A stretch of DNA of 57,902 nt, from the NCBI RefSeq assembly GCF_006861775.1, contig NZ_VDGG01000024.1, positions 1 through 57,902 on the forward strand, in the 5' to 3' direction. Positions within the stretch are counted from its first letter, which is position 1. Each line of letters starts with the position of its first letter. This document shows positions 1 to 57,902 of the stretch, piece after piece. The stretch is from Psychrobacillus soli. Lineage in GTDB: Bacteria; Bacillota; Bacilli; Bacillales_A; Planococcaceae. The notes beneath the pieces are model-generated. The model saw only the letters and a program-made list of their open reading frames with translations, did not search any database and had not been told where the DNA came from. Made by a program: the position numbers and the translations under genes.

Positions 1-41
1 GCTAGTGAAAGCAACCAATTCTTAAAATAACAAGTTTACTT
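1..41 (-). repeat. AT-rich interspersed repeat flank, left copy
   Basis: Read on the minus strand this stretch matches 57798-57838 at about 36 of 41 positions, including the core ATTGGTTGCTTTCA. It is therefore an inverted copy of sequence at the other end of the window. The core belongs to the 20-21 bp phased repeat described at 57821-57891. The window edge cuts the element, so its full length is unknown. Confidence 0.75.
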
Positions 42-224
42 GGAGTGAGACGACGATGAATACGAGGTCTCATACCAATAAATAGTTGTATGAAACGAAC
101 TTTATCCTAAGTAAATGCTCTACTTATTTGGAGAAAGCATTTTCTAATTAGCTTTAGTAAATATTGCGTAGGGAATCTGATCAATTTAAAGCTCTGATAA
201 CAGTAGACGCAAAATTAGCAAGCA
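42..224. other. Intergenic stretch without a recognisable gene
   Basis: I see no coding frame with a ribosome site here. The stretch lies between the AT-rich flank and the GC-rich element. In the right-hand copy of the repeat these two parts are almost adjacent, so this segment is either an insertion in the left copy or a deletion in the right one. Confidence 0.4.
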
Positions 225-450
225 ATTCCCATGGATTTTCGCTGCTGGGAGGCGACTCCAGTGGAGGACAACAGGATGTTGGTCACGAAGGCGTTGCCAC
301 ACGATGTGGCGTTTTTAGCCTTTGTTCCTCTGTGTGAGCAAAATGAGACTTCTCAGGCGGACGCGCGCAGGCGCGGCGGGGATGGCTCATCGCTCACCCG
401 GCGGAAAGCGTTCGACTGCAGCGGAAATCCCAGCGGACACTCATTTTCAA
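225..450 (-). repeat. GC-rich interspersed repeat element, left copy
   Basis: Base composition jumps well above the AT-rich surroundings. Bases 385-409 are an exact inverted copy of 57736-57760 (25 of 25, core CCGCCGGGTGAGCGATGAG read on the minus strand), and weaker similarity extends on both sides. Several short dyads are visible, for example GCCACACGATGTGGC. Similar GC-rich intergenic repeats occur in many Bacillales genomes with no settled function. An open frame of 94 codons inside it has no ribosome site and no protein-like composition. Confidence 0.75.
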
Positions 451-547
451 CGCACTACCACGTAGTATCCCTATTTTGTGAAATATCTCTTTTATGGATA
501 GTTTTTTTATTGTAAAAAATATTCATTGGGAAGGTAAAGTAATAGTT

Positions 548-566
548 CAAATGGTATAATCATTTG
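548..566 (+). promoter_or_regulatory. Extended -10 promoter inside a palindrome
   Basis: TATAAT at 555-560 is preceded by TG at the extended -10 position. The box sits exactly between the arms CAAATG (548-553) and CATTTG (561-566), so a repressor dimer could cover it. No good -35 is visible. It lies 26 bases before the diguanylate cyclase start. Confidence 0.5.
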
Positions 567-591
567 GAATGCTTTTTGAAGGGGAAATTAA

Positions 592-2136
592 ATGAATAAA
601 ACACTCAAATTTTGGATACTCACACTGATCACTTTTACAATGATAGCCATTTTAAGTAGTTCCCTTTTTTCTAGTTATCTTGTAACGAAAAAAAGTCTAA
701 TCGAAAAATCATTAGAGCAAAACGAAATGTATGCGTTAAAATTAGCGAAAATGTCCGAAGAAGTTTTTAAAGCAATGGAAGCCAACCTAGAAGCAAGAAA
801 ACCAGATGTAATTGATCATATTGAAAATCCAGAGGAACTAACTAAAATATTGGACCAGTTATTAATTAGTGGGAAAAATTTCAATTCACTTTCAGTTATT
901 GGAAGTGATAGCATTGCTATAGCTACCTCACCAAACATAGGAATTACAGGTAATAAAATCGAATCTGAAGGAGTAGAAGAAGCACTTCGTAAAAAAGAAA
1001 GCATTATTACGAAGCCGTATAAAGCGGTAACAGGCAGGCTTTTAATACTAGTATCCACGCCATTATTTGATGATTCGAATACATATCTTGGTATGTTAAA
1101 TGGTACGATTTATTTACAAGAAGATAATTTCATTCAAAATATTTTAGCGGAGCATTTTAGTGAAGATGGTTCCTATGTTTTTGTAGTGGATGAACTAGGC
1201 ACATTAATCTATCATCCAGACAAAATGAGAATAGGAGAAAATGTGAGTGAAAATAGGGTAATTCAAAGTTTATTGAATAGAAAAAGTGGAGCTCAAGAAT
1301 TATATAATACACAAGGTACACATTTATTGGCAGGATATTCATATATTCCTGAAAGTAAGTGGGGCGTTGTTTCACAAACCCCTTATGAAAGTGGTCTACA
1401 ACCACTAAGTGGGATCATGACTAAAATGTTTTTTTACACGTTGCCATTTGTTATTCTATTTTTCGTGTTAGCTTATTTATTATCGGAAAAGCTTGCTTCC
1501 CCATTGAAAAATTTGGCGATTTCAACGATGAATTCTAATTTAGGAGACGTATCTGTACAAAATTTAAAAGTTTCTACATGGTATTTTGAAGCAAAGCAAC
1601 TGACAGAAACAATTGAGAATTATCGAAAACTGCAAGAAGAAGTGGTTGCCAATTTTAAGGATTTGTCGTTAACAGATCCACTTACTCGATTGAAAAATAG
1701 AAGATATTCAGAGTTGTTTTTTGCTGATTTATTGGAACAAAAGAATTCTTTTTCTATCATTAGCATTGACATTGACCATTTTAAAAAAGTGAATGATGAA
1801 TTTGGACATCAAATAGGCGATGAGACATTACAATTTTTAGCGAGTAAAATGATGTCAAGTGTTTCGGAAAAGGATGTTTGTGTCCGACTTGGAGGAGAAG
1901 AGTTTGTTATCATACTACCAAATTCCTCTTTGGATGAGGCGTATATTCAAGCAGAAAAGTTAAGAAAGGAAATAGAAAACAGCATCCTTTCGATGAATAG
2001 AAAAATAACGATTTCTGCCGGTGTTGGGGAGTATAAAGTGAATAAAGAAAATGTGATTGAACTTTTGCATCGAGTCGATGAGGCTTTGTATGTAGCCAAA
2101 TCAGAAGGAAGAAATAAAACAGTTATTTCTCCTTAA
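592..2136 (+). CDS. Membrane-bound diguanylate cyclase with extracellular Cache-type sensor
   Basis: This 514-residue protein probably makes cyclic di-GMP in response to an external signal. A first membrane helix spans about residues 8-30, an extracellular dCache-like region runs to about 275, a second helix covers about 279-300, and the C-terminal 170 residues form a GGDEF domain. The active-site motif is intact as RLGGEEF. The product-inhibition site (RxxD just upstream) reads SEKD, so feedback by c-di-GMP through the usual I-site looks lost. The ligand is unknown. The gene stands alone between its own promoter and a bidirectional terminator. Confidence 0.9.
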   Translation: MNKTLKFWILTLITFTMIAILSSSLFSSYLVTKKSLIEKSLEQNEMYALKLAKMSEEVFKAMEANLEARKPDVIDHIENPEELTKILDQLLISGKNFNSLSVIGSDSIAIATSPNIGITGNKIESEGVEEALRKKESIITKPYKAVTGRLLILVSTPLFDDSNTYLGMLNGTIYLQEDNFIQNILAEHFSEDGSYVFVVDELGTLIYHPDKMRIGENVSENRVIQSLLNRKSGAQELYNTQGTHLLAGYSYIPESKWGVVSQTPYESGLQPLSGIMTKMFFYTLPFVILFFVLAYLLSEKLASPLKNLAISTMNSNLGDVSVQNLKVSTWYFEAKQLTETIENYRKLQEEVVANFKDLSLTDPLTRLKNRRYSELFFADLLEQKNSFSIISIDIDHFKKVNDEFGHQIGDETLQFLASKMMSSVSEKDVCVRLGGEEFVIILPNSSLDEAYIQAEKLRKEIENSILSMNRKITISAGVGEYKVNKENVIELLHRVDEALYVAKSEGRNKTVISP

Positions 2137-2179
2137 AAAAAGAAGTTTTTCTCGCTAGTTGCGGAAAAACTTCTTTTTT
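2136..2179. terminator. Bidirectional terminator between convergent genes
   Basis: The arms AAAAAAGAAGTTTTTC and GAAAAACTTCTTTTTT form a 16-bp stem with A and T runs on both sides. It serves the diguanylate cyclase gene and the convergent membrane-protein gene, whose stop codon it overlaps. Confidence 0.85.
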
Positions 2180-2546
2180 ACTTATTTTTTTTCATCAAAT
2201 ACAAAATACCTTCTACGATCAATCCAATGACTAAACCGAATGAAGTAAAGATGAATAGTGATAGAATTCCGACAAGATCACCAAATTCTTCTGTTCCAAC
2301 AAGAAATGAACGAAATAATTCGATGAATCCAATGGCAAGACCTATCGCAAATATGTAAAACCCTTTATGTAATTTATACATTAACAAGGCACCAGCTATT
2401 ACGCCGACAGCAACCGAAAATGCAGCAAATGCGACGAAGTTCATAATGACTAAATCTTGACCAAGAACATATTTTACACCTAAAATAAGTAAAAACATAG
2501 ATAACACGATCATAATACCAACAATTCTATTATTATTTTTCAGCAA
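2178..2546 (-). CDS. Small four-helix membrane protein of unknown function
   Basis: The 122-residue product is almost entirely hydrophobic, with four predicted membrane helices (about 8-27, 33-55, 63-80 and 88-114) and a lysine-rich C-terminus. The TTG start is chosen because AAGGGA lies six bases upstream; an in-frame ATG at residue 12 has no comparable site. I do not recognise a family. It is monocistronic and convergent with the diguanylate cyclase gene. Confidence 0.65.
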   Translation of the reverse strand: MLKNNNRIVGIMIVLSMFLLILGVKYVLGQDLVIMNFVAFAAFSVAVGVIAGALLMYKLHKGFYIFAIGLAIGFIELFRSFLVGTEEFGDLVGILSLFIFTSFGLVIGLIVEGILYLMKKNK

Positions 2547-2634
2547 GAGGGTTCCCTTCTTTCTCTTACCTAATCATACTGGAAATCTTTTATTTTTCCA
2601 ACTACTGAATAATTCTATGAAAGGAATGATATAT

Positions 2635-3081
2635 ATGGCAGAACATTATTTTCATTTAAAAGCAAATTGGCCTGGAAACCGAAACGATATAGGAGAAATT
2701 CAGGCGGAACATTTACATACAAAAGTGTCGATACCGATAGAAATGGACGGACCGGGAGTTGGGACAAACCCAGACGAAATGCTACTAGGAGCAGCTGCGA
2801 CTTGTTATATTATTACACTTGCAGCGATGCTTGAAAGGAGTAAAATCGCGAAAATTTCTCTCGACATGGAGTCAACTGCAGTAGTCGATGTGACGAACGG
2901 CGTGTTTACATATAAAAAGATTATTCATCGTCCAGTAATTGTTATTGAAAATGAAAACGATCGGGCAATGACTCTGAAATTAGCTAAAAAAGCCGAAACG
3001 TCCTGTATGATTAGCCGTGCAATACAAGGAAACGTAGAATTACAACTAGAGCCAACTATTTCAGTAAGTTTGGAACAATAG
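2635..3081 (+). CDS. OsmC-family peroxiredoxin-like protein
   Basis: The protein resembles OsmC/Ohr-type thiol peroxidases, which reduce hydroperoxides in the cytoplasm. It shows the first family cysteine in a context like AAATCYIITLAAMLER and the second in ETSCMISRAI. I place the start at 2635 (148 residues) because AAGGAAT is nine bases upstream; the upstream ATG at 2617 has no site. The subtype (OsmC versus the YhfA-like branch) is not certain. It is followed directly by its own terminator. Confidence 0.85.
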   Translation: MAEHYFHLKANWPGNRNDIGEIQAEHLHTKVSIPIEMDGPGVGTNPDEMLLGAAATCYIITLAAMLERSKIAKISLDMESTAVVDVTNGVFTYKKIIHRPVIVIENENDRAMTLKLAKKAETSCMISRAIQGNVELQLEPTISVSLEQ

Positions 3082-3146
3082 ACGCAAAAAGCGACCGTTT
3101 TAATAGAATGGTCACTACTTCCGATGAATTACCAACTTTGCATACG

Positions 3147-3185
3147 AAAAAGGACTATGACCGTCTTGGTTTTAGTCCTTTTTTG
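3147..3185 (+). terminator. Terminator downstream of the OsmC-like gene
   Basis: AAAAAGGACTA pairs with TAGTCCTTTTTT across a 15-base loop and ends in a T run. Confidence 0.8.
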
Positions 3186-3207
3186 TGTAATTTTCCTTGG
3201 AGATGTG

Positions 3208-3282
3208 TTTTAGTTGGAATTTTGAAAGGCTTAGTTGGAATTTTGGTGCATTTAGTTGGAAAAAATTCGAGTTTAGTTGGAA
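3208..3282 (+). repeat. Four-copy phased repeat with exact 21-bp period
   Basis: The core TTAGTTGGAA starts at 3210, 3231, 3252 and 3273, exactly 21 bases apart each time, with unrelated spacers. Two DNA helical turns would put every copy on the same face. The same pattern with a variant core (TTGGTTGCT) occurs at 57821-57891 and, as a single inverted copy, at the left edge. Open frames reading through it have no ribosome site. Confidence 0.85.
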
Positions 3283-3470
3283 AAGGAGATTTTTCCTACA
3301 AAAAAGCGATCAATTTTCATTGAATGATCGCTATTTCTAATGAACAAAGTCTATTCTGTTGTTTTCACTGTTTCAAAAAGTGATCTCTTCTAGTTGAACG
3401 CTATGATTTTCACTGTTGACGGCAGCTACAGCGGTCACCTGTTGATACATTAGCCCTTTGTGTTTTATTC
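3283..3470. other. Intergenic stretch with one hairpin
   Basis: AGCGATCA (3306-3313) can pair with TGATCGCT (3326-3333), but no strong T run follows. The section 3400-3445 (TATGATTTTCACTG onward) faintly resembles the edge of the GC-rich repeat and may be a decayed copy. No gene is visible. Confidence 0.35.
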
Positions 3471-4118
3471 TTAAATAACATAAACAAAAACACAGATGAA
3501 ATGACTAATCGTTCCTAATAAAATGAATATATGAAAAATCTCATGGAACCCTAACTTTTTAATAAAAGGTATATTTGGTTTCACACCGTAAATAACTCCA
3601 CCAATGGTATAAAAAATTCCCCCTAATAGTAGAAAAAAGAGCCCTTGTGTCCCAAGCACTCCTGCAAGCGGAGAAGCCAAAAAGACGATAATCCATCCCA
3701 TTCCAATATATAAAACAGTAGAAATCCATCTTGGACAATTAAACCAAATCATCTTAAACAATATCCCGCTAATTGCCAAAAGCGAGATAATGCTAAACAG
3801 CATATAACCAGTTGTGCCTTTTAATGCGATTAAACAAAATGGGGCATATGTACCTGCTATTAATAAATAGATCATCGAATGATCCAATCGTCTTAATACA
3901 TGAATCACATGATCTTTTGCGATAACCATATGATAGGTTGCTGACGAGGTGTACAGTAAAATCATACTCAAACCAAATAGCACGAGCGCAGTAATCGTTA
4001 AACCTGATACATCTAATGAGATGCCTTTCGTAATCATTGCGATTAAAGCGAAAATACCAAGAATAGCGCCAAAAAGATGTGATAATGCATTAAATGGTTC
4101 TCTCATAAACTTTTCCAA
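3471..4118 (-). CDS. trhA: Hemolysin III / PAQR-family membrane protein (YplQ-like)
   Basis: The 215-residue, seven-helix protein carries the family's histidines: an N-terminal NALSHLFGA, the central RLDHSMIYLLIAGTY and the C-terminal HEIFHIFILLGTISHF. Bacterial PAQR proteins of this type are linked to membrane energy or fluidity homeostasis; the hemolysin label comes from heterologous expression and should not be taken as a toxin claim. The TTG start has a strong GGAGG seven bases upstream, while the in-frame ATG four codons later is too far from it. Confidence 0.88.
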   Translation of the reverse strand: MEKFMREPFNALSHLFGAILGIFALIAMITKGISLDVSGLTITALVLFGLSMILLYTSSATYHMVIAKDHVIHVLRRLDHSMIYLLIAGTYAPFCLIALKGTTGYMLFSIISLLAISGILFKMIWFNCPRWISTVLYIGMGWIIVFLASPLAGVLGTQGLFFLLLGGIFYTIGGVIYGVKPNIPFIKKLGFHEIFHIFILLGTISHFICVFVYVI

Positions 4119-4162
4119 TGAAATACCTCCATAACATCATGTAGTTTAGATAACTACTTAAT

Positions 4163-4191
4163 ATAATATACTCATTACAATAGATAGTCAA
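4163..4191 (-). promoter_or_regulatory. SigA-type promoter of the hemolysin III gene
   Basis: On the minus strand TTGACT (4186-4191) and TATTAT (4163-4168) are separated by 17 bases, close to the vegetative consensus. Confidence 0.7.
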
Positions 4192-4251
4192 TGTTTACTG
4201 AAAACTCTTTTTAGGATACGATAAGAACAAGCTAGTAACGGAGGAATTTAC

Positions 4252-4821
4252 ATGAATAAATCAAAAGAACTTATTAATAAACTTGGACTGGATGCCACGA
4301 TTCATGCTGAAGAGATACCCGATATCGATTTATATATGGATCAAGTAATTCAATTATTTGATTCGAAATTTGGTCCAACCCTTCGAAATACGGATGAAAA
4401 AGTATTAACAAAAACAATGATCAATAACTATGCCAAAGGAAAATTATTCATCCCAATCAAAAACAAAAAATATTCCAAGCAACATATAATGTTAATAAAC
4501 TTAATCTATCAATTAAAGGGAGCTCTTTCCATTAATGATATTAAGACGACGATGGATCCAATCAACGAAAAAATAGACAATGAGGATTTTAATTTAGAAG
4601 ATTTTTATACACACTCGGTTGCATTACAACAAGCGAATGCGAAAAGTTTTTTTACTGAAATGCAAGCACATGAACAAGAAATTGCCGAAATGGAGATGGA
4701 GGATGATTTGAAGCATTTATTATTAATAACGTCACTTGCCAATATGAGCAATGCCTATCGCAAGGCAGCAGAACTACTAGTGGATGAATTAATCTCAAAT
4801 AAAAAGGAGCCTAAAAAATGA
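4252..4821 (+). CDS. DUF1836 domain protein
   Basis: The protein has 189 residues. The stretch from about residue 24 to 130, with TMINNYAKGKLFIPIKNKKY in the middle, looks like DUF1836, a family whose N-terminal half resembles MerR-type DNA-binding helices. The C-terminal third is acidic and helical. A GGAGG site precedes the ATG. Its TGA stop overlaps the next ATG (ATGA), so translation is probably coupled to the amidohydrolase gene. The function is unknown; a regulatory role is only inference from the domain. Confidence 0.8.
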   Translation: MNKSKELINKLGLDATIHAEEIPDIDLYMDQVIQLFDSKFGPTLRNTDEKVLTKTMINNYAKGKLFIPIKNKKYSKQHIMLINLIYQLKGALSINDIKTTMDPINEKIDNEDFNLEDFYTHSVALQQANAKSFFTEMQAHEQEIAEMEMEDDLKHLLLITSLANMSNAYRKAAELLVDELISNKKEPKK

Positions 4822-6329
4822 AGGTACTCTGGACAGACGGAACTATTTTTACAATGAATGCAGAAGGAGAAAAAGTAGAGGCTGTATTAGTAGAAAACGG
4901 AAAGGTTATACAAACTGGAACGAAAGAGCAATTAAGTCTTTTAGCAGATCAAATTCAATCCTTACAAGGTGCCGTCATGTATCCGGGTTTTGTAGATAGT
5001 CATATCCACTTAATTGGCCATGGAGAAAAATTAAGTTATTTAGATTTGTCTTCTTTTACTTCCATTCAAACACTCGTGACGGAAGTAGCCAAACGGGTGA
5101 AAGAAGGGGAATGGTATGTTGCGGAAGGTTGGAATGATAATATATTAGTAGAAAATAGACCGATTACATGTAAAGATTTGGGTGGATTAAAAGAAACTCC
5201 AATCGTCCTAAAGCGAATTTGTAGACATGTGCTTGTAGCAAATACAAAAGCAATGGAATTAGCAGGAATCACCAATGACACGCCAAATCCGGTAGGTGGT
5301 ATTATCGGAAAAGATGAGGATGGCAATTTAAACGGACTATTTTATGATGAAGCACAGCAATTAATCACGTCCCATATTCAAGCTGTTACAACAGAATATT
5401 TACAAAAGGTCATTCAGGCGAGTGTCGCCGATTTGCAAGCAAAAGGACTAACGGGCGTGCATACAGAGGATATGGCCTATTATGGTCCATACAATACACC
5501 GCTAGAAGCGTATCGCCGTACAATAGGAAGGAGTTTTCGAGTCCATTTACTTCGTAATCACGAAGTATTTGAGCAAATGCAAGGGGAAGAACCTGCCGAC
5601 TTTATCGAATTTGGGGCGATGAAAATATTTATCGATGGTTCACTTGGGGGACATACAGCTTTATTGGCAGAAGATTATTCAGATTCTCCTGGAAATAAAG
5701 GAGTTGCCGTTCACGATAGGGAAAAATTAGAGAATCTCATCAAGCTAGCAAGAAAATATAACGAAAATATTGCTGTACACGTCATAGGAGATAAAGCGGT
5801 AGAAATCATTTTAAATTTAATCGAAAAATATCCTGCCCCGATTGGTAAAAAAGACAGGCTTATTCATGTCAATGTGCTTACGAAAGAGTTAATAGACAGA
5901 ATGGCCAAATTACCAGTAGTCTTAGATATTCAACCGATGTTCGTTCCTTCTGATTTTCCTTGGGTAATAGATCGTTTAGGAAAAGAACGTTTAACATGGG
6001 CATATGCTTGGAAAACGCTACTAGATAAAGGGTTTGATTGCTCAGGTGGCTCTGATTCACCAATTGAACTTGCAGATCCATTACTAGGGATGGATGCAGC
6101 GGCAAATAATAAATACTTGCCTAAGCAGGAACTAACTACGTTTGAAGCAATCTCGTTATTTACAACTGGAAGTGCTAAGGCAATTGGAAAAGAACATATT
6201 CGTGGCAAAATAATGAGTGGTTTCGATGCTGATTTTACGATTGTCGACCAAATGTTAACAAAAGAGTCGTTTACTACCTCTAAAGTAATACAAACAGTTG
6301 TGAATGGGGAAATTGTATTTAGTAAATAA
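4818..6329 (+). CDS. Metal-dependent amidohydrolase (YtcJ-like, Amidohydro_3)
   Basis: The 503-residue product has the N-terminal beta-sandwich leading into DSHIHLIGHG, whose HxH ligands mark the amidohydrolase metal centre. Further histidines lie near residues 322 (VHVIGD) and 355 (LIHVNV), with the SGGSDSPIE aspartate motif near 417, and the fold closes with a C-terminal beta strand region. The substrate cannot be told from sequence. It is translationally coupled to the DUF1836 gene. Confidence 0.88.
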   Translation: MKVLWTDGTIFTMNAEGEKVEAVLVENGKVIQTGTKEQLSLLADQIQSLQGAVMYPGFVDSHIHLIGHGEKLSYLDLSSFTSIQTLVTEVAKRVKEGEWYVAEGWNDNILVENRPITCKDLGGLKETPIVLKRICRHVLVANTKAMELAGITNDTPNPVGGIIGKDEDGNLNGLFYDEAQQLITSHIQAVTTEYLQKVIQASVADLQAKGLTGVHTEDMAYYGPYNTPLEAYRRTIGRSFRVHLLRNHEVFEQMQGEEPADFIEFGAMKIFIDGSLGGHTALLAEDYSDSPGNKGVAVHDREKLENLIKLARKYNENIAVHVIGDKAVEIILNLIEKYPAPIGKKDRLIHVNVLTKELIDRMAKLPVVLDIQPMFVPSDFPWVIDRLGKERLTWAYAWKTLLDKGFDCSGGSDSPIELADPLLGMDAAANNKYLPKQELTTFEAISLFTTGSAKAIGKEHIRGKIMSGFDADFTIVDQMLTKESFTTSKVIQTVVNGEIVFSK

Positions 6330-6392
6330 AAATGAAACTTTTTGTTACTTTCTGTCGTAAATAAGTAAAAGTAGAGAGGAGTTTGATTTTTC

Positions 6393-6701
6393 ATGGAAAA
6401 TAGAGGATTAAAAGTTCTGCTTCATGCGAGTACTTGGTTTGCACCATTTTTAGTTCCTTTCATTTTATATTTGGTTGTAGATAATGACGAGATTAAAAAA
6501 CTCTCCATACAAGCTGTGCTATTTCAACTAGTGATGTCGGTATTAATAACTATCTCTATATTTTTAATTATTTTATTAATAGGTATCCCGATGCTCATTA
6601 TTTTTGGTATAATGACATTTGTTGTTCCAATAATCGGAATAATTAAAGCGATTAATGGAGATGAGTTTAACTATCCCATCGTTGGGTCATGGTTTAAATA
6701 A
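6393..6701 (+). CDS. DUF4870 (Tic20-like) small membrane protein
   Basis: The protein has 102 residues with a short LHASTWFAPFLVPFILYLV first helix, a charged NDEIKK turn and two more helices, the usual DUF4870 pattern. A GAGAGGAG site precedes the start. Its function is not established. It lies 63 bases after the amidohydrolase gene and 27 bases before coaW, possibly in one transcript. Confidence 0.75.
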   Translation: MENRGLKVLLHASTWFAPFLVPFILYLVVDNDEIKKLSIQAVLFQLVMSVLITISIFLIILLIGIPMLIIFGIMTFVVPIIGIIKAINGDEFNYPIVGSWFK

Positions 6702-6728
6702 GTCTCTTAATATAAAAGGGGAATTCGT

Positions 6729-7550
6729 ATGACTACTAGAATTGGTATAGATGCAGGTGGAACGTTAACGAAAATTGCTTATTGGGATGAAACAAAAGAA
6801 ATTTCGTTTCAAAGTTTCCTTTCATCCGATTTTAAAGCTGTAAAGGATTGGCTTGATACAAACCACTCGTTAGCCTCTATCTGCCTCACTGGTGGTCGAG
6901 CGGAACAATTAAAGAAATATCTTTCTTCGGAAAATGAAATCCCTTACATCGTGGAGTTTGATGCGACGATGAACGGAGTCATGTACCAACTAAAAGAAGA
7001 AGTCATTTCCAGTGATTCAGCAATTATTGCCAACATCGGTACTGGAACGTCTATACATATAATGAATGGGGATACACATAGTCGCATAGGAGGAACTGGC
7101 GTTGGTGGAGGAACACTTGTCGGTTTAGGAGCCGCTTTAACAGGTATTTATGACTACCAAGATATAATCGAGCTATCGAAAGAAGGAAATCGAACTTCTA
7201 TCGATATATTAGTGAGTGACATCTATCAACACAATAAACTACCTATTAAAGGTTCATTAACGGCGAGTAATTTTGGCGGAGTTGCATTAAAATCAAATGA
7301 AGCTAGAAACAGTTCTGATCTGTTAGCTGGAGTACAAGGAATTATTGGAGAAGTAGTTGCTACGCTATGCATTCAAGCAGCGGATGCGCACCACGTAGAA
7401 GATATTATTTATATTGGTTCCACCCTAGAAGAAAATGAATTACTACAAGCAATTATTGAATCTTATACGATTTTAAAACAGAAAAAACCAATCTTTTTAG
7501 ACAAACATGGATACAGTGGAGCGATTGGTGCATTGTTAGAAAATAAATAA
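6729..7550 (+). CDS. coaW: Type II pantothenate kinase
   Basis: The enzyme phosphorylates pantothenate as the first step of coenzyme A synthesis. The 273-residue sequence opens with GIDAGGTLTKIAYWDE, the family's phosphate-binding signature, and continues with the glycine-rich NIGTGTSIHI and RIGGTGVGGGTL motifs. Type II kinases of this length are typical of staphylococci and related Bacillales and generally escape feedback by CoA. AAGGGG precedes the ATG. Confidence 0.9.
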   Translation: MTTRIGIDAGGTLTKIAYWDETKEISFQSFLSSDFKAVKDWLDTNHSLASICLTGGRAEQLKKYLSSENEIPYIVEFDATMNGVMYQLKEEVISSDSAIIANIGTGTSIHIMNGDTHSRIGGTGVGGGTLVGLGAALTGIYDYQDIIELSKEGNRTSIDILVSDIYQHNKLPIKGSLTASNFGGVALKSNEARNSSDLLAGVQGIIGEVVATLCIQAADAHHVEDIIYIGSTLEENELLQAIIESYTILKQKKPIFLDKHGYSGAIGALLENK

Positions 7551-7569
7551 AAAGAATCGTGTATATCTG

Positions 7570-7598
7570 TTGCGTTATTGGAGAGCCCGTGTTATATT
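7570..7598 (+). promoter_or_regulatory. Promoter of the first cold-shock gene
   Basis: TTGCGT (7570-7575), a 17-base spacer and TATATT (7593-7598), with TG extending the -10. It leaves a leader of roughly 110 bases before the cold-shock start. Confidence 0.7.
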
Positions 7599-7636
7599 TA
7601 AAGAGGATTATTTTTGTTCGGTTAGTTAGTAGGTGG

Positions 7637-7715
7637 CAACACTTTTACTTAACAGTGTTGAGCAAGGATAGTAACAAAATGTGTGCGTCAAATTGCACAC
7701 GAGGAGGAAACACAC
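7637..7715 (+). promoter_or_regulatory. Structured 5' leader of the cold-shock gene
   Basis: Two hairpins are visible: CAACACT with AGTGTTG (7637-7660), and GTGTGC with GCACAC (7681-7700) directly before the GAGGAGG ribosome site. GTGTG (7681-7685) could instead pair with CACAC (7711-7715) next to the ATG, putting the ribosome site in a loop. Long structured leaders that switch with temperature are known for csp mRNAs; switching here is inference. Confidence 0.5.
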
Positions 7716-7916
7716 ATGGAACAAGGTAAAGTAAAATGGTTTAACTCAGAAAAAGGATTCGGATTCATCGAGCGCGAAGGCGGAGACGACGTATTCGTAC
7801 ACTTCTCAGCTATCCAAAGCGAAGGTTTCAAATCTCTTGACGAAGGTCAAGAAGTAACTTTTGAAATCGAGCAAGGCCAACGTGGTCTTCAAGCTACTAA
7901 CGTAGTTAAAGCTTAA
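7716..7916 (+). CDS. cspD: Cold-shock protein (CspB/CspD type)
   Basis: The 66-residue single cold-shock domain binds single-stranded RNA and DNA and melts structure at low temperature. Both motifs are present: [13 protein letters not shown] (RNP1 region) and DVFVHFSAI (RNP2). The start at 7716 follows GAGGAGG; the longer in-frame reading from 7683 would add residues no csp gene has. A second csp lies at 9204-9407 on the other strand. The choice of cspD rather than cspB rests on position near ypeP/ypeQ. Confidence 0.93.
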
Positions 7917-7933
7917 TTTTAAACCTAAACTTT

Positions 7934-7965
7934 AACAGGCTCTCTTAGGGGAGTCTGTTTTTTTG
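7934..7965 (+). terminator. Terminator of the cold-shock gene
   Basis: AACAGGCTC pairs with GAGTCTGTT (one G-T pair) followed by seven T. Confidence 0.85.
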
Positions 7966-8010
7966 TGTTATGATAAAAACTATACAATTTTAGTTTTAGG
8001 AGCAGAAGAA

Positions 8011-8475
8011 ATGAAAAAGTGGAAAAAAGAAATTAACATAAACGTTCCTATTGAATTTGCTTGGCCCTATTTTTATGGTGATACGGAAAAAAAGAAAAAG
8101 ATCTTTCCAAAAGTAGTAGAAGAGGAATATGTGGAGCAAACGGAGCAAGTAGTTGGATCCATTATCCATCAGACGTATCAAATTGGTTCATTAACAGAAC
8201 AATATGAAATAACGATAAAAAAATATGTAGACGAACAAAATTATAAAATGATTCAGGAGAGCTTTCTATTAAATGATCGCTTTCGGATGACAATTGACTA
8301 CGAATTACAAATGGAAGATAGTGCCGCAACTAAGTTCATCTACACATCGATTAATAAGCCTAAAAACCCGCTCTTTAGTATCTTTCAATTGTTTGGAAAT
8401 GACGATGTAGTAATGAAGTTTATGAATCGCACAAAAGAGACGATGGAAGCTGCATACAAAACAACTGCCAATTAA
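8011..8475 (+). CDS. SRPBCC-fold protein of unknown ligand
   Basis: The 154-residue protein starts with the KEININVPIEFAWPYFYG pattern of START/SRPBCC ligand-binding folds, and alternating strands lead to a long C-terminal helix (about 130-152). AGGAG lies before the ATG at 8011; the reading from 7963 lacks a site. The ligand and role are unknown. The gene is convergent with the RNase H-like gene and overlaps its last four bases. Confidence 0.65.
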   Translation: MKKWKKEININVPIEFAWPYFYGDTEKKKKIFPKVVEEEYVEQTEQVVGSIIHQTYQIGSLTEQYEITIKKYVDEQNYKMIQESFLLNDRFRMTIDYELQMEDSAATKFIYTSINKPKNPLFSIFQLFGNDDVVMKFMNRTKETMEAAYKTTAN

Positions 8476-8493
8476 CTTTTAGGCAGTTGTTTT
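8457..8493. terminator. Bidirectional terminator over two overlapping gene ends
   Basis: AAAACAACTGCC pairs with GGCAGTTGTTTT. The hairpin covers the overlapping stop codons of the SRPBCC and RNase H-like genes. Confidence 0.8.
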
Positions 8494-8870
8494 AATACGG
8501 CTTCTCTAGCGAGCGCATGCGCTGCTTTGTTTTGATCATCGGGAATCCATTTCATGAAAAACAAATCAAATGTATCGCTAATTGCTAAAATGTTTTCTAA
8601 TATAGCTGCAAATTCAGCGTTTTTCGCATATCGCTTCTCAACAGCAGCAAGCACGATTTGAGAATCTGTTCGTACAGACACGATAGCTGGAGACAATTTT
8701 TGTGCTTCTTCTAATCCTCTCAAGAGGGCGATAAATTCTGTCGTATGATTCGAGTAATGGCCAATGAACTCGCTAAACCTCAAATGATGACCTTCACCTT
8801 TAATGAATACGCCTATTCCACTTGGCCCTGGATTTCCAGTCGTCGAGCCATCAATATAAACTTCTAACAT
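8472..8870 (-). CDS. ypeP: RNase H-like protein (YpeP/YpdQ type), one catalytic residue changed
   Basis: The 132-residue RNase H fold shows Asp7 (YIDGS), Glu45 (TTEFIALL) and Asp69 (RTDSQ). In the C-terminal helix, where active enzymes usually have ADxLA, it reads AHALA with His118, so the fourth acidic metal ligand is missing. Activity on RNA-DNA hybrids is therefore doubtful; from memory, a B. subtilis paralogue of this group (YpdQ) was reported inactive. It is divergent from the ypeQ zinc-finger gene, the same pairing as in B. subtilis. Confidence 0.85.
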   Translation of the reverse strand: MLEVYIDGSTTGNPGPSGIGVFIKGEGHHLRFSEFIGHYSNHTTEFIALLRGLEEAQKLSPAIVSVRTDSQIVLAAVEKRYAKNAEFAAILENILAISDTFDLFFMKWIPDDQNKAAHALAREAVLKQLPKS

Positions 8871-8988
8871 GTCAATCCCCTTTTATTAAATGAATTAATT
8901 GTCTGTTTTAGTTTGAACGATTTATAGCATACTTGCAATCAAAAGAAACATAATAGTACAATTATGCAATAGTGAGGAGTGTAAATGA

Positions 8989-9165
8989 ATGAAAAACACA
9001 CAAATTATAAATGAAATCGATCATATACTTCAAACGTATTGTGATGGGTGTTTTGTCCGAACCCAACTTAGAAAAGAAAAGGGGAAGGCGACAGCACACC
9101 ATTTTTGCATTCGTGGCTGCACGGTTGGAGAAGAGATAAAGCGAAAAGGGGAGAAACTTCGATAA
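8989..9165 (+). CDS. ypeQ: YpeQ-like zinc-finger protein, 58 residues
   Basis: This short gene encodes 58 residues with four zinc-ligand cysteines in two pairs, CDGC near residue 18 and CIRGC near 40, the second preceded by HHF. This matches the YpeQ/DUF2602 zinc-finger family found beside ypeP in Bacillales. GTGAGGAG precedes two ATGs; the one at 8989 opens the long frame, the one at 8985 stops after nine codons. The function is unknown. Confidence 0.8.
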   Translation: MKNTQIINEIDHILQTYCDGCFVRTQLRKEKGKATAHHFCIRGCTVGEEIKRKGEKLR

Positions 9166-9192
9166 AAAAAACCTACGACCATTTGTCGCAGG
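9164..9192 (-). terminator. Terminator of the second cold-shock gene
   Basis: On the minus strand CCTGCGAC pairs with GTCGTAGG followed by eight T. It overlaps the ypeQ stop codon. Confidence 0.85.
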
Positions 9193-9203
9193 AAGAATCG
9201 TTT

Positions 9204-9407
9204 CTAACTATTTTTAATAACGTTTGCAGCTTGAGGTCCACGGTTTCCTTCAACAATTTCGAACATAACATCTTGTCCTTCTTCCAGTGCTCGAAATCCA
9301 TCTCCTTGAATACCTGTAAAATGGACAAATACATCTTCTCCATCATTATACTCGATAAATCCATAGCCTTTTTCATTATTAAACCATTTTACTTTCCCCT
9401 GTTGCAT
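9204..9407 (-). CDS. Second cold-shock protein
   Basis: A 67-residue cold-shock domain with [15 protein letters not shown] and DVFVHFTGI. It is a clear paralogue of the protein at 7716 but with a more acidic loop (YNDGED) and a short, unstructured leader of about 40 bases. GGGAGGAA precedes the ATG. The lack of a long leader suggests regulation unlike that of its paralogue, perhaps constitutive. Confidence 0.93.
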
Positions 9408-9455
9408 AAACGTTCCTCCCTCAGTCCATTAAAAATTCTGATAATGGATAATTAT

Positions 9456-9484
9456 ACTATACATTAAATGACATCTACGGTCAA
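9456..9484 (-). promoter_or_regulatory. Promoter of the second cold-shock gene
   Basis: On the minus strand TTGACC (9479-9484), 17 bases, TATAGT (9456-9461). This is a strong vegetative-type promoter. Confidence 0.75.
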
Positions 9485-9665
9485 TAATATGTCGAATTTC
9501 AACTTGACTCAGCAAAAGTACTTCTCTTTTAAAAGTGAAGGGATGAACGGCAGAATTCATTTGAAACAAAAGAGAGTTCAACCCCTCTGCTCCTGCGCAA
9601 AGCTCGTTGCATCTATGCGACAACTTCTAACTAACATGCATCACGCAGGCCAAAGCATAATCGAT
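9485..9665. other. Structured intergenic region upstream of fhs
   Basis: CCTGCG near 9592 can pair with CGCAGG near 9646, enclosing GTTGCAT with ATGCGAC (two-base loop). GGGAT near 9540 can pair with ATCCC near 9674. It does not match the THF or ZTP riboswitch consensus as I know them. The fhs frame stays open through it back to 9468 but has no ribosome site there. Confidence 0.35.
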
Positions 9666-9695
9666 TTGTTTTATCCCATTGATCCAACGTATAAT
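9666..9695 (+). promoter_or_regulatory. Candidate fhs promoter
   Basis: TTGTTT (9666-9671), an 18-base spacer and TATAAT (9690-9695). If used, the transcript starts about 20 bases before the fhs ATG and excludes the structured region upstream. Confidence 0.55.
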
Positions 9696-9719
9696 AAAAG
9701 AAAAAAGGTTGGGATACAT

Positions 9720-11399
9720 ATGAAAGTTAACGTAGAAACGCTATCCGATTTAAGTATAGCCAAAAATGCCAAAATGCAACCGATTCGGAAAATTTCGGAT
9801 GAATTGGGAATTCCAGAAGACGCTGTAGAGCAATATGGTCACTACAAAGCTAAAATTGATCCAACGAAGATAGCAGTTAAAACAAATTTAGGTAAAGTTG
9901 TACTCGTAACAGCAATTAGCCCGACAGCAGCCGGAGAAGGTAAATCAACGGTGACCGTTGGATTAGCAGATGCGATGAAAAAAATTGGACAATCTGTTGT
10001 AGTAGCGCTCCGTGAACCATCATTAGGTCCGGTAATGGGTGTAAAAGGCGGTGCAACTGGCGGTGGCTTTGCACAAGTTTTACCAATGGAAGAAATAAAT
10101 CTTCACTTCAATGGCGATTTACACGCGATTACAACAGCGAATAACGCTTTAGCTGCAATAATAGACAATCATATTCATCAAGGAAATGAATTGCAAATAG
10201 ACCCTAGAAGAATTATTTGGAAGCGCGTTCTTGATATGAATGATCGTGCACTACGCCATATTACGATCGGTCTTGGAGGTCCCACGCAAGGAATTCCGCG
10301 TGAAGACGGGTTTGATATTACCGTAGCCTCTGAAATCATGGCCATTCTTTGTTTAGCAAAGGATTTATCGGATTTAAAAGAAAGGCTAGCGCAAATCGTC
10401 ATCGGTTATACATATGCAAAAGAACCTGTAACTGTGCGTGCTTTAGGAGTAGAAGGTGCACTTACTTTATTATTAAAAGAAGCACTCAAACCAAACTTAG
10501 TGCAAACGATAGAAGGGACACCTGCTCTCATACATGGAGGACCATTTGCAAATATAGCGCATGGATGTAACTCCATAATTGCGACGAAAACGGCGATGAA
10601 CTTAGCGGATGTTGTTGTGACAGAAGCAGGATTTGGTGCCGATCTAGGTGCGGAAAAGTTTATGCATATTAAATCGCGTCAAGGAGATTTATCACCTGAC
10701 GCAGTCGTTATTGTTGCGACGATTCGAGCACTTAAAATGCAAGGTGGAAAACAAAAAGACTTGTTAAAGGAAGAAGATGTAACCGCACTACTCAAAGGAA
10801 CGAACAATCTAGAAAAGCATATTGATACGATTCGAGCATTTGGTATTGAGCCGGTTGTCGCGTTGAATAAATTCTTCACGGATACAACAGCGGAACTAAA
10901 CGCATTACTATCATGGTGTGAAGAGAGAAGTATAGCTATTGCTTTAACCGAAGTATGGGAAAAAGGGGGAGCAGGTGGTGTGGAGCTGGCAAAATTAGTG
11001 TTGAACGAACTAGAGAAGCCATCTAACTTTGCCCCTTTATACAGTGTTTCGGATACGATTGAACAGAAAGTTCGAACGATTGTCCAGCAAGTGTATGGTG
11101 GAAAAGATGTTGTATTTACAGATGCTGCTAAAAAACAAATCGATCAAATAACGGCATATGGTTGGGATGCTCTTCCGATTTGTATGGCGAAAACACAATA
11201 TTCTTTATCCGATCAACCCAAATTATTAGGAAGACCAACTGACTTTACCATTACCGTTCGCGAAGTAATTCCGAAACTAGGTGCAGGGTTTTTAGTATGT
11301 TTAACCGGAGATATTATGACCATGCCAGGACTACCTAAAAAACCAGCTGCATTAAATATGGACGTTTCTGAAGATGGAAGTGCTATTGGATTATTTTAA
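9720..11399 (+). CDS. fhs: Formate-tetrahydrofolate ligase
   Basis: The enzyme joins formate to tetrahydrofolate using ATP, giving 10-formyl-THF for purine and initiator-tRNA synthesis. The 559-residue length fits the family. The P-loop region reads [16 protein letters not shown], followed by [19 protein letters not shown] and [12 protein letters not shown], all family hallmarks. I start at 9720 ([10 protein letters not shown]), after GGTTGGG; the 84-codon upstream extension has no homology-like content. It is monocistronic. With thyA and dfrA in the window it is part of one-carbon metabolism. Confidence 0.95.
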
Positions 11400-11464
11400 C
11401 TACATTCAGTACTTTTTTTGGACGATGAATGAAGAGAAGTGGAAAATTTATTTGATTAAACTAG

Positions 11465-11493
11465 AAAGACTGCTCAAATAGCGGTCTTTTTTG
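11465..11493 (+). terminator. Terminator of fhs
   Basis: AAAGAC-GC pairs with GC-GTCTTT across a short loop, then a T run. Confidence 0.7.
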
Positions 11494-11539
11494 GTTTTAT
11501 TCGCTATAATGGAGAAGGTAGAACATATAAGGGGTAAAA

Positions 11540-12178
11540 ATGATGAATCCAATACAGCAATGTGAACTATTAGTGAAAGATGTATATAAGCATTTTGATG
11601 CCAGTCATGACTTCCAACATATCGAAAGAGTACGCAAAAATGCGTTCGAAATAGCTACTTCTGAACCTACAGCGGACTTAGAGCTTATCGAGTTAGCAGT
11701 ACTTTTACATGACGTCAGCGATCCAAAATACGCTACTGGTGAAGAAAAGCAGGAAGAAGATAGAATCCTCCGCCTTATTGGCTTGTCTGATGAAAAGGTG
11801 GATCTACTAAAAACGCTTATTAAATCCATCTCTTTTAACGGAGGAAATGAACTCCTAGCCGAAACAATTGAAGCTCAAATCGTTCGGGATGCAGACCGAT
11901 TAGATGCAATAGGAGCAGTAGGAATTGCTCGTACATTTGCTTATGGTGGAGCAAAAGGTAGAAAATTATACGATGCAGATGAAACGCCAAGAGACAATAT
12001 GTCCGTGGAAGAATATCGCACCAAAGAAACAGCATCCGTTACGCATTTTTACGAAAAGTTATTAAAACTGACAGACGGAATGCTAACGAAAAAAGGAAAA
12101 GAACTTGCAAAAGAAAGACACGCGTTTATGGAATTATTTTTGCAAAACTTGAGAACGGAAACAGGGGAACATATATGA
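11540..12178 (+). CDS. ypgQ: HD-domain phosphohydrolase (YpgQ)
   Basis: The 212-residue protein carries the HD-domain signature: His in SHDFQHIERV, the LLHDVSD metal pair and the downstream VRDADRLDAIGAVG acidic motif. YpgQ-type proteins hydrolyse nucleotide phosphates; the physiological substrate is unsettled. Two adjacent ATGs follow AAGGGG, and the first is used here. Its stop overlaps the next start (ATGA), so it is coupled to the ABC-F gene. Confidence 0.88.
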   Translation: MMNPIQQCELLVKDVYKHFDASHDFQHIERVRKNAFEIATSEPTADLELIELAVLLHDVSDPKYATGEEKQEEDRILRLIGLSDEKVDLLKTLIKSISFNGGNELLAETIEAQIVRDADRLDAIGAVGIARTFAYGGAKGRKLYDADETPRDNMSVEEYRTKETASVTHFYEKLLKLTDGMLTKKGKELAKERHAFMELFLQNLRTETGEHI

Positions 12179-14064
12179 GCCATTTAATCATTTCAAACTT
12201 AACAAAAACAGTCGGAGAGAAAACACTGTTTGAAAATATAGCATTTACGATTAACGATCAAAATAGAGCAGGATTAATAGGGATTAACGGGACTGGTAAA
12301 TCCACTTTTCTATCGATCATTGCGGGACAGCTAGAGGCAGATTCCATTGATCGTGATCACCCAAACAAATACCGAGTTGCTTATTTAGAGCAACAACCAG
12401 TATTTGATAAAGATGAAACAGTTTTGCAAACAGTATTTAGTGGAGATTCTCCTATTTTAAAAATCAACCGAGAATATGAAGAAGCACTACTAGCTTTGAT
12501 GGAAGATTCAAGCTCAACGGAACGTCAAAATAAATTAATGGATTTGCAACAAAAAATGGATGATTTGCAAGCATGGGATGTCAATGCACTTGCAAAAACG
12601 GCATTAACGAAACTTGGAATAACGCAATACGAAGATTCTATTCTTCATCTATCTGGTGGCCAACAAAAAAGAGTGGCACTTGCAAAAGTATTAATTGAAC
12701 CAGCAGATCTACTTCTTCTAGATGAGCCTACAAACCATTTAGACAAAGAATCAACGGATTGGTTACAAGATATGCTTCAACGAGTGGAAGGCTCTATTAT
12801 CTTTGTCACACATGATCGCTATTTTTTAGATGCTGTTGCAACACATATATATGAACTTGCCGATAAAACACTTTACACGCATACAGGGAATTATGCAGAT
12901 TATTTAGAGTCAAAAGCACTACGAGAAGAAATGAATGTCGCATCTCAACAAAAGCTCCAAAACTTATACCGCAATGAATTAAAATGGATTCGAAGAGGAG
13001 CAAAAGCAAGATCGACTAAACAAAAAGCAAGAAAAGATCGATTTGAAGAAATTGATTCAAAAATTGATCGTAATAATTCTAATCAAAATCTAGATTTAGA
13101 AATAGCGACAACTAGACTTGGTAAACAAGTATTAGAAGGTGTAAACATTTCCAAAAAATTTGACTCAAAGAAAATTGTAGAAGACTTTTCGTTTTTACTA
13201 CAAGCCGGAGATCGTATTGGAATTATTGGACCGAATGGGGTAGGGAAAAGTACTTTACTTAAAATGCTAGCGAGAGAAATTCCGATGGATTCTGGAGAAA
13301 TAATTGTAGGTTCAACCGTTAAATTGATGCACTTTTCTCAGCAGTTACCGAAGTTGGACGAACAGACAAGAATGATAGAATATGTACGAGAATCTTCGAA
13401 TTTAATCGAGACCGGCTCTGGTGAAAAATTTTCAGCAGCGCAAATGCTAGAACGATTTTTGTTTCCTTTAAATACACACGGTACACAGATTGGAAAGCTT
13501 TCTGGTGGAGAGAAAAAACGATTAGTCTTACTAAAAATGTTAATGGAACAACCGAATGTTCTATTTATGGATGAACCTACGAATGACTTAGACATTCAAA
13601 CTTTGTCTGTTTTAGAAGACTTTATGGAATCGTTCCCAGGTGTTATTGTGACGATTTCCCATGATCGGTTTTTCTTGGATCGCATAGCGAAAAAGCTATG
13701 GATTTTAAATGGAGATGGCTCTGTCAAGGAGTGGTTAGGAGTATATTCCGATTACTTAGACGTAAAAAAAGAAGCCCCAATCGAAACTGTGGTAGAAGAA
13801 GTGAAAGTAATAGAAGAGCCTCCTGTTAAAGTGACGAAAGAGAAAAAGAAAATGTCCTACAAAGAACAACGAGAATGGGAAACAATCGGTAAAGAAATTG
13901 AAAAAACGGAGCAGTTAATTGCAGAATTAGAAGAAAAGATGTTAACTACTGGATCCGATTTTACCCTGCTACAGGAACTAACAGACAAGTTAGAACAAGC
14001 AAACAGCACATATGAACAACTAATTGAAAGATGGTCTTATTTAGAAGAAATCGCTTCTTCTTAA
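12175..14064 (+). CDS. ABC-F ATPase (Uup/YfmR type)
   Basis: This soluble ribosome-associated ATPase has two nucleotide-binding domains: Walker A GINGTGKS and signature LSGGQQKR in the first half, GPNGVGKS and LSGGEKKR in the second, each followed by LLLDEPTNHLD or LFMDEPTNDLD. The interdomain linker (about 240-310) is highly charged, and the tail after residue 540 is a Glu/Lys-rich coiled coil as in Uup. There are no membrane helices. The length of 629 fits YfmR. Such proteins help stalled ribosomes; antibiotic protection is not implied by this subtype. Confidence 0.88.
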   Translation: MSHLIISNLTKTVGEKTLFENIAFTINDQNRAGLIGINGTGKSTFLSIIAGQLEADSIDRDHPNKYRVAYLEQQPVFDKDETVLQTVFSGDSPILKINREYEEALLALMEDSSSTERQNKLMDLQQKMDDLQAWDVNALAKTALTKLGITQYEDSILHLSGGQQKRVALAKVLIEPADLLLLDEPTNHLDKESTDWLQDMLQRVEGSIIFVTHDRYFLDAVATHIYELADKTLYTHTGNYADYLESKALREEMNVASQQKLQNLYRNELKWIRRGAKARSTKQKARKDRFEEIDSKIDRNNSNQNLDLEIATTRLGKQVLEGVNISKKFDSKKIVEDFSFLLQAGDRIGIIGPNGVGKSTLLKMLAREIPMDSGEIIVGSTVKLMHFSQQLPKLDEQTRMIEYVRESSNLIETGSGEKFSAAQMLERFLFPLNTHGTQIGKLSGGEKKRLVLLKMLMEQPNVLFMDEPTNDLDIQTLSVLEDFMESFPGVIVTISHDRFFLDRIAKKLWILNGDGSVKEWLGVYSDYLDVKKEAPIETVVEEVKVIEEPPVKVTKEKKKMSYKEQREWETIGKEIEKTEQLIAELEEKMLTTGSDFTLLQELTDKLEQANSTYEQLIERWSYLEEIASS

Positions 14065-14088
14065 TCTAATTTACTGGAGGTATGCGCA

Positions 14089-15201
14089 ATGAAAATAGTT
14101 ACAATTGAACCAACACCAAGTCCAAATACGATGAAAGTAGTCATCGATCAGGAGCTACCATTCGGAAAGAGTTATAATTATAAAAAAGACAATATTCAAG
14201 GTGCACCAAAAGAAATACAAGATCTATTTACAATAGAAGGTGTAAGAGGGGTCTATCATGTAGCTGACTTTTTAGCAGTGGAGCGTATTTCTAAATTTAG
14301 CTGGGAATCTATTTTAGCTTCTGTGGAAAATGTATTTGGAGCAGACAATGAAGAAAACGCGAGCGAAAAGCCTTTAGACCATTACGGCGAAGTATACGTA
14401 CACGTACAACAATACAAAGGGATCCCACTTCAAGTAAAAGTATTTGATAGTGAATCAGAGTCACGTTACGGCTTATCCGATCGTTTTACAAAAGCGCTAG
14501 ATGAAGCGATGGCGGGCGATAAAGAGAACTATATTATGCTGCGGAAATGGGTAGATTATGGTGTTCGCTACGGCGATCAAAAAGAAATTGGAGAACAATT
14601 AGTAAAAGAATTAGAAGCAACTTTCCCAGAAAGTAAACTGCAACAACTAATCGAAGAAAAAGATACTAACGAAGAAGAAAAAGCAGCAGTTCGTGTTCCT
14701 TTCACTTTAGAGCAGTTTGAAGTAAGTGAATGGGAAGAAAGATTCCAACTGCTAAATAATTTGATCAATCCTGAACTAGCGGACTTGCCGATTTTGGCAA
14801 AAGCAGTAGAGGACGAACAAGTATCCATTCGTCGACTAGCGACTGTATATCTTGGATTAATAGAAGATGAAGCAGTTATTCCTTATCTAGAAATAGCATT
14901 AAAGGATAAGAGTGGTGCAGTACGTAGAACAGCAGGAGACGCAATGAGTGATTTAGGTTTTGAACAATTCGCAGATGCGATGAAAGTTGCCCTCTCTGAT
15001 AAAAACAAACTCGTTCGCTGGAGAGCAGCTATGTACTTCTATGAAGTAGGCGATATGGATGCACTTCCAGCATTAAAAGAAGCAATGGAAGATAAAGAGT
15101 ATGAAGTAAAGCTACAAATTCGTATGGCGATTGCACGAATTGAAGATGGGGAAGAAGCAAAAGGATCCGTTTGGAAGCAAATGAGTGAAGCGAGAAAATA
15201 A
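14089..15201 (+). CDS. ypgR: Conserved virulence factor C / YpgR: Nfu-N domain plus HEAT repeats
   Basis: Residues 1-85 form an Nfu N-terminal domain (EPTPSPNTMKVVIDQ), as in iron-sulfur scaffold proteins but without the CxxC domain. Residues 210-365 form HEAT-like repeats with recurring DKxxxVRxxA motifs. It lies 24 bases after the ABC-F gene, in the same operon. CvfC homologues affect virulence in S. aureus; the molecular role is not established. A ribosome site GGAGG precedes the ATG. Confidence 0.88.
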   Translation: MKIVTIEPTPSPNTMKVVIDQELPFGKSYNYKKDNIQGAPKEIQDLFTIEGVRGVYHVADFLAVERISKFSWESILASVENVFGADNEENASEKPLDHYGEVYVHVQQYKGIPLQVKVFDSESESRYGLSDRFTKALDEAMAGDKENYIMLRKWVDYGVRYGDQKEIGEQLVKELEATFPESKLQQLIEEKDTNEEEKAAVRVPFTLEQFEVSEWEERFQLLNNLINPELADLPILAKAVEDEQVSIRRLATVYLGLIEDEAVIPYLEIALKDKSGAVRRTAGDAMSDLGFEQFADAMKVALSDKNKLVRWRAAMYFYEVGDMDALPALKEAMEDKEYEVKLQIRMAIARIEDGEEAKGSVWKQMSEARK

Positions 15202-15390
15202 TAGAACCAACTACATCTATTATTAATGTTAGTACATGTATTTCCAATCATGGTTAATATGGGTTCTATATGCAATAATTAAGCATAGAACTTTCGAAAA
15301 TATATGGTACTCTATTGTTGTAAGGAAAACAGGCTTGGTAACCTGTTAGAAGATCTCCCTTCGAATTTCTTACACTATCGCTTAATTATA

Positions 15391-15422
15391 AAAGCCTCAC
15401 GTTGAAGAGTGAGGCTTTTTTT
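15391..15422. terminator. Terminator between ypgR and the LysR gene
   Basis: AAAGCCTCAC pairs with GTGAGGCTTT, followed by a T run on the plus strand. The rest of 15202-15442 holds only a small dyad (AACAGG/CCTGTT near 15330-15350). Confidence 0.8.
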
Positions 15423-15442
15423 GTATGCTCAGATAATATGCA

Positions 15443-16330
15443 TTACATCTTCTTTTCAAGAAAATAATCTAGAATGAATTGTTGGAAATTTACCGCAGCT
15501 GGTGATAGATAACGATTTTCCACCCTAGCTATACCGATTATACGTTCACATGTCCTATCTTCCATGCGCAATTTAGCAATTTTGTTCGGATTAATTTCTT
15601 CCCCATCAGGTAATATCGAAAAACCAAGCCCTGCTGATACAAACCCAGCGACTGTAGCAACTTCATCACCCTCAAAAGCAATATTTGGCAACAAGTTTGA
15701 TTCAGAAAATATACTATCCGTAGTTTTTCGTAGAGCATATCCTTTTTTCATCGAAATAAAAGACTCCTGCCCTATTTCAGTTAACGAAATGCTTTGCCGA
15801 TGTGCGAGCGGGTGATTAATCGGAACAATTACAAATAACTCATCTCGCCATAATTCTGTCCAGATAATTGGTTTTTCATAGGCAATAGATGCGACTAAGC
15901 AAAGATCCAACTCGCCCGATTTTAGCTCTTGTAATAGCGTATGTGTATGGTTTTGTTTAAATTGGAATGTAATATGTGGATATTGATCATGAAAAGCACG
16001 AATAATATTTGGTACGGTACTTATACCTAACGTATGTAAAAAGCCAAGTGATATTTCTCCATGTTCTGGGGCGATTAACTGCTGAATATCATTTAACCCA
16101 TCATTCATTTCGTTCATAATCCGGTTAACTCTCTCTAAAAACATCATCCCATACCGATTTAGAATGATGGAGCGACCTTGACGATCAAAAAGTGGAACGC
16201 CAATTTCTTCTTCTAAACTTGCGATGGACCTGCTTAATGCAGGTTGGGATATAGATAATAGTTCAGCAGCACGGGTCATATGTTGAACCTTTGCGAGTGT
16301 TTGAAAATATTCTAATCGTTGCCATTCCAT
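15443..16330 (-). CDS. LysR-family transcriptional regulator
   Basis: The 295-residue protein has an N-terminal winged helix (MEWQRLEYFQTLAKVQHMTR with SISQPALSRSIASLEEE) and a substrate-binding domain from about residue 90. I start at the second ATG (16330) because AAGGATG is nine bases before it and only three before the first. It is divergent from the esterase gene, so it probably controls itself and that gene. Its inducer is unknown. Confidence 0.9.
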   Translation of the reverse strand: MEWQRLEYFQTLAKVQHMTRAAELLSISQPALSRSIASLEEEIGVPLFDRQGRSIILNRYGMMFLERVNRIMNEMNDGLNDIQQLIAPEHGEISLGFLHTLGISTVPNIIRAFHDQYPHITFQFKQNHTHTLLQELKSGELDLCLVASIAYEKPIIWTELWRDELFVIVPINHPLAHRQSISLTEIGQESFISMKKGYALRKTTDSIFSESNLLPNIAFEGDEVATVAGFVSAGLGFSILPDGEEINPNKIAKLRMEDRTCERIIGIARVENRYLSPAAVNFQQFILDYFLEKKM

Positions 16331-16381
16331 AAACATATCATCCTTTTTAATTGATACCTTTTATGCATCTTTATGATAGGA

Positions 16382-16410
16382 ATAATAAATTATACTTTAT
16401 GGATTGTCAA
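16382..16410 (-). promoter_or_regulatory. Promoter of the LysR gene with flanking direct repeat
   Basis: On the minus strand TTGACA (16405-16410), 17 bases, TATTAT (16382-16387), close to consensus. The plus-strand word ATGATAGGA occurs twice (16373-16381 and 16410-16418) and may be a regulator contact. Confidence 0.65.
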
Positions 16411-16457
16411 TGATAGGATAAGTATTAATAAGCTATCAAACTAAAGGGGATATTAAA

Positions 16458-17222
16458 ATGAAACTAGTCGCACCTAAATCTTTTACATTCAAAGGGGGAA
16501 ATCGAGCTGTACTTTTACTTCACGGATTTACAGGAAGTACGAAAGATGTAAAACGATTAGGAGAATATTTGCAAAAAAGAGGATTCACTTGTCATGCACC
16601 AATGTACCGCGGGCATGGTGGGACGCCGGAAGAATTATTACAAACAACGCCAACACAGTGGTGGGAAGATGTTGTAGAAGGTTACAACTTTTTGAGAAAC
16701 CAAGGGTATGAAGAAATTGCTGTAGCAGGTATTTCTTTAGGAGGCGTTTTTTCTCTGAAAGTAGCGGAAGAATTCCCGGTCAAAGCGATCGTATCTATGT
16801 GTGCACCGATTAAACGAAGTAATACAGATGGTTTGTTTGATCGTTTATATAATTATGCAAAAGTATATAAATCATTTGAAGGTAAATCGAGAGAAGTCAT
16901 TATTCAAGAACTAGAAGCATTAAAAAATAGTCCTTTGGATTCTTTGAGTGATGTCCAATCATTCATTGAAGACGCTTGTGTGGATCTACCAACGATTTCT
17001 TCACCGACACTTGTTTTACAAGGCGCATTAGATGGAGACATTTATAAAGAAAGTGCATCATTTATATTGGAGCAAGTCGAAACCGATACAAAAGAAATCA
17101 TTTGGTATGAAGAATCTGGACATATTATTACTACTGGAAAAGAAAAAGATAAAGTATGCGAAGACGTGTACGCATTTCTAAACCAATTAGACTGGACAGA
17201 ATCTGTACGCGCTGTTGTATAA
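16458..17222 (+). CDS. Carboxylesterase of the Est30/YvaK type
   Basis: This cytoplasmic alpha/beta hydrolase cleaves short-chain esters. LLLHGFTGST forms the oxyanion loop, Ser93 is the nucleophile in AGISLGG, an Asp follows in GALDGDIY, and the His is in ESGHIITTGKEKD. The length of 254 matches thermostable Est30 homologues of Bacillales. A weak AAGGGG site precedes the ATG. It is divergent from the LysR regulator. Confidence 0.88.
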   Translation: MKLVAPKSFTFKGGNRAVLLLHGFTGSTKDVKRLGEYLQKRGFTCHAPMYRGHGGTPEELLQTTPTQWWEDVVEGYNFLRNQGYEEIAVAGISLGGVFSLKVAEEFPVKAIVSMCAPIKRSNTDGLFDRLYNYAKVYKSFEGKSREVIIQELEALKNSPLDSLSDVQSFIEDACVDLPTISSPTLVLQGALDGDIYKESASFILEQVETDTKEIIWYEESGHIITTGKEKDKVCEDVYAFLNQLDWTESVRAVV

Positions 17223-17265
17223 AATAATGCAGCCTATTAACCATTATGGCTACTTATCATATATT

Positions 17266-17301
17266 AAAAACATCATTCATTTTATTTGAATGGTGTTTTT
17301 T
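17266..17301 (+). terminator. Terminator of the esterase gene
   Basis: AAAAACATCATTCA pairs with TGAATGGTGTTTTT, ending in a T run. Confidence 0.8.
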
Positions 17302-17416
17302 GGCTTTCTTTATGTATTTATTTTCCAACTATTATGACATGTAAAAGTGTTTAAATAATGCGTAATAAGTAAATAATAAGAAAGATAAATGATGCTATGA
17401 TGAACGGGGGAGTAAT

Positions 17417-17668
17417 ATGCGCGAAGAAATAATTGAAAAAGAAGCAACTCTAAAAGATGAAGTACATATCACGTATTATTTTTCAATTTTGTTCACCATA
17501 TTAGGAACACTCTCCATTCTTTTATTGTTGTTTTATAAAATGGACAGTCTCAGTTTGTTTACTGTACTACTTTCTATCTCTGCAGGTGGATTACCCTTCG
17601 GAGTTATCGGAGCGTTTATTGATTATAAAATATCTGAATTCAAAGTAAAGAGCAGTAAAATTATATAG
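17417..17668 (+). CDS. Small two-helix membrane protein
   Basis: The protein has 83 residues with a charged N-terminus, helices at about 20-40 and 48-68 and a lysine-rich tail. GGGGGAG precedes the ATG. No family is recognised. Confidence 0.6.
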   Translation: MREEIIEKEATLKDEVHITYYFSILFTILGTLSILLLLFYKMDSLSLFTVLLSISAGGLPFGVIGAFIDYKISEFKVKSSKII

Positions 17669-17797
17669 AGGTTGGTTGCTGCAATTAGGCAGTGAATAAT
17701 ATGAAAATGACTATAAAGCATCTTGGAAGGTGCTTTTTCTATGTGTACAATTAGTATAGTCCATCCATTAACAAATACAGTAGAAGGAGGAATTGAG

Positions 17798-18223
17798 TTG
17801 AAGTTTTTGAAAATACTTTTTAGTTTCGTTGTCATCATCGGAATTATCGGCTTTGCCGTATACTATTTTGCTCCAAAAATAATTGCGGATCAAGTAATGG
17901 AAAAAGTAACAGTTGAACTAGAAGATAGTGGCCAATTGGAAAATATTAAACAAGAAATAAAGAAAGACCCGCAGTTACAGGCGTATATAGAAGAAGGTAA
18001 AAATGTAGATAGTAGTCAACTACCATTCCAAACAAAAGAAGAAGCAACAAGAGTATTGCTTAAAAAGTTTAATATAAGCGAATTGCAAGAGATACAAACA
18101 AAAGCTAAAAATGGAATGACGGAAGAAGAAAAGCAAGCCCTTTTTAATCAGATCGAAAGTAAATTAACAGAAGAAGAAATGCTAGCGTTAAAGGCTTTAG
18201 CCTATAAGGAATTGTCCAAGTAA
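17798..18223 (+). CDS. Membrane-anchored helical protein of unknown function
   Basis: The product has 141 residues. After a short basic start one membrane helix (about 4-26) anchors a long acidic helical domain ending in TEEEMLALKALAYKE. The TTG at 17798 is chosen because AGGAGG lies seven bases upstream; the longer frame from 17723 lacks a site. Function unknown. Confidence 0.65.
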   Translation: MKFLKILFSFVVIIGIIGFAVYYFAPKIIADQVMEKVTVELEDSGQLENIKQEIKKDPQLQAYIEEGKNVDSSQLPFQTKEEATRVLLKKFNISELQEIQTKAKNGMTEEEKQALFNQIESKLTEEEMLALKALAYKELSK

Positions 18224-18237
18224 TGGTTTTGAACTAT

Positions 18238-18362
18238 CTCCACTCCTCCTCAGTTGGAATCTTGATCGAGCTACGAGATGGCTTAAGAAATATTTATTTA
18301 GCTGTTCATAAATATTTTTCAAGAAACAGGACAACATGAATAAGAAGAGATACGGAGTGGAG
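18238..18362 (+). promoter_or_regulatory. Long-range complement of the lipoprotein ribosome site
   Basis: CTCCACTCC (18238-18246) is a perfect complement of GGAGTGGAG (18354-18362), which contains the Shine-Dalgarno of the lipoprotein gene. Pairing across 107 bases would hide it. Chance cannot be excluded. Confidence 0.3.
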
Positions 18363-18373
18363 GGATTAATAGG

Positions 18374-18511
18374 ATGAAGCATAAAAGACATATTTTTGCG
18401 CTAATGACTGGTATTTTATCAGTAAGTTTGTTGTTCGGTTGTGGTGTCGATGAAGATGAGCCAGACCCAAGTGAAGAACCTTCAGAACAGCAAGAAGATA
18501 ATAGTCAATAA
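18374..18511 (+). CDS. Small lipoprotein, 45 residues
   Basis: A signal peptide (MKHKRHIFALMTGILSVSLL) ends in the lipobox LFGC at Cys23, followed by a short, very acidic tail (DEDEPDPSEEPSEQQED). GGAGG precedes the ATG by about 11 bases. Such tiny acidic lipoproteins are common near the membrane surface in Bacillales; the role is unknown. Confidence 0.65.
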   Translation: MKHKRHIFALMTGILSVSLLFGCGVDEDEPDPSEEPSEQQEDNSQ

Positions 18512-18532
18512 AACAGGATACATGCGTATACG

Positions 18533-18563
18533 AACATCGTTCAAAAAAGAACGGTGTTTTTAT
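18533..18563 (+). terminator. Terminator of the lipoprotein gene
   Basis: AACATCGTTC pairs with GAACGGTGTT, then TTTTATTT. Confidence 0.75.
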
Positions 18564-18669
18564 TTGATTTTTAAAAGTGCCCTTTTTTTTGCCCGTTCGT
18601 GGCTGTTTTTCAGTTCATCCCGAGTATAGGCGGTATTCATAACGTATTTCATGTATATCAAAAATTAAC

Positions 18670-18753
18670 TTAATTCATTCCAAGTGAATTGGCTGTTGCC
18701 ACATATGATTCATTTTCATCTACATAGTGCTGAACAGCAACTGTTTTTTTGAT
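18670..18753 (-). pseudogene. Fragment resembling a transposase helix-turn-helix
   Basis: A stop-free 27-codon stretch reads KKTVAVQHYVDENESYVATA followed by NSLGMN, the pattern seen at the start of IS3-type OrfA proteins. It is closed by stops on both sides and has no start codon. A further 26-codon frame (18560-18640, minus) has no ribosome site. Taken as an insertion-sequence relic; not certain. Confidence 0.35.
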
Positions 18754-18772
18754 TTAGAGAATTTTCTCATAT

Positions 18773-18818
18773 AAAAAAGCACCTCTAATTATTAGATTGT
18801 ATCTAATAATTGGGGTGC
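18773..18818 (-). terminator. Long terminator of the collagen-like gene
   Basis: A 17-bp stem with one bulged T (GCACC...AATTATTAGA against TCTAATAATT...GGTGC), followed on the minus strand by six T. Confidence 0.85.
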
Positions 18819-18901
18819 AGTTCAATGTTATCGGTGTTGCTTTTTCTTATAGTGGGGGATAGCTAGTTTTGAAATAGACTATGTGATTCTATTTTCCAAG
18901 T

Positions 18902-19444
18902 TTATTGGAGGCGCGTAATGACAAGGTGTGCTGAAACAGGTGTTGTACCGTCTGGTGCTCCAGCGAAAGGGGTAATGGTTAGTGCCGTAGGATTGGCAGC
19001 AGGATTTCGTACAGTGAGTGTTGAATTCATGATTGTCGTTGTTACAAGAGCCATTCCTACTATCTGAGCAGTACCGGTTGCCCGTCCGACCACCGTATAG
19101 GGTAGCTCAGCGTTATTGAGAGTTAAAACCAGTTGGCCCGCTTCGGTAACACTCACCTGAAACAATACCTGATAGGTGCCAATTGCTGCCAAGGTAAATG
19201 AATCGGCGGAAGCTCGGACAATATCCATCCCACTAGTAGGTCCATCTTGCGGGAAATCCACATCACCACCAACAGCAACAGTTGCTTCATTATCAGGAGG
19301 CATCAACGCAAAAAAATCTGCAAATGAGGATACTCCTCCTGGTGGCCCTGGAGGTCCTGGTGGTCCTTCAGGACAGATGCATCCTTTCAATTTAACTTTT
19401 GGAAGCGAACGATTTCCACAACCACATTTTTTACAATTTGACAA
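18902..19444 (-). CDS. Collagen-like spore surface protein (BclA/BclB type)
   Basis: The 180-residue protein starts with a Cys-rich head (NCKKCGCGNRS, GCICPEG), then a very short collagen stretch GPPGPPGPPGG, then a C-terminal beta domain of about 140 residues like that of exosporium BclA-type proteins (DGPTSGMDIVRASADSFTLA). The TTG start is supported by GGAGGTGA six bases upstream; the longer frame to 19708 has no site. Four collagen triplets are far fewer than usual. A SigK-like promoter and terminator bracket it, so mother-cell expression is likely. Confidence 0.8.
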   Translation of the reverse strand: MSNCKKCGCGNRSLPKVKLKGCICPEGPPGPPGPPGGVSSFADFFALMPPDNEATVAVGGDVDFPQDGPTSGMDIVRASADSFTLAAIGTYQVLFQVSVTEAGQLVLTLNNAELPYTVVGRATGTAQIVGMALVTTTIMNSTLTVRNPAANPTALTITPFAGAPDGTTPVSAHLVITRLQ

Positions 19445-19471
19445 ATTAATCACCTCCTCCACTACTATCTC

Positions 19472-19499
19472 TATAATATGTGAGTAATAGCATATCTGT
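19472..19499 (-). promoter_or_regulatory. SigK-like promoter of the collagen-like gene
   Basis: On the minus strand the -10 CATATTATA (19472-19480) fits CATANNNTA and AC (19498-19499) lies 17 bases upstream, as in late mother-cell promoters. Confidence 0.6.
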
Positions 19500-19721
19500 T
19501 TGGGAAAAAAAGAGTGAAGGTCTCTGAATGGAGAGTAAAGGCAATTGGTTTTACAGATGATAAATTCAAAGTTTATTTTTTTCGCGAAATTTAGAATAGA
19601 TAATGTATTTGCATTTACAAACTGCCAAAGTAAAGGTGCAGATGGAATATTACACAAATGGAAAAAGGATCCTGTCAATAACCTAGAACAACTAAATGTA
19701 AAATGCATGAGGGAGGATTAG

Positions 19722-20047
19722 TGTCTAGAATATAGAGATACAGAAGTTGTTTTTAGTCATACAGAAAAAGTCGGTTTTGCCTTCTTCGACATCTATAAGG
19801 ATTGTGTATGTCGTGAACGCAGTACGGGGGATGACACTTTAAAAATGCGCTAATTCCAGAAAAATTCGTCCACGCGAATCTAGATAGCTATCAGCCAAAT
19901 ACAAATATTCAACGATCAATGTGCAAGCTGGTGAACAAATTCATGAACAATTTTCCAAGTGATTATGGCGAGCCACGAACTGTAGGGCAAAGAATTTCGG
20001 TTTTAACGCAACTATGGGAGAGCAATGAATCAGAGCTTGAAACCTGA
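19722..20047 (+). pseudogene. Decayed phage DnaC-like replication protein
   Basis: Two frames must be joined. The first reads VGFAFFDIYKDCVCRERSTG, ending at a stop at 19851; after a frameshift the second reads IPEKFVHANLDSYQPNTN. This matches the region of phage DnaC/DnaI helicase loaders where CxCRER precedes SGIPEKF and the ATPase. No Walker A follows, so the ATPase is deleted or replaced. The flank 19500-19721 holds only short frames. Confidence 0.5.
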
Positions 20048-20331
20048 GGATCATTCTGAAATTAGACATAAACACAATAATTTTGGGATTAGCGACATAT
20101 AAAAGCATCCTCATCTACAGGTGGGCAATGAAAATACCATAGTTGTTTGTGAAAAAGAACAATGTGAAAAAACTATAAACAAAGGCGACCAAGATCTTCT
20201 TCATGTGGATTTACGTTAGAGCATTAGATCCAATCAAATCATGAGACTGTAAACATTTTATAAAATGACTGCAGCAGAACATGCACTAGCTATTAATTGA
20301 AACTGAATTAATTTTTTATGTATATATTTTT
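20048..20331. other. Non-coding remnant between phage fragments
   Basis: Short broken frames only. One 37-codon stretch contains CEKEQCEKTINKGDQ and could be part of another phage gene. Nothing intact is visible. Confidence 0.35.
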
Positions 20332-20543
20332 AGATCGATACCTAAATCTTCTAATAAATTGAAACTTGCTGTAGCAATAGAAGGACAGATAAGGCCTACT
20401 AAGAAACCCGATCTTGATAAACTAGTGCAGGGTATAAAGGACGGCATGAGTAAAGTTGTAAGGCATGACAATGCACAGACTTTAATATGGAAGTTCGCAA
20501 GTTCTATTCAGACAATCCAAGTACTGGGGTGAAAGTAAAATAA
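20332..20543 (+). pseudogene. Decayed RusA-family Holliday junction resolvase
   Basis: The frame reads RSIPKSSNKLKLAVAIEGQ then IRPTKKPDLDKLVQGIKDGM, matching the RusA core, including the KPDxDxL aspartates and a later HDNAQ where the family has xDDSQ. The N-terminus is missing and a frameshift separates the C-terminal YSDNPSTGVKVK. It is a relic of a phage replication module together with the DnaC-like fragment. Confidence 0.6.
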
Positions 20544-20568
20544 TCACTGACGGACTAGGCTGACTGAT

Positions 20569-20600
20569 AAAAAGCTAAAGACAGGTCAAAAACCTGTCTT
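20569..20600 (-). terminator. Terminator of the YjcZ gene
   Basis: AAGACAGGT pairs with ACCTGTCTT; the T run lies on the minus strand. Confidence 0.75.
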
Positions 20601-20637
20601 AGATTGTAGTGTGAATTTAGGTTCTAAGCTCTTTGCA

Positions 20638-20751
20638 TCAGCAGTAACCGCCACCTAAGAAACTTGCGCCAATAATAATCAAAAGAATAAACAGAACAAC
20701 AATCAAAGCGAATCCTGAACCGTTTCCGTATCCGCCAACCGCTTCTCCCAT
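20638..20751 (-). CDS. YjcZ-family sporulation protein, 37 residues
   Basis: A glycine-rich head ([19 protein letters not shown]) leads into one membrane helix and the tail [10 protein letters not shown], the usual YjcZ/YczN pattern of tiny spore-associated membrane proteins. GGAGGTG precedes the ATG. A CATGTACTA word upstream is one base off a SigK -10, but no good -35 is seen. Confidence 0.85.
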
Positions 20752-20933
20752 ACTATACACCTCCTATATTTGGGATAGTACATGTAAAACCACTGGAGGC
20801 ACAGCAAGGCTGTTATGACGTGCTCTTCAGTTATAAAGTAGCTTATTCATAATGTGAAAAAGCACCGGGGCAAATGTCATAGGGAGATTAATTCAACGAG
20901 AAAGCGTTGCTTTAAGACCAATAAATATGCACA

Positions 20934-20957
20934 AAAAAAGACCCTTTTCAAGGTCTA
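20934..20957 (-). terminator. Terminator overlapping a small gene's 3' end
   Basis: On the minus strand AGACC pairs with GGTCT and seven T follow. The upstream part 20752-20930 shows no gene. Confidence 0.65.
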
Positions 20958-21127
20958 ATACGTTTTATTTCACTACTCACATGTTCTCGAACGATTAGTA
21001 ATTCAATAACATCTTGAGCAGAATATGAATAAGAAGCATGCTCAGGAACAAGTTCATTGAATTGTTTTACTAGCTGGTTAAGGGTTTCAACATAAAAATC
21101 GTTGATGGTTAACTCTAATTTTATCAT
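20948..21127 (-). CDS. Small hypothetical protein, 59 residues
   Basis: The predicted protein MIKLELTINDFYVETLNQLV... is strand-helix-helix, with a C-terminal basic EIKRIRP. The start at 21127 follows AGAAGGAG at good spacing; an ATG nine codons upstream lies before that site. No family is recognised. The size and ribbon-helix-helix-like start could suit a DNA-binding or antitoxin-like protein, but no partner gene is adjacent. Confidence 0.55.
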   Translation of the reverse strand: MIKLELTINDFYVETLNQLVKQFNELVPEHASYSYSAQDVIELLIVREHVSSEIKRIRP

Positions 21128-21297
21128 ATTTTTCTCCTTCTTTTTCATAAGCATTAACCAAATTACATTTATTTATTCAATTAACAATATGACATTTCGA
21201 TTGAGATATATTCCAACTTTCTACCGCAAAAGCACCTATATATCCTTAAAAGAGTATCTTAATGTAGAAAACACTTTGAGAAATCGGAGGGGATAGC

Positions 21298-22080
21298 ATG
21301 GGATACTTTGTGGAAGTAGAACAAGGAGTAAAAATATATGTAGAGGATATCAACCCAGCGGGAAAGAAAACAATACTGTTTATCCATGGTTGGCCATTAA
21401 GTCATAAGCAGTTTGAATACCAATTTAATGTTCTTCCAGCAATGGGATATAGATGTATAGGCATTGACTGGAGGGGTTTCGGTAATTCAGACAAACCAAT
21501 CAGTGGCTACAATTTCGACAGATTGGCAGATGATGTTTATGCAGTAGTAAGAGCCTTACAGTTAAACGATTTCACACTCGCCGGACACTCCACTGGAGGG
21601 GCGATCTCGATTCGTTATATGGCTCGATATCAAGGTTATGGAGTATCAAAACTTGTCTTAATAGACGCCGCTTCTCCGTCTAGTGTTGAGGAAGGAGTAG
21701 CTAATATGTTCATTGCTGAAACACTTAATGATCGCCCTAAAATGCTGCGAGGAGTAACGGATATTTTTTTCTTCCAGTATATTTCTGTCCCACTAGCTGA
21801 CTGGTTTTTTCAGATGGGATTAGAAGCTGCGGGTTGGTCGACTGCCGCCATTATGATGACATTAAGAGATGAGAATGTGTACAGTGATCTTGGAAAAATA
21901 TTAGTTCCAACGCTAATTATTCATGGCATACATGACAAAGTTGTTCCGTTTAGTAAAGGACAAGAAACAAACAAGTTGATAAAAAATTCACAGCTTGTTC
22001 CATTTCAATACAGTGGTCATGCTCCTTTCTTGGAAGAACGAGACAAGTTTAATCAGCAATTAATACAATTTATTGGCTGA
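21298..22080 (+). CDS. Alpha/beta hydrolase (haloperoxidase-like)
   Basis: A 260-residue hydrolase: oxyanion loop FIHGWPLSH, nucleophile Ser98 in AGHSTGGA, Asp in IHGIHDKVVP, and His in SGHAPFLEE. Similar proteins are annotated as non-haem chloroperoxidases or esterases; the substrate is unknown. GGAGGGG precedes the ATG. It stands alone after the phage relic and before the ku-ligD pair. Confidence 0.87.
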   Translation: MGYFVEVEQGVKIYVEDINPAGKKTILFIHGWPLSHKQFEYQFNVLPAMGYRCIGIDWRGFGNSDKPISGYNFDRLADDVYAVVRALQLNDFTLAGHSTGGAISIRYMARYQGYGVSKLVLIDAASPSSVEEGVANMFIAETLNDRPKMLRGVTDIFFFQYISVPLADWFFQMGLEAAGWSTAAIMMTLRDENVYSDLGKILVPTLIIHGIHDKVVPFSKGQETNKLIKNSQLVPFQYSGHAPFLEERDKFNQQLIQFIG

Positions 22081-22102
22081 TAGTTTCCTCATTTGAAGTA
22101 TT

Positions 22103-22265
22103 GGTTTGCCTAATGGGGAATTACTATTCAATTTAACTGATGCAGAAGATTTTGGGGATATTGCTACTAAGGATAAAATTCAGGATTATCATGATAAAAA
22201 GCCCCAATTGTAATTCCAGTCCTTCGAAAGTAGCTGAACTTAAAGAGAAAATGAAAAAAAACTAA
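22103..22265 (+). pseudogene. Frameshifted C-terminal fragment of an unknown protein
   Basis: One frame reads GLPNGELLFNLTDAEDFGDI and stops at 22211; a shifted frame continues SSPSKVAELKEKMKKN. The codon pattern and charged sequence look like real protein, but there is no start. The family is not recognised. Confidence 0.35.
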
Positions 22266-22299
22266 ATGCGACCTTCTCTGAATTAAGTTGGTCGCATTC
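22265..22299. terminator. Terminator between convergent remnant and ku
   Basis: AATGCGACC pairs with GGTCGCATT over a 16-base loop; a weak T run follows. Confidence 0.65.
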
Positions 22300-22305
22300 T
22301 TTGAA

Positions 22306-23127
22306 TTATGATGTTTTAGCTACTTTTTTCTTTCTTGTAGCTGGTTTCTTTTTAGATGTCTTATCAAGTGAGGCTTGAAGTGCTGACATTAGGTCAGTTA
22401 CATTATCAGGAAGGGGTTGTTTATCACTCACCGAAACTGTATTGTTACTTGCTTTTTTCTCCTCTATTAACTCCATCAACGCAGTGCGATATTCATCCGT
22501 ATACTTTGCTGGATCAAAGGCAGTGGTTAATTGGTCAACAAGCATAAGAGCTGTATCCAATTCTTTTTGGACAACTGTCTCTTCACTTGGGATATTCGGG
22601 ACATCTGCAGTACTTCGAACTTCATCTGGGAAATGGATTGTCTCCATTACTAACGTATCTTCATAAACTCGTACAACCGCTAATTGTTCTTTGGATCGTA
22701 TTATTATTTTCGCGACACCTATTTTGCCTGATTCTTTTAATGTTTCCCTTAAAAGGGAATATGCCTTTCCGCCTGTTGTATCGGGTGACAAAAAATAAGA
22801 ACGCTCAAAATAAATAGGGTCGATTTCTTCTAATTTCACAAAATCAATTATCTCTACGGCTTTATCTTCATTTTCCTTCTTCAGTCTTTCGAGTTCTTCT
22901 GCTTCTAACACTACAAACTTATTTTTGGCATATTCGTACGCTTTTACGATATCCTCTTCTTTAACTTCTTGTTCGCATCCTTCACACACTTTTTTATAAC
23001 TAATAGGTGCATGACACTCTTTATGAAGCTGTCTTAATTTAATATCTTTATTTTCAGTTGCAGAATGCAATTTAATTGGAATATTAACTAATCCAAAGCT
23101 GATGCTGCCTTTCCAAACCGTATGCAT
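22306..23127 (-). CDS. ku: Ku protein of bacterial non-homologous end joining
   Basis: The homodimeric ring-shaped protein binds DNA double-strand ends and recruits LigD. The 273-residue sequence opens with the signature WKGSISFGLVNIPIKL and has the ERSYFLSPD stretch of the Ku core; the last 20 residues are a Lys/Arg-rich tail (KKKPATRKKKVAKTS) of the kind that contacts DNA. GAAGGTG precedes the ATG. It is divergent from ligD, forming the minimal two-gene repair system typical of spore-formers. Confidence 0.95.
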   Translation of the reverse strand: MHTVWKGSISFGLVNIPIKLHSATENKDIKLRQLHKECHAPISYKKVCEGCEQEVKEEDIVKAYEYAKNKFVVLEAEELERLKKENEDKAVEIIDFVKLEEIDPIYFERSYFLSPDTTGGKAYSLLRETLKESGKIGVAKIIIRSKEQLAVVRVYEDTLVMETIHFPDEVRSTADVPNIPSEETVVQKELDTALMLVDQLTTAFDPAKYTDEYRTALMELIEEKKASNNTVSVSDKQPLPDNVTDLMSALQASLDKTSKKKPATRKKKVAKTS

Positions 23128-23154
23128 ATTTTCACCTTCAATTCATTTTCTTAT

Positions 23155-23184
23155 TACTATGCAATCTTTTGTGCCCTTTTATGT
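23155..23184 (-). promoter_or_regulatory. Possible SigG-like promoter of ku
   Basis: On the minus strand CATAGTA (23155-23161) fits CATNNTA, and ACATA lies 18 bases upstream (consensus GNATA). B. subtilis ku-ligD is forespore-expressed, so this is plausible but weak. Confidence 0.3.
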
Positions 23185-23238
23185 ATTAGAAAACAATATT
23201 TACGAATCCTATACAAAAAGGAAGTGGGCTGAAGATAT

Positions 23239-25068
23239 TTGAAACCGATGCTTTTGACAGTAGCAGATGAAATTCCAAATGGGGATGAGTGGATTTATGA
23301 AACAAAATACGATGGTTTTAGATGCATGTTAGAGTGGGAGGAAAAGACACCCATTTTGAAAAGCAGAGGTGGAAAATCACTAAATCATATATTTCCTGAA
23401 GTTATTGAATATTGCCATGGAATATATGATAGGATTCGATCAATCTTACCGTTAAGACTTGATGGAGAAATTGTGTACTTAATAAACAATTTCAAAAGTG
23501 ATTTTTCAGTAGTGCAATTAAGGAACAGAATGCAAAATCAAGATACTATTACAGCACATGTAAATAATTTTCCTTGTCATTATATAGTGTTCGATATCTT
23601 AGAATATAAAAGTGAAATACAAACTAACCGACATTTAAATACTCGCAAACAGTTATTAGAAAAATTATTTAAATCATTAAAAATACCTAGTCATGTTAAC
23701 TACGAAAATTCTAACAGAATCCAAACTATAGATGTTTTTGAAAACAGCGAATTACTGTGGAATAAGGTTAAAGTATGTAATGGAGAAGGGATTATTGCCA
23801 AGAAAAAGACGAGTAAATGGGTAGGGGGTACACGTTCTCTTAGTTGGGTCAAAATAAAAAATTGGAGATACGTGGATGTCATCCTTACGAAATACGATAA
23901 AAACAATGGCTATTTTAATGGTACTATTTATCAAAATAATGTGCTTATAGAAATTGTTTCTGTTCGTCATGGTCTTACAGATGAGGAATCTAAGACGCTG
24001 AAAGCATTCTTTGAAGCTAATGGGACAAAGCAAAAAGGAGAGGTTTGGTCAATAGAGCCATCCATTTGTGTCAATATAGCTTGTATCGATTTTCAAGGGG
24101 ACAAATTAAGAGAGCCACGATTTAATGGATTTAAATTTGGAACGACCCCAAGGGAGTGTAATTGGGAAAGCATGCGTCGGCAGCTGAACCCACTTCCTGA
24201 AAGAGTAGAAGTAACTCATCCAGAAAAGCCTATATGGCCAATCATCCACTATACAAAAGACGACTATCTTTATTATTTGCAAAAAATATCTACCTACATG
24301 CTTCCTTTTCTAAAAGACAGACTGCTAACAGTTATCCGTTACCCACACGGGATGACTGGAAACAATGACAGATTTTTTCAAAAACATGCACCCGATTATT
24401 CGCCGAACTTCATTAAGACTAAGCTTGTTGATGATATTAACTATATTTTGTGTAACGATATTGAATCTTTGCTCTGGTTAGGTAATCAACTTGCACTAGA
24501 GTTTCATATACCTTTCCAAACGATTCATACTAATAAACCAACTGAAATTGTATTTGACTTGGATCCGCCTTCTATTTATGAATTTCCCTTGGCTGTTGAA
24601 GCCGCATTACGAATGAAAGCTATATTTGACCAATTCGAGTTGACGTCCTATATAAAAACATCGGGCGGAAAAGGCATGCAAGTGTATTTACCAATACCTA
24701 GTGATACTTTTTCCTATGAAGATACTGGAATATTCACTAAATTTGTTTGCAATTTCTTAGTTGAACAGTATCCTAAATGGTTTACAATGGAGCGGCTTAA
24801 AAAGAATCGTGGAAATAAATTATATTTGGATTACGTGCAGCATAAAGAAGGAAAGACGATCATCGCCCCATATTCGCCAAGAGGTAGTGAGTTAGGACTT
24901 ATAGCCACTCCTTTAAATTGGAATGAAGTTAATGATTCACTAAATCCTTCTTCGTTTAATATTCCTGCGATATTAGATCGGATTAAAGAACAATCAAATC
25001 CATTTCGAGATTTTCGACAGAATATTAACACAGAAATGTTTAAGGATGTACTTAACCAACTGAAATAA
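23239..25068 (+). CDS. ligD: ATP-dependent DNA ligase LigD with ligase and polymerase domains
   Basis: A 609-residue repair enzyme seals and fills broken ends held by Ku. The N-terminal ligase domain has the adenylated lysine at Lys23 in ETKYDGFR and motif EGIIAKKKTSKW; the C-terminal half is a primase-like polymerase with VFDLDPPS (metal aspartates near 441) and SGGKGMQVYLP. There is no phosphoesterase domain, as in Bacillus LigD. The start is TTG with only a weak upstream site; an ATG three codons later is an alternative. Confidence 0.93.
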   Translation: MKPMLLTVADEIPNGDEWIYETKYDGFRCMLEWEEKTPILKSRGGKSLNHIFPEVIEYCHGIYDRIRSILPLRLDGEIVYLINNFKSDFSVVQLRNRMQNQDTITAHVNNFPCHYIVFDILEYKSEIQTNRHLNTRKQLLEKLFKSLKIPSHVNYENSNRIQTIDVFENSELLWNKVKVCNGEGIIAKKKTSKWVGGTRSLSWVKIKNWRYVDVILTKYDKNNGYFNGTIYQNNVLIEIVSVRHGLTDEESKTLKAFFEANGTKQKGEVWSIEPSICVNIACIDFQGDKLREPRFNGFKFGTTPRECNWESMRRQLNPLPERVEVTHPEKPIWPIIHYTKDDYLYYLQKISTYMLPFLKDRLLTVIRYPHGMTGNNDRFFQKHAPDYSPNFIKTKLVDDINYILCNDIESLLWLGNQLALEFHIPFQTIHTNKPTEIVFDLDPPSIYEFPLAVEAALRMKAIFDQFELTSYIKTSGGKGMQVYLPIPSDTFSYEDTGIFTKFVCNFLVEQYPKWFTMERLKKNRGNKLYLDYVQHKEGKTIIAPYSPRGSELGLIATPLNWNEVNDSLNPSSFNIPAILDRIKEQSNPFRDFRQNINTEMFKDVLNQLK

Positions 25069-25244
25069 CTCATAAATGTAGAAACTATCATTCACTATTT
25101 TATTAAAACGTTCCTATGTAATAGGATTTTCAAGATTTGTATAACATGTATTACAAAAATATTTTGGTTTTACATAAAAATCACAAAAATACTGAAAAGG
25201 CATGAAAATATACGAAAACAGTATAATAGCAAATGTAAGAGAAG

Positions 25245-25260
25245 TCCTGTTATAATAGGA
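25245..25260 (+). promoter_or_regulatory. Extended -10 promoter within a palindrome upstream of brxA
   Basis: TCCTGTTATAATAGGA is a near-perfect dyad centred on the -10 TATAAT (25251-25256) with TG at the extended position. No clear -35 is present. Confidence 0.5.
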
Positions 25261-25291
25261 TTTGTGAATATAAATGAAAGCAGGCGAAACC

Positions 25292-25729
25292 ATGAACGCA
25301 TACGATGAATATATGCAAGGCATAGTAAAACCAATGAGAAGTGAATTAACAAACGCAGGATTTAAAGAATTAGTAACTCCCGAAGATGTACAAGACCATA
25401 TGGCAACTGCAGAAGGAGTCTCATTAATCGTTATAAACTCCGTATGTGGTTGTGCAGCAGGATTAGCAAGACCAGCAGTAATAGCAGCAGTGGAAGAATT
25501 AGAAACGAAACCTAATAACTTAGTAACTGTATTTGCTGGACAAGATCAAGAAGCAACTGCAACGATGAGAGGTTATTTTGAAGAAGTACCGCCAAGTTCA
25601 CCGTCTATCGCGATTTGGAAAGATGACCAATTAGCATATTTCATTCCACGTGAACAAATAGAAAGCAATTCGATGGAAACGATTAAAGATCATCTATCTG
25701 GTGTTCTTACTCAAATTGTTTCTTCATGA
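25292..25729 (+). CDS. brxA: Bacilliredoxin BrxA/BrxB family (YphP-like)
   Basis: A 145-residue thioredoxin-fold protein that removes bacillithiol from oxidised protein thiols. The active site is the atypical CGC in SVCGCAAGLARPA. The start at 25292 (MNAYDEYM) gives the family length; the ATG at 25274 would add six residues. The last bases overlap the next start (ATGA), so the methyltransferase gene is coupled. The paralogue assignment (A rather than B) rests on the yphP-ypiP-ypjP order. Confidence 0.9.
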   Translation: MNAYDEYMQGIVKPMRSELTNAGFKELVTPEDVQDHMATAEGVSLIVINSVCGCAAGLARPAVIAAVEELETKPNNLVTVFAGQDQEATATMRGYFEEVPPSSPSIAIWKDDQLAYFIPREQIESNSMETIKDHLSGVLTQIVSS

Positions 25730-26505
25730 AAACAATCGTAACGACAGCTGGTCGAACGAATGATTTATTTATTCAAAAAGCTAAAGAAATTGCTAGTGAA
25801 CTAACTTTGTCCTATGTTAGACGGCAAAAGAAGTCTATGCAAAAGTTGCAAGAAGAGCAGCAGGCGAATGTACTAGTTGTGAGTAAGGAGAGATTGGAAC
25901 TGTATGTTTACGGTTCTACTTCTCCTTTTTTCTTTCACCCAAATTCTGCGGCATTTCGTATGAAGCGCATACAAAATGGTGAAAAGGACTTACTATTAGA
26001 AGCTTTAGATTTACAACAAGGAGATCGCTTTTTGGACACAACTGCAGGATTATGTTCGGATAGTATAGTTGCTGCATATGCGGTTGGTGAGAACGGGGTT
26101 GTCGATGCTTGTGAGAAGGATGCAATGATTGCTTATATAGTTGAGCAAGGGTTAAAGGTGTACGAAACAGAGAATATGGAAATGCAAAAAAGTATGCGAC
26201 GGATACAAATAATTCCCCAAGATGCAGTGGACTATTTAAAACAGATGGATGCTAATTCCTATGATGTGGTTTACATGGATCCTATGTTTGAAGAAGTTAT
26301 TGAAGAATCGTCCAATTTCCAAACACTTCGAGAAGCTGGAGTGCATGACTCTTTGTCGGATGAATGGGTAGAGGAAGCAAAACGTGTAGCGAAGAAACGA
26401 GTAGTTCTAAAAGCTCATTTCCGATCACCCATGTTTGAAAAATATCAGTTCGAGCAGTTAACGAGATTATCTTCCAAGTTTCATTACGGTATTATCGACA
26501 TATAA
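25726..26505 (+). CDS. ypiP: Class I SAM-dependent methyltransferase (YpiP, RsmJ-like)
   Basis: The 259-residue protein has an SFFFHPNSAAFRMKRI-like N-terminal motif, the SAM-binding FLDTTAGLCSDSIVAA, and catalytic-type VVYMDPMFEE, as in RsmJ-related rRNA methyltransferases. Target RNA is not established for the Bacillus protein. It is co-transcribed and coupled with brxA and ends in a bidirectional terminator. Confidence 0.85.
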   Translation: MKTIVTTAGRTNDLFIQKAKEIASELTLSYVRRQKKSMQKLQEEQQANVLVVSKERLELYVYGSTSPFFFHPNSAAFRMKRIQNGEKDLLLEALDLQQGDRFLDTTAGLCSDSIVAAYAVGENGVVDACEKDAMIAYIVEQGLKVYETENMEMQKSMRRIQIIPQDAVDYLKQMDANSYDVVYMDPMFEEVIEESSNFQTLREAGVHDSLSDEWVEEAKRVAKKRVVLKAHFRSPMFEKYQFEQLTRLSSKFHYGIIDI

Positions 26506-26533
26506 AAAAGCTGTCAGTTATGACAGCTTTTTT
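26504..26533. terminator. Bidirectional terminator after ypiP
   Basis: AAAAAAGCTGTCA pairs with TGACAGCTTTTTT around a four-base loop. It also ends the 25-residue peptide gene on the minus strand. Confidence 0.9.
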
Positions 26534-26534
26534 A

Positions 26535-26612
26535 TTAATGTGTAAAGTTAAGTGACGTTAAATATCCTAATAAAAATAAAAAGCCGATGCCAATGATTAA
26601 ATCTGTGTCCAT
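26535..26612 (-). CDS. 25-residue membrane peptide
   Basis: The open frame reads MDTDLIIGIGFLFLLGYLTS plus LNFTH. A near-perfect AAGGAGG lies eight bases before the ATG, the stop is directly followed by a terminator, and the peptide is a single membrane helix with an acidic start. This is strong evidence for a real small protein. No family is recognised; small membrane regulators and type I toxins have this shape, but the net negative N-terminus argues against a toxin. Confidence 0.6.
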   Translation of the reverse strand: MDTDLIIGIGFLFLLGYLTSLNFTH

Positions 26613-26764
26613 AGTGACTTTCCTCCTTACTTTAAAAAAGCTACTGAATATCTACAGTTTTTATTGTACAATGAATACATAGAAGAAGAAACCTTTAGTT
26701 CGTAAAATCGTTACAATATAGTAAGAAGCATTATAAAATTGGTCATAATTGAAGGTGATAATGG

Positions 26765-27349
26765 ATGAAAAAGTGGTTTCAAAAGACGATAATTATTGCG
26801 GTCGCTTTCTTAACATTTGGACTTATATCTCCTAACCATCTTATTTGGGAGCAGTTATTAGATAACAAAAATCCGACAAAATCCATAGCTTCGGATGCGA
26901 ATACGAGTGAATTTGAACAAGTAACCATTATAGATTCACTGGATTCACCAAATTTAAGCGAAACGATTTCAAAAGCAGCCAGAGAGCAAGCATACATAAA
27001 ATTTGGTAATCGAATTGGTCCAGTTATACAGGATGAATTTGACGATGTTATTTTCCCACGAATGCAAGAAGTGATCGATACAACCATTGCTAAAGTAGAA
27101 AGTGACAAAATAGCGAATCTATCGATTACAGAACATCCTTCTGGGGAATACCATGAAAAAATATTTCATATTTACAATGAAAATACGAGAAAAGATTTCA
27201 TTCGATTTCATGTAAGAACCGATAAAAAGCCACAAGATGGTTATTATTTTAATTTTCATTATCACCTAGCAGAAGATAATTATTCGAAACATTACGCATT
27301 AGGTGAAATTTTTTGGTCGAAAAATACACCGCCTAAATGGTTATCCTAA
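26765..27349 (+). CDS. ypjP: YpjP-family secreted or membrane-anchored protein
   Basis: The protein has 194 residues with a signal-like helix (about 5-25), then the YpjP hallmark AREQAYIKFGNRIGPVIQDE with the following FPRMQEVI, and a C-terminal FRFH/YYFNFHYH beta region. Function is unknown. It marks the end of the conserved yphP-ypiP-ypjP block. In B. subtilis thyA-dfrA lies close by; here 18.5 kb intervene. Confidence 0.85.
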   Translation: MKKWFQKTIIIAVAFLTFGLISPNHLIWEQLLDNKNPTKSIASDANTSEFEQVTIIDSLDSPNLSETISKAAREQAYIKFGNRIGPVIQDEFDDVIFPRMQEVIDTTIAKVESDKIANLSITEHPSGEYHEKIFHIYNENTRKDFIRFHVRTDKKPQDGYYFNFHYHLAEDNYSKHYALGEIFWSKNTPPKWLS

Positions 27350-27360
27350 TACACCCATGA

Positions 27361-27390
27361 CACTCATTTTGTAAATGAGTGTTTTTTTTT
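27361..27390 (+). terminator. Terminator of ypjP
   Basis: CACTCATTT pairs with AAATGAGTG, then nine T. Confidence 0.9.
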
Positions 27391-27778
27391 ATAGAATTGA
27401 AAACCCCTTGCTGTGCGAGGGGCTCCAAAGAGCTCTTAGCTATGGATAAGAAAAAAGAGCCGATCGTACAATGCTTAGTTATGTCTTTTGTTGGTGGTAG
27501 GTATTAAAATTTATTAAAGGACTTCCTCATAGGATTTTTATTTATATGGAATAGTGAGGTTTTTAAACTACGATGGGCTTGTTATAAAAAGGATTAACGC
27601 AAAAAGGGCTGAAAATCGGGCAAAAAAGAAGATATAAATGAAGATAAGGTCATTTTCAATCGAGTTGAACATGAATAAAGGGTTTTTGAAGAAACTAATA
27701 AAGTAAATAGGAGCGTTGATCCCTTCTACTCGACTAGTTTAATAAAAGATAAAGACAACAACAAGTAAATCACTAGAG
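27391..27778. other. Left edge of the island, gene-free
   Basis: About 390 bases without an intact gene. A stop-bounded stretch near 27676-27770 (RVFEETNKVNRSVDPFYSTS) may be a protein fragment. CCCCTT near 27412 can pair with GAGGGG near 27424. No integrase, tRNA end or direct repeat is visible here. Confidence 0.4.
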
Positions 27779-27791
27779 CGGAGTGTTGTAA

Positions 27792-27974
27792 TTGAAAGTT
27801 TTTTCTAAACTTTTTACTAGAACAAATATTAGTAGTATGGCTATGTTTCTTGGGTTTTTGACTTTATATACTATTATTTCAGATATAGATCCTAACATAT
27901 TTATTATTGCAATCATTACAATACTTTTTTGGGTAGCTAATTCATTGCAAGTTATCAAAGAAAACAGGAAGTAG
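27792..27974 (+). CDS. Small two-helix membrane protein, 60 residues
   Basis: The TTG start follows GGAG by eight bases. Two membrane helices (about 12-31 and 35-53) are linked by SDIDPN, with a basic tail KENRK. No family is recognised; it could be an island cargo gene or a remnant. Confidence 0.5.
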   Translation: MKVFSKLFTRTNISSMAMFLGFLTLYTIISDIDPNIFIIAIITILFWVANSLQVIKENRK

Positions 27975-28078
27975 AACTATACGAATCACAATTATGGTTT
28001 TATATAATAATGAAGGCAGCGAAATTGGATTATAGTCTGAGTATGTAGGGCAAGCGCCTAAAGTAAGTAGTAAATTTC

Positions 28079-28231
28079 GAACATAGTGGTGATAATATTA
28101 GTTTTCATCCCCAAAGAGGCGATAGTGGGAAGAATCTCAGTTTACTTAAAGCTACAGTGAAAAAGGTAGGAAAGGTACATAGCCATATAGTCCAAAAGAA
28201 GAGACGCCCGCAGGCAGTCTCTTCTTGTTAA
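28079..28231 (+). pseudogene. Fragment of an unknown protein
   Basis: A stop-free stretch reads EHSGDNISFHPQRGDSGKNL followed by SLLKATVKKVGKVH, with no start codon. A neighbouring frame just upstream (SEYVGQAPKVSSKF) may belong to the same broken gene. Not recognised. Confidence 0.3.
28197..28227 (-). terminator. Terminator of the MerR-hlyC operon
   Basis: AAGAAGAGAC pairs with GTCTCTTCTT. On the minus strand it follows the last operon gene by about 40 bases. Confidence 0.7.
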
Positions 28232-28264
28232 TGCAATAAACGTTCATATAATAAAACTTTTTCC

Positions 28265-29320
28265 TTAAGTGGTTTGAACATCCGGATATTCATCACTAAT
28301 TTCACCGACAATTTCTTCTAAAATATCTTCCATTGTCACAAGACCGGTAGTGCTACCATCTTTATCTGTGACAATAGCCATATGAACCCTGCTTTGCTGC
28401 ATTTTAGACAGTACTTTCTGGATAGAAGTTGTTTCAGGGAAACGCGGCATTTCATGAATAAACGATTCCGGTTTCTCTGTTCTTCCAGCTGCCATGCTGG
28501 TCAACAACTCTTTTGTATTGATATAACCGATTAGCTTGTCTTTGTTTCCGCCTACTGTCACCGGATAACGCGTGTATTCATGGTCAGCTAATGCTTCAAA
28601 CAATTCGGATTGCGACAGGTCTTTGTCCACAGTTACGATTTCTGATCGCTGTATCATGATGTTTTTCACAGTCCTGTCGTCAAACGCAAAAATATTTTTA
28701 AGATAGGTCAATTCGGTTTGATTGATCTCGCCACTTTGGAAGCTTTCAGTCACGATTAATTTCAACTCTTCTTCCGAATGGGCCTCTTCATGTCCAGCAG
28801 GCTCTACTCCGAATAGTCGTAAAAAGACCCGCGCGGCACCGTTCAGTAACCAGATGAACGGATTCATTACTTTTCCGAACCAATACAGCGGGGGAGCAAG
28901 TAGCAACGTCATTTTTTCTGCGTATTGAATAGCTAATGTCTTTGGTGCCAATTCTCCAATCACCACATGTAGGAACGTGACTATTGCCAGGGCGATGGCA
29001 TAGGATAGTGCAGTCGCCAATGCTTCTGGAATAGCAAAATACTCAAATAATGGATGCAGCATTCTTTCAACAGTCGGTTCACCCAATGCACCAAGGCCTA
29101 AAGCCGTTACCGTAATTCCCAGTTGACAGGCAGATAGGTAATAATCCAATTCGTTCGTAACTTTCTTTGCAAGTGCGGCCTTCTTATTTCCTTCTGATAT
29201 CAATTGGTCGATCCTTGACATACGCACCTTTAAGATGGCAAATTCAGCCCCAACGAAGAAAGCGGTCAAGAGTATGAGCAATGCTATTAATAACAAGTTT
29301 ACTATGGTCTGTCCATCCAA
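28265..29320 (-). CDS. CNNM/HlyC-family membrane protein lacking the CorC domain
   Basis: A 351-residue protein has a CNNM (DUF21) domain with four helices (about 1-195) and a tandem CBS pair (about 205-345), then stops at VGEISDEYPDVQTT where its neighbour continues into a CorC/HlyC domain. The family is linked to Mg2+ or other cation efflux. I choose TTG at 29320 over the GTG at 29347 because it matches the start layout of the paralogue. It lies 69 bases after that gene in the operon. Confidence 0.85.
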   Translation of the reverse strand: MDGQTIVNLLLIALLILLTAFFVGAEFAILKVRMSRIDQLISEGNKKAALAKKVTNELDYYLSACQLGITVTALGLGALGEPTVERMLHPLFEYFAIPEALATALSYAIALAIVTFLHVVIGELAPKTLAIQYAEKMTLLLAPPLYWFGKVMNPFIWLLNGAARVFLRLFGVEPAGHEEAHSEEELKLIVTESFQSGEINQTELTYLKNIFAFDDRTVKNIMIQRSEIVTVDKDLSQSELFEALADHEYTRYPVTVGGNKDKLIGYINTKELLTSMAAGRTEKPESFIHEMPRFPETTSIQKVLSKMQQSRVHMAIVTDKDGSTTGLVTMEDILEEIVGEISDEYPDVQTT

Positions 29321-29351
29321 ATTTTCTCCCTCAAGAGAGGGATTCACCTCC
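29321..29351 (-). promoter_or_regulatory. Shine-Dalgarno plus hairpin before the second hlyC gene
   Basis: In minus-strand order: GGAGGTGAA (29351-29343), hairpin TCCCTC-TCTT-GAGGGA (29342-29327), six bases GAAAAT, start TTG. Unfolded, the SD is about 24 bases away; folded, it comes to normal spacing. The paralogue shows the same layout. Confidence 0.6.
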
Positions 29352-29389
29352 AGTAATGTTTAACTCAGTTATATCGAATTACCTTTTTG

Positions 29390-30694
29390 TTAAGTCTCTT
29401 GATGAAACATAACCCGCTTTATTTGTTGATTATCCATTTCAGTAACCGTCCATAGAAAGTTATCTTTGGAGATTATATCACCCGTTTGAACTTCTTCTCC
29501 TGGGCTTTGGGAATGAATCCAGCCCCCAATGGTATCGATATCTTCGCTTTCATCAAAAACTAAACCAAAGCGGTCTTGAAGATCTTTTAAGAGTACACGG
29601 CCATTGATGAGGTATTGCTTTTCATCAATCTTGCTGATATCCGGTACTTCGTCAGCATCGAATTCATCGCGGATTTCACCCACAATTTCCTCTAGAATGT
29701 CTTCCATCGTAATCATGCCGGCAGTTCCGCCATATTCATCAACTACTAATGCGATATGAACATGGGTATTCTGCATTCTGAGCAAAGCATCCTGTAGTCC
29801 AGTGGTTTCAAAAACAATAGGGAGTTTCCGTATGAATTCTTCGAGTTTTCGCTTCCGTCCAGCTACAATATGGGGAAGCATCTTTTTGGCACTGACAAAA
29901 CCGAGGATAAGGTCTTTGTCCCCGTTTTCCGATACCGGATAACGAGTGTAGTTGTTTTCATCCAAAGTTTTAATGATCTCATCCAATGGCATGTCTTTAT
30001 CCAGGGTAACCAGTTCCGTTCGTGGAACCATGATGTCCTTGACCATCCGTTCATCAAATGTGAAGACATTCTCCATATAGGATAGTTCTGTTTGATTGAG
30101 CGCGCCACCCTCGTAACTTTGGGCCATAATGATTTTCAGTTCCTCTTCCGAGTAAGCCTGTTCATGTCCAGCAGGTTTAACGCCAAATGATTTTAACAGA
30201 ACGCCTGCTGATCCATTCAAAGTCCAAATAAACGGCTTCATGATTTTTCCAAACCAGAAAAGCGGTGGTGCGAGAATCAAGGTCATTTTTTCAGCATATT
30301 GAATGGCCAATGTTTTTGGGGCCATCTCCCCAATAACGACGTGTAGAAACGTTACCAGTAGAAAGGCTATGGCATAGGAAGCTGCGGATGCTATAGCATC
30401 GGAAACAGCAAAAAAATCAAAGATCGGGTACATCAGACGTTCAACAGTTGGTTTCCCCAATGCCCCTAATCCTAAAGCAGTAACTGTAATACCCAGCTGG
30501 CAGGCTGATAAGTAATAATCCAAATTAACGGCCACTTTTTTTGCAAGTATAGCTTTTTTATTTCCTTCGGCGATCAGTTGATCGAGCCGAGACATCCGAA
30601 TCTTTACTACGGCAAATTCCGATCCGACGAAAAATGCCGTCAAGCCAATTAATATCACTAATAAAACTATATTCATTATGGTTATTATATCCAC
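29390..30694 (-). CDS. CNNM/HlyC-family membrane protein, full-length
   Basis: The 434-residue product contains a CNNM domain (about 1-195), two CBS motifs (about 205-335), and a C-terminal CorC/HlyC domain ([17 protein letters not shown] to the end). Homologues (YhdP, MpfA type) protect against excess Mg2+ or other divalent cations; the haemolysin name is historical. It starts with GTG after the hairpin leader and follows the MerR gene by 38 bases. Confidence 0.88.
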
Positions 30695-30724
30695 TTATGT
30701 TCCCTGGTAAAGGGATTCACCTCC
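30695..30724 (-). promoter_or_regulatory. Shine-Dalgarno plus hairpin before the first hlyC gene
   Basis: In minus-strand order: GGAGGTGAA (30724-30716), hairpin TCCCT-TTACC-AGGGA (30715-30701), six bases ACATAA, start GTG. The layout is the same as upstream of the second gene although the loop and spacer sequences differ. Confidence 0.6.
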
Positions 30725-30732
30725 AAAATTAA

Positions 30733-31119
30733 TTACATCAAAGTCAATAACGAAGCAATCGACAACAACCGTGTTTCTAGCGTTTTATGAATATTTACTT
30801 TTAAGTGAGTAGGCGCATCTTTCAGTTGTTCCTCCAACCGTGCTAATTTTTTTTGTAAACAATCAAATTCCTCGTGAACTTCTCTCATCAGGAGTTCGGT
30901 TTCTAGATTTTCATTTGTGACGAGAATTTGTTTGATTTCCGCAATCGACATGCGCTGTTTTTTCAATAGCTGAATCCGTTCGATCGTCTGAAGGACAGTC
31001 GCAGGGTATAGCCGGTAGTTGGCTTCTGAACGCTCAACAGGAAATAACCCGCAGTTTGTATAGTAATCAATTGTCCGAGTCGATAATCCGCTAAGTTTCG
31101 CAACCTCGCCAATATGCAT
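30733..31119 (-). CDS. MerR-family transcriptional regulator
   Basis: The 128-residue protein has a winged helix with HIGEVAKLSGLSTRTIDYYT and the hinge RLYPATVLQTIERIQLLKKQ, then a coiled-coil dimer helix. The C-terminus lacks the metal-binding cysteines of MerR/ZntR types, so the signal is probably not a thiophilic metal. AAGGAA precedes the ATG at 31119; the longer frame to 31191 has no start site. It is the first gene of the operon with the two hlyC genes. Confidence 0.88.
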   Translation of the reverse strand: MHIGEVAKLSGLSTRTIDYYTNCGLFPVERSEANYRLYPATVLQTIERIQLLKKQRMSIAEIKQILVTNENLETELLMREVHEEFDCLQKKLARLEEQLKDAPTHLKVNIHKTLETRLLSIASLLTLM

Positions 31120-31254
31120 TAATTCCTTCCCAATGTAAGCGCCCCCTTTCAATATATTAAGAAAATAGTAACACAATTTACATAAAAGCATACAGTAGTA
31201 CGTCCTGCTTTGGGGAAGAATTCACTCGTTTTATTGAAAAATTGTTCTTGTTTT

Positions 31255-31365
31255 CGACATAAAGTCTATAATACATCCAATGAGTTTAATTCTTTTTATC
31301 CAGACGAAGTTATAGATAGAGCACTTTTATTGGCACAAAATTATGCTGAAGGCATGATTTATTAA
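31255..31365 (+). pseudogene. C-terminal fragment of an unknown protein
   Basis: The stop-terminated frame ends NEFNSFYPDEVIDRALLLAQ then NYAEGMIY. It reads like genuine protein but has no start codon. Not recognised. Confidence 0.3.
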
Positions 31366-31407
31366 ATGTTTAAAGGATTAGAAAGAAAACATAGAGGAAA
31401 TAAATTC

Positions 31408-31587
31408 ATGAATATCAAAGCTGGTAAAAGACCTGTTGTTTCTGAACCTGAGCTTTATGCATCTGATAACCAGTTAGTAATAATAAATAAAAAATGTTGT
31501 GATTCACATTTTAAAGTGACCGAACTAGACAAACACCGTTTTATTTACAAAGTGTTTACAAAAAATAAAGTTGCAAATCGCATATAA
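31408..31587 (+). CDS. Small hypothetical protein, 59 residues
   Basis: Start at 31408 (MNIKAGKRPVVSEPELYASD) is supported by AGAGGAAA; the frame also runs from 31366 without a site. A CC pair occurs in NKKCCDSHFKV. No family is recognised. Its end overlaps the ars promoter. Confidence 0.45.
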   Translation: MNIKAGKRPVVSEPELYASDNQLVIINKKCCDSHFKVTELDKHRFIYKVFTKNKVANRI

Positions 31588-31617
31588 GTAGAATATTATA
31601 TAAGCAAATGGTTATAT
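31571..31617 (+). promoter_or_regulatory. ars operon promoter and ArsR operator
   Basis: TTGCAA (31571-31576), a 17-base spacer and TATTAT (31594-31599). Directly overlapping, ATATAA (31598-31603) and TTATAT (31612-31617) form an imperfect palindrome around GCAAATGG, the form typical of ArsR operators. The wider arms CATATAA and TTATATG extend it. Confidence 0.7.
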
Positions 31618-31644
31618 GTTAATTGAGAAGGAGGTATTATAAAA

Positions 31645-31989
31645 ATGGAATTACCATCGATTGATATAGAAAAGGCTGCCACAATATTAAAACTGTTGGG
31701 TGATAAAACAAGGCTAACAATGATTAAAATGCTTGATTCGCATGATTATTGTGTTTGTGAATTTGTTGAAATATTTAAAGTAAGTCAACCTGCTATTAGT
31801 CAACACGTACGTAAATTGAAAGATGCTGGACTAGTGGGGGAAACAAGAAGAGGTCAATGGATTATCTATTCATTGAACAAGAAAAGTGATGTTTTTCCAT
31901 TGGTTCAGAACTTGATGAATCATCTTCCAAATCAAGATTTTAAACTACAAGAATTAGAAGCACAGGGATTACGTATCTCTTGTGATTAA
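31645..31989 (+). CDS. arsR: ArsR arsenite-responsive repressor
   Basis: The 114-residue winged-helix repressor carries the metalloid site CVCEF in the DNA-recognition region, followed by [18 protein letters not shown]. It binds arsenite or antimonite and leaves its operator. GGAGG precedes the ATG. It is the first gene of the eight-gene operon. Confidence 0.93.
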
Positions 31990-32003
31990 AGGAGGTTAGC
32001 ACT

Positions 32004-33299
32004 ATGTCACCAGTCATTTTAGCATCAATAATATTCATAGTAACGCTTATCTTCGTTATATGGCAGCCAAAAGGTTTAAACATCGGTTGGTCTGCATGTG
32101 GGGGAGCAATTATTGCGTTATTAGTAGGAGTTGTCGATTTTAGTGATGTGATAGAGGTAGTAGACATTACTTGGAACGCAACTTTATCCTTTATCGCGAT
32201 TATCTTAATTTCTTTAATTTTAGATGAGATCGGATTATTTGAATGGGCCGCCTTACATATGGCAAAGGCCGCAAAAAGCAATGGTATTAAAATGTTCGTT
32301 TATGTCAGTGTTTTAGGAGCCATTGTTGCTGCCTTTTTCGCTAATGACGGGGCCGCATTAATTTTGACCCCAATTGTCTTAGCGATGGTTCGTAATTTGA
32401 ATTTCAAAGAAAAAATGATCTTTCCGTTTATTATGGCAAGTGGGTTTATTGCGGATACAACTTCACTACCATTTGTCGTTAGTAACCTAGTTAACATTGT
32501 ATCAGCTGATTTCTTCGATATTGGTTTCGTGGAATACGCTTCTAGAATGATTATTCCTAACATATTTTCTCTAGTTGCAACTATTAGCGTTTTGTTATTT
32601 TATTTTAGAAAAAGCATACCAAGAACGTATGATTTATCTAAGCTAAGAGAACCAAAGGAAGCAATTAAGGATATAAAAATGTTCCATTTATCTTGGTATG
32701 TTCTTGCTATATTGGTTGTTGGTTACTTTAGTAGTGAATTCATCAACATTCCTGTTTCCATTGTTGCCGGTATAATAGCTATTTTCTTTATTATAATGGC
32801 AAGAAGAAGTAGTGCTGTCGATACAAGAACAGTTATAAAAGGAGCACCATGGAATATTGTATTTTTCTCAATCGGTATGTATGTTGTTGTTTACGGACTG
32901 GGGAATGCAGGACTTACAAGCGTTTTAGCTGGAGTTATAGAAGTAGCTGCAGAACAAGGGCTATTCGTAGCTACGATGTCGATGGGCTTCATTGCAGCTT
33001 TCCTATCATCCCTAATGAATAACATGCCAACTGTTATGATAGATGCTTTAGCAATTGCAGAAACGAATACTTCCGGTACTATCCGTGAAGCACTTATTTA
33101 TGCCAATGTCATTGGATCTGATTTAGGCCCAAAAATCACACCGATTGGATCACTTGCGACGTTAGTATGGCTTCATGTCTTATCTCAAAAAGGTGTAAAA
33201 ATCTCCTGGGGAACATATTTTAAAACTGGTATTGTCATAACGATTCCTATTCTTTTCATTACACTTCTAGGTCTATATATTTCATTATTATTTTTCTAA
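32004..33299 (+). CDS. arsB: ArsB arsenite efflux permease
   Basis: The 431-residue protein has about twelve membrane helices and belongs to the ArsB/NhaD ion transporter group, including the [16 protein letters not shown] re-entrant motif. It exports arsenite or antimonite, alone or powered by ArsA. GGAGG lies before the ATG, 14 bases after arsR. Confidence 0.93.
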
Positions 33300-33313
33300 A
33301 GGAGAATAAAATT

Positions 33314-34006
33314 ATGGATAAAACATCAATCTATTTTTTATGTACAGGAAATTCATGCAGAAGCCAAATGGCAGAAGGATTTGCCAAAAAATATGTAGGA
33401 AATAATTATGAAGTTCATAGTGCAGGAATTGAAGCTAGAGGAATACACTCATTAGCAATTAAAGTCATGAATGAAAAAGGAATAGATATATCAGGCCAAA
33501 CATCAGATCTAGTGAGCGTAAAATTACTAAACAAAGCTGATATTGTTATTACATTATGTAAAGATGCGATGGAAAGATGTCCAATTTCTTTACCAAGATC
33601 ATCTCATTATCATTGGCCATTTGATGATCCTGCAAAGGTTCAAGGAACTGAAGATCATATTATTAGGAGTTTTAGACAAGTAAGAGATGAAATTGAAACA
33701 ACTATTCAAAAATTCATTACTGGAAACTCCGGTGTGGTTTTTAACTCTAAAGACAATAAATATGATCATCTAATACTCCAAGAAGACTTCGGAGAGCAAA
33801 TAAAGCATCTTCGTGAGTCTAAGGGCTTAAATATAACAGGATTAGCTATTCGCTCTGGTTTATCGGAAGATTATCTTACTAAAACGGAGAAGAATCTTAC
33901 TAATCCTTCAAGATTTTTCATGCATCACTTAGCGAATGCTTTTCAAATGGATTTCGATGAATTAATAAACCATCTTTATACCGATAATAGCAGTAAAGTA
34001 AATTAG
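33314..34006 (+). CDS. Arsenate reductase fused to an XRE-type helix-turn-helix domain
   Basis: Residues 1-135 are a thioredoxin-coupled ArsC of the low-molecular-weight phosphatase fold: CTGNSCRSQ with Cys10 and Cys15, and LCKDAMERC with Cys82 and Cys89, all catalytic cysteines intact. After a linker, about 155-222 form an XRE helix-turn-helix domain ([20 protein letters not shown]). One uninterrupted frame encodes both. The next gene is a normal ArsC, so this one may be a redox-gated regulator or a reductase with an added DNA- or protein-binding role. Confidence 0.9.
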
Positions 34007-34052
34007 ATTATATATACTAATAAAAGCATAGAACAGAGGAGACTACTTAGAA

Positions 34053-34472
34053 ATGACAAAAAAAACTTTATACTTTTTATGTACAGGAAATTCATGCAGA
34101 AGCCAGATGGCAGAGGGTTGGGGAAAAAAATATTTAGGTGATGAGTGGGAAGTTATGAGTGCAGGAATTGAAGCACATGGTTTGAACCCTAATGCTGTTA
34201 AAGCGATGAATGAGGTTGGAGTTGATATTTCTAATCAGACTTCAGATATCATTGATATGGAAACATTAAATAATGCAGATTTTGTAGTTACACTTTGTGG
34301 GGATGCTGCGGATAAATGTCCAATGACACCACCTCATGTGAAACGCGATCATTGGGGCTTTGACGACCCTGCTAAAGCAGAGGGAACTGATGAAGAGAAA
34401 TGGGCTACCTTCCAACGAGTTCGTGATGAAATTGGGCAAAGAATCAAGCATTTTTCTGAAACAGGCGAATGA
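34053..34472 (+). CDS. arsC: Arsenate reductase (thioredoxin type)
   Basis: The 139-residue enzyme reduces arsenate to arsenite using the Cys10-Cys82-Cys89 relay and thioredoxin. It has [11 protein letters not shown] and LCGDAADKC at the same positions as its fused neighbour and about the usual length for the family. AGAGGAG precedes the ATG. Confidence 0.95.
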
Positions 34473-34563
34473 TTTAACATTACCAAGAGAAAATTTTCTC
34501 TTGGTTCTCTTTTCACCAGAATATAAGTATATGCTTATTTGATATTGTAACGGGGGTTTTATC

Positions 34564-34926
34564 ATGAAAAAAGTAGAGATTTATGATCCTGCGATGTGTT
34601 GTTCAACAGGTGTCTGTGGACCAAGTGTGGACCCAGAATTAACAAGAGTAGCTTCGGCTTTGTATTCACTTGAGAAAAAGGGATTTAATATTACACGATA
34701 TCAATTAACCAATAATCCGGATAAATTTGTGGAGAATGATGCAGTAAATAGTGTTTTACATGAAGAAGGAATAGATGCTTTGCCAGTAGTTTTAGTAGAT
34801 GGTCAGATTGTAAAACTTGGTTGTTATCCAACAAACGATGAACTAGCAGAATGGTTTAACGTAGATTTAGAAGAATTAAAAGAAAAGCCAAAAGTTCGAC
34901 TTTCGATTGATTTAAATTCACTTTAA
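34564..34926 (+). CDS. arsD: ArsD metallochaperone
   Basis: The 120-residue protein delivers arsenite to ArsA. The essential cysteines Cys12, Cys13 and Cys18 are present in PAMCCSTGVCGPSVD. No C-terminal vicinal pairs follow. It lies 20 bases upstream of arsA. Confidence 0.95.
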   Translation: MKKVEIYDPAMCCSTGVCGPSVDPELTRVASALYSLEKKGFNITRYQLTNNPDKFVENDAVNSVLHEEGIDALPVVLVDGQIVKLGCYPTNDELAEWFNVDLEELKEKPKVRLSIDLNSL

Positions 34927-34946
34927 AACGGAAAGAAGCGATAAAC

Positions 34947-36716
34947 ATGTTTCAAGCTTTTCAGCCAAAGAATGTAATAAATACCCCGTTTTTGTTTTTG
35001 ACGGGAAAAGGCGGGGTAGGAAAAACGTCCACAGCATGTGCTACAGCTGTGTCATTAGCGGACAATGGAAAGAGGGTTTTGCTAATCAGTACAGATCCTG
35101 CTTCCAACTTACAAGACGTATTTGGTATTGAATTAACTAATAGGCCAAAAGTAGTTCCAAATGTTGAGAATCTACATGCATGTAACTTAGACCCAGAGGC
35201 TTCTGCAAAAGCCTATCGTGAAAAAGTTGTTGGTCCATATAGAGGAAAGCTTCCTGAGTCAGTAGTATCTTCAATGGAAGAACAATTATCAGGTGCTTGT
35301 ACTGTAGAAATAGCCGCATTTGATGAGTTTACAAGCTTGCTTACAAACACAGAAATAGTAAGTCAGTATGATCATATTATTTTTGATACAGCACCAACTG
35401 GCCATACTTTACGACTTTTACAACTTCCAACAGCATGGAATGGGTTCCTAGAGGAGAGTACACATGGAGCATCATGCTTAGGCCCATTATCGGGCTTAGC
35501 AGATAAAAAAGATCTTTATTCCAAAGCAGTAGAGGTTTTAGCTGCCCCAGACAAAACTACATTAATTTTGGTTACAAGACCTGACGTCTCCTCCCTTTTA
35601 GAAGCTGATCGTGCCTCTATAGAACTAAAAGATATCGGGGTTAAAAATCAAATTGTTATTGTAAATGGATTACTTAGCGAATATAACCAGGAGGATGAAG
35701 TATCATCCGCATTTTATCAACGACAAAGAAATGCTTTAAAACAGATGCCAAAAAGCTTAAAACAAGCTATGACATATTCTCTCCCTTTTGTTTCATATTC
35801 CTTGACAGGTATAGAAAACCTTCGTTATTTGTTTAAATTGTACACTTTACCTGCTACGCTATCTAACAACCAAACTGAAACAAATGATCATCTTAATTTA
35901 AAGGATGTTATAGATGACTTTTCCCTCTCGGATACAAAGTTAATCTTCACTATGGGTAAAGGTGGGGTAGGAAAAACAACAGTCGCATCTGCAATTGCAG
36001 TTGGATTAGTTGAAAAAGGACATCGTGTCCACTTAACAACGACAGACCCTGCTGCCCATCTCAATTATCAATTTCAAAGTAGTTTAATGAATCAAAACCT
36101 AAGTATTAGTAGTATTGATCCTAAACAAGAAGTAGAAAAATATAAAGCAGATATTTTATCAAAAGCTAGTAAAGATCTGGACGAAGATGGAATTGCATAC
36201 CTACAAGAAGACCTAAATTCACCTTGTACAGAGGAGATTGCAGTATTTCGTGCTTTTGCAGAAGTAGTAGCAAAAACGGATAACGAAATCGTAATTATCG
36301 ATACAGCACCGACAGGACATACTTTATTGTTATTAGATGCAGCACAGTCGTATAGCAAAGAAATAGAGAAATCTACTGGTGAAGTGCCAAAAAGCGTGGA
36401 AAACCTTCTTCCACTACTTAGAAATCCAAAAGTAACAGAAGTAGTTATCGTAACACTTGCTGAAGCAACTCCAGTATTAGAAGCATCTCGCCTACAAGAA
36501 GACCTTAGAAGAGCAGAAATAAGTCCAAAATGGTGGGTTATTAATCAAAGTTTATATGCAACCAATACGACTGATCCTGTGTTACGAGGTAAAGCAATTG
36601 GGGAATTGGAATGGATTCATGAAGTAAGTGACAATAAGGCGATAAACTGTGCAATAATTCCATGGCTACATGAAGAAAAAGTTGGATATGACAAACTAAA
36701 AGACTTTATTAACTAA
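34947..36716 (+). CDS. arsA: ArsA arsenite-stimulated ATPase
   Basis: The 589-residue protein is two fused homologous halves, each with a GKGGVGKT P-loop (about 20-27 and 336-344) and DTAPTGHTLRLL/DTAPTGHTLLLL transduction motif. The metalloid-site cysteines appear in SGACTVEIAAF and NSPCTEEIAVF. It energises ArsB. Confidence 0.95.
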   Translation: MFQAFQPKNVINTPFLFLTGKGGVGKTSTACATAVSLADNGKRVLLISTDPASNLQDVFGIELTNRPKVVPNVENLHACNLDPEASAKAYREKVVGPYRGKLPESVVSSMEEQLSGACTVEIAAFDEFTSLLTNTEIVSQYDHIIFDTAPTGHTLRLLQLPTAWNGFLEESTHGASCLGPLSGLADKKDLYSKAVEVLAAPDKTTLILVTRPDVSSLLEADRASIELKDIGVKNQIVIVNGLLSEYNQEDEVSSAFYQRQRNALKQMPKSLKQAMTYSLPFVSYSLTGIENLRYLFKLYTLPATLSNNQTETNDHLNLKDVIDDFSLSDTKLIFTMGKGGVGKTTVASAIAVGLVEKGHRVHLTTTDPAAHLNYQFQSSLMNQNLSISSIDPKQEVEKYKADILSKASKDLDEDGIAYLQEDLNSPCTEEIAVFRAFAEVVAKTDNEIVIIDTAPTGHTLLLLDAAQSYSKEIEKSTGEVPKSVENLLPLLRNPKVTEVVIVTLAEATPVLEASRLQEDLRRAEISPKWWVINQSLYATNTTDPVLRGKAIGELEWIHEVSDNKAINCAIIPWLHEEKVGYDKLKDFIN

Positions 36717-36732
36717 TTGGTGGGTGAGTGTA

Positions 36733-37161
36733 ATGACGAATAAGAATTACCATGAATTGATTAAAGATCGTATTTATATCGGTGGTGCAGATGATGTAGA
36801 TGAGGTAATGGAAAATGAAAAAGTGGGTAGAGTATTTGATTTAAGAGCAGAATCATCTAATGTAAACTTTCATGATAAAAGAGTACACAGTCCAATAGTT
36901 GATGATGCAGATCAACAAGACATTTCTATAAAGAGTTCAATTGAACAGGTAGTAAGAGCGTATAATGAAGGAGAAAGTGTTTACTTCCACTGTCAAGGTG
37001 GTAGTAACCGTACTGGCACTGTTGCTATTGGAACATTACTTTCTTTAGGTAAAGCAGACACTATTGAAGAAGCGGAACAAATGGCAAAAATAGTACGGCC
37101 GAAAATTAGCGTAAAACCAGAGATGAAAGAAGCATTGAGAAGAATCTTTCCAAATGCATAA
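36733..37161 (+). CDS. Protein-tyrosine phosphatase-like protein in the ars operon
   Basis: The 142-residue protein carries the CX5R phosphatase loop in HCQGGSNRTG, with Asp in SPIVDDADQQ as a possible general acid. This is a dual-specificity type and not ArsC-like. Its role in arsenic resistance is unknown; it could act on arsenate-modified or phosphate-bearing molecules. I use ATG at 36733 (GGTGGG upstream); GTG at 36724 is possible. Confidence 0.8.
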   Translation: MTNKNYHELIKDRIYIGGADDVDEVMENEKVGRVFDLRAESSNVNFHDKRVHSPIVDDADQQDISIKSSIEQVVRAYNEGESVYFHCQGGSNRTGTVAIGTLLSLGKADTIEEAEQMAKIVRPKISVKPEMKEALRRIFPNA

Positions 37162-37182
37162 AAAACTTTAGGAGGAAGATAA

Positions 37183-37458
37183 ATGAATATTACTGACGGA
37201 GCGAAAAAATTATTAGAAAATGTACTTAGTGAAAAAGGTGCTGAAGCAATTCGCCTTTTTACTAATGCTGGTTGTTGTGGACCACAATTTGCATTGTCTT
37301 TAGATGCACCGCTAGAATCCGATACAATCCAGACTATCAACGGTATTAAACTAGCGATCGATTCGCAAGTTAATAATACAGAAGGTCTAACTCTTGATAT
37401 AGAAGAAAATGACAGAGGTACAGGGCTGGTTCTTATAGGTGGAAGTAGCTGTTGTTAA
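37183..37458 (+). CDS. HesB/IscA-like protein with terminal Cys-Cys
   Basis: This 91-residue protein has the HesB fold (MNITDGAKKLLENVL start, central beta region) with vicinal Cys31-Cys32 in NAGCCGPQF and a C-terminal GGSSCC (Cys90-Cys91). In IscA the C-terminal cysteines bind Fe-S clusters; here the two pairs could instead bind arsenite. It is the last gene of the ars operon, preceded by GGAGG. Confidence 0.8.
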   Translation: MNITDGAKKLLENVLSEKGAEAIRLFTNAGCCGPQFALSLDAPLESDTIQTINGIKLAIDSQVNNTEGLTLDIEENDRGTGLVLIGGSSCC

Positions 37459-37539
37459 TGAAAAGTAACTGAACTCAATAAACAGATTTGTTCAGTACCA
37501 TTATTTTATGAGGTTTAGTGCTATTTGAATTACAAATGA

Positions 37540-37564
37540 ACTCCTCTGGTCACCAGAGGAGTTT
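37540..37564. terminator. Bidirectional terminator of the ars operon and MFS gene
   Basis: AACTCCTCTGG pairs with CCAGAGGAGTT around three bases; short T runs lie on both sides. Confidence 0.75.
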
Positions 37565-38834
37565 ATTGCTTTTCTAGAGCCACATTTGAAATCGAAATTG
37601 ATTTTCCATGTCTTTTATATGAGTTTGACCAAAGAATCGCTAATAATAAAAATATAATTGCTCCTCCCCAGTAAATGTAGGAGAAACCATTTACTAATCC
37701 TATGATCAAGAAACTAATAAATGGACCAATGGATGCCCCAAGATCCTGAGCCATTGAATATGTAGTAATAAATGAAACTACATTTGAGTTCTTTGAAATG
37801 TCTAAGGCAATTGCATCAACTATTGTCGTAAGAGAGGTCGCCGCAATCATGACAAGAAAAGTAAAGAAAATCAATACAAGGATTGGTATTTCATTAGAAA
37901 TGATTCCAAACGTCAAACTTGCAAAAATTAGTGAGATAATTAATACAGGCACTCTTCCTTTGACCCCATCAGACCAAGTTCCAAAACGTACTCCTAAAAA
38001 TGGTCCCCATATCCATTGTAGAGATAAGATAATACCAGTTAGAAAAGTTGCACTGATCACAGTTCCGAACAAGATGACACTTTCTCCATGGTTTTGCTCA
38101 ATTACAGAACTTAATGTTGATATAAATATCCCTTGAAATAATAAAGTGATACAGAAACCAGTAAAAATAATTCTTCCTCTGCCTTGTTTGAGACTGTTTA
38201 TATATGAATTACCTTTAAATATAACCTTCTCCGTATTATCCTGCTCATGATCTTTTAAAGGAGTGGTTTTAACATACAAGAAAATCAAAGGTAGGGCTAA
38301 TAGAGTAAGACTCCCGAAAATAATTGAAATAGTACTTAAACCCAATATTGGTACCAGCAGCCCTCCCGCTAACATGCCTACTAAGCTCCCTAATCGATAT
38401 AGTCCATTGTATAGACCAATTGATTTCCCCCTATTATTTTCTTCCGTATTAAAGGCCACAATCGATAAACCCCCAATTCTCAAAAAGGACCATGCTATAC
38501 CCCATACTCCTCGGAGAATAATCCAAGCTATAAATCCATTTAGTAATCCATAGCCTAATGTCGTAATACTACCTAAAATGATTGCAATTACTAATCCTGT
38601 TTTTAGAGATATTCTACTATATATCCATCCAACAATCGGATTAAAGGGCAGTCGGATAAAGCGGTTAATGGATAGAAGTACTCCAACTTGCCAAATCGAG
38701 TCGAGGCCCACTTCTTTCCAATATAAGGGCAAGGCAATGTATAACATTGAATCCCCGAACAAACTTATTGCAGTAATTAAGGCCACAATGACAATTACAG
38801 ACGGTTTACTTTCACCTTTGCTTGATTCGGACAA
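37563..38834 (-). CDS. MFS transporter
   Basis: The 423-residue protein has twelve predicted helices and an MFS-like NRFIRLPFNPIVGWI loop. The TTG at 38834 is chosen because AGGAG is eight bases upstream; a GTG at 38843 abuts that site. Its substrate is unknown. A copy of the MarR-type operator lies in its upstream region, linking it to the flavoproteins. Efflux of an organoarsenical or thiol adduct is a possibility, not shown. Confidence 0.82.
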   Translation of the reverse strand: MSESSKGESKPSVIVIVALITAISLFGDSMLYIALPLYWKEVGLDSIWQVGVLLSINRFIRLPFNPIVGWIYSRISLKTGLVIAIILGSITTLGYGLLNGFIAWIILRGVWGIAWSFLRIGGLSIVAFNTEENNRGKSIGLYNGLYRLGSLVGMLAGGLLVPILGLSTISIIFGSLTLLALPLIFLYVKTTPLKDHEQDNTEKVIFKGNSYINSLKQGRGRIIFTGFCITLLFQGIFISTLSSVIEQNHGESVILFGTVISATFLTGIILSLQWIWGPFLGVRFGTWSDGVKGRVPVLIISLIFASLTFGIISNEIPILVLIFFTFLVMIAATSLTTIVDAIALDISKNSNVVSFITTYSMAQDLGASIGPFISFLIIGLVNGFSYIYWGGAIIFLLLAILWSNSYKRHGKSISISNVALEKQ

Positions 38835-38901
38835 TACTATCACTCCTAACTCAGTGATGAATTAACTTAAGATTCTATACTTGTAAGGGTATGCTAATTG
38901 A

Positions 38902-38918
38902 TTGTGAATTGCAACTAA
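38902..38918 (-). promoter_or_regulatory. Candidate MarR operator, copy 1 (MFS gene)
   Basis: On the minus strand TTTAGTTGCAATTCACAA, matching the MarR-gene site (copy 4) at 15 of 19 positions on the aligned strand. No clear -10 is placed around it, so its exact effect is open. Confidence 0.55.
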
Positions 38919-39121
38919 ATTTCATGTGGAATTTGAATTTTTTTACTCTCGCTTGTACAATTAACTTGTACGGTATTTGAACAAAAAAATCTCGCTTTCT
39001 TTGAAGAAGTATATAAATAATCACATATAATCTACATTATTATTAATCATTAAATATAAATCCAATAACTCAGTTTGTAGTGAGCACTTATTTTGTAGTC
39101 TTTTTTATACATTAATAATTA

Positions 39122-39150
39122 TTGCGTTTTACAAATAAATAAAGTATAAA
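39122..39150 (+). promoter_or_regulatory. Promoter of the ArsO-like gene with operator copy 2
   Basis: TTGCGT (39122-39127), a 17-base spacer and TATAAA (39145-39150). The -35 starts the operator-like TTGCGTTTTACAAATAAA. The remaining 38919-39121 is AT-rich with no gene. Confidence 0.6.
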
Positions 39151-39246
39151 TGTGTTAAGAGAGAAAATTCTGTCTTATTCAACATCTTATTATTTTCCAA
39201 AATGATGGTAGCTTAAATATTACATATTAGATACTTTTTCTCTGAA

Positions 39247-39268
39247 TTTACTTGCATTTTACAAATAA
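39247..39268 (+). promoter_or_regulatory. Operator copy 3 just before the ArsO-like gene
   Basis: TTTACTTGCATTTTACAAAT, 17 of 18 identical to copy 2 over the TTGC-to-TAAA core. It lies between the promoter and the ribosome site, a roadblock position. Confidence 0.6.
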
Positions 39269-39282
39269 AGGGGGATGTTAGC

Positions 39283-40338
39283 ATGGAAGGGATACTAGAT
39301 ACAATAGTCATTGGAGGGGGGCAGGCAGGCCTTACTTCAGGCTATCACTTACAAAAAAGAGGACTTAGTTTTCTAATATTGGAGGCAAGTGCTCAAGAAG
39401 GGGGTTCTTGGCCACTTTACTACGACAGTCTTAAACTATTCTCACCAGCAGGTTTTTCATCGCTTTCAGGATTAAAATTTCCCGGAGAGCAAAATCGTTA
39501 TCCGAATAGAGATGAAGTAGTTCAGTATTTAAAGGATTATAGAAGACATTTTCGATTGCCAGTTCGCACTAACCATCGCGTTGAGTCAGTTGAAAAGGGT
39601 GGAGAAGGTTTTATTGTTCGTACGATGGAAGGGGATATTTTTCAGGCAAGAACCATCATCAATGCGACCGGCTCGTTTAATAATCCATTCATACCAAGAA
39701 TAGCGGGGCAAGAAGAGTTTAAAGGATTAACACTGCATTCCTCCGAATACAAAAATTCGCAGCGATTTCTCAATCAAAGAGTAGTGGTCGTAGGACGAGG
39801 AAACTCAGCAGTACAAATAGCAGTTGAGTTGTCCCAGGTGAGTCAGACATCATTAGCTGTGCTACGCCCTGTCCAGTTTGTGAAACAACAGATATGGGGT
39901 AAGGATTTGCATTTTTGGATAAAACTAATTGGCTTTGACTCATTTCCATTTTGGAGATTTAGAAAAACTGCACCGAGTTCTAGTGCAGTAAACGATACGG
40001 GTCGATACAAAGAGCGATTAACTGCTGGAAAACCGGATCAACAACCTATGTTTAAATCCTTTTATCAAGATGGGGTTATTTGGACAAACGGGGTAAAAGA
40101 ACAGGTGGATACAATAATCTATGCTACTGGATACAGACCACAATTTCCATATCTTCAAGCGATTGGAGCGTTGGATATTGATGGGAAGCCGTCACATAAA
40201 GCAGGTATAAGCAACATTCCGGGGCTTTACTATGTGGGGGTGGAAGGACAGCGTTCCTTTGCTTCTGCAACTATAAGAGGGGTAGGACCTGACGCACGGT
40301 ATGTAGTGAAAAAATTATTGCATTATCTTAAGTATTGA
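39283..40338 (+). CDS. arsO: ArsO-like flavin-dependent monooxygenase
   Basis: A 351-residue FMO-type flavoprotein has an FAD motif VIGGGQAGLTSGYHL at the start and a second dinucleotide motif VVVGRGNSAVQIA near residue 166, plus the YATGYRPQF C-terminal motif. ArsO proteins occur in ars clusters of several Firmicutes and Actinobacteria with unproven substrates. GGGGG precedes the ATG. Two operator copies sit upstream. Confidence 0.75.
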   Translation: MEGILDTIVIGGGQAGLTSGYHLQKRGLSFLILEASAQEGGSWPLYYDSLKLFSPAGFSSLSGLKFPGEQNRYPNRDEVVQYLKDYRRHFRLPVRTNHRVESVEKGGEGFIVRTMEGDIFQARTIINATGSFNNPFIPRIAGQEEFKGLTLHSSEYKNSQRFLNQRVVVVGRGNSAVQIAVELSQVSQTSLAVLRPVQFVKQQIWGKDLHFWIKLIGFDSFPFWRFRKTAPSSSAVNDTGRYKERLTAGKPDQQPMFKSFYQDGVIWTNGVKEQVDTIIYATGYRPQFPYLQAIGALDIDGKPSHKAGISNIPGLYYVGVEGQRSFASATIRGVGPDARYVVKKLLHYLKY

Positions 40339-40451
40339 ATGTAAATGGCAAAGTGGTCCTTTACGATAAAGATAGTCAACAGTTAGAAAGTGTGCTACTA
40401 GATAAGCCTTACCGATTATGTGGAGGGAGCTGTTGTTTCAAATGTAGCTAA
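40335..40451 (+). CDS. Possible 38-residue cysteine-rich peptide, or fragment
   Basis: An open frame overlapping the arsO-like stop (TTG start, no clear ribosome site) ends LLDKPYRLCGGSCCFKCS. The CxxxCCxxC pattern is like the ends of the HesB-like and flavoprotein genes. It may be translated by coupling or be the C-terminus of a lost gene. Confidence 0.35.
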   Translation: MNVNGKVVLYDKDSQQLESVLLDKPYRLCGGSCCFKCS

Positions 40452-40492
40452 CCCCGTAGAAGTCCCAACTTCATAGATATATTTGATAACAG

Positions 40493-40516
40493 AGGCTGCC
40501 TATTGGGTAGCTTTTT
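40493..40516 (+). terminator. Terminator after the ArsO-like gene
   Basis: AGGCTGCC pairs (with G-T pairs) with GGGTAGCTT around TATT, then TTTTT. Confidence 0.6.
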
Positions 40517-40612
40517 CTAAAAGAACTAACGAAACAGTTAGTTGAATAAGTCGGTTTATTTGGAAGGTCGTCGAAGTAGTTAAGTTCATGTAAAGGTAAA
40601 GGGGAGAAAAAT

Positions 40613-40660
40613 AAACCAAGCATTTCAAACAAATTAGATATTTAAAATGCTTGGTTTTTA
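40613..40660. terminator. Bidirectional terminator at the recombinase 3' end
   Basis: AAACCAAGCATTT pairs with AAATGCTTGGTTT; T runs follow on both strands. The nearby AACTAAC/GTTAGTT dyad (40524-40543) is unexplained. Confidence 0.75.
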
Positions 40661-40665
40661 TAATA

Positions 40666-41229
40666 TTAATCATGTTTATCTTGATTCTCAGTGTGCTCTA
40701 AATAGCGGTACAGTGTTGATTTACTTATTCCTGTTTCATTTTTAATATCAAGCAATGTGAAGTTACCTGAATGATACATGGAAAGAGCTTTTTTTATATT
40801 ATCGTCTGATTTTTTAGGTCGTCCAAGGGACTTACCTTGTTCTTTTGCTTGTGCCAATCCAATAGCAGTAGACTGTTTCACAATATCCGATTGGAATTGT
40901 ATCATATGCATCAAAATATCTTGCATTGAGAATGATAATACTTTATTACTATAAATATTCTCTTTTAGAAAATGAATGGTTACTCCATCTTTTTCACAAA
41001 GCTTCAACGTATCCATTAGATGTCTTGTAGTATCGGCTAATACAAACATACGGTCAACAACGATGGTATCCCCATCTTGTAATGCCATAAGCATTTCTTC
41101 TAGCTGTATACGTTTCTTGGGTGAACCATGTAACTCGCGATAAATGGTATCGCAATGTAAGGGCATGACATTTAATTGATTCTCACAGCTTTCATCATCA
41201 TATAGAGGACGTATATAGCCATAAATCAT
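40666..41229 (-). CDS. Serine-recombinase family protein without the catalytic serine
   Basis: The 187-residue protein has a resolvase domain (MIYGYIRPLYDDESCENQL; GDTIVVDRMFVLADTTRHLM) and a C-terminal helix-turn-helix (LLDIKNETGISKSTLYRYLE). Where active enzymes have RVS the sequence reads RPL, and the second active-site arginine of DRLxR is also missing. It may have become a regulator or structural accessory protein. It is the only mobile-element-type gene in the island. Confidence 0.8.
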   Translation of the reverse strand: MIYGYIRPLYDDESCENQLNVMPLHCDTIYRELHGSPKKRIQLEEMLMALQDGDTIVVDRMFVLADTTRHLMDTLKLCEKDGVTIHFLKENIYSNKVLSFSMQDILMHMIQFQSDIVKQSTAIGLAQAKEQGKSLGRPKKSDDNIKKALSMYHSGNFTLLDIKNETGISKSTLYRYLEHTENQDKHD

Positions 41230-41248
41230 ATTTATCGCTCCTATCTAA

Positions 41249-41274
41249 GTCCTAAAAAGGTTCCTTTTTGGGAC
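41249..41274. repeat. Near-perfect inverted repeat upstream of the recombinase gene
   Basis: GTCCTAAAAAGG (41249-41260) pairs with CCTTTTTGGGAC (41263-41274) with a two-base centre and one G-T pair. It is 20 bases before the recombinase start, the position of an autoregulatory or resolution site. Confidence 0.65.
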
Positions 41275-41325
41275 TATTAGTGATATAGTAATCATAGAAT
41301 TTTAACAACAATAAAGGAGTTTATT

Positions 41326-42759
41326 ATGCAAAAATTAAAACAACAATGGTTTGGCAATATTCGTGGAGATGTGCTAGCAGGTATCGTCGTCGCACTCGCT
41401 TTAATTCCTGAAGCAATTGCCTTTTCAATTATTGCAGGTGTTGACCCAATGGTTGGGTTATACGCATCATTTTGTATTGCTGTCATTATCGCATTTGTTG
41501 GCGGCAGACCGGGAATGATCTCAGCAGCAACGGGTGCGATGGCACTACTTATGATGCCATTGATAAAGGATTATGGTTTGGATTATTTATTAGCAGCAAC
41601 CATATTAACGGGTATTATTCAAATACTTTTTGGTATATTTAAAGTAGCAAAAATTATGAAATTCATTCCAAACGCTGTAATGATTGGTTTTGTGAATGCA
41701 TTAGCAATAATGATCTTTACTTCACAACTAGCCCACTTTATCGGAATTTCGACGATGACATATGTGTTTGTTGCGATTACATTAATTCTATTATACACAT
41801 TACCGAGATTCATTAAAGTAATTCCAGCACCACTGATTGTATTAGTCGTACTAACGAGTGTTGCAATTTTCAGTGGGTTTGATTTACGAACAGTTGGAGA
41901 TTTAGGAGCAATTACGCAAACGCTACCGTCTTTCTTCATACCGGATATTCCATTTAATTTTGAAACATTAAAAATTATTTTTCCCTATTCTTTAGCATTG
42001 GCTATTGTTGGTTTATTAGAGTCGTTACTTACTGCTCAAATCGTAGATGATATGACTGCAACAGAAAGTGATAAAAACAAAGAAGCCCGAGGTCAAGGGA
42101 TTGCGAACTTTATCACAGGGTTCTTCGGTGGAATGGCTGGTTGTGCCATGATAGGGCAATCGGTTATTAATGTGAAGTCTGGTGGGCGTGGGCGTTTGTC
42201 TACACTTGTTGCCGGAGTATTTTTAATGTTTCTTATCATTGTATTAGGTGATTTAGTTGTACAAATTCCAATGCCTGTTTTAGTTGGAATTATGATTATG
42301 GTAAGTATCGGAACATTTGATTGGAATTCTTTTAAATACTTAGTGAAAGCCCCTCGAACAGATGCCATTGTGATGGTGACAACCGTTCTTATTGTCGTGT
42401 ATACACATGACTTATCAAAAGGAGTTCTAGCAGGAGTATTGCTAAGTGCGATTTTCTTCGTTGTAAAGATTTCGACAGTGAAACTTTCGAAAAATGGCAA
42501 TCAAATTGTTGTAAAAGGGCAATTGTTCTTTGCTTCTACCGATAGCTTTATTAACTATTTTAAACAAAATGTTTTTAATGAAAAACAAATTGATATCAAT
42601 TTCTCTAGTAGCCATATTTGGGATGAATCCGCAGTTGGTGCTGTATTCAAAGTAAAAGATTCGTTGCAGGAAAAAGGGATTGAAGTGCAATTAACAGGAC
42701 TAGATGAATCAAGCAAAAAGATGTTAAATCAGTTGGACGGAATATCATCATCTCATTAA
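41326..42759 (+). CDS. SulP-family anion transporter with STAS domain
   Basis: The 477-residue protein has a membrane part of about 10-14 helices ([20 protein letters not shown] signature) and a C-terminal STAS domain (about 385-477). Substrates in this family include sulfate and bicarbonate. AAAGGAG precedes the ATG. A UspA gene follows by 13 bases, a frequent pairing. Confidence 0.88.
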
Positions 42760-42772
42760 GGGAGGAAAAGGA

Positions 42773-43192
42773 ATGTATAAACATATTCTATTAGCGGCAG
42801 ACGGTTCAGAGAATGCAGTGCGTGCTGCAAAAGAGGCAATCAAAATTGCTTCTCTTTCAAAGGAAACGTTAGTTGAAGTTATATATATTGCTGACTTCGA
42901 TAAGGCAAAAACAGATATTCTACATGCTACTTCAACTGAAACATTACCAATTGAACGTCGTAAAAAAATTAAAAATGTGGAGCAAGTCTTATTTGATGCA
43001 AATGTGAATTACAAAGTAACGATTTTACATGGAATACCGGGTCCAGAAATTATAAAATACGCAAATGAAAAAGGTGTAGATTTAGTCGTTATTGGCAGTC
43101 GAGGTTTAAATGGTCTGCAAGAAATGGTGATTGGTAGCGTCAGCCATAAAGTGATGAAACGTGTAAATTGTCCTGCCTTGATTGTGAAATAG
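42773..43192 (+). CDS. Universal stress protein UspA family
   Basis: The 139-residue protein has the UspA fold, with the ATP-binding-type motif GSRGLNGLQEMVIGSVSHKV near the C-terminus. It probably modulates the adjacent SulP transporter or responds to stress; not shown. GGAGG precedes the ATG. Confidence 0.9.
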   Translation: MYKHILLAADGSENAVRAAKEAIKIASLSKETLVEVIYIADFDKAKTDILHATSTETLPIERRKKIKNVEQVLFDANVNYKVTILHGIPGPEIIKYANEKGVDLVVIGSRGLNGLQEMVIGSVSHKVMKRVNCPALIVK

Positions 43193-43269
43193 GCGAATTG
43201 TATGCTCTGACGAATTAAAGAATTGAAATTTTCTTATTTACTACTGGTAGCTACAGTTCAAGAACAGGG

Positions 43270-43293
43270 GGTTGCTTAGGCAGCTCTTTTTTA
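43270..43293 (+). terminator. Terminator after the SulP-UspA operon
   Basis: GGGTTGC pairs with GCAGCTC around TTAG, then six T. Confidence 0.6.
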
Positions 43294-43358
43294 ATTCAGA
43301 TAACTGGTCAAGTTAATTTAAGAAGAACTATTAAAATCAAGAAGTTGAAAGTTAATTG

Positions 43359-43389
43359 TTGCACATTGCAAGTAAATGATGTATATATT
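43359..43389 (+). promoter_or_regulatory. MarR gene promoter with operator copy 4
   Basis: TTGCAC (43359-43364) and TATATA (43382-43387) are 17 bases apart. The operator TTGCACATTGCAAGTAAA (43359-43376) covers the -35, so the MarR protein probably represses its own gene. Confidence 0.65.
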
Positions 43390-43406
43390 ATATAAGAGGT
43401 GAGAAC

Positions 43407-43853
43407 ATGGAAAACAAACGTGAGCTATTTCAAGTACTTACTCGTAGGTTCGGACTCCTTAATAAAAATTGTTGTTCTATTGGAGCCGTGGATATATCAT
43501 CCGTACAAAGTCATATTCTTTACGAAATAGATAAACAAACTTCTCCATCTATGCAACAAGTTGCGGAGTCGATAGCAATGGATATAACGACTTTTAGTCG
43601 ACAAATCCAAACGCTGATTAAAATGGAACTAGTAAAGAAAACACCATCCTCTGCAGACAAAAGGGTATATATATTATCGCTTACAGTACAAGGTAAGTTT
43701 GTAGCTACAACCATTGACGAATCGATGAATGCTTATTTAGAGGAAGTATTCTCGCATATGAACGAATTTGAAAGAGAAACAGTTATTCGTTCGATAAAAT
43801 TACTAAATCAAGCCATGTCCAAATCAAGCGTTTGCTGTACCCCTCTACTTTAA
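43407..43853 (+). CDS. MarR-family regulator with two Cys-Cys pairs
   Basis: The 148-residue winged-helix protein has the typical MarR centre (MQQVAESIAMDITTFSRQIQ, then SSADKRVYILSLT). It has vicinal cysteines at 22-23 (LNKNCCSIG) and 143-144 (SSVCCTPLL), near the N- and C-terminal dimer helices. Such pairs suit sensing of arsenite, disulfide stress or electrophiles. GAGGTGAG precedes the ATG. Operator copies at its own and four other sites make it the likely regulon repressor. Confidence 0.85.
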   Translation: MENKRELFQVLTRRFGLLNKNCCSIGAVDISSVQSHILYEIDKQTSPSMQQVAESIAMDITTFSRQIQTLIKMELVKKTPSSADKRVYILSLTVQGKFVATTIDESMNAYLEEVFSHMNEFERETVIRSIKLLNQAMSKSSVCCTPLL

Positions 43854-43884
43854 GCAAGTTAAGTCTTGCTTAAAAAAATATATA

Positions 43885-43917
43885 TTACTTGCAAAATGCA
43901 ATTAACTAGAATATTAA
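43885..43917 (+). promoter_or_regulatory. Flavoprotein promoter with operator copy 5
   Basis: TTGCAA (43889-43894), 17 bases, TATTAA (43912-43917). The operator TTACTTGCAAAATGCAA (43885-43901) overlaps the -35. Its reverse complement is nearly identical to copy 3. Confidence 0.65.
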
Positions 43918-43955
43918 TACTGGTAATACAACTAAAAATTTTTGGAGGTAAAAGT

Positions 43956-45335
43956 ATGAATAACATTGAACTGAAACAAGTAAAGACTGGTGGATGCTGC
44001 GTACCTGCTACAAAGACAAATACAGATGTTGTAAAATCTACAAACAAGGAGTTACCAATAGCAATTATAGGTGCTGGTCCAGTAGGTTTAGCGGCAGCTG
44101 CCCATCTAGCCAAAATTGGTGTACGTTTTATACTGCTCGAGTCAGGTGAAAGTGTTGGAAGTAATATTCTAAACTGGGGGCATGTGCGGTTATTTTCACC
44201 ATGGCAATACAATATCGATAAGATAGCTAAAAAAACTCTAGAAAAACACGGTTGGAATGCTCCTGATCAAGAACAACTTCCATTAGGAAGTGAATTAGTT
44301 AACGAGTATATGAAGCCATTAGCAAATTTACCTGAAATAAAACCTTATCTATTACTGAATACAAAAGTTGTTTCTATAAGTAAAAAAGGATTAGATAAAA
44401 TGAAGGACGCTAATCGTGAAAAATCCTCTTTTATTTTATACCTTGAACAAAATGGAATGACAAAAAGAGTAGAAGCAAGGGCAGTTATAGATGCTACAGG
44501 AACTTGGTCACAACCAAATCCAATAAATGCTGATAGTGTTTGGACAAAAGAGGAAAGAGAATTAAAACAACACATTTACTATGGCATACCTGATATTAAT
44601 GGAGAGCATAAAGAAAGATACAAAGGCAAACGAGTTGCTGTTGTTGGTGGCGGTCATTCAGCAATTAACACGATATTGGAATTATCGCAGTTAAATGATG
44701 AAGTGGAAATTACTTGGATAATAAGAAAGAGAAGCGTAGAGGATGCTTACGGTGGAGAAGAAAAAGATGCTCTTGAAGCAAGAGGTGCATTAGGTAGCCG
44801 TATACACCAATTAGTTGATGCTGGTAAAGTGAAAGTCTTTACTCCTTTTCTCATTCAACAATTAATTAAGATAAACGATGAAATTGGAATTATAGGACAA
44901 TCAGGCGGTAGAGAAATAACACTATCTCCTGTGGATGAAATTATTGCAAATACAGGTAGCCGTCCAGACTTCTCATATTTACGAGAAATCAGGCTCAGTA
45001 TAGATACTGCTACAGAAAGTGTGGAAGCTCTTGCTCCTTTAATTGACCCAAACCTTCACAGTTGCGGAACAGTTCGACCACATGGTGAAGAAGTTTTAAG
45101 ACAGCCAGAAAAAGACTTCTATATAGTAGGAATGAAAAGTTATGGTAGAGCTCCAACATTCTTAATGGCAACTGGTTATGAACAAGTTAGATCTATTGTG
45201 GCCCATCTGACGGGAGATTTTGAGTCAGCTAAAAAGGTTGAACTTGATCTACCTGAAACCGGTGTTTGCAGTATTAATTTAACTTCACCAAATTCTACTC
45301 CATCTTGTTGCGATACAGAAGCATCTAAATGTTAG
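43956..45335 (+). CDS. FAD-dependent oxidoreductase with Cys-Cys pairs at both ends
   Basis: The 459-residue flavoprotein has an FAD motif IAIIGAGPVGLAAAAHLA near residue 36 and an NAD(P) motif VAVVGGGHSAINTILEL near 227. Cys14-Cys15 lie in TGGCCVPAT ahead of the FAD fold, and Cys451-Cys452 plus Cys459 close the protein (PSCCDTEASKC). Added pairs of this kind in MerA and related enzymes bind soft metals. I start at 43956 (GGAGG upstream); the 30-codon extension is in the operator and promoter. The substrate is unknown. Confidence 0.85.
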   Translation: MNNIELKQVKTGGCCVPATKTNTDVVKSTNKELPIAIIGAGPVGLAAAAHLAKIGVRFILLESGESVGSNILNWGHVRLFSPWQYNIDKIAKKTLEKHGWNAPDQEQLPLGSELVNEYMKPLANLPEIKPYLLLNTKVVSISKKGLDKMKDANREKSSFILYLEQNGMTKRVEARAVIDATGTWSQPNPINADSVWTKEERELKQHIYYGIPDINGEHKERYKGKRVAVVGGGHSAINTILELSQLNDEVEITWIIRKRSVEDAYGGEEKDALEARGALGSRIHQLVDAGKVKVFTPFLIQQLIKINDEIGIIGQSGGREITLSPVDEIIANTGSRPDFSYLREIRLSIDTATESVEALAPLIDPNLHSCGTVRPHGEEVLRQPEKDFYIVGMKSYGRAPTFLMATGYEQVRSIVAHLTGDFESAKKVELDLPETGVCSINLTSPNSTPSCCDTEASKC

Positions 45336-45347
45336 GGGGGAAGTTAC

Positions 45348-45551
45348 TTGACGGTCAATAATGGGGGGAATTTATCAATAGAATATTTTATTTCCTACCT
45401 AAAACTCGTTATGGAAGCAAGGTCCTACTCTCTAGAGGAAGCAAAAACCTTCATGTTTATCAACTTCTTTAAGAAGAATAATGATACTTACGGAAAAGAA
45501 AGTCACATCAAATTTATGCAGGCTATTGAAAGAATAAAAGAAGGTAATTGA
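45348..45551 (+). CDS. Small protein co-transcribed with the flavoprotein
   Basis: A 67-residue helical protein starts with TTG after GGGGGGAAG, 12 bases after the flavoprotein stop. Sequence (SIEYFISYLKLVMEARSYSL...) is unfamiliar and lacks cysteine. The short gap indicates one transcript. Confidence 0.6.
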   Translation: MTVNNGGNLSIEYFISYLKLVMEARSYSLEEAKTFMFINFFKKNNDTYGKESHIKFMQAIERIKEGN

Positions 45552-45613
45552 CCCTGTTCTCTAAAAAGTTAATGTTATTAACACTAAAAGAATCAAATAA
45601 TTTATCAGTAAAT

Positions 45614-45643
45614 AACACCGTTCTAATTTATAGGAACGGTGTT
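45614..45643. other. Hairpin without a T run
   Basis: AACACCGTTC pairs with GAACGGTGTT. No poly-T tract follows on either strand, so it is a weak terminator or another structure. Confidence 0.4.
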
Positions 45644-45645
45644 AA

Positions 45646-45783
45646 AAGCGTCTATTAGAGGAATTTTTACAAAACGAAGCCGAAATTGATATTGAGAAGT
45701 ACATTGTCAATATCCCATCGATGCTCAACTTAAAACTAAATGTACTCCGATCAAAAAATACTCTGCCAAAATGCTTATCTTAA
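45646..45783 (+). pseudogene. C-terminal fragment of an unknown protein at the island edge
   Basis: A 45-codon stop-bounded stretch reads KRLLEEFLQNEAEIDIEKYI and continues VNIPSMLNLKLNVLRSK, without a start codon. It reads like a real protein tail. Not recognised. Confidence 0.3.
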
Positions 45784-45798
45784 AAAACGATGAAATAC

Positions 45799-45830
45799 CC
45801 TCTCATTTAGAGGACATTTTTTGTTATACT
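45799..45830 (+). promoter_or_regulatory. Weak terminator and extended -10 promoter before thyA
   Basis: CCTCT/AGAGG hairpin (45799-45813) with a T run merges into TGTTATACT, an extended -10 at 45822-45830. A -35 is not obvious. Confidence 0.5.
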
Positions 45831-45866
45831 AAAGGGAAGTATAGAAAATGAAAACGAGGTATACAA

Positions 45867-46811
45867 ATGGAACAATATTTAACATTATGTCGACATATTA
45901 TGGAAAATGGTGTGGAAAAAGGAGATCGCACTGGAACGGGAACGAAAAGCGTATTCGGTTATCAAATGCGGTTTGATTTAGCAGAAGGTTTCCCACTACT
46001 TACAACGAAAAAAACTGCCTTTCGATTAGTTGTGAGTGAATTATTATGGTTTATAAAAGGAGATACAAACGTAAAATCACTAATTGAAGCAAATAACCAT
46101 ATTTGGGACGATTGGGCGTTTGAAAAATGGGTAAAAAGTGATGATTACACTGGTCCTGATATGACTGATTTTGGTAGACGTGCAGCGAATGACCCTGTAT
46201 TCAAAGCAATTGTGGACGAGCAAATGGAAATCTTCTGTTCTAAAATTGTAGAAAATGCCCAATTTGCGGCAGATTTTGGCGATTTAGGGCCGGTTTATGG
46301 AAGACAATGGAGATCTTGGCCAGCTAAAAATGGAGAAACAATCGATCAATTGCAAAAAGTAATTGAACAACTGAAGACAAATCCAGATTCCAGAAGACAT
46401 ATTATTACAGCTTGGAATCCTGCAGAAGTAGATGATATGGCTTTACCACCATGCCATGCATTTATGCAGTTTTATGTAGCGAATGGGAAATTGTCTTGTC
46501 AATTGTACCAACGAAGTGCGGATGTTTTTTTAGGCGTACCTTTTAATATTGCTTCTTATGCTTTGTTAACGCATCTCATCGCAAAAGAATGCGATTTAGA
46601 AGTAGGAGAATTTGTACATACACTCGGAGATGCGCATTTATATGCGAATCATATGGAGCAAGTGGAAACTCAGTTAGCACGCACACCGCGGTCATTACCT
46701 ACTTTATCTTTATCAAATGAAAAAGAATCTATCTTTGATTATGAAATAGAGGATATTTCAATAGAAGGATATGATCCACTTCCGGGTATTAAAGCACCTA
46801 TAGCAGTTTAA
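45867..46811 (+). CDS. thyA: Thymidylate synthase
   Basis: The enzyme methylates dUMP using methylene-THF. The 314-residue length is the longer Bacilli type with an insertion near residues 80-150. The catalytic Cys is in [11 protein letters not shown], followed by [18 protein letters not shown]. dfrA follows 19 bases later and recycles the dihydrofolate made here. It marks the right side of the island. Confidence 0.96.
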
Positions 46812-46830
46812 ACAGAAATGGGGGATAAAC

Positions 46831-47319
46831 ATGATTTCATTAATCGTAGCGCATGATCCGAATCGGGTAATTGGCCAAGAAAATAAAATGCCTTGGCATA
46901 TTCCAGGAGATCTTGCTTATTTTAAAGAAAAAACAATGAACAAAGCGATTGTAATGGGGAGAAAAACATTCGAATCGATTGGTCGTATTTTACCGGGGCG
47001 AAAGAATATTATTATTACAAGAAACTCTTCTTACAAAGCAGAAGGTGCAGACGTAGTATCGAATTTAACAGATGCTGTAGCCTTAGCAAAAAGCTTTCAT
47101 GAAGAAGTGATGATTATTGGCGGGGAGCAAATATTTCGAGCAATCCTGCCAAAAGCGGATCGCTTATATGTAACTTTTATAGAGCAATCGTTTGAAGGGG
47201 ATACATTTTTCCCGCCATACGGTGAGGAATGGGTTCTCGTAGACACATCGGAAAAGTTGGAAACAGCGGAAGGAATCCAATACGCGTATTTGGTTTATGA
47301 AAGAAAAGAAAATTTATAA
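46831..47319 (+). CDS. dfrA: Dihydrofolate reductase
   Basis: The 162-residue enzyme regenerates tetrahydrofolate. VIGQENKMPWHIPGDLAYFK carries the folate-site Trp and Asp, with GRKTFESIGR and IIGGEQIF for NADPH binding. It is co-transcribed with thyA. Confidence 0.96.
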   Translation: MISLIVAHDPNRVIGQENKMPWHIPGDLAYFKEKTMNKAIVMGRKTFESIGRILPGRKNIIITRNSSYKAEGADVVSNLTDAVALAKSFHEEVMIIGGEQIFRAILPKADRLYVTFIEQSFEGDTFFPPYGEEWVLVDTSEKLETAEGIQYAYLVYERKENL

Positions 47320-47329
47320 GCGTTTGTTG

Positions 47330-47377
47330 GGATATTTGAACAATTTCCATGTTATTGTTCAAGTATCCTTCTTTTGT
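47330..47377 (+). terminator. Terminator of thyA-dfrA
   Basis: GGATATTTGAACAA pairs with TTGTTCAAGTATCC (one G-T pair), then TTCTTTTG. Confidence 0.7.
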
Positions 47378-47409
47378 TCATATAGTATAGTACTTGACTG
47401 TTAAATCAG

Positions 47410-47439
47410 TTTACAATGGTCGTCACTTCTTCTTATAAT
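47410..47439 (+). promoter_or_regulatory. Promoter of the degV gene
   Basis: TTTACA (47410-47415), 18 bases, TATAAT (47434-47439). Confidence 0.6.
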
Positions 47440-47467
47440 AGTACGTATAGAGGAAGGAAGAGATACA

Positions 47468-48307
47468 GTGCCTAAAGTCCATATCGTAACCGATTCGACA
47501 GCCGACTTAACAAAAGAGCTGATAGAACAATATAATATTCACATTGTGCCACTTTCCATACATATAGATGGAGAATCATACATCGATGGTGTAACCATAC
47601 AGCCAGAAACGTTTCTAGAAAAAATGGCTACATCCAAAGAATTGCCAAAATCATCGCAGCCAGCAGTTGGCGTTTTTAAAGAGCTATATGATGAGCTAGG
47701 AGCAAATGGAGATCGAATTATTTCCATCCATATGACAGGTGCTATGAGCGGGACGGTGAAATCTGCTCAAGCAGCAGCTGAAATGACCACATCTGATGTC
47801 ACGGTGATAGATTCACAATTTATTTCTTTTGCGTTAGGTTTTCAAGTGGAAGAAGCAGCTAAGATGGCTGAAAAAGGAACTTCTGTGGAAGAGATTATTC
47901 AAAAAGTGGAAGAAGCTTGTGTCAAAACAAAATTATTCGTCGTAGTAGACACGTTAGATAATCTAGTAAAAGGTGGACGTATTGGAAAAGGAAAAGCGAT
48001 GTTAGGATCTTTGCTTTCCATTAAACCGATCGCGAGTTTAACAGACGGTGAATATACACCTGTTGCGAAAGTACGAAGCCACAAACAGGTTGTCAATTAT
48101 TTGTTTAATGAGTTTATGAAAGATACGAAAGGCAAAATTGTAAAAGCGGTAGGCATTTCCCATGCGAATGGATTTTCTATGGCTGCCCCTTTAAAAAACC
48201 TTATCGAGGAAACTGGATTTAAGCAGATTCGCATGTCTTTTACATCACCTGTAATTAGTACACATACAGGACCTGGTGCTATTGGTTTTATGTATATGAC
48301 AGAATAG
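47468..48307 (+). CDS. DegV-family fatty-acid-binding protein
   Basis: The 279-residue protein has the DegV signature VTDSTADLTKELI at the start, SQPAVGVFKELY and an SMTGAMSG-like HMTGAMSGTVKSA. Family members bind fatty acids and can deliver them to fatty-acid kinase. Start is GTG after GGAAGG. The paralogue is not identified. Confidence 0.92.
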   Translation: MPKVHIVTDSTADLTKELIEQYNIHIVPLSIHIDGESYIDGVTIQPETFLEKMATSKELPKSSQPAVGVFKELYDELGANGDRIISIHMTGAMSGTVKSAQAAAEMTTSDVTVIDSQFISFALGFQVEEAAKMAEKGTSVEEIIQKVEEACVKTKLFVVVDTLDNLVKGGRIGKGKAMLGSLLSIKPIASLTDGEYTPVAKVRSHKQVVNYLFNEFMKDTKGKIVKAVGISHANGFSMAAPLKNLIEETGFKQIRMSFTSPVISTHTGPGAIGFMYMTE

Positions 48308-48310
48308 TGA

Positions 48311-48341
48311 AAAGGCAGGGAAGAGAAGATTCCCTGCCTTT
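48311..48341 (+). terminator. Terminator of the degV gene
   Basis: AAAGGCAGGGAA pairs with TTCCCTGCCTTT; the T run is short. Confidence 0.65.
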
Positions 48342-48365
48342 AATGATAATTTAAAGGGGTTTAGA

Positions 48366-49172
48366 ATGAAATATATTGTTAGTTTTTTATGTATACTCAT
48401 GCTTTCCGCATGTTCGACCAATGAACTGAAGGAAGTGAACTTCTCAGAAAGAGAATCCGTGTTGTTTGAAGAATATATTGTTCCTTTTTCCTTTTTTCCA
48501 AGAACGATCGAACTAGTGGGACTTGGAGATTCACTCACGCAAGGTGTTGGAGATGAATTAAAAGGAGAAGGATATATTGGTCGTTTGCAAAAAGAAATTT
48601 CACAGTATAAAGGAATAGAAGAGGTTAATCTAACCAATACTGCGAAAAGAGGACGTCGAAGTGATCAACTATTAAAAATGCTAAAAGGCGGAGAAATCGA
48701 TCATCAGCTACGAAAAGCGAATATGATTACACTTACTATTGGTGGTAATGATATGATGAAAGTAGTGAGGAAAGATTTATTTAATCTCCGTGTAGAAGCG
48801 TTTGAAAAAGAATTAGTAAAGTTTGAACAAAATTATGATCAAATATTAGAGGAAATTCGAGAGATTAATAGCAACGCTCCTATTATTCTTCTTGGTCTTT
48901 ATAATCCAATTACTGCCGTAACAGATGAAAAAAGTGAATTGGATGAGATTTTAGCAGATTGGAATAATAGCATTGAAACAATTGCCTTTAGCGATGTAAA
49001 TGCATGTTTTGTACCAATTGATCAACTTTTTGTGACGAATGCGAATTTAGTCTATCATACGGACTTTTTTCATCCAAATAGTAGAGGATATGAACTGATT
49101 GAAGAAGCTTTAGTTAATTCTTTAGAAGAATGTGGTTTAATTGACGAACGAAATAGGGAAATGTTGTTTTGA
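48366..49172 (+). CDS. ypmR: YpmR: SGNH/GDSL-type lipase-like lipoprotein
   Basis: A lipobox LSAC at Cys16 ends the signal peptide. GDSLTQGVG supplies the nucleophilic Ser, TIGGNDMMK the oxyanion Asn, and DFFHPNSRGYE the Asp-His pair, a complete GDSL set. It acts outside the membrane on an unknown ester. AAAGGGG precedes the ATG. ypmS follows. Confidence 0.9.
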   Translation: MKYIVSFLCILMLSACSTNELKEVNFSERESVLFEEYIVPFSFFPRTIELVGLGDSLTQGVGDELKGEGYIGRLQKEISQYKGIEEVNLTNTAKRGRRSDQLLKMLKGGEIDHQLRKANMITLTIGGNDMMKVVRKDLFNLRVEAFEKELVKFEQNYDQILEEIREINSNAPIILLGLYNPITAVTDEKSELDEILADWNNSIETIAFSDVNACFVPIDQLFVTNANLVYHTDFFHPNSRGYELIEEALVNSLEECGLIDERNREMLF

Positions 49173-49184
49173 GGAGTTGTTTAA

Positions 49185-49757
49185 ATGAATAAGTGGAAGA
49201 TTGCATTTTTTTTGTTGTTGCTCGTTATTATAGGTAGTATAGGAACATTTCTATACTGGGTAACGACTCCAGCCGAAACAATGCCAATAGAAGTACCAAA
49301 AGCTACGCCAGAGGGAAATGTGCTAACGGTACATGCGACAAAAGAAGATTTTGAAGGAATCGCTAATACGTATTTAAAAAAAGCGATGAAAGGCAAGCCT
49401 CTACCAATACATCTTACAGTGGATGATCAAATAGTGTTGTCTTCAGAGCTTACAATCTTCTCACTTAACTTTCCAATTAAAATGTATTTTGAGCCGTATG
49501 TGGAAGAGGGCGGGAATATTAGGCTAGAGCAAACTTCCTTAGAGGTAGGTCAAGCGAAACTGCAACCAGAAGCCGTGTTAAAATTATTAAGGGATTCCAT
49601 TGACTTACCGGAATGGATTGTTGTTATGCCAAAAGAAAAGGAAGTACATATTCAGTTAGCGAGTATACCGATGTCTTCTGGAATACATGTCCGAGCAAAA
49701 GAGTTGAATTTAGAAGAAGATATTATAACATTAGAAATAGTTATACCATCGAAATGA
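49185..49757 (+). CDS. ypmS: YpmS family membrane-anchored protein
   Basis: The 190-residue protein has one N-terminal helix (about 6-27) and an extracytoplasmic beta-rich domain with LPIHLTVDDQIVLSSELTIF, the YpmS pattern. Function unknown; always near ypmR in Bacillales, so the two may act together. It is 12 bases after ypmR. Confidence 0.88.
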   Translation: MNKWKIAFFLLLLVIIGSIGTFLYWVTTPAETMPIEVPKATPEGNVLTVHATKEDFEGIANTYLKKAMKGKPLPIHLTVDDQIVLSSELTIFSLNFPIKMYFEPYVEEGGNIRLEQTSLEVGQAKLQPEAVLKLLRDSIDLPEWIVVMPKEKEVHIQLASIPMSSGIHVRAKELNLEEDIITLEIVIPSK

Positions 49758-49768
49758 GGTGCTAAAAA

Positions 49769-50293
49769 ATGGAGAAAGCTACTTTTGCAGGAGGTTGTTT
49801 TTGGTGCATGGTCAAGCCCTTTGACTCATATGAGGGGATAGAAAAAGTGGAATCGGGTTATACAGGTGGTCATTTGGAAAATCCGACGTATGAACAAGTT
49901 TGTTCCAATGCAACAGGACATTATGAAGCAGTTCAAATTACATTTGATCCAGATAAATTTTCATACGATCAGTTATTAGAAATATTTTGGATGAATATTG
50001 ATCCAACAGATGATAATGGTCAATTTTTTGATCGTGGTTCTTCCTATCAAACAGCCGTATTTTATCATTCCGAAGAACAACGAGAAAAAGCGGAAAATAC
50101 AAAAGAAGCATTGAATGCATCCGGTAAATTCAATATGCCAATTGCTACGAAGATTTTACCAGCTACGAGCTTTTATGCTGCAGAAGACTACCATCAAGAC
50201 TATTATAAGAAAAATCCAGCTCATTATAATCGATACTTTGTAGGTTCTGGAAGAGCAGCATTTGTAGAGAAAATGCGGGAGGTATTTAAATGA
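49769..50293 (+). CDS. msrA: Peptide-methionine (S)-S-oxide reductase
   Basis: The 174-residue enzyme repairs S-form methionine sulfoxide. Active Cys11 is in [18 protein letters not shown] and the GSGRAAFVE end are also typical. Its stop overlaps the msrB start (ATGA), so both enantiomers are repaired from one transcript. Confidence 0.95.
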
Positions 50294-50700
50294 AAGAGAA
50301 GCTAACAGAAATGCAATATTACGTAACACAACAAAATGGAACGGAGCCACCATTTCAAAATGAGTATGACAAACATTTTGACGAAGGCATTTATGTAGAT
50401 ATCGTTTCAGGTAAGCCATTATTTCATTCAAAAGATAAATATGATGCAGGTTGCGGTTGGCCAAGCTTCACTAGACCTATTGAAGATCAGGAAGTAGTCG
50501 AAAAATTCGATGATAGTCATGGAATGAGACGGGTGGAAGTTAGAAGTAAAACAGCAAATTCTCATTTGGGACATGTATTCCCAGATGGTCCGAAAGAAGA
50601 AACAGGACTTCGGTATTGCATCAATTCTGCATCGATGCGTTTCGTACCGAAAGATAAGTTAGTAGAAGAAGGTTACGAAGAATATACTAAATTGTTTTAA
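50290..50700 (+). CDS. msrB: Peptide-methionine (R)-S-oxide reductase
   Basis: The 136-residue MsrB has CGWPSFTRP and the active cysteine in [12 protein letters not shown]. The zinc CxxC pairs of other MsrB forms are absent. It is coupled to msrA. Confidence 0.95.
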
Positions 50701-50727
50701 CCAATAGTTCGTTGAATAGTTACATGT

Positions 50728-50766
50728 AAAAAGCACGAAAGAGGTAGATACTCTTTCGTGCTTTTT
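50728..50766. terminator. Bidirectional terminator of msrAB and the chemoreceptor gene
   Basis: AAAAAGCACGAAAGAG pairs with CTCTTTCGTGCTTTTT. Confidence 0.9.
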
Positions 50767-50769
50767 CCG

Positions 50770-52629
50770 TTATAATTTAAACTCATTTACTACTTTTCTT
50801 AGCTCATCCGCCTGATGGGAAAGCTCAATCGCAGATGCATTGATTTCTTCCATTGCAGCGGAACCTTGCTCTGCAGCAGCAGCTGAAGTTTCGGTATTAG
50901 AAGCTGTATTTTCAGCAATTTGTGTAACTTCCACAAAAGATGCTGCAACCTCTTGGCTAAAGTTAAGTGTTTTCCCAATTTGATCGACCATTTTATCAAT
51001 AATTGCAATCGTATCATTTGTTTGATTCATAATTTGATCTAGAGAGGCGTTTGTTTCATTTGCCACTTCAACGCCTTTAATAACATTTTCAACACCTGCA
51101 TGATTTTGTTGCACAATCGATATTACTTCGGTTTGAATGGATGTGACAATTCCTGTTACTTCTTTAGCGGCATTTCGAGATTGTTCTGCTAATTTTCGTA
51201 CTTCATCTGCAACTACAGCAAAACCTCGACCATGTTCTCCTGCTCGAGCAGCCTCGATTGCGGCATTTAATGCAAGTAGATTTGTTTGTTCGGCTATGGA
51301 CGTAATCGTTTTAATGATTGATGTAATTTCGTACGATTTAGTTCCAAGAGACTCTACTGTTTGAGATGTGTTCGCCATCGTTTCTTCAATGTTCATCATC
51401 ACATTGGAAGAATGTTGAACGGACTCGCTTCCTTTGCGCGCAGCTTCAATCATCTGATCCGTCGCTTCTTTTACAGATTGTGCATCGTTGTTTAAGTATC
51501 TAGTCGCTTCTTCTAAAGAATTCATTTTTTGAATAGCAACGGTCATACTGCGCATTGTATGTTCACTACCTGAAGCGATTTCATTTGTCGTGTCCGCAAT
51601 AGATTGAATCGTTACAGCAGTTTCATCCGACGAGGCCATTAGTTCTTGTCCACTTGCCGATACATTTTCAGTTAGCATGCTTACTCGTTTAACCAAGTCG
51701 GCAATCGAACCGATTAAAATATTGGTGCTTTCTGCAATTTCTGAAAATTCATCTCTCGTACGGATCTTCACACGTCTCGTTAAATCTCCACCTGCTTGTG
51801 CAATTTCTAAAATGGAACGATTGATAGAGTACGTGCTTCGCTTAATAGAATAGAAAAGATAAATTCCGAATGATAATGTTAAGAGAACTGAAAAAATCGT
51901 TAAAGCAACAAATAAGTATAGGGAGTTATTATTTTCTTTCTTTAATAAAGCAATTTGTTCGGCATTATTTTTAGCTAATAATTCATTCATTGAAGCAATA
52001 TGAACATCTACATAGCTCATAGCCGTTTTACCGTTACCAGCGTTTACAATTTTTTGAGCGGCTTCAATACCTTGGGCATCTCTGAGCTCGATTACTCTTT
52101 CCGAATATTGTAGATAGGTCATAAAAAATTGGTCAATTGATTGTATCTTTTGCAGTTCCTCTGGTCGATCTTTATATGTTTTATGTAATTCTTTTAAGTG
52201 TGTAACAATCAAATCTTTATTTTGTCTGTAAGTTGTCATATAATTTGTCTTACCTGTAATTACATAACTTTGTTCAGCGTTTGCGAGTTGTGCAATTTCA
52301 GTGGCGATTTTATTGACCATCATTTGCTCTTTCATTTCCACATTTGTAAACGCTTCAAATGCTCTTTGTGAAGAAGACATTTTGGTGGAAGTTAAGACAA
52401 GCATCGAAACTAAAATAATAATTAGTACGGAAAATATTAATAACACCCGTCCACGAATGGAATGCAATATAGTTGGATTAGATGTTCTAATCGTACTTTT
52501 ATCCTTTCTTCTACCTTTTTTAAAGAGGGATAAAGTAGGGTTTTTCGTTTCTGTATTATCGTTCTTTTTCCTTCTTTTTTGTTGAAGCCATCGTAGTGAT
52601 TTTTTCTTTTGTTTAACACCTTTTACCAA
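50770..52629 (-). CDS. Methyl-accepting chemotaxis protein with CHASE3-like sensor
   Basis: A 619-residue receptor has an unusually long basic cytoplasmic N-terminus (about 1-58, rich in Lys/Arg), a first helix about 61-80, a CHASE3-like helical sensor (about 85-230, with [20 protein letters not shown]), a second helix about 235-258, HAMP, and the signalling tip [20 protein letters not shown]. The TTG at 52629 has AAGGGG nine bases upstream; a TTG at 52638 abuts it. No other chemotaxis genes are nearby, so its signal is open. Confidence 0.9.
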
Positions 52630-52750
52630 ACAAACCAACCCCTTCTTGATGTGTTACATAGTAATATCATTAAGTTTACTTGTTTTGTCTTATATTATCT
52701 ACATTTTTATGAATTTTCTATGTCCTTGTGACTAAAGGAGGAGGAACTAT

Positions 52751-52969
52751 ATGAATCAGTCCTTTTATTTATTTGCATTAAAATATCGTGGGGGTCAAAA
52801 GGAGGATAAGAAATCTCGGTTTGCGGAAAGTATGTTCGAACAACATGATTTTCCAAAAACAGAAACTTCTTTTCATGCACTTTCCCAATATATTGAAGAA
52901 TTAGCGCATCCGGAACTTACGGCAAGTATTTTTGATGAACTTTGGGAGCATTATATAGAAGGTTATTAG
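52751..52969 (+). CDS. yozE: YozE family protein
   Basis: The 72-residue protein matches YozE-type SAM-like folds: FYLFALKYRGG start, SRFAESMFEQHDFPK and a C-terminal FDELWEHYIEGY. Function unknown. GGAGGAGG precedes the ATG. Confidence 0.87.
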   Translation: MNQSFYLFALKYRGGQKEDKKSRFAESMFEQHDFPKTETSFHALSQYIEELAHPELTASIFDELWEHYIEGY

Positions 52970-53044
52970 TAGCTTGTTCGTTGCAATTGTGCCAAAAAAA
53001 CTGTATTATTAACACGATGCATATTGAGAAATGAGGTTATTTAA

Positions 53045-53749
53045 ATGAGTATTCATATTAGTGCAAAAAAAGGTGAGATTGCGGATACAATTTTACTACC
53101 AGGAGATCCGCTTCGTGCGAAATATATCGCTGAAACATTTTTTGAGGATGTTGTTCAGTATAACGAGGTTCGTAACATGTTTGGATATACTGGTACATAT
53201 AAAGGAAAAAGAATTTCTGTTCAAGGTACTGGAATGGGAGTTCCTTCAATTTCAATTTACGTTCAAGAGTTAATGAATGACTATGATGTGCAAAAACTAA
53301 TTCGTGTTGGTACTTGTGGAGCTATTCAAAAAGACGTAAAAGTACGCGATGTAATTCTTGCGCAAAGTGCTTCAACAGATTCTTCGTTGAATAAAGTACT
53401 TTTAGATGATCTTAATTTTGCACCAACTGCAAACTTTGATTTATTATACAAAGCTTATAATGTTGGAAATGAAGCAGGTTTAAACTTAAAAGTTGGTAAC
53501 GTATTTACTGCAGATTTATTCTACAACGAAAATGCTCAATATGAAAAATGGGCAGATCATGGAGTTCTTGCAGTAGAAATGGAAACTGCAGCTTTATATA
53601 CATTAGCTGCTAAATTTGGACGCCAAGCACTTTCTGTATTAACAGTTAGTGACCATATTATTACTGGGGAAGCTACTTCTTCTGAAGAACGTCAAACAAC
53701 TTTCAACGACATGATCGTTGTAGCGTTAGAAGCAGCAATTCAGGACTAA
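53045..53749 (+). CDS. deoD: Purine-nucleoside phosphorylase, DeoD type
   Basis: The 234-residue hexameric enzyme cleaves purine nucleosides with phosphate. [13 protein letters not shown] binds phosphate, and [18 protein letters not shown] and SDHIITGE are the base and ribose motifs. It is monocistronic with its own terminator. Confidence 0.96.
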
Positions 53750-53767
53750 GAGAACTAAAGTGAGAAT

Positions 53768-53797
53768 AGACTGTCATAAATGGCAGTCTTTTTTTTA
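53768..53797 (+). terminator. Terminator of deoD
   Basis: AGACTG pairs with CAGTCT (CA/TG inner pairs), then eight T. Confidence 0.8.
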
Positions 53798-53832
53798 AAG
53801 GTTTAAAGCTACTTTTGAAGAGGGTGAAAAAT

Positions 53833-55293
53833 TTGGACGAACAACAGCAAAACAATGAAGAACCAAGACGATTAGAAGATACAAATCCATCTCGTTTTAT
53901 TAAGATAAAACCATTTGTTTTTCTATTAACTATTTTCTCCCTAGTTATCGTAACAGTTGCAGTGACCATGCTTTATTTGACATGGGGAAATGAACCACAA
54001 TCCGAACGCTCGGAGTTTTCTAAGTTATATATGGCATATGACAAACTAGAAGCAGAATACTATAAGGATATTGATGAAGAAGCAATTATCAATGGTGCGA
54101 TAAACGGAATGATTGATGCGTTAGATGACCCTTATTCCGATTATATGAACGAAAATGAAGCTTCCCAGTTCAATGAAAGTATTTCTTCTAGTTTTCAAGG
54201 AATTGGAGCTGAAATACAAGAACGTGATGGAATTATTACAGTAGTTTCTCCTATAAAAAATTCACCTGCTGAAAAAGCAGGGGTATTACCGAATGATAAA
54301 ATTATGGCGGTAGATGGAAAAGATATTCAAGGATTTAGTGCATCCGAAGCTGTTTTATTAATTCGTGGGAACAAAGGAACAGAAGTGACGCTGTCTATTA
54401 AACGTGGTGAAAATGCTGCGATGGATGTCACGATTACACGAGACGAGATTCCTATTGAGACGGTTTATGCGGAAATGATAGATGATCAAGTGGCACATAT
54501 TATTATTTCTAGTTTTTCACAAAATACGTATGAAGAGTTACTCACTGCCATTGATGAAATGAAAAGTGAAGGTATGAAAGCGTTAGTACTTGATGTAAGG
54601 CAGAATCCAGGTGGACTATTAAATTCTGCTATCGATATTTCGAACCTGTTTGTTGAAGATGGAGAACCACTACTTCAAATAGAAGATAAAGGGAATACGA
54701 TTGTAACGCCAGCAACTCCTGGTATGCGCATAGATGTTCCAGTAACTATTATTATCGATGAAGGAAGTGCTTCTGCATCGGAAATATTAGCAGGTGCATT
54801 AAGTGAATCAGCGGATGTGCCGTTAGTAGGTTTAAACTCATTTGGTAAAGGTACTGTACAAACAGTGAATGATTTACCAGATGGTTCGAATATTAAAATT
54901 ACTACTGCTAAATGGTTAACACCAAAAGGAAACTGGATTCATGAAAAAGGAATTGTACCTGACTATGTCGTGGAATATCCTAGTTATGCGATGTTATCAC
55001 CTTTAGATCCGTCCACTACTTTAGAAGAAAATCAGTCCTCTGAAGCTGTTCAAAATGCGAAAGAAATGCTACAAGCTATTGGCTATGAAGTAGGAGAGAT
55101 AGATGAGAAGTTCGATGCCCAAATGACGACGGCGGTGAAAAAGTTCCAGTCAGACAACAAGCTTGAAACGACTGGAAAACTTGTAGGGGACTCCACTTTC
55201 GTTTTAATGGATAAAATTCGTGAGAAAATTGTCAATGACGATCCACAATTGCTAAAAGCAAAAGAAGTAGTAACAGAGTTATTAAATAAATGA
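53833..55293 (+). CDS. ctpB: S41-family C-terminal processing peptidase (CtpB-like)
   Basis: The 486-residue protein has a membrane helix (about 30-50), PDZ domain (about 110-195), S41 protease domain with Ser in EGSASASEILAGAL and Lys in FGKGTVQ, and a C-terminal peptidoglycan-binding domain (about 405-470). CtpB cleaves SpoIVFA in B. subtilis; here the role is inferred. The TTG start follows GAGGGTG; upstream in-frame TTG at 53815 lacks it. Confidence 0.88.
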   Translation: MDEQQQNNEEPRRLEDTNPSRFIKIKPFVFLLTIFSLVIVTVAVTMLYLTWGNEPQSERSEFSKLYMAYDKLEAEYYKDIDEEAIINGAINGMIDALDDPYSDYMNENEASQFNESISSSFQGIGAEIQERDGIITVVSPIKNSPAEKAGVLPNDKIMAVDGKDIQGFSASEAVLLIRGNKGTEVTLSIKRGENAAMDVTITRDEIPIETVYAEMIDDQVAHIIISSFSQNTYEELLTAIDEMKSEGMKALVLDVRQNPGGLLNSAIDISNLFVEDGEPLLQIEDKGNTIVTPATPGMRIDVPVTIIIDEGSASASEILAGALSESADVPLVGLNSFGKGTVQTVNDLPDGSNIKITTAKWLTPKGNWIHEKGIVPDYVVEYPSYAMLSPLDPSTTLEENQSSEAVQNAKEMLQAIGYEVGEIDEKFDAQMTTAVKKFQSDNKLETTGKLVGDSTFVLMDKIREKIVNDDPQLLKAKEVVTELLNK

Positions 55294-55322
55294 AAAAAGC
55301 TGGCCATTTTGGTCAGCTTTTT
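55293..55322 (+). terminator. Terminator of ctpB
   Basis: AAAGCTGGCC pairs with GGTCAGCTTT, then T. Confidence 0.8.
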
Positions 55323-55349
55323 CAACACGCCTAAAGGAGCTAACATACG

Positions 55350-56255
55350 ATGAAAGATGTCTATTTATTGAGCGGTTTTCTAGGAAGCGGTAAAACTTCG
55401 CTATTAGCGCACATAATCGAGCAATTTAAAGCAGAAGGCATAAAACCTGCTGTTATTATGAACGAATTAGGGAAGCTTGCTTTTGATAGTAGAGCTGTAG
55501 ATAATGAAGTCCCTTTAAAAGAAATGCTAGAAGGGTGTATTTGTTGTACAGGATCTGAAAAAATGGAGGCACAGCTCCAAATGCTTCTAGAAGGAGAAGA
55601 TTTTGACGTTTTATTAATTGAAACAACTGGTGCTGCACATCCGGTCGAAGCAATGGATGCAGTTCTTTCTCCTTTATTTGCAAACAAGTTGAACATGAAA
55701 GGGATTATTACGGTTGCAGATTGCAAAAGATGGCTAGATCGTGACAACATGACCCCGCAAACGAGAATGCTCTTTTTAGAGCAAATAAAACATGCGCACT
55801 TAATAGTAGCAAATAAAATCGATTTGCTTACAGAGGAAGAAACTTTAACGGTTACGATGCAAATACAGGCGTTAAATGATGTAGCACCTATTATACAAAC
55901 TTCTAATAGTAAACTTCCTATAAAACTGTTAAAAAACATGGAAGCAACGTTCCATGATAAAGAGGTTCATGAAGCTGCAATTGGAAAACAACTAACACTC
56001 TCATCCCGACTACATACATTTCAAGAAGGGCTACATCAAGAAGAATTTGAAGAATGGGTTCGAAGTCTGCCGGATACAGTTTATCGGATGAAAGGATATG
56101 TTCCATTAAAAGGACATAAAAATCCATTTCTATTCCAATATGCTTATGGTATGGTCCAGTGGCTCCCTGAGTATATGAAAATGCCACCGCAAATCGTTAT
56201 TATAGGAGAACAAGTGGACAAACTAGAGATAATCGGAAGTGGACGAAATGATTAA
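55350..56255 (+). CDS. CobW/COG0523-family GTPase (metal chaperone type)
   Basis: The 301-residue GTPase has GFLGSGKTSLL (Walker A), EGCICCTGSEKM (the CxCC metal motif), IETTGAAHP (G3/guanine) and NKIDLL. Family members load zinc, cobalt or other metals into client proteins. The client is unknown. Its end overlaps the next start by 8 bases. Confidence 0.9.
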   Translation: MKDVYLLSGFLGSGKTSLLAHIIEQFKAEGIKPAVIMNELGKLAFDSRAVDNEVPLKEMLEGCICCTGSEKMEAQLQMLLEGEDFDVLLIETTGAAHPVEAMDAVLSPLFANKLNMKGIITVADCKRWLDRDNMTPQTRMLFLEQIKHAHLIVANKIDLLTEEETLTVTMQIQALNDVAPIIQTSNSKLPIKLLKNMEATFHDKEVHEAAIGKQLTLSSRLHTFQEGLHQEEFEEWVRSLPDTVYRMKGYVPLKGHKNPFLFQYAYGMVQWLPEYMKMPPQIVIIGEQVDKLEIIGSGRND

Positions 56256-56508
56256 CGCTTTTCGTACATTATATAAAGATCGCAAGTTTACTACTGAACT
56301 TCAAACAGAAGAACAAGTACGCGAAGTGATAAAATCCGAACTTTTAGATGAATTTACACATCCAAGAGCAAGATTGTCACCAGAAAAAAAGTTGAAACTT
56401 GCTTTAGATAGAATAAGTGTATGCACGTTGTCGGATGACGAAAAGAAATGGATAGAGAATGTCTATAAAGAAGAATATATAAATCTGTCAACAGAAGATA
56501 GAACGTAA
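56248..56508 (+). CDS. Small protein coupled to the CobW-like GTPase
   Basis: The 86-residue helical protein (MINAFRTLYKDRKFTTELQT...) starts at ATG within the CobW-like gene after GGAAGTGG. Function unknown; coupling suggests a partner or client. A GTG three codons upstream is an alternative. Confidence 0.6.
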   Translation: MINAFRTLYKDRKFTTELQTEEQVREVIKSELLDEFTHPRARLSPEKKLKLALDRISVCTLSDDEKKWIENVYKEEYINLSTEDRT

Positions 56509-56667
56509 TATTTAAGTATAGTGGGTAAGTTATCCAATTATCTTGCAGGAAATAGTCGTTTCTAATAACATTTTCTTTAAAAATGGTCTCACTGGAATAT
56601 TTTATCCTAATTTTTCTGCTGATTTTGTGTTTACAATAGGGGAGCACAAAAGAAGGAGGAAATGAAA

Positions 56668-57543
56668 ATGAATAAAAAACATTCTATCATGGTTGGGTTA
56701 CTTGCAGGTGGCTTATTACTTTCAACTAATACAGCAGAAGCAGCAATGACAACTGGAAATTCACAAACTACTTCTGAGGCAAATACATCCATTACGTATC
56801 AATGGCAGTCTCCGATTAACGTTATGTATAATTACAATATAAATGACTTAGATATTCAAAGTATATTAAATGGAGAATTAAAAGCTCTAGAACCAATTAT
56901 TCTAAAGGAACTACAACAAGCTCAGAAACAACTAGTTTCAGAAAAAGAAAAAGTAGTTACAAAACCTGTCGTTAAAGAAAAAGCGCCAGTAGCTGAAAAA
57001 CCAGTTATTAAAGAAGAAGCACCGGTAGTAGAAAAACCAGTAACACCACCAGTGGCTGAGAAACCAGCAAAACCAGTAACACCACCAGTGGCTGAGAAAC
57101 CAGTAACACCAGCACCAACACCAGAAGTTAAAGAACCAGTAAAAGAAAATAACGAATCAGTACAAGTATCAGCTGAGATCCAACAAGTAGTAGATTTAAC
57201 AAATCAAGAACGTGCAAAAGCGGGATTAAAAGCATTGCAAATTGATACAAAACTTACACAATCAGCGCAAGCGAAATCACAAGATATGAAAAACAAAAAC
57301 TATTTTTCTCATACGAGTCCAACATACGGCTCTCCATTTGATCAAATGAAATCATTTGGCATTACGTATAAATCAGCAGCAGAAAATATTGCAATGGGAC
57401 AACCTAGTGCAACGGAAGTTGTAAAAGCGTGGATGGAATCGCCAGGACATAAAGCAAATATTATGAATCCATCTTATACACATATCGGAGTAGGATTATC
57501 TGATAGTGGATTTTATTGGACACAACAATTCATTGGAAAATAA
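56668..57543 (+). CDS. Secreted CAP/SCP-domain protein (YkwD-like)
   Basis: The 291-residue protein has a signal peptide ending near AEA (residues 24-26), a linker with repeating AEKPVTPP / AKPVTPPVAEKP units (about 95-160), and a C-terminal CAP domain with TNQERAKAGLKALQ, SHTSPTYGSPFDQ and ENIAMGQPSA. CAP proteins lie in the cell wall or medium. ATG at 56668 has GGAGG eight bases upstream; the ATG two codons before is too close. Confidence 0.88.
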   Translation: MNKKHSIMVGLLAGGLLLSTNTAEAAMTTGNSQTTSEANTSITYQWQSPINVMYNYNINDLDIQSILNGELKALEPIILKELQQAQKQLVSEKEKVVTKPVVKEKAPVAEKPVIKEEAPVVEKPVTPPVAEKPAKPVTPPVAEKPVTPAPTPEVKEPVKENNESVQVSAEIQQVVDLTNQERAKAGLKALQIDTKLTQSAQAKSQDMKNKNYFSHTSPTYGSPFDQMKSFGITYKSAAENIAMGQPSATEVVKAWMESPGHKANIMNPSYTHIGVGLSDSGFYWTQQFIGK

Positions 57544-57551
57544 TTAATTCG

Positions 57552-57589
57552 AAAAAACCTACCAAGGTGATAACTTGGTAGGTTTTTTT
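57552..57589 (+). terminator. Terminator of the CAP-domain gene
   Basis: AAACCTACCAAG pairs with CTTGGTAGGTTT, then T. Confidence 0.85.
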
Positions 57590-57714
57590 GACGCTTTAGG
57601 AAACTATAAAAATCAAGCCATTTGTAAAATTTTTTTTATAAGGTATGCCATTTCTTATATCGAACTCCATATAGGGATAATGCGTCGTATAGTGCTCTAT
57701 AAAGAGTCCATTAT

Positions 57715-57838
57715 GATTTTCGCTGCATGACGGATGCTTTCCGCCGGGTGAGCGATGAGCTTTCACCGCCGCTTGCGTGTACGTTGTGAAGTCCATCAAG
57801 TAAACTTGCTATTTTGAGAATTGGTTGCTTTCATCGGC
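57715..57838 (+). repeat. GC-rich interspersed repeat and AT flank, right copy
   Basis: Inverted relative to the left element. Bases 57736-57760 are an exact 25-base inverted match to 385-409, and 57798-57838 match 1-41. It lacks the roughly 300 bases that separate these parts on the left. The stretch 57590-57714 holds nothing recognisable. Confidence 0.75.
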
Positions 57839-57891
57839 ATTTTAGTTGCTCTTACACTGATTTGATTGCTTTCAGACTAGAACTGGTTGCT
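57821..57891 (+). repeat. Four-copy phased repeat, 20-21 bp period
   Basis: TTGGTTGCT-like cores start at 57821, 57842, 57862 and 57883 with spacings of 21, 20 and 21. Unit variants end GCTTTCA. It is related in layout and core to 3208-3282. The window ends inside the array, so more copies may follow. Confidence 0.8.
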
Positions 57892-57902
57892 TTCAATGAT
57901 TA

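Follow-up and report, generated by a model that had tools for sequence, protein, structure and literature searches.

A MarR-family regulator encoded in the window (the whole analysed stretch of 57,902 nucleotides, from Psychrobacillus soli contig NZ_VDGG01000024.1) likely represses its own gene and a dispersed set of arsenical genes through a 23-bp palindromic operator, from which it would be released by a trivalent arsenical, probably an organic one. The regulon itself is well supported by the sequence, and from it we infer how the regulator may bind, what it may sense and how it may act.

Operators and genes in the window

The initial annotation had pointed to five shared near-palindromic sites. 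All five are present and could be extended to full 23-mers of the common form TTTACTTGCA-N3-TGCAAGTAAA (Table 1). Measured against the 20 positions fixed in TTTACTTGCANNNTGCAAGTAAA, the proximal ArsO, FlvB and marR operators carry 2, 3 and 4 mismatches, respectively, while the MFS operator carries 6 and the distal ArsO operator more than 6, and these last two are therefore regarded as degenerate. Somewhat better copies of the two weak sites are found in relatives (locus L093 at 7723 and 7865, locus L092 at 7601), and the distal ArsO operator has counterparts in both of these loci. Scoring with a matrix trained on 55 sites upstream of marR genes, all from outside the genus, placed the five operators at ranks 1, 2, 3, 4 and 6 in the window; one further place, 23053-23075 inside a Ku gene, scores 13.9 bits.

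Table 1. Operators, promoter elements and genes discussed, with positions in the window.
Feature	Position	Strand	Details
ars cluster (ArsR, ArsB-type, two ArsC-type, ArsD, ArsA, DSP, HesB-like)	31645-37458	+	
ArsR-type protein of the ars cluster	31645-31989		NCBIfam profile
MFS transporter	37563-38843	-	426 aa; GTG start at 38843; Pfam MFS_1 117.4 bits
MFS operator, degenerate	38897-38919	-	16.0 bits; -10-like TACCCT
Distal ArsO-like operator, degenerate	39117-39139	+	11.8 bits, weak by itself
Distal ArsO-like promoter	39122-39127 (TTGCGT), 39145-39150 (TATAAA)	+	17-bp spacer
Proximal ArsO-like operator	39247-39269	+	26.6 bits, top score in the window
Shine-Dalgarno of ArsO-like gene	39270-39274		GGGGG, immediately 3' of the proximal operator
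ArsO-like flavin monooxygenase	39283-40338	+	351 aa; NCBIfam ArsO NF040505 282.9 bits (cut-off 425)
Resolvase	40666-41229	-	profile searches; no operator
SulP	41326-42759	+	profile searches; no operator
Usp	42773-43192	+	profile searches; no operator
marR operator	43354-43376	+	21.3 bits; footprint in 8 aligned sequences
marR promoter	43359-43364 (-35 TTGCAC), 43382-43387 (-10 TATATA)	+	17-bp spacer
MarR-family regulator	43407-43853	+	148 aa; Pfam MarR PF01047 37.4 bits (cut-off 24.6)
FlvB operator	43884-43906	+	23.6 bits; footprint in 7 aligned sequences
FlvB promoter-like boxes	43889-43894 (TTGCAA), 43912-43917 (TATTAA)	+	
FlvB, NAD(P)/FAD-type oxidoreductase	43956-45335	+	459 aa; Pyr_redox_3 73.9 bits

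Among the genes behind these sites, the flavin monooxygenase carries the domain of the ArsO family over nearly its full length and is named ArsO-like because its score is under the curated cut-off; it is a divergent branch of that family, carrying the MarR operator. FlvB, a label of our own, keeps its conserved cysteines (Cys14/15, 370, 438 and 451/452) in 54-64 of 64 sequences, and the homologues listed bear generic names. Its predicted structure is weak (pLDDT 65.6) with PDB matches at a TM of about 0.3 (YpdA first, TM 0.32); a fold assignment was therefore dropped and the protein is kept simply as an NAD(P)/FAD flavoprotein. A small ORF follows it at about 45350. For the MFS transporter no NCBIfam model scored above its cut-off, and its naming as an arsenic exporter was rejected.

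The resolvase, SulP and Usp genes that separate the targets adjoin the regulator in relatives too, but they have no site in front of them (0/6, 0/5 and 0/5, respectively, over the 124 loci compared below) and were not retained as part of the regulon. Around the ars cluster, where ArsR and ArsD were called by profile, DSP and HesB-like by Pfam and the rest by eye from the ORFs, the best operator-like score is 9.3 bits, at 31566; this cluster is apparently not under the MarR operator. Searches of the window's own genome gave no ArsM or ArsN1 above cut-off, and its one ArsP_1 gene is located on another contig and has no site.

Occurrence of the operator in the genome and across Bacilli

An exact search of the 4.23-Mb genome gave three matches to the core TTACTTGCANNNTRCAA, and all of them lie inside the window. 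With up to two mismatches the window contains 8 matches, which amount to five places because both arms of the palindrome can match; the mean of shuffled sequences is 1.59, and 8 was reached in 0 of 100 shuffles. Had the motif been equally frequent at random positions, as the initial annotation had considered, exact sites would be scattered over the genome, which they are not, whereas looser matches do stay near the control level: with up to two mismatches the genome has 110 matches, slightly above the 89 of a reversed-pattern control, and a second pattern gave 137 against 119 for the control per strand. The regulon in this genome is therefore small. Matrix re-scoring of 35 own-genome loci from the two pattern searches, some of them one and the same place, gave no site of at least 15 bits outside the window and 15 weaker ones (8-14 bits), 11 of which are inside mechanical ORFs.

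The near-control count at two mismatches is what speaks for a chance likeness among AT-rich promoters, an explanation that we regard as virtually untenable. In 1.53 Mb of relatives' loci 162 sites reach at least 18 bits, with the window and the training set of 55 sites counted in; Markov-2 sequence gave 1. At up to four mismatches the site is found upstream of 51/81 MarR, 34/64 FlvB, 14/18 ArsO-like and 4/7 MFS genes, and in 0/199 control upstream regions.

Chance is also contradicted by a comparison of 124 loci with distinct MarR genes, whose counts are not independent because the loci were picked by MarR similarity and are related. In this set the site is located upstream of MarR in 120/124 cases, of ArsO-like genes in 32/34, ArsP-type genes in 14/16, FlvB in 60/74, ArsN1-like genes in 48/68 and MFS genes in 7/11, while a site or an operon link was seen for 15/24 ArsM and 2/15 ArsI genes. 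No site above 15 bits precedes four MarR and 14 FlvB genes; ten of these FlvB genes come from one genus group, and nine of the ten score 8.6-12.9 bits. In the 49 loci with MarR genes outside training, the site was recovered at MarR in 47/49, FlvB in 10/11, ArsO in 16/17 and ArsP in 10/13, and 60 column-permuted control matrices gave 0. Near-perfect palindromes occur in 49/71 family genomes with a MarR orthologue against 23/190 without one (Fisher p 1e-18), genus g16 having such palindromes away from MarR. Strong MarR relatives are present in 70 of 398 genomes sampled evenly from the class.

Profile searches support part of the gene names used here. ArsM (355-372 bits over a cut-off of 263, 4/4 tested) and ArsI (161 and 172 bits over 116, 2/2 tested) in the relatives are above their cut-offs. 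For ArsN1a (NF040503, cut-off 170) two non-divergent copies pass with 213 and 222 bits, while the acetyltransferases divergent from MarR reach 131-152 bits, below cut-off in 5/5 tested, and are therefore called ArsN1-like. At the Pfam level the ArsP-type genes fall into the broad family ArsP_1 (PF03773; 161-174 bits, cut-off 32.3, 4/4), their best NCBIfam models being SaoE and SO_0444 Cu/Zn efflux, both below cut-off; the arsenic efflux NCBIfam model was matched once, with 20.1 bits of a cut-off of 100. Site and gene families co-occur in other species, and the dispersed regulon proposed earlier for the local cysteine-bearing MarR is borne out at MarR, the flavoproteins and the MFS gene and not at the genes between. 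Judged by its operators, the regulon is wider than the initial annotation had it and elsewhere takes in ArsP-, ArsM-, ArsI- and ArsN1-type genes.

Operator placement and a possible mechanism

Two placements of the operator can be distinguished, one over the -35 box and spacer and the other right before the Shine-Dalgarno of arsO-like genes. A -10 box (at least 4/6) is found at 16-18 bp for 121/122 marR sites, 43/48 ArsN1-like, 15/18 distal ArsO and 6/10 MFS sites but for only 2/28 proximal ArsO sites, and single other offsets match a -10 in up to 36/122 marR sites. FlvB and ArsP sites have no fixed -10 (21/60 and 3/17). The site centre is 39-46 bp upstream of the MarR start in 116/124 loci, and one palindrome could serve two divergent promoters in 41/46 cases. 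A consensus promoter scan of 37400-45900 gave no enrichment (32 vs 32.3), and the promoter calls therefore rest on the shared geometry. In the window, an overlap with the -35 box had been noted for three sites; the overlap stands and the count does not, as the layout fits four of the five, the MFS site with a poor -10, and the exception is the proximal ArsO site, placed directly before the Shine-Dalgarno instead.

This layout suggests that at promoter-type sites, that of marR among them, a MarR dimer would cover the -35 box, TTGCAA being inside the left arm, together with the 17-bp spacer, and would so shut out RNA polymerase; at divergent ArsN1-like genes a single palindrome would cover the -35 boxes of both promoters. 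In the arsO-like leader, a dimer bound before the Shine-Dalgarno may act as a roadblock that stops polymerase coming from upstream. The 28 proximal ArsO sites, including the one in the window, are followed by a loose Shine-Dalgarno motif at a distance of 0-6 nt, and the palindrome could fold with a short loop, as it would have to if these copies were RNA hairpins masking the ribosome site and not DNA sites. We consider this very improbable, for the proximal copies fit the marR matrix equally well as the marR promoters do (mean 26.0 vs 25.6 bits), so that the letters and not pairing alone are kept. In the model preferred here, release of MarR would switch on the flavoproteins and the exporter.

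The regulator and its likely signal

The regulator belongs to the MarR family by sequence. Its predicted structure (mean pLDDT 81.9) has MarR-family entries as best PDB fold matches, with ZitR first (TM 0.59) and MexR among them. Its Pfam matches contain no HTH_5, the ArsR/SmtB domain, and none of the NCBIfam models scored above its cut-off; the AdcR-family model NF038251 gave 32.9 bits (cut-off 175) and the one OhrR model compared, NF052638, 20.7 bits (cut-off 200). The zinc-sensing ZitR/AdcR proteins are a metal-responsive MarR branch that resembles it in fold, while the AdcR-family score sets it apart. Two pairs of cysteines are present at 22/23 and 143/144, of which Cys22 is conserved in 121/124 loci and each of the other three in 124/124. 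Sister MarR proteins in L126-L129 (38-47% identity) have no C-terminal pair in 4/4 cases, and operator-like copies are located past the 3' end of their genes; the neighbours looked at are mostly non-arsenic genes, L127 being near an ArsR-family HTH protein. A further sister in L130 (41%) retains a CC motif close to either terminus, and its gene is followed by an ArsP-type gene. This pattern, over five loci in all, suits a model in which Cys22/23 and Cys143/144 would take up a trivalent arsenical (methylarsenite or another organoarsenical being the most probable), with release of the repressor.

Cysteine pairs could also serve a thiol-redox or electrophile sensor in the style of OhrR, MexR or HypR, with targets that handle thiol stress and arsenic islands as a mere vehicle. 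The appearance of MexR among the fold matches is in line with this, as are the matches of both flavoproteins to YpdA and thioredoxin-reductase models, under cut-off, and YpdA as the first PDB match of FlvB, but at the low TM given above. Diamide released ArsR from DNA in Paracoccus (PMC9137774), so a response to oxidants is possible among arsenic regulators. We nevertheless think such a sensor unlikely, as an arsenic-linked gene (FlvB and ArsO counted) is within 6 kb in 121/124 loci and ArsM, ArsI, ArsP or ArsN1-like genes in 93/124, the targets extend to an arsenite methyltransferase and an enzyme of the ArsI family, and the OhrR score is far below its cut-off.

This MarR might also sense arsenite or antimonite, the inorganic signals of ArsR, and add a further gene layer to the inorganic response. 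As(III) generally binds to vicinal cysteines. Inorganic ars genes are within 6 kb in 73/124 loci, and ArsM and ArsN1 are missing from the target set of the window's genome. This reading, which overlaps with the preferred one in that the form of arsenic stays open there, is less likely than not. Over the 124 loci the operator precedes 2 of 254 inorganic-arsenic genes, both of them ArsR genes divergent from MarR, and this near absence argues for a separate signal; moreover, the shared target families are tied to organoarsenicals in PMC9144182, PMC12607644 and PMC6465285.

The operator has the same half-site, ATTACTTGC, as marO of Escherichia coli (DNA upstream of marR: AATTACTTGCCAGGGCAACTAATG). 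It differs in having one more base between the arms and a centre of A-N3-T instead of CNNG, and our matrix finds nothing in the E. coli sequence (best -11.4 bits). E. coli MarR autoregulates; the regulator described here differs from it in its arsenic-gene targets and in a sensor with two cysteine pairs. ArsR/SmtB arsenic repressors, which include methylarsenite-selective members, resemble it in the control of arsenic genes and in the probable use of cysteines as ligands, and an ArsR-type protein is encoded in the same island; this MarR is from another family, with another operator and gene set.

ArsR is the regulator usually named for arsenic operons, and no MarR-type arsenic regulator was seen among the open-licence papers listed. 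The recurrence of regulator and site in many Bacillus-like bacteria before organic-arsenic genes suggests that arsenic is sensed here by a protein from an unexpected family. As a plausible, still tentative extension, the MarR clade may be dedicated, throughout Bacilli, to sensing organoarsenicals (methylarsenite or reduced arsinothricin), with a regulon separate from the inorganic ArsR operon, some targets being double-locked by promoter and leader roadblock and FlvB being an arsenic flavoenzyme that has no name yet. A further family of regulators that has an operator to itself would explain how these bacteria handle organic arsenic apart from inorganic arsenic, and a function would be suggested for FlvB. 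The operator-regulator pair could serve as an organoarsenical biosensor, and the role of ArsO-type enzymes would become testable through their inducers.

One shared palindrome in the window and its occurrence in the genome

The near-palindromic form that the initial annotation had noticed at five places proved to be one 23-bp palindrome at all five, in which 3 bp separate two arms of 10 bp each. The copies before the MFS transporter gene and at the distal position before the ArsO-like gene are weak when taken alone (16.0 and 11.8 bits with a position weight matrix), and somewhat better copies occupy their positions in relatives. The core TTACTTGCANNNTRCAA has only three exact matches in the whole genome (4.23 Mb in 101 contigs, window included), all within the window and located upstream of the ArsO-like gene, MarR and FlvB (the second flavoprotein); exact copies are not scattered over the genome, and looser matches there are near control level. 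Matrix re-scoring covered part of the own-genome matches. Judged by its nearest MarR and FlvB relatives, the genome appears to be that of a Psychrobacillus. At up to two mismatches the window contains eight matches, corresponding to the five places, against 1.59 expected, and none of 100 shuffled windows reached eight. An operator-like sequence of 13.9 bits within a Ku gene (named by eye) is probably due to chance, and a weak one of 9.3 bits lies 5' of an ArsR gene.

Operator sites and neighbouring features in the window and in one relative
Feature	Position	Placement
Site, MFS gene	38897-38919	promoter type; -10 TACCCT, poor
Distal site, ArsO-like gene	39117-39139	promoter type
Proximal site, ArsO-like gene	39247-39269	leader type
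Site, MarR gene	43354-43376	promoter type
Site, FlvB gene	43884-43906	promoter type
Operator-like, Ku gene	23053-23075	
Operator-like, ArsR gene	31566-31588	
ArsC-type gene	33314-34006	
Phosphatase-like and HesB-like genes	36724-37458	
Resolvase, SulP permease, universal stress protein	40666-43192	
Inverted repeat, MarR stop codon	43849-43874	
Tandem operators, relative L089	9776-9888	

The operator in relatives and the extent of the regulon

Eighty stretches around MarR relatives of the same family, the majority of them orthologues, were retrieved. With the window included, a site within 300 bp upstream (at most 4 mismatches of 20) was found for MarR in 51/81, FlvB in 34/64, ArsO-like in 14/18 and MFS in 4/7 cases, while 0/199 regions preceding control genes of eleven further types in these loci had one. 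The matrix was trained on 55 MarR-upstream sites from outside the genus and applied to 150 bp upstream in 49 loci, mainly of Bacillus-, Geobacillus- and Paenibacillus-type genera, whose MarR genes were absent from training. In these loci, which like all loci examined were selected by MarR similarity and are mutually related, sites precede MarR (47/49), FlvB (10/11), ArsO-like (16/17) and ArsP-type genes (10/13), as compared with 0/41 ArsC, 0/24 ArsB and 2/35 ArsR genes; 60 column-permuted matrices yielded no site in the same test. The scan of relatives that the initial annotation had proposed places the motif beside the target gene families in other species. A near-perfect palindrome (at most 1 mismatch) is present in 49/71 family genomes with a MarR orthologue and 23/190 without, and a reversed control pattern in 13/261; this genome-level test is noisy, since the near-perfect palindromes of one genus (g16) are situated away from MarR.

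Among 161 loci (the window, the 80 stretches and 80 named loci), MarR of at least 50% identity is present in 156, 124 of these with distinct MarR DNA. In the 124 loci, an operator of at least 15 bits within 300 bp upstream was found for MarR (120/124), ArsO-like (32/34), ArsP-type (14/16), FlvB (60/74), ArsN1-like (48/68), MFS (7/11), ArsM (4/24) and ArsI (1/15). Co-directional genes behind an operator-bearing gene add 11 ArsM, 11 FlvB, 8 ArsN1-like and 3 MFS genes, plus one ArsO, one ArsP and one ArsI gene. Inorganic arsenic genes (ArsR, ArsB, two ArsC types, ArsD, ArsA and Acr3) carry it in 2/254 cases, both being ArsR genes divergent from MarR. The suggested dispersed regulon of MarR, flavoproteins and MFS is supported by this recurrence of the operator before each family. 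Across the 80 named loci, the best 80 of 430 relatives, this MarR is found in Psychrobacillus, Ureibacillus, Lysinibacillus, Geobacillus, Anoxybacillus, Paenibacillus, Cohnella and others, and 70 of 398 genomes of a class-wide sample contain a strong relative (E <=1e-40).

The trio of resolvase, SulP permease and universal stress protein also lies beside MarR in L069, L073, L096 and L118, and has no operator upstream in the 124 loci. Behind ArsA, in the window as in several relatives, come a dual-specificity phosphatase-like protein and a HesB-like CC protein. The ArsC-type protein (230 aa) is extended at its C-terminus (about residues 140-230) by a segment that by eye resembles an XRE-type helix-turn-helix, and is possibly an ArsC-regulator fusion. 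In L089 four tandem operators with exact 30-bp spacing are located upstream of an ArsP-type gene, and L126 and L127 contain arrays with 31-33 bp steps. L126-L129 encode sister MarR proteins without the C-terminal Cys pair, with operator-like copies past their 3' end and mainly non-arsenic neighbours; an ArsR-family HTH protein is near in L127.

Two placements of the site

Alignment of the sites reveals two placements, a promoter type and a leader type. At marR sites the left arm provides TTGCAA as the -35 element, with a TATAAT-like box (at least 4 of 6) located 16-18 bp further on in 121/122; at other single offsets at most 36/122 sites matched. An equivalent layout is seen on the opposite strand for the ArsN1-like gene (43/48), and one palindrome serves both promoters in 41/46 divergent MarR/ArsN1-like pairs. 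The promoter-type layout is also present at distal ArsO (15/18) and MFS (6/10) sites; the proximal ArsO sites are not of this type (2/28). Since the proximal sites end 0-6 nt 5' of a Shine-Dalgarno-like motif and score like promoters (26.0 vs 25.6 bits), the simplest reading of these sequences is a protein site in the leader, where a bound MarR-type protein would act as a roadblock before the Shine-Dalgarno of the arsO-like gene. A fixed -10 is absent at FlvB (21/60) and ArsP (3/17) sites, which may be of either type. The initial annotation had three sites overlapping a -35 box; in the window four have the promoter-type layout and the fifth is of the leader type. An inverted repeat, TTTAAGCAAG..CTTGCTTAAA, extends across the MarR stop codon, with arms identical in 7 aligned sequences and no T-run after it on the + strand.

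The MarR protein and its targets

The regulator is a MarR-family member, yet it is over no NCBIfam cut-off; profile tests did not class it as an ArsR, AdcR or OhrR. Cys22 is kept in 121/124 proteins, and Cys23, Cys143 and Cys144 in 124/124 each. In the predicted structure the first pair would lie at a strand start and the second in a tail without secondary structure. The half-site ATTACTTGC of E. coli marO, read from the K-12 sequence, is identical to that of the window operator, which differs in having one extra base between the arms. Among the matches listed in searches of open-licence full-text literature, none described a MarR-type regulator with such an arsenical gene set.

The ArsM and ArsI genes tested in relatives are over curated cut-offs, as are two ArsN1a copies; ArsN1-like genes divergent from MarR are below (5/5 tested), and ArsP-type genes are over the cut-off for the broad Pfam family only. 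Neither ArsM nor ArsN1 occurs over cut-off in the organism's own genome, and no operator was found at its single ArsP_1 gene. Published work connects ArsM, ArsI, ArsN, ArsO and ArsV with organic arsenicals (PMC9144182). ArsP and ArsK have been linked to exporting trivalent organoarsenicals (PMC12607644), and for ArsN1 a connection with the antibiotic arsinothricin is described (PMC6465285). ArsN and ArsO are described as poorly understood in the review PMC12607644, which also reports arsP, arsJ and arsK as undetected in ars operons of Bacillus species. From its targets, seen mostly in other genomes, we infer that the ligand of MarR would be an organoarsenical.
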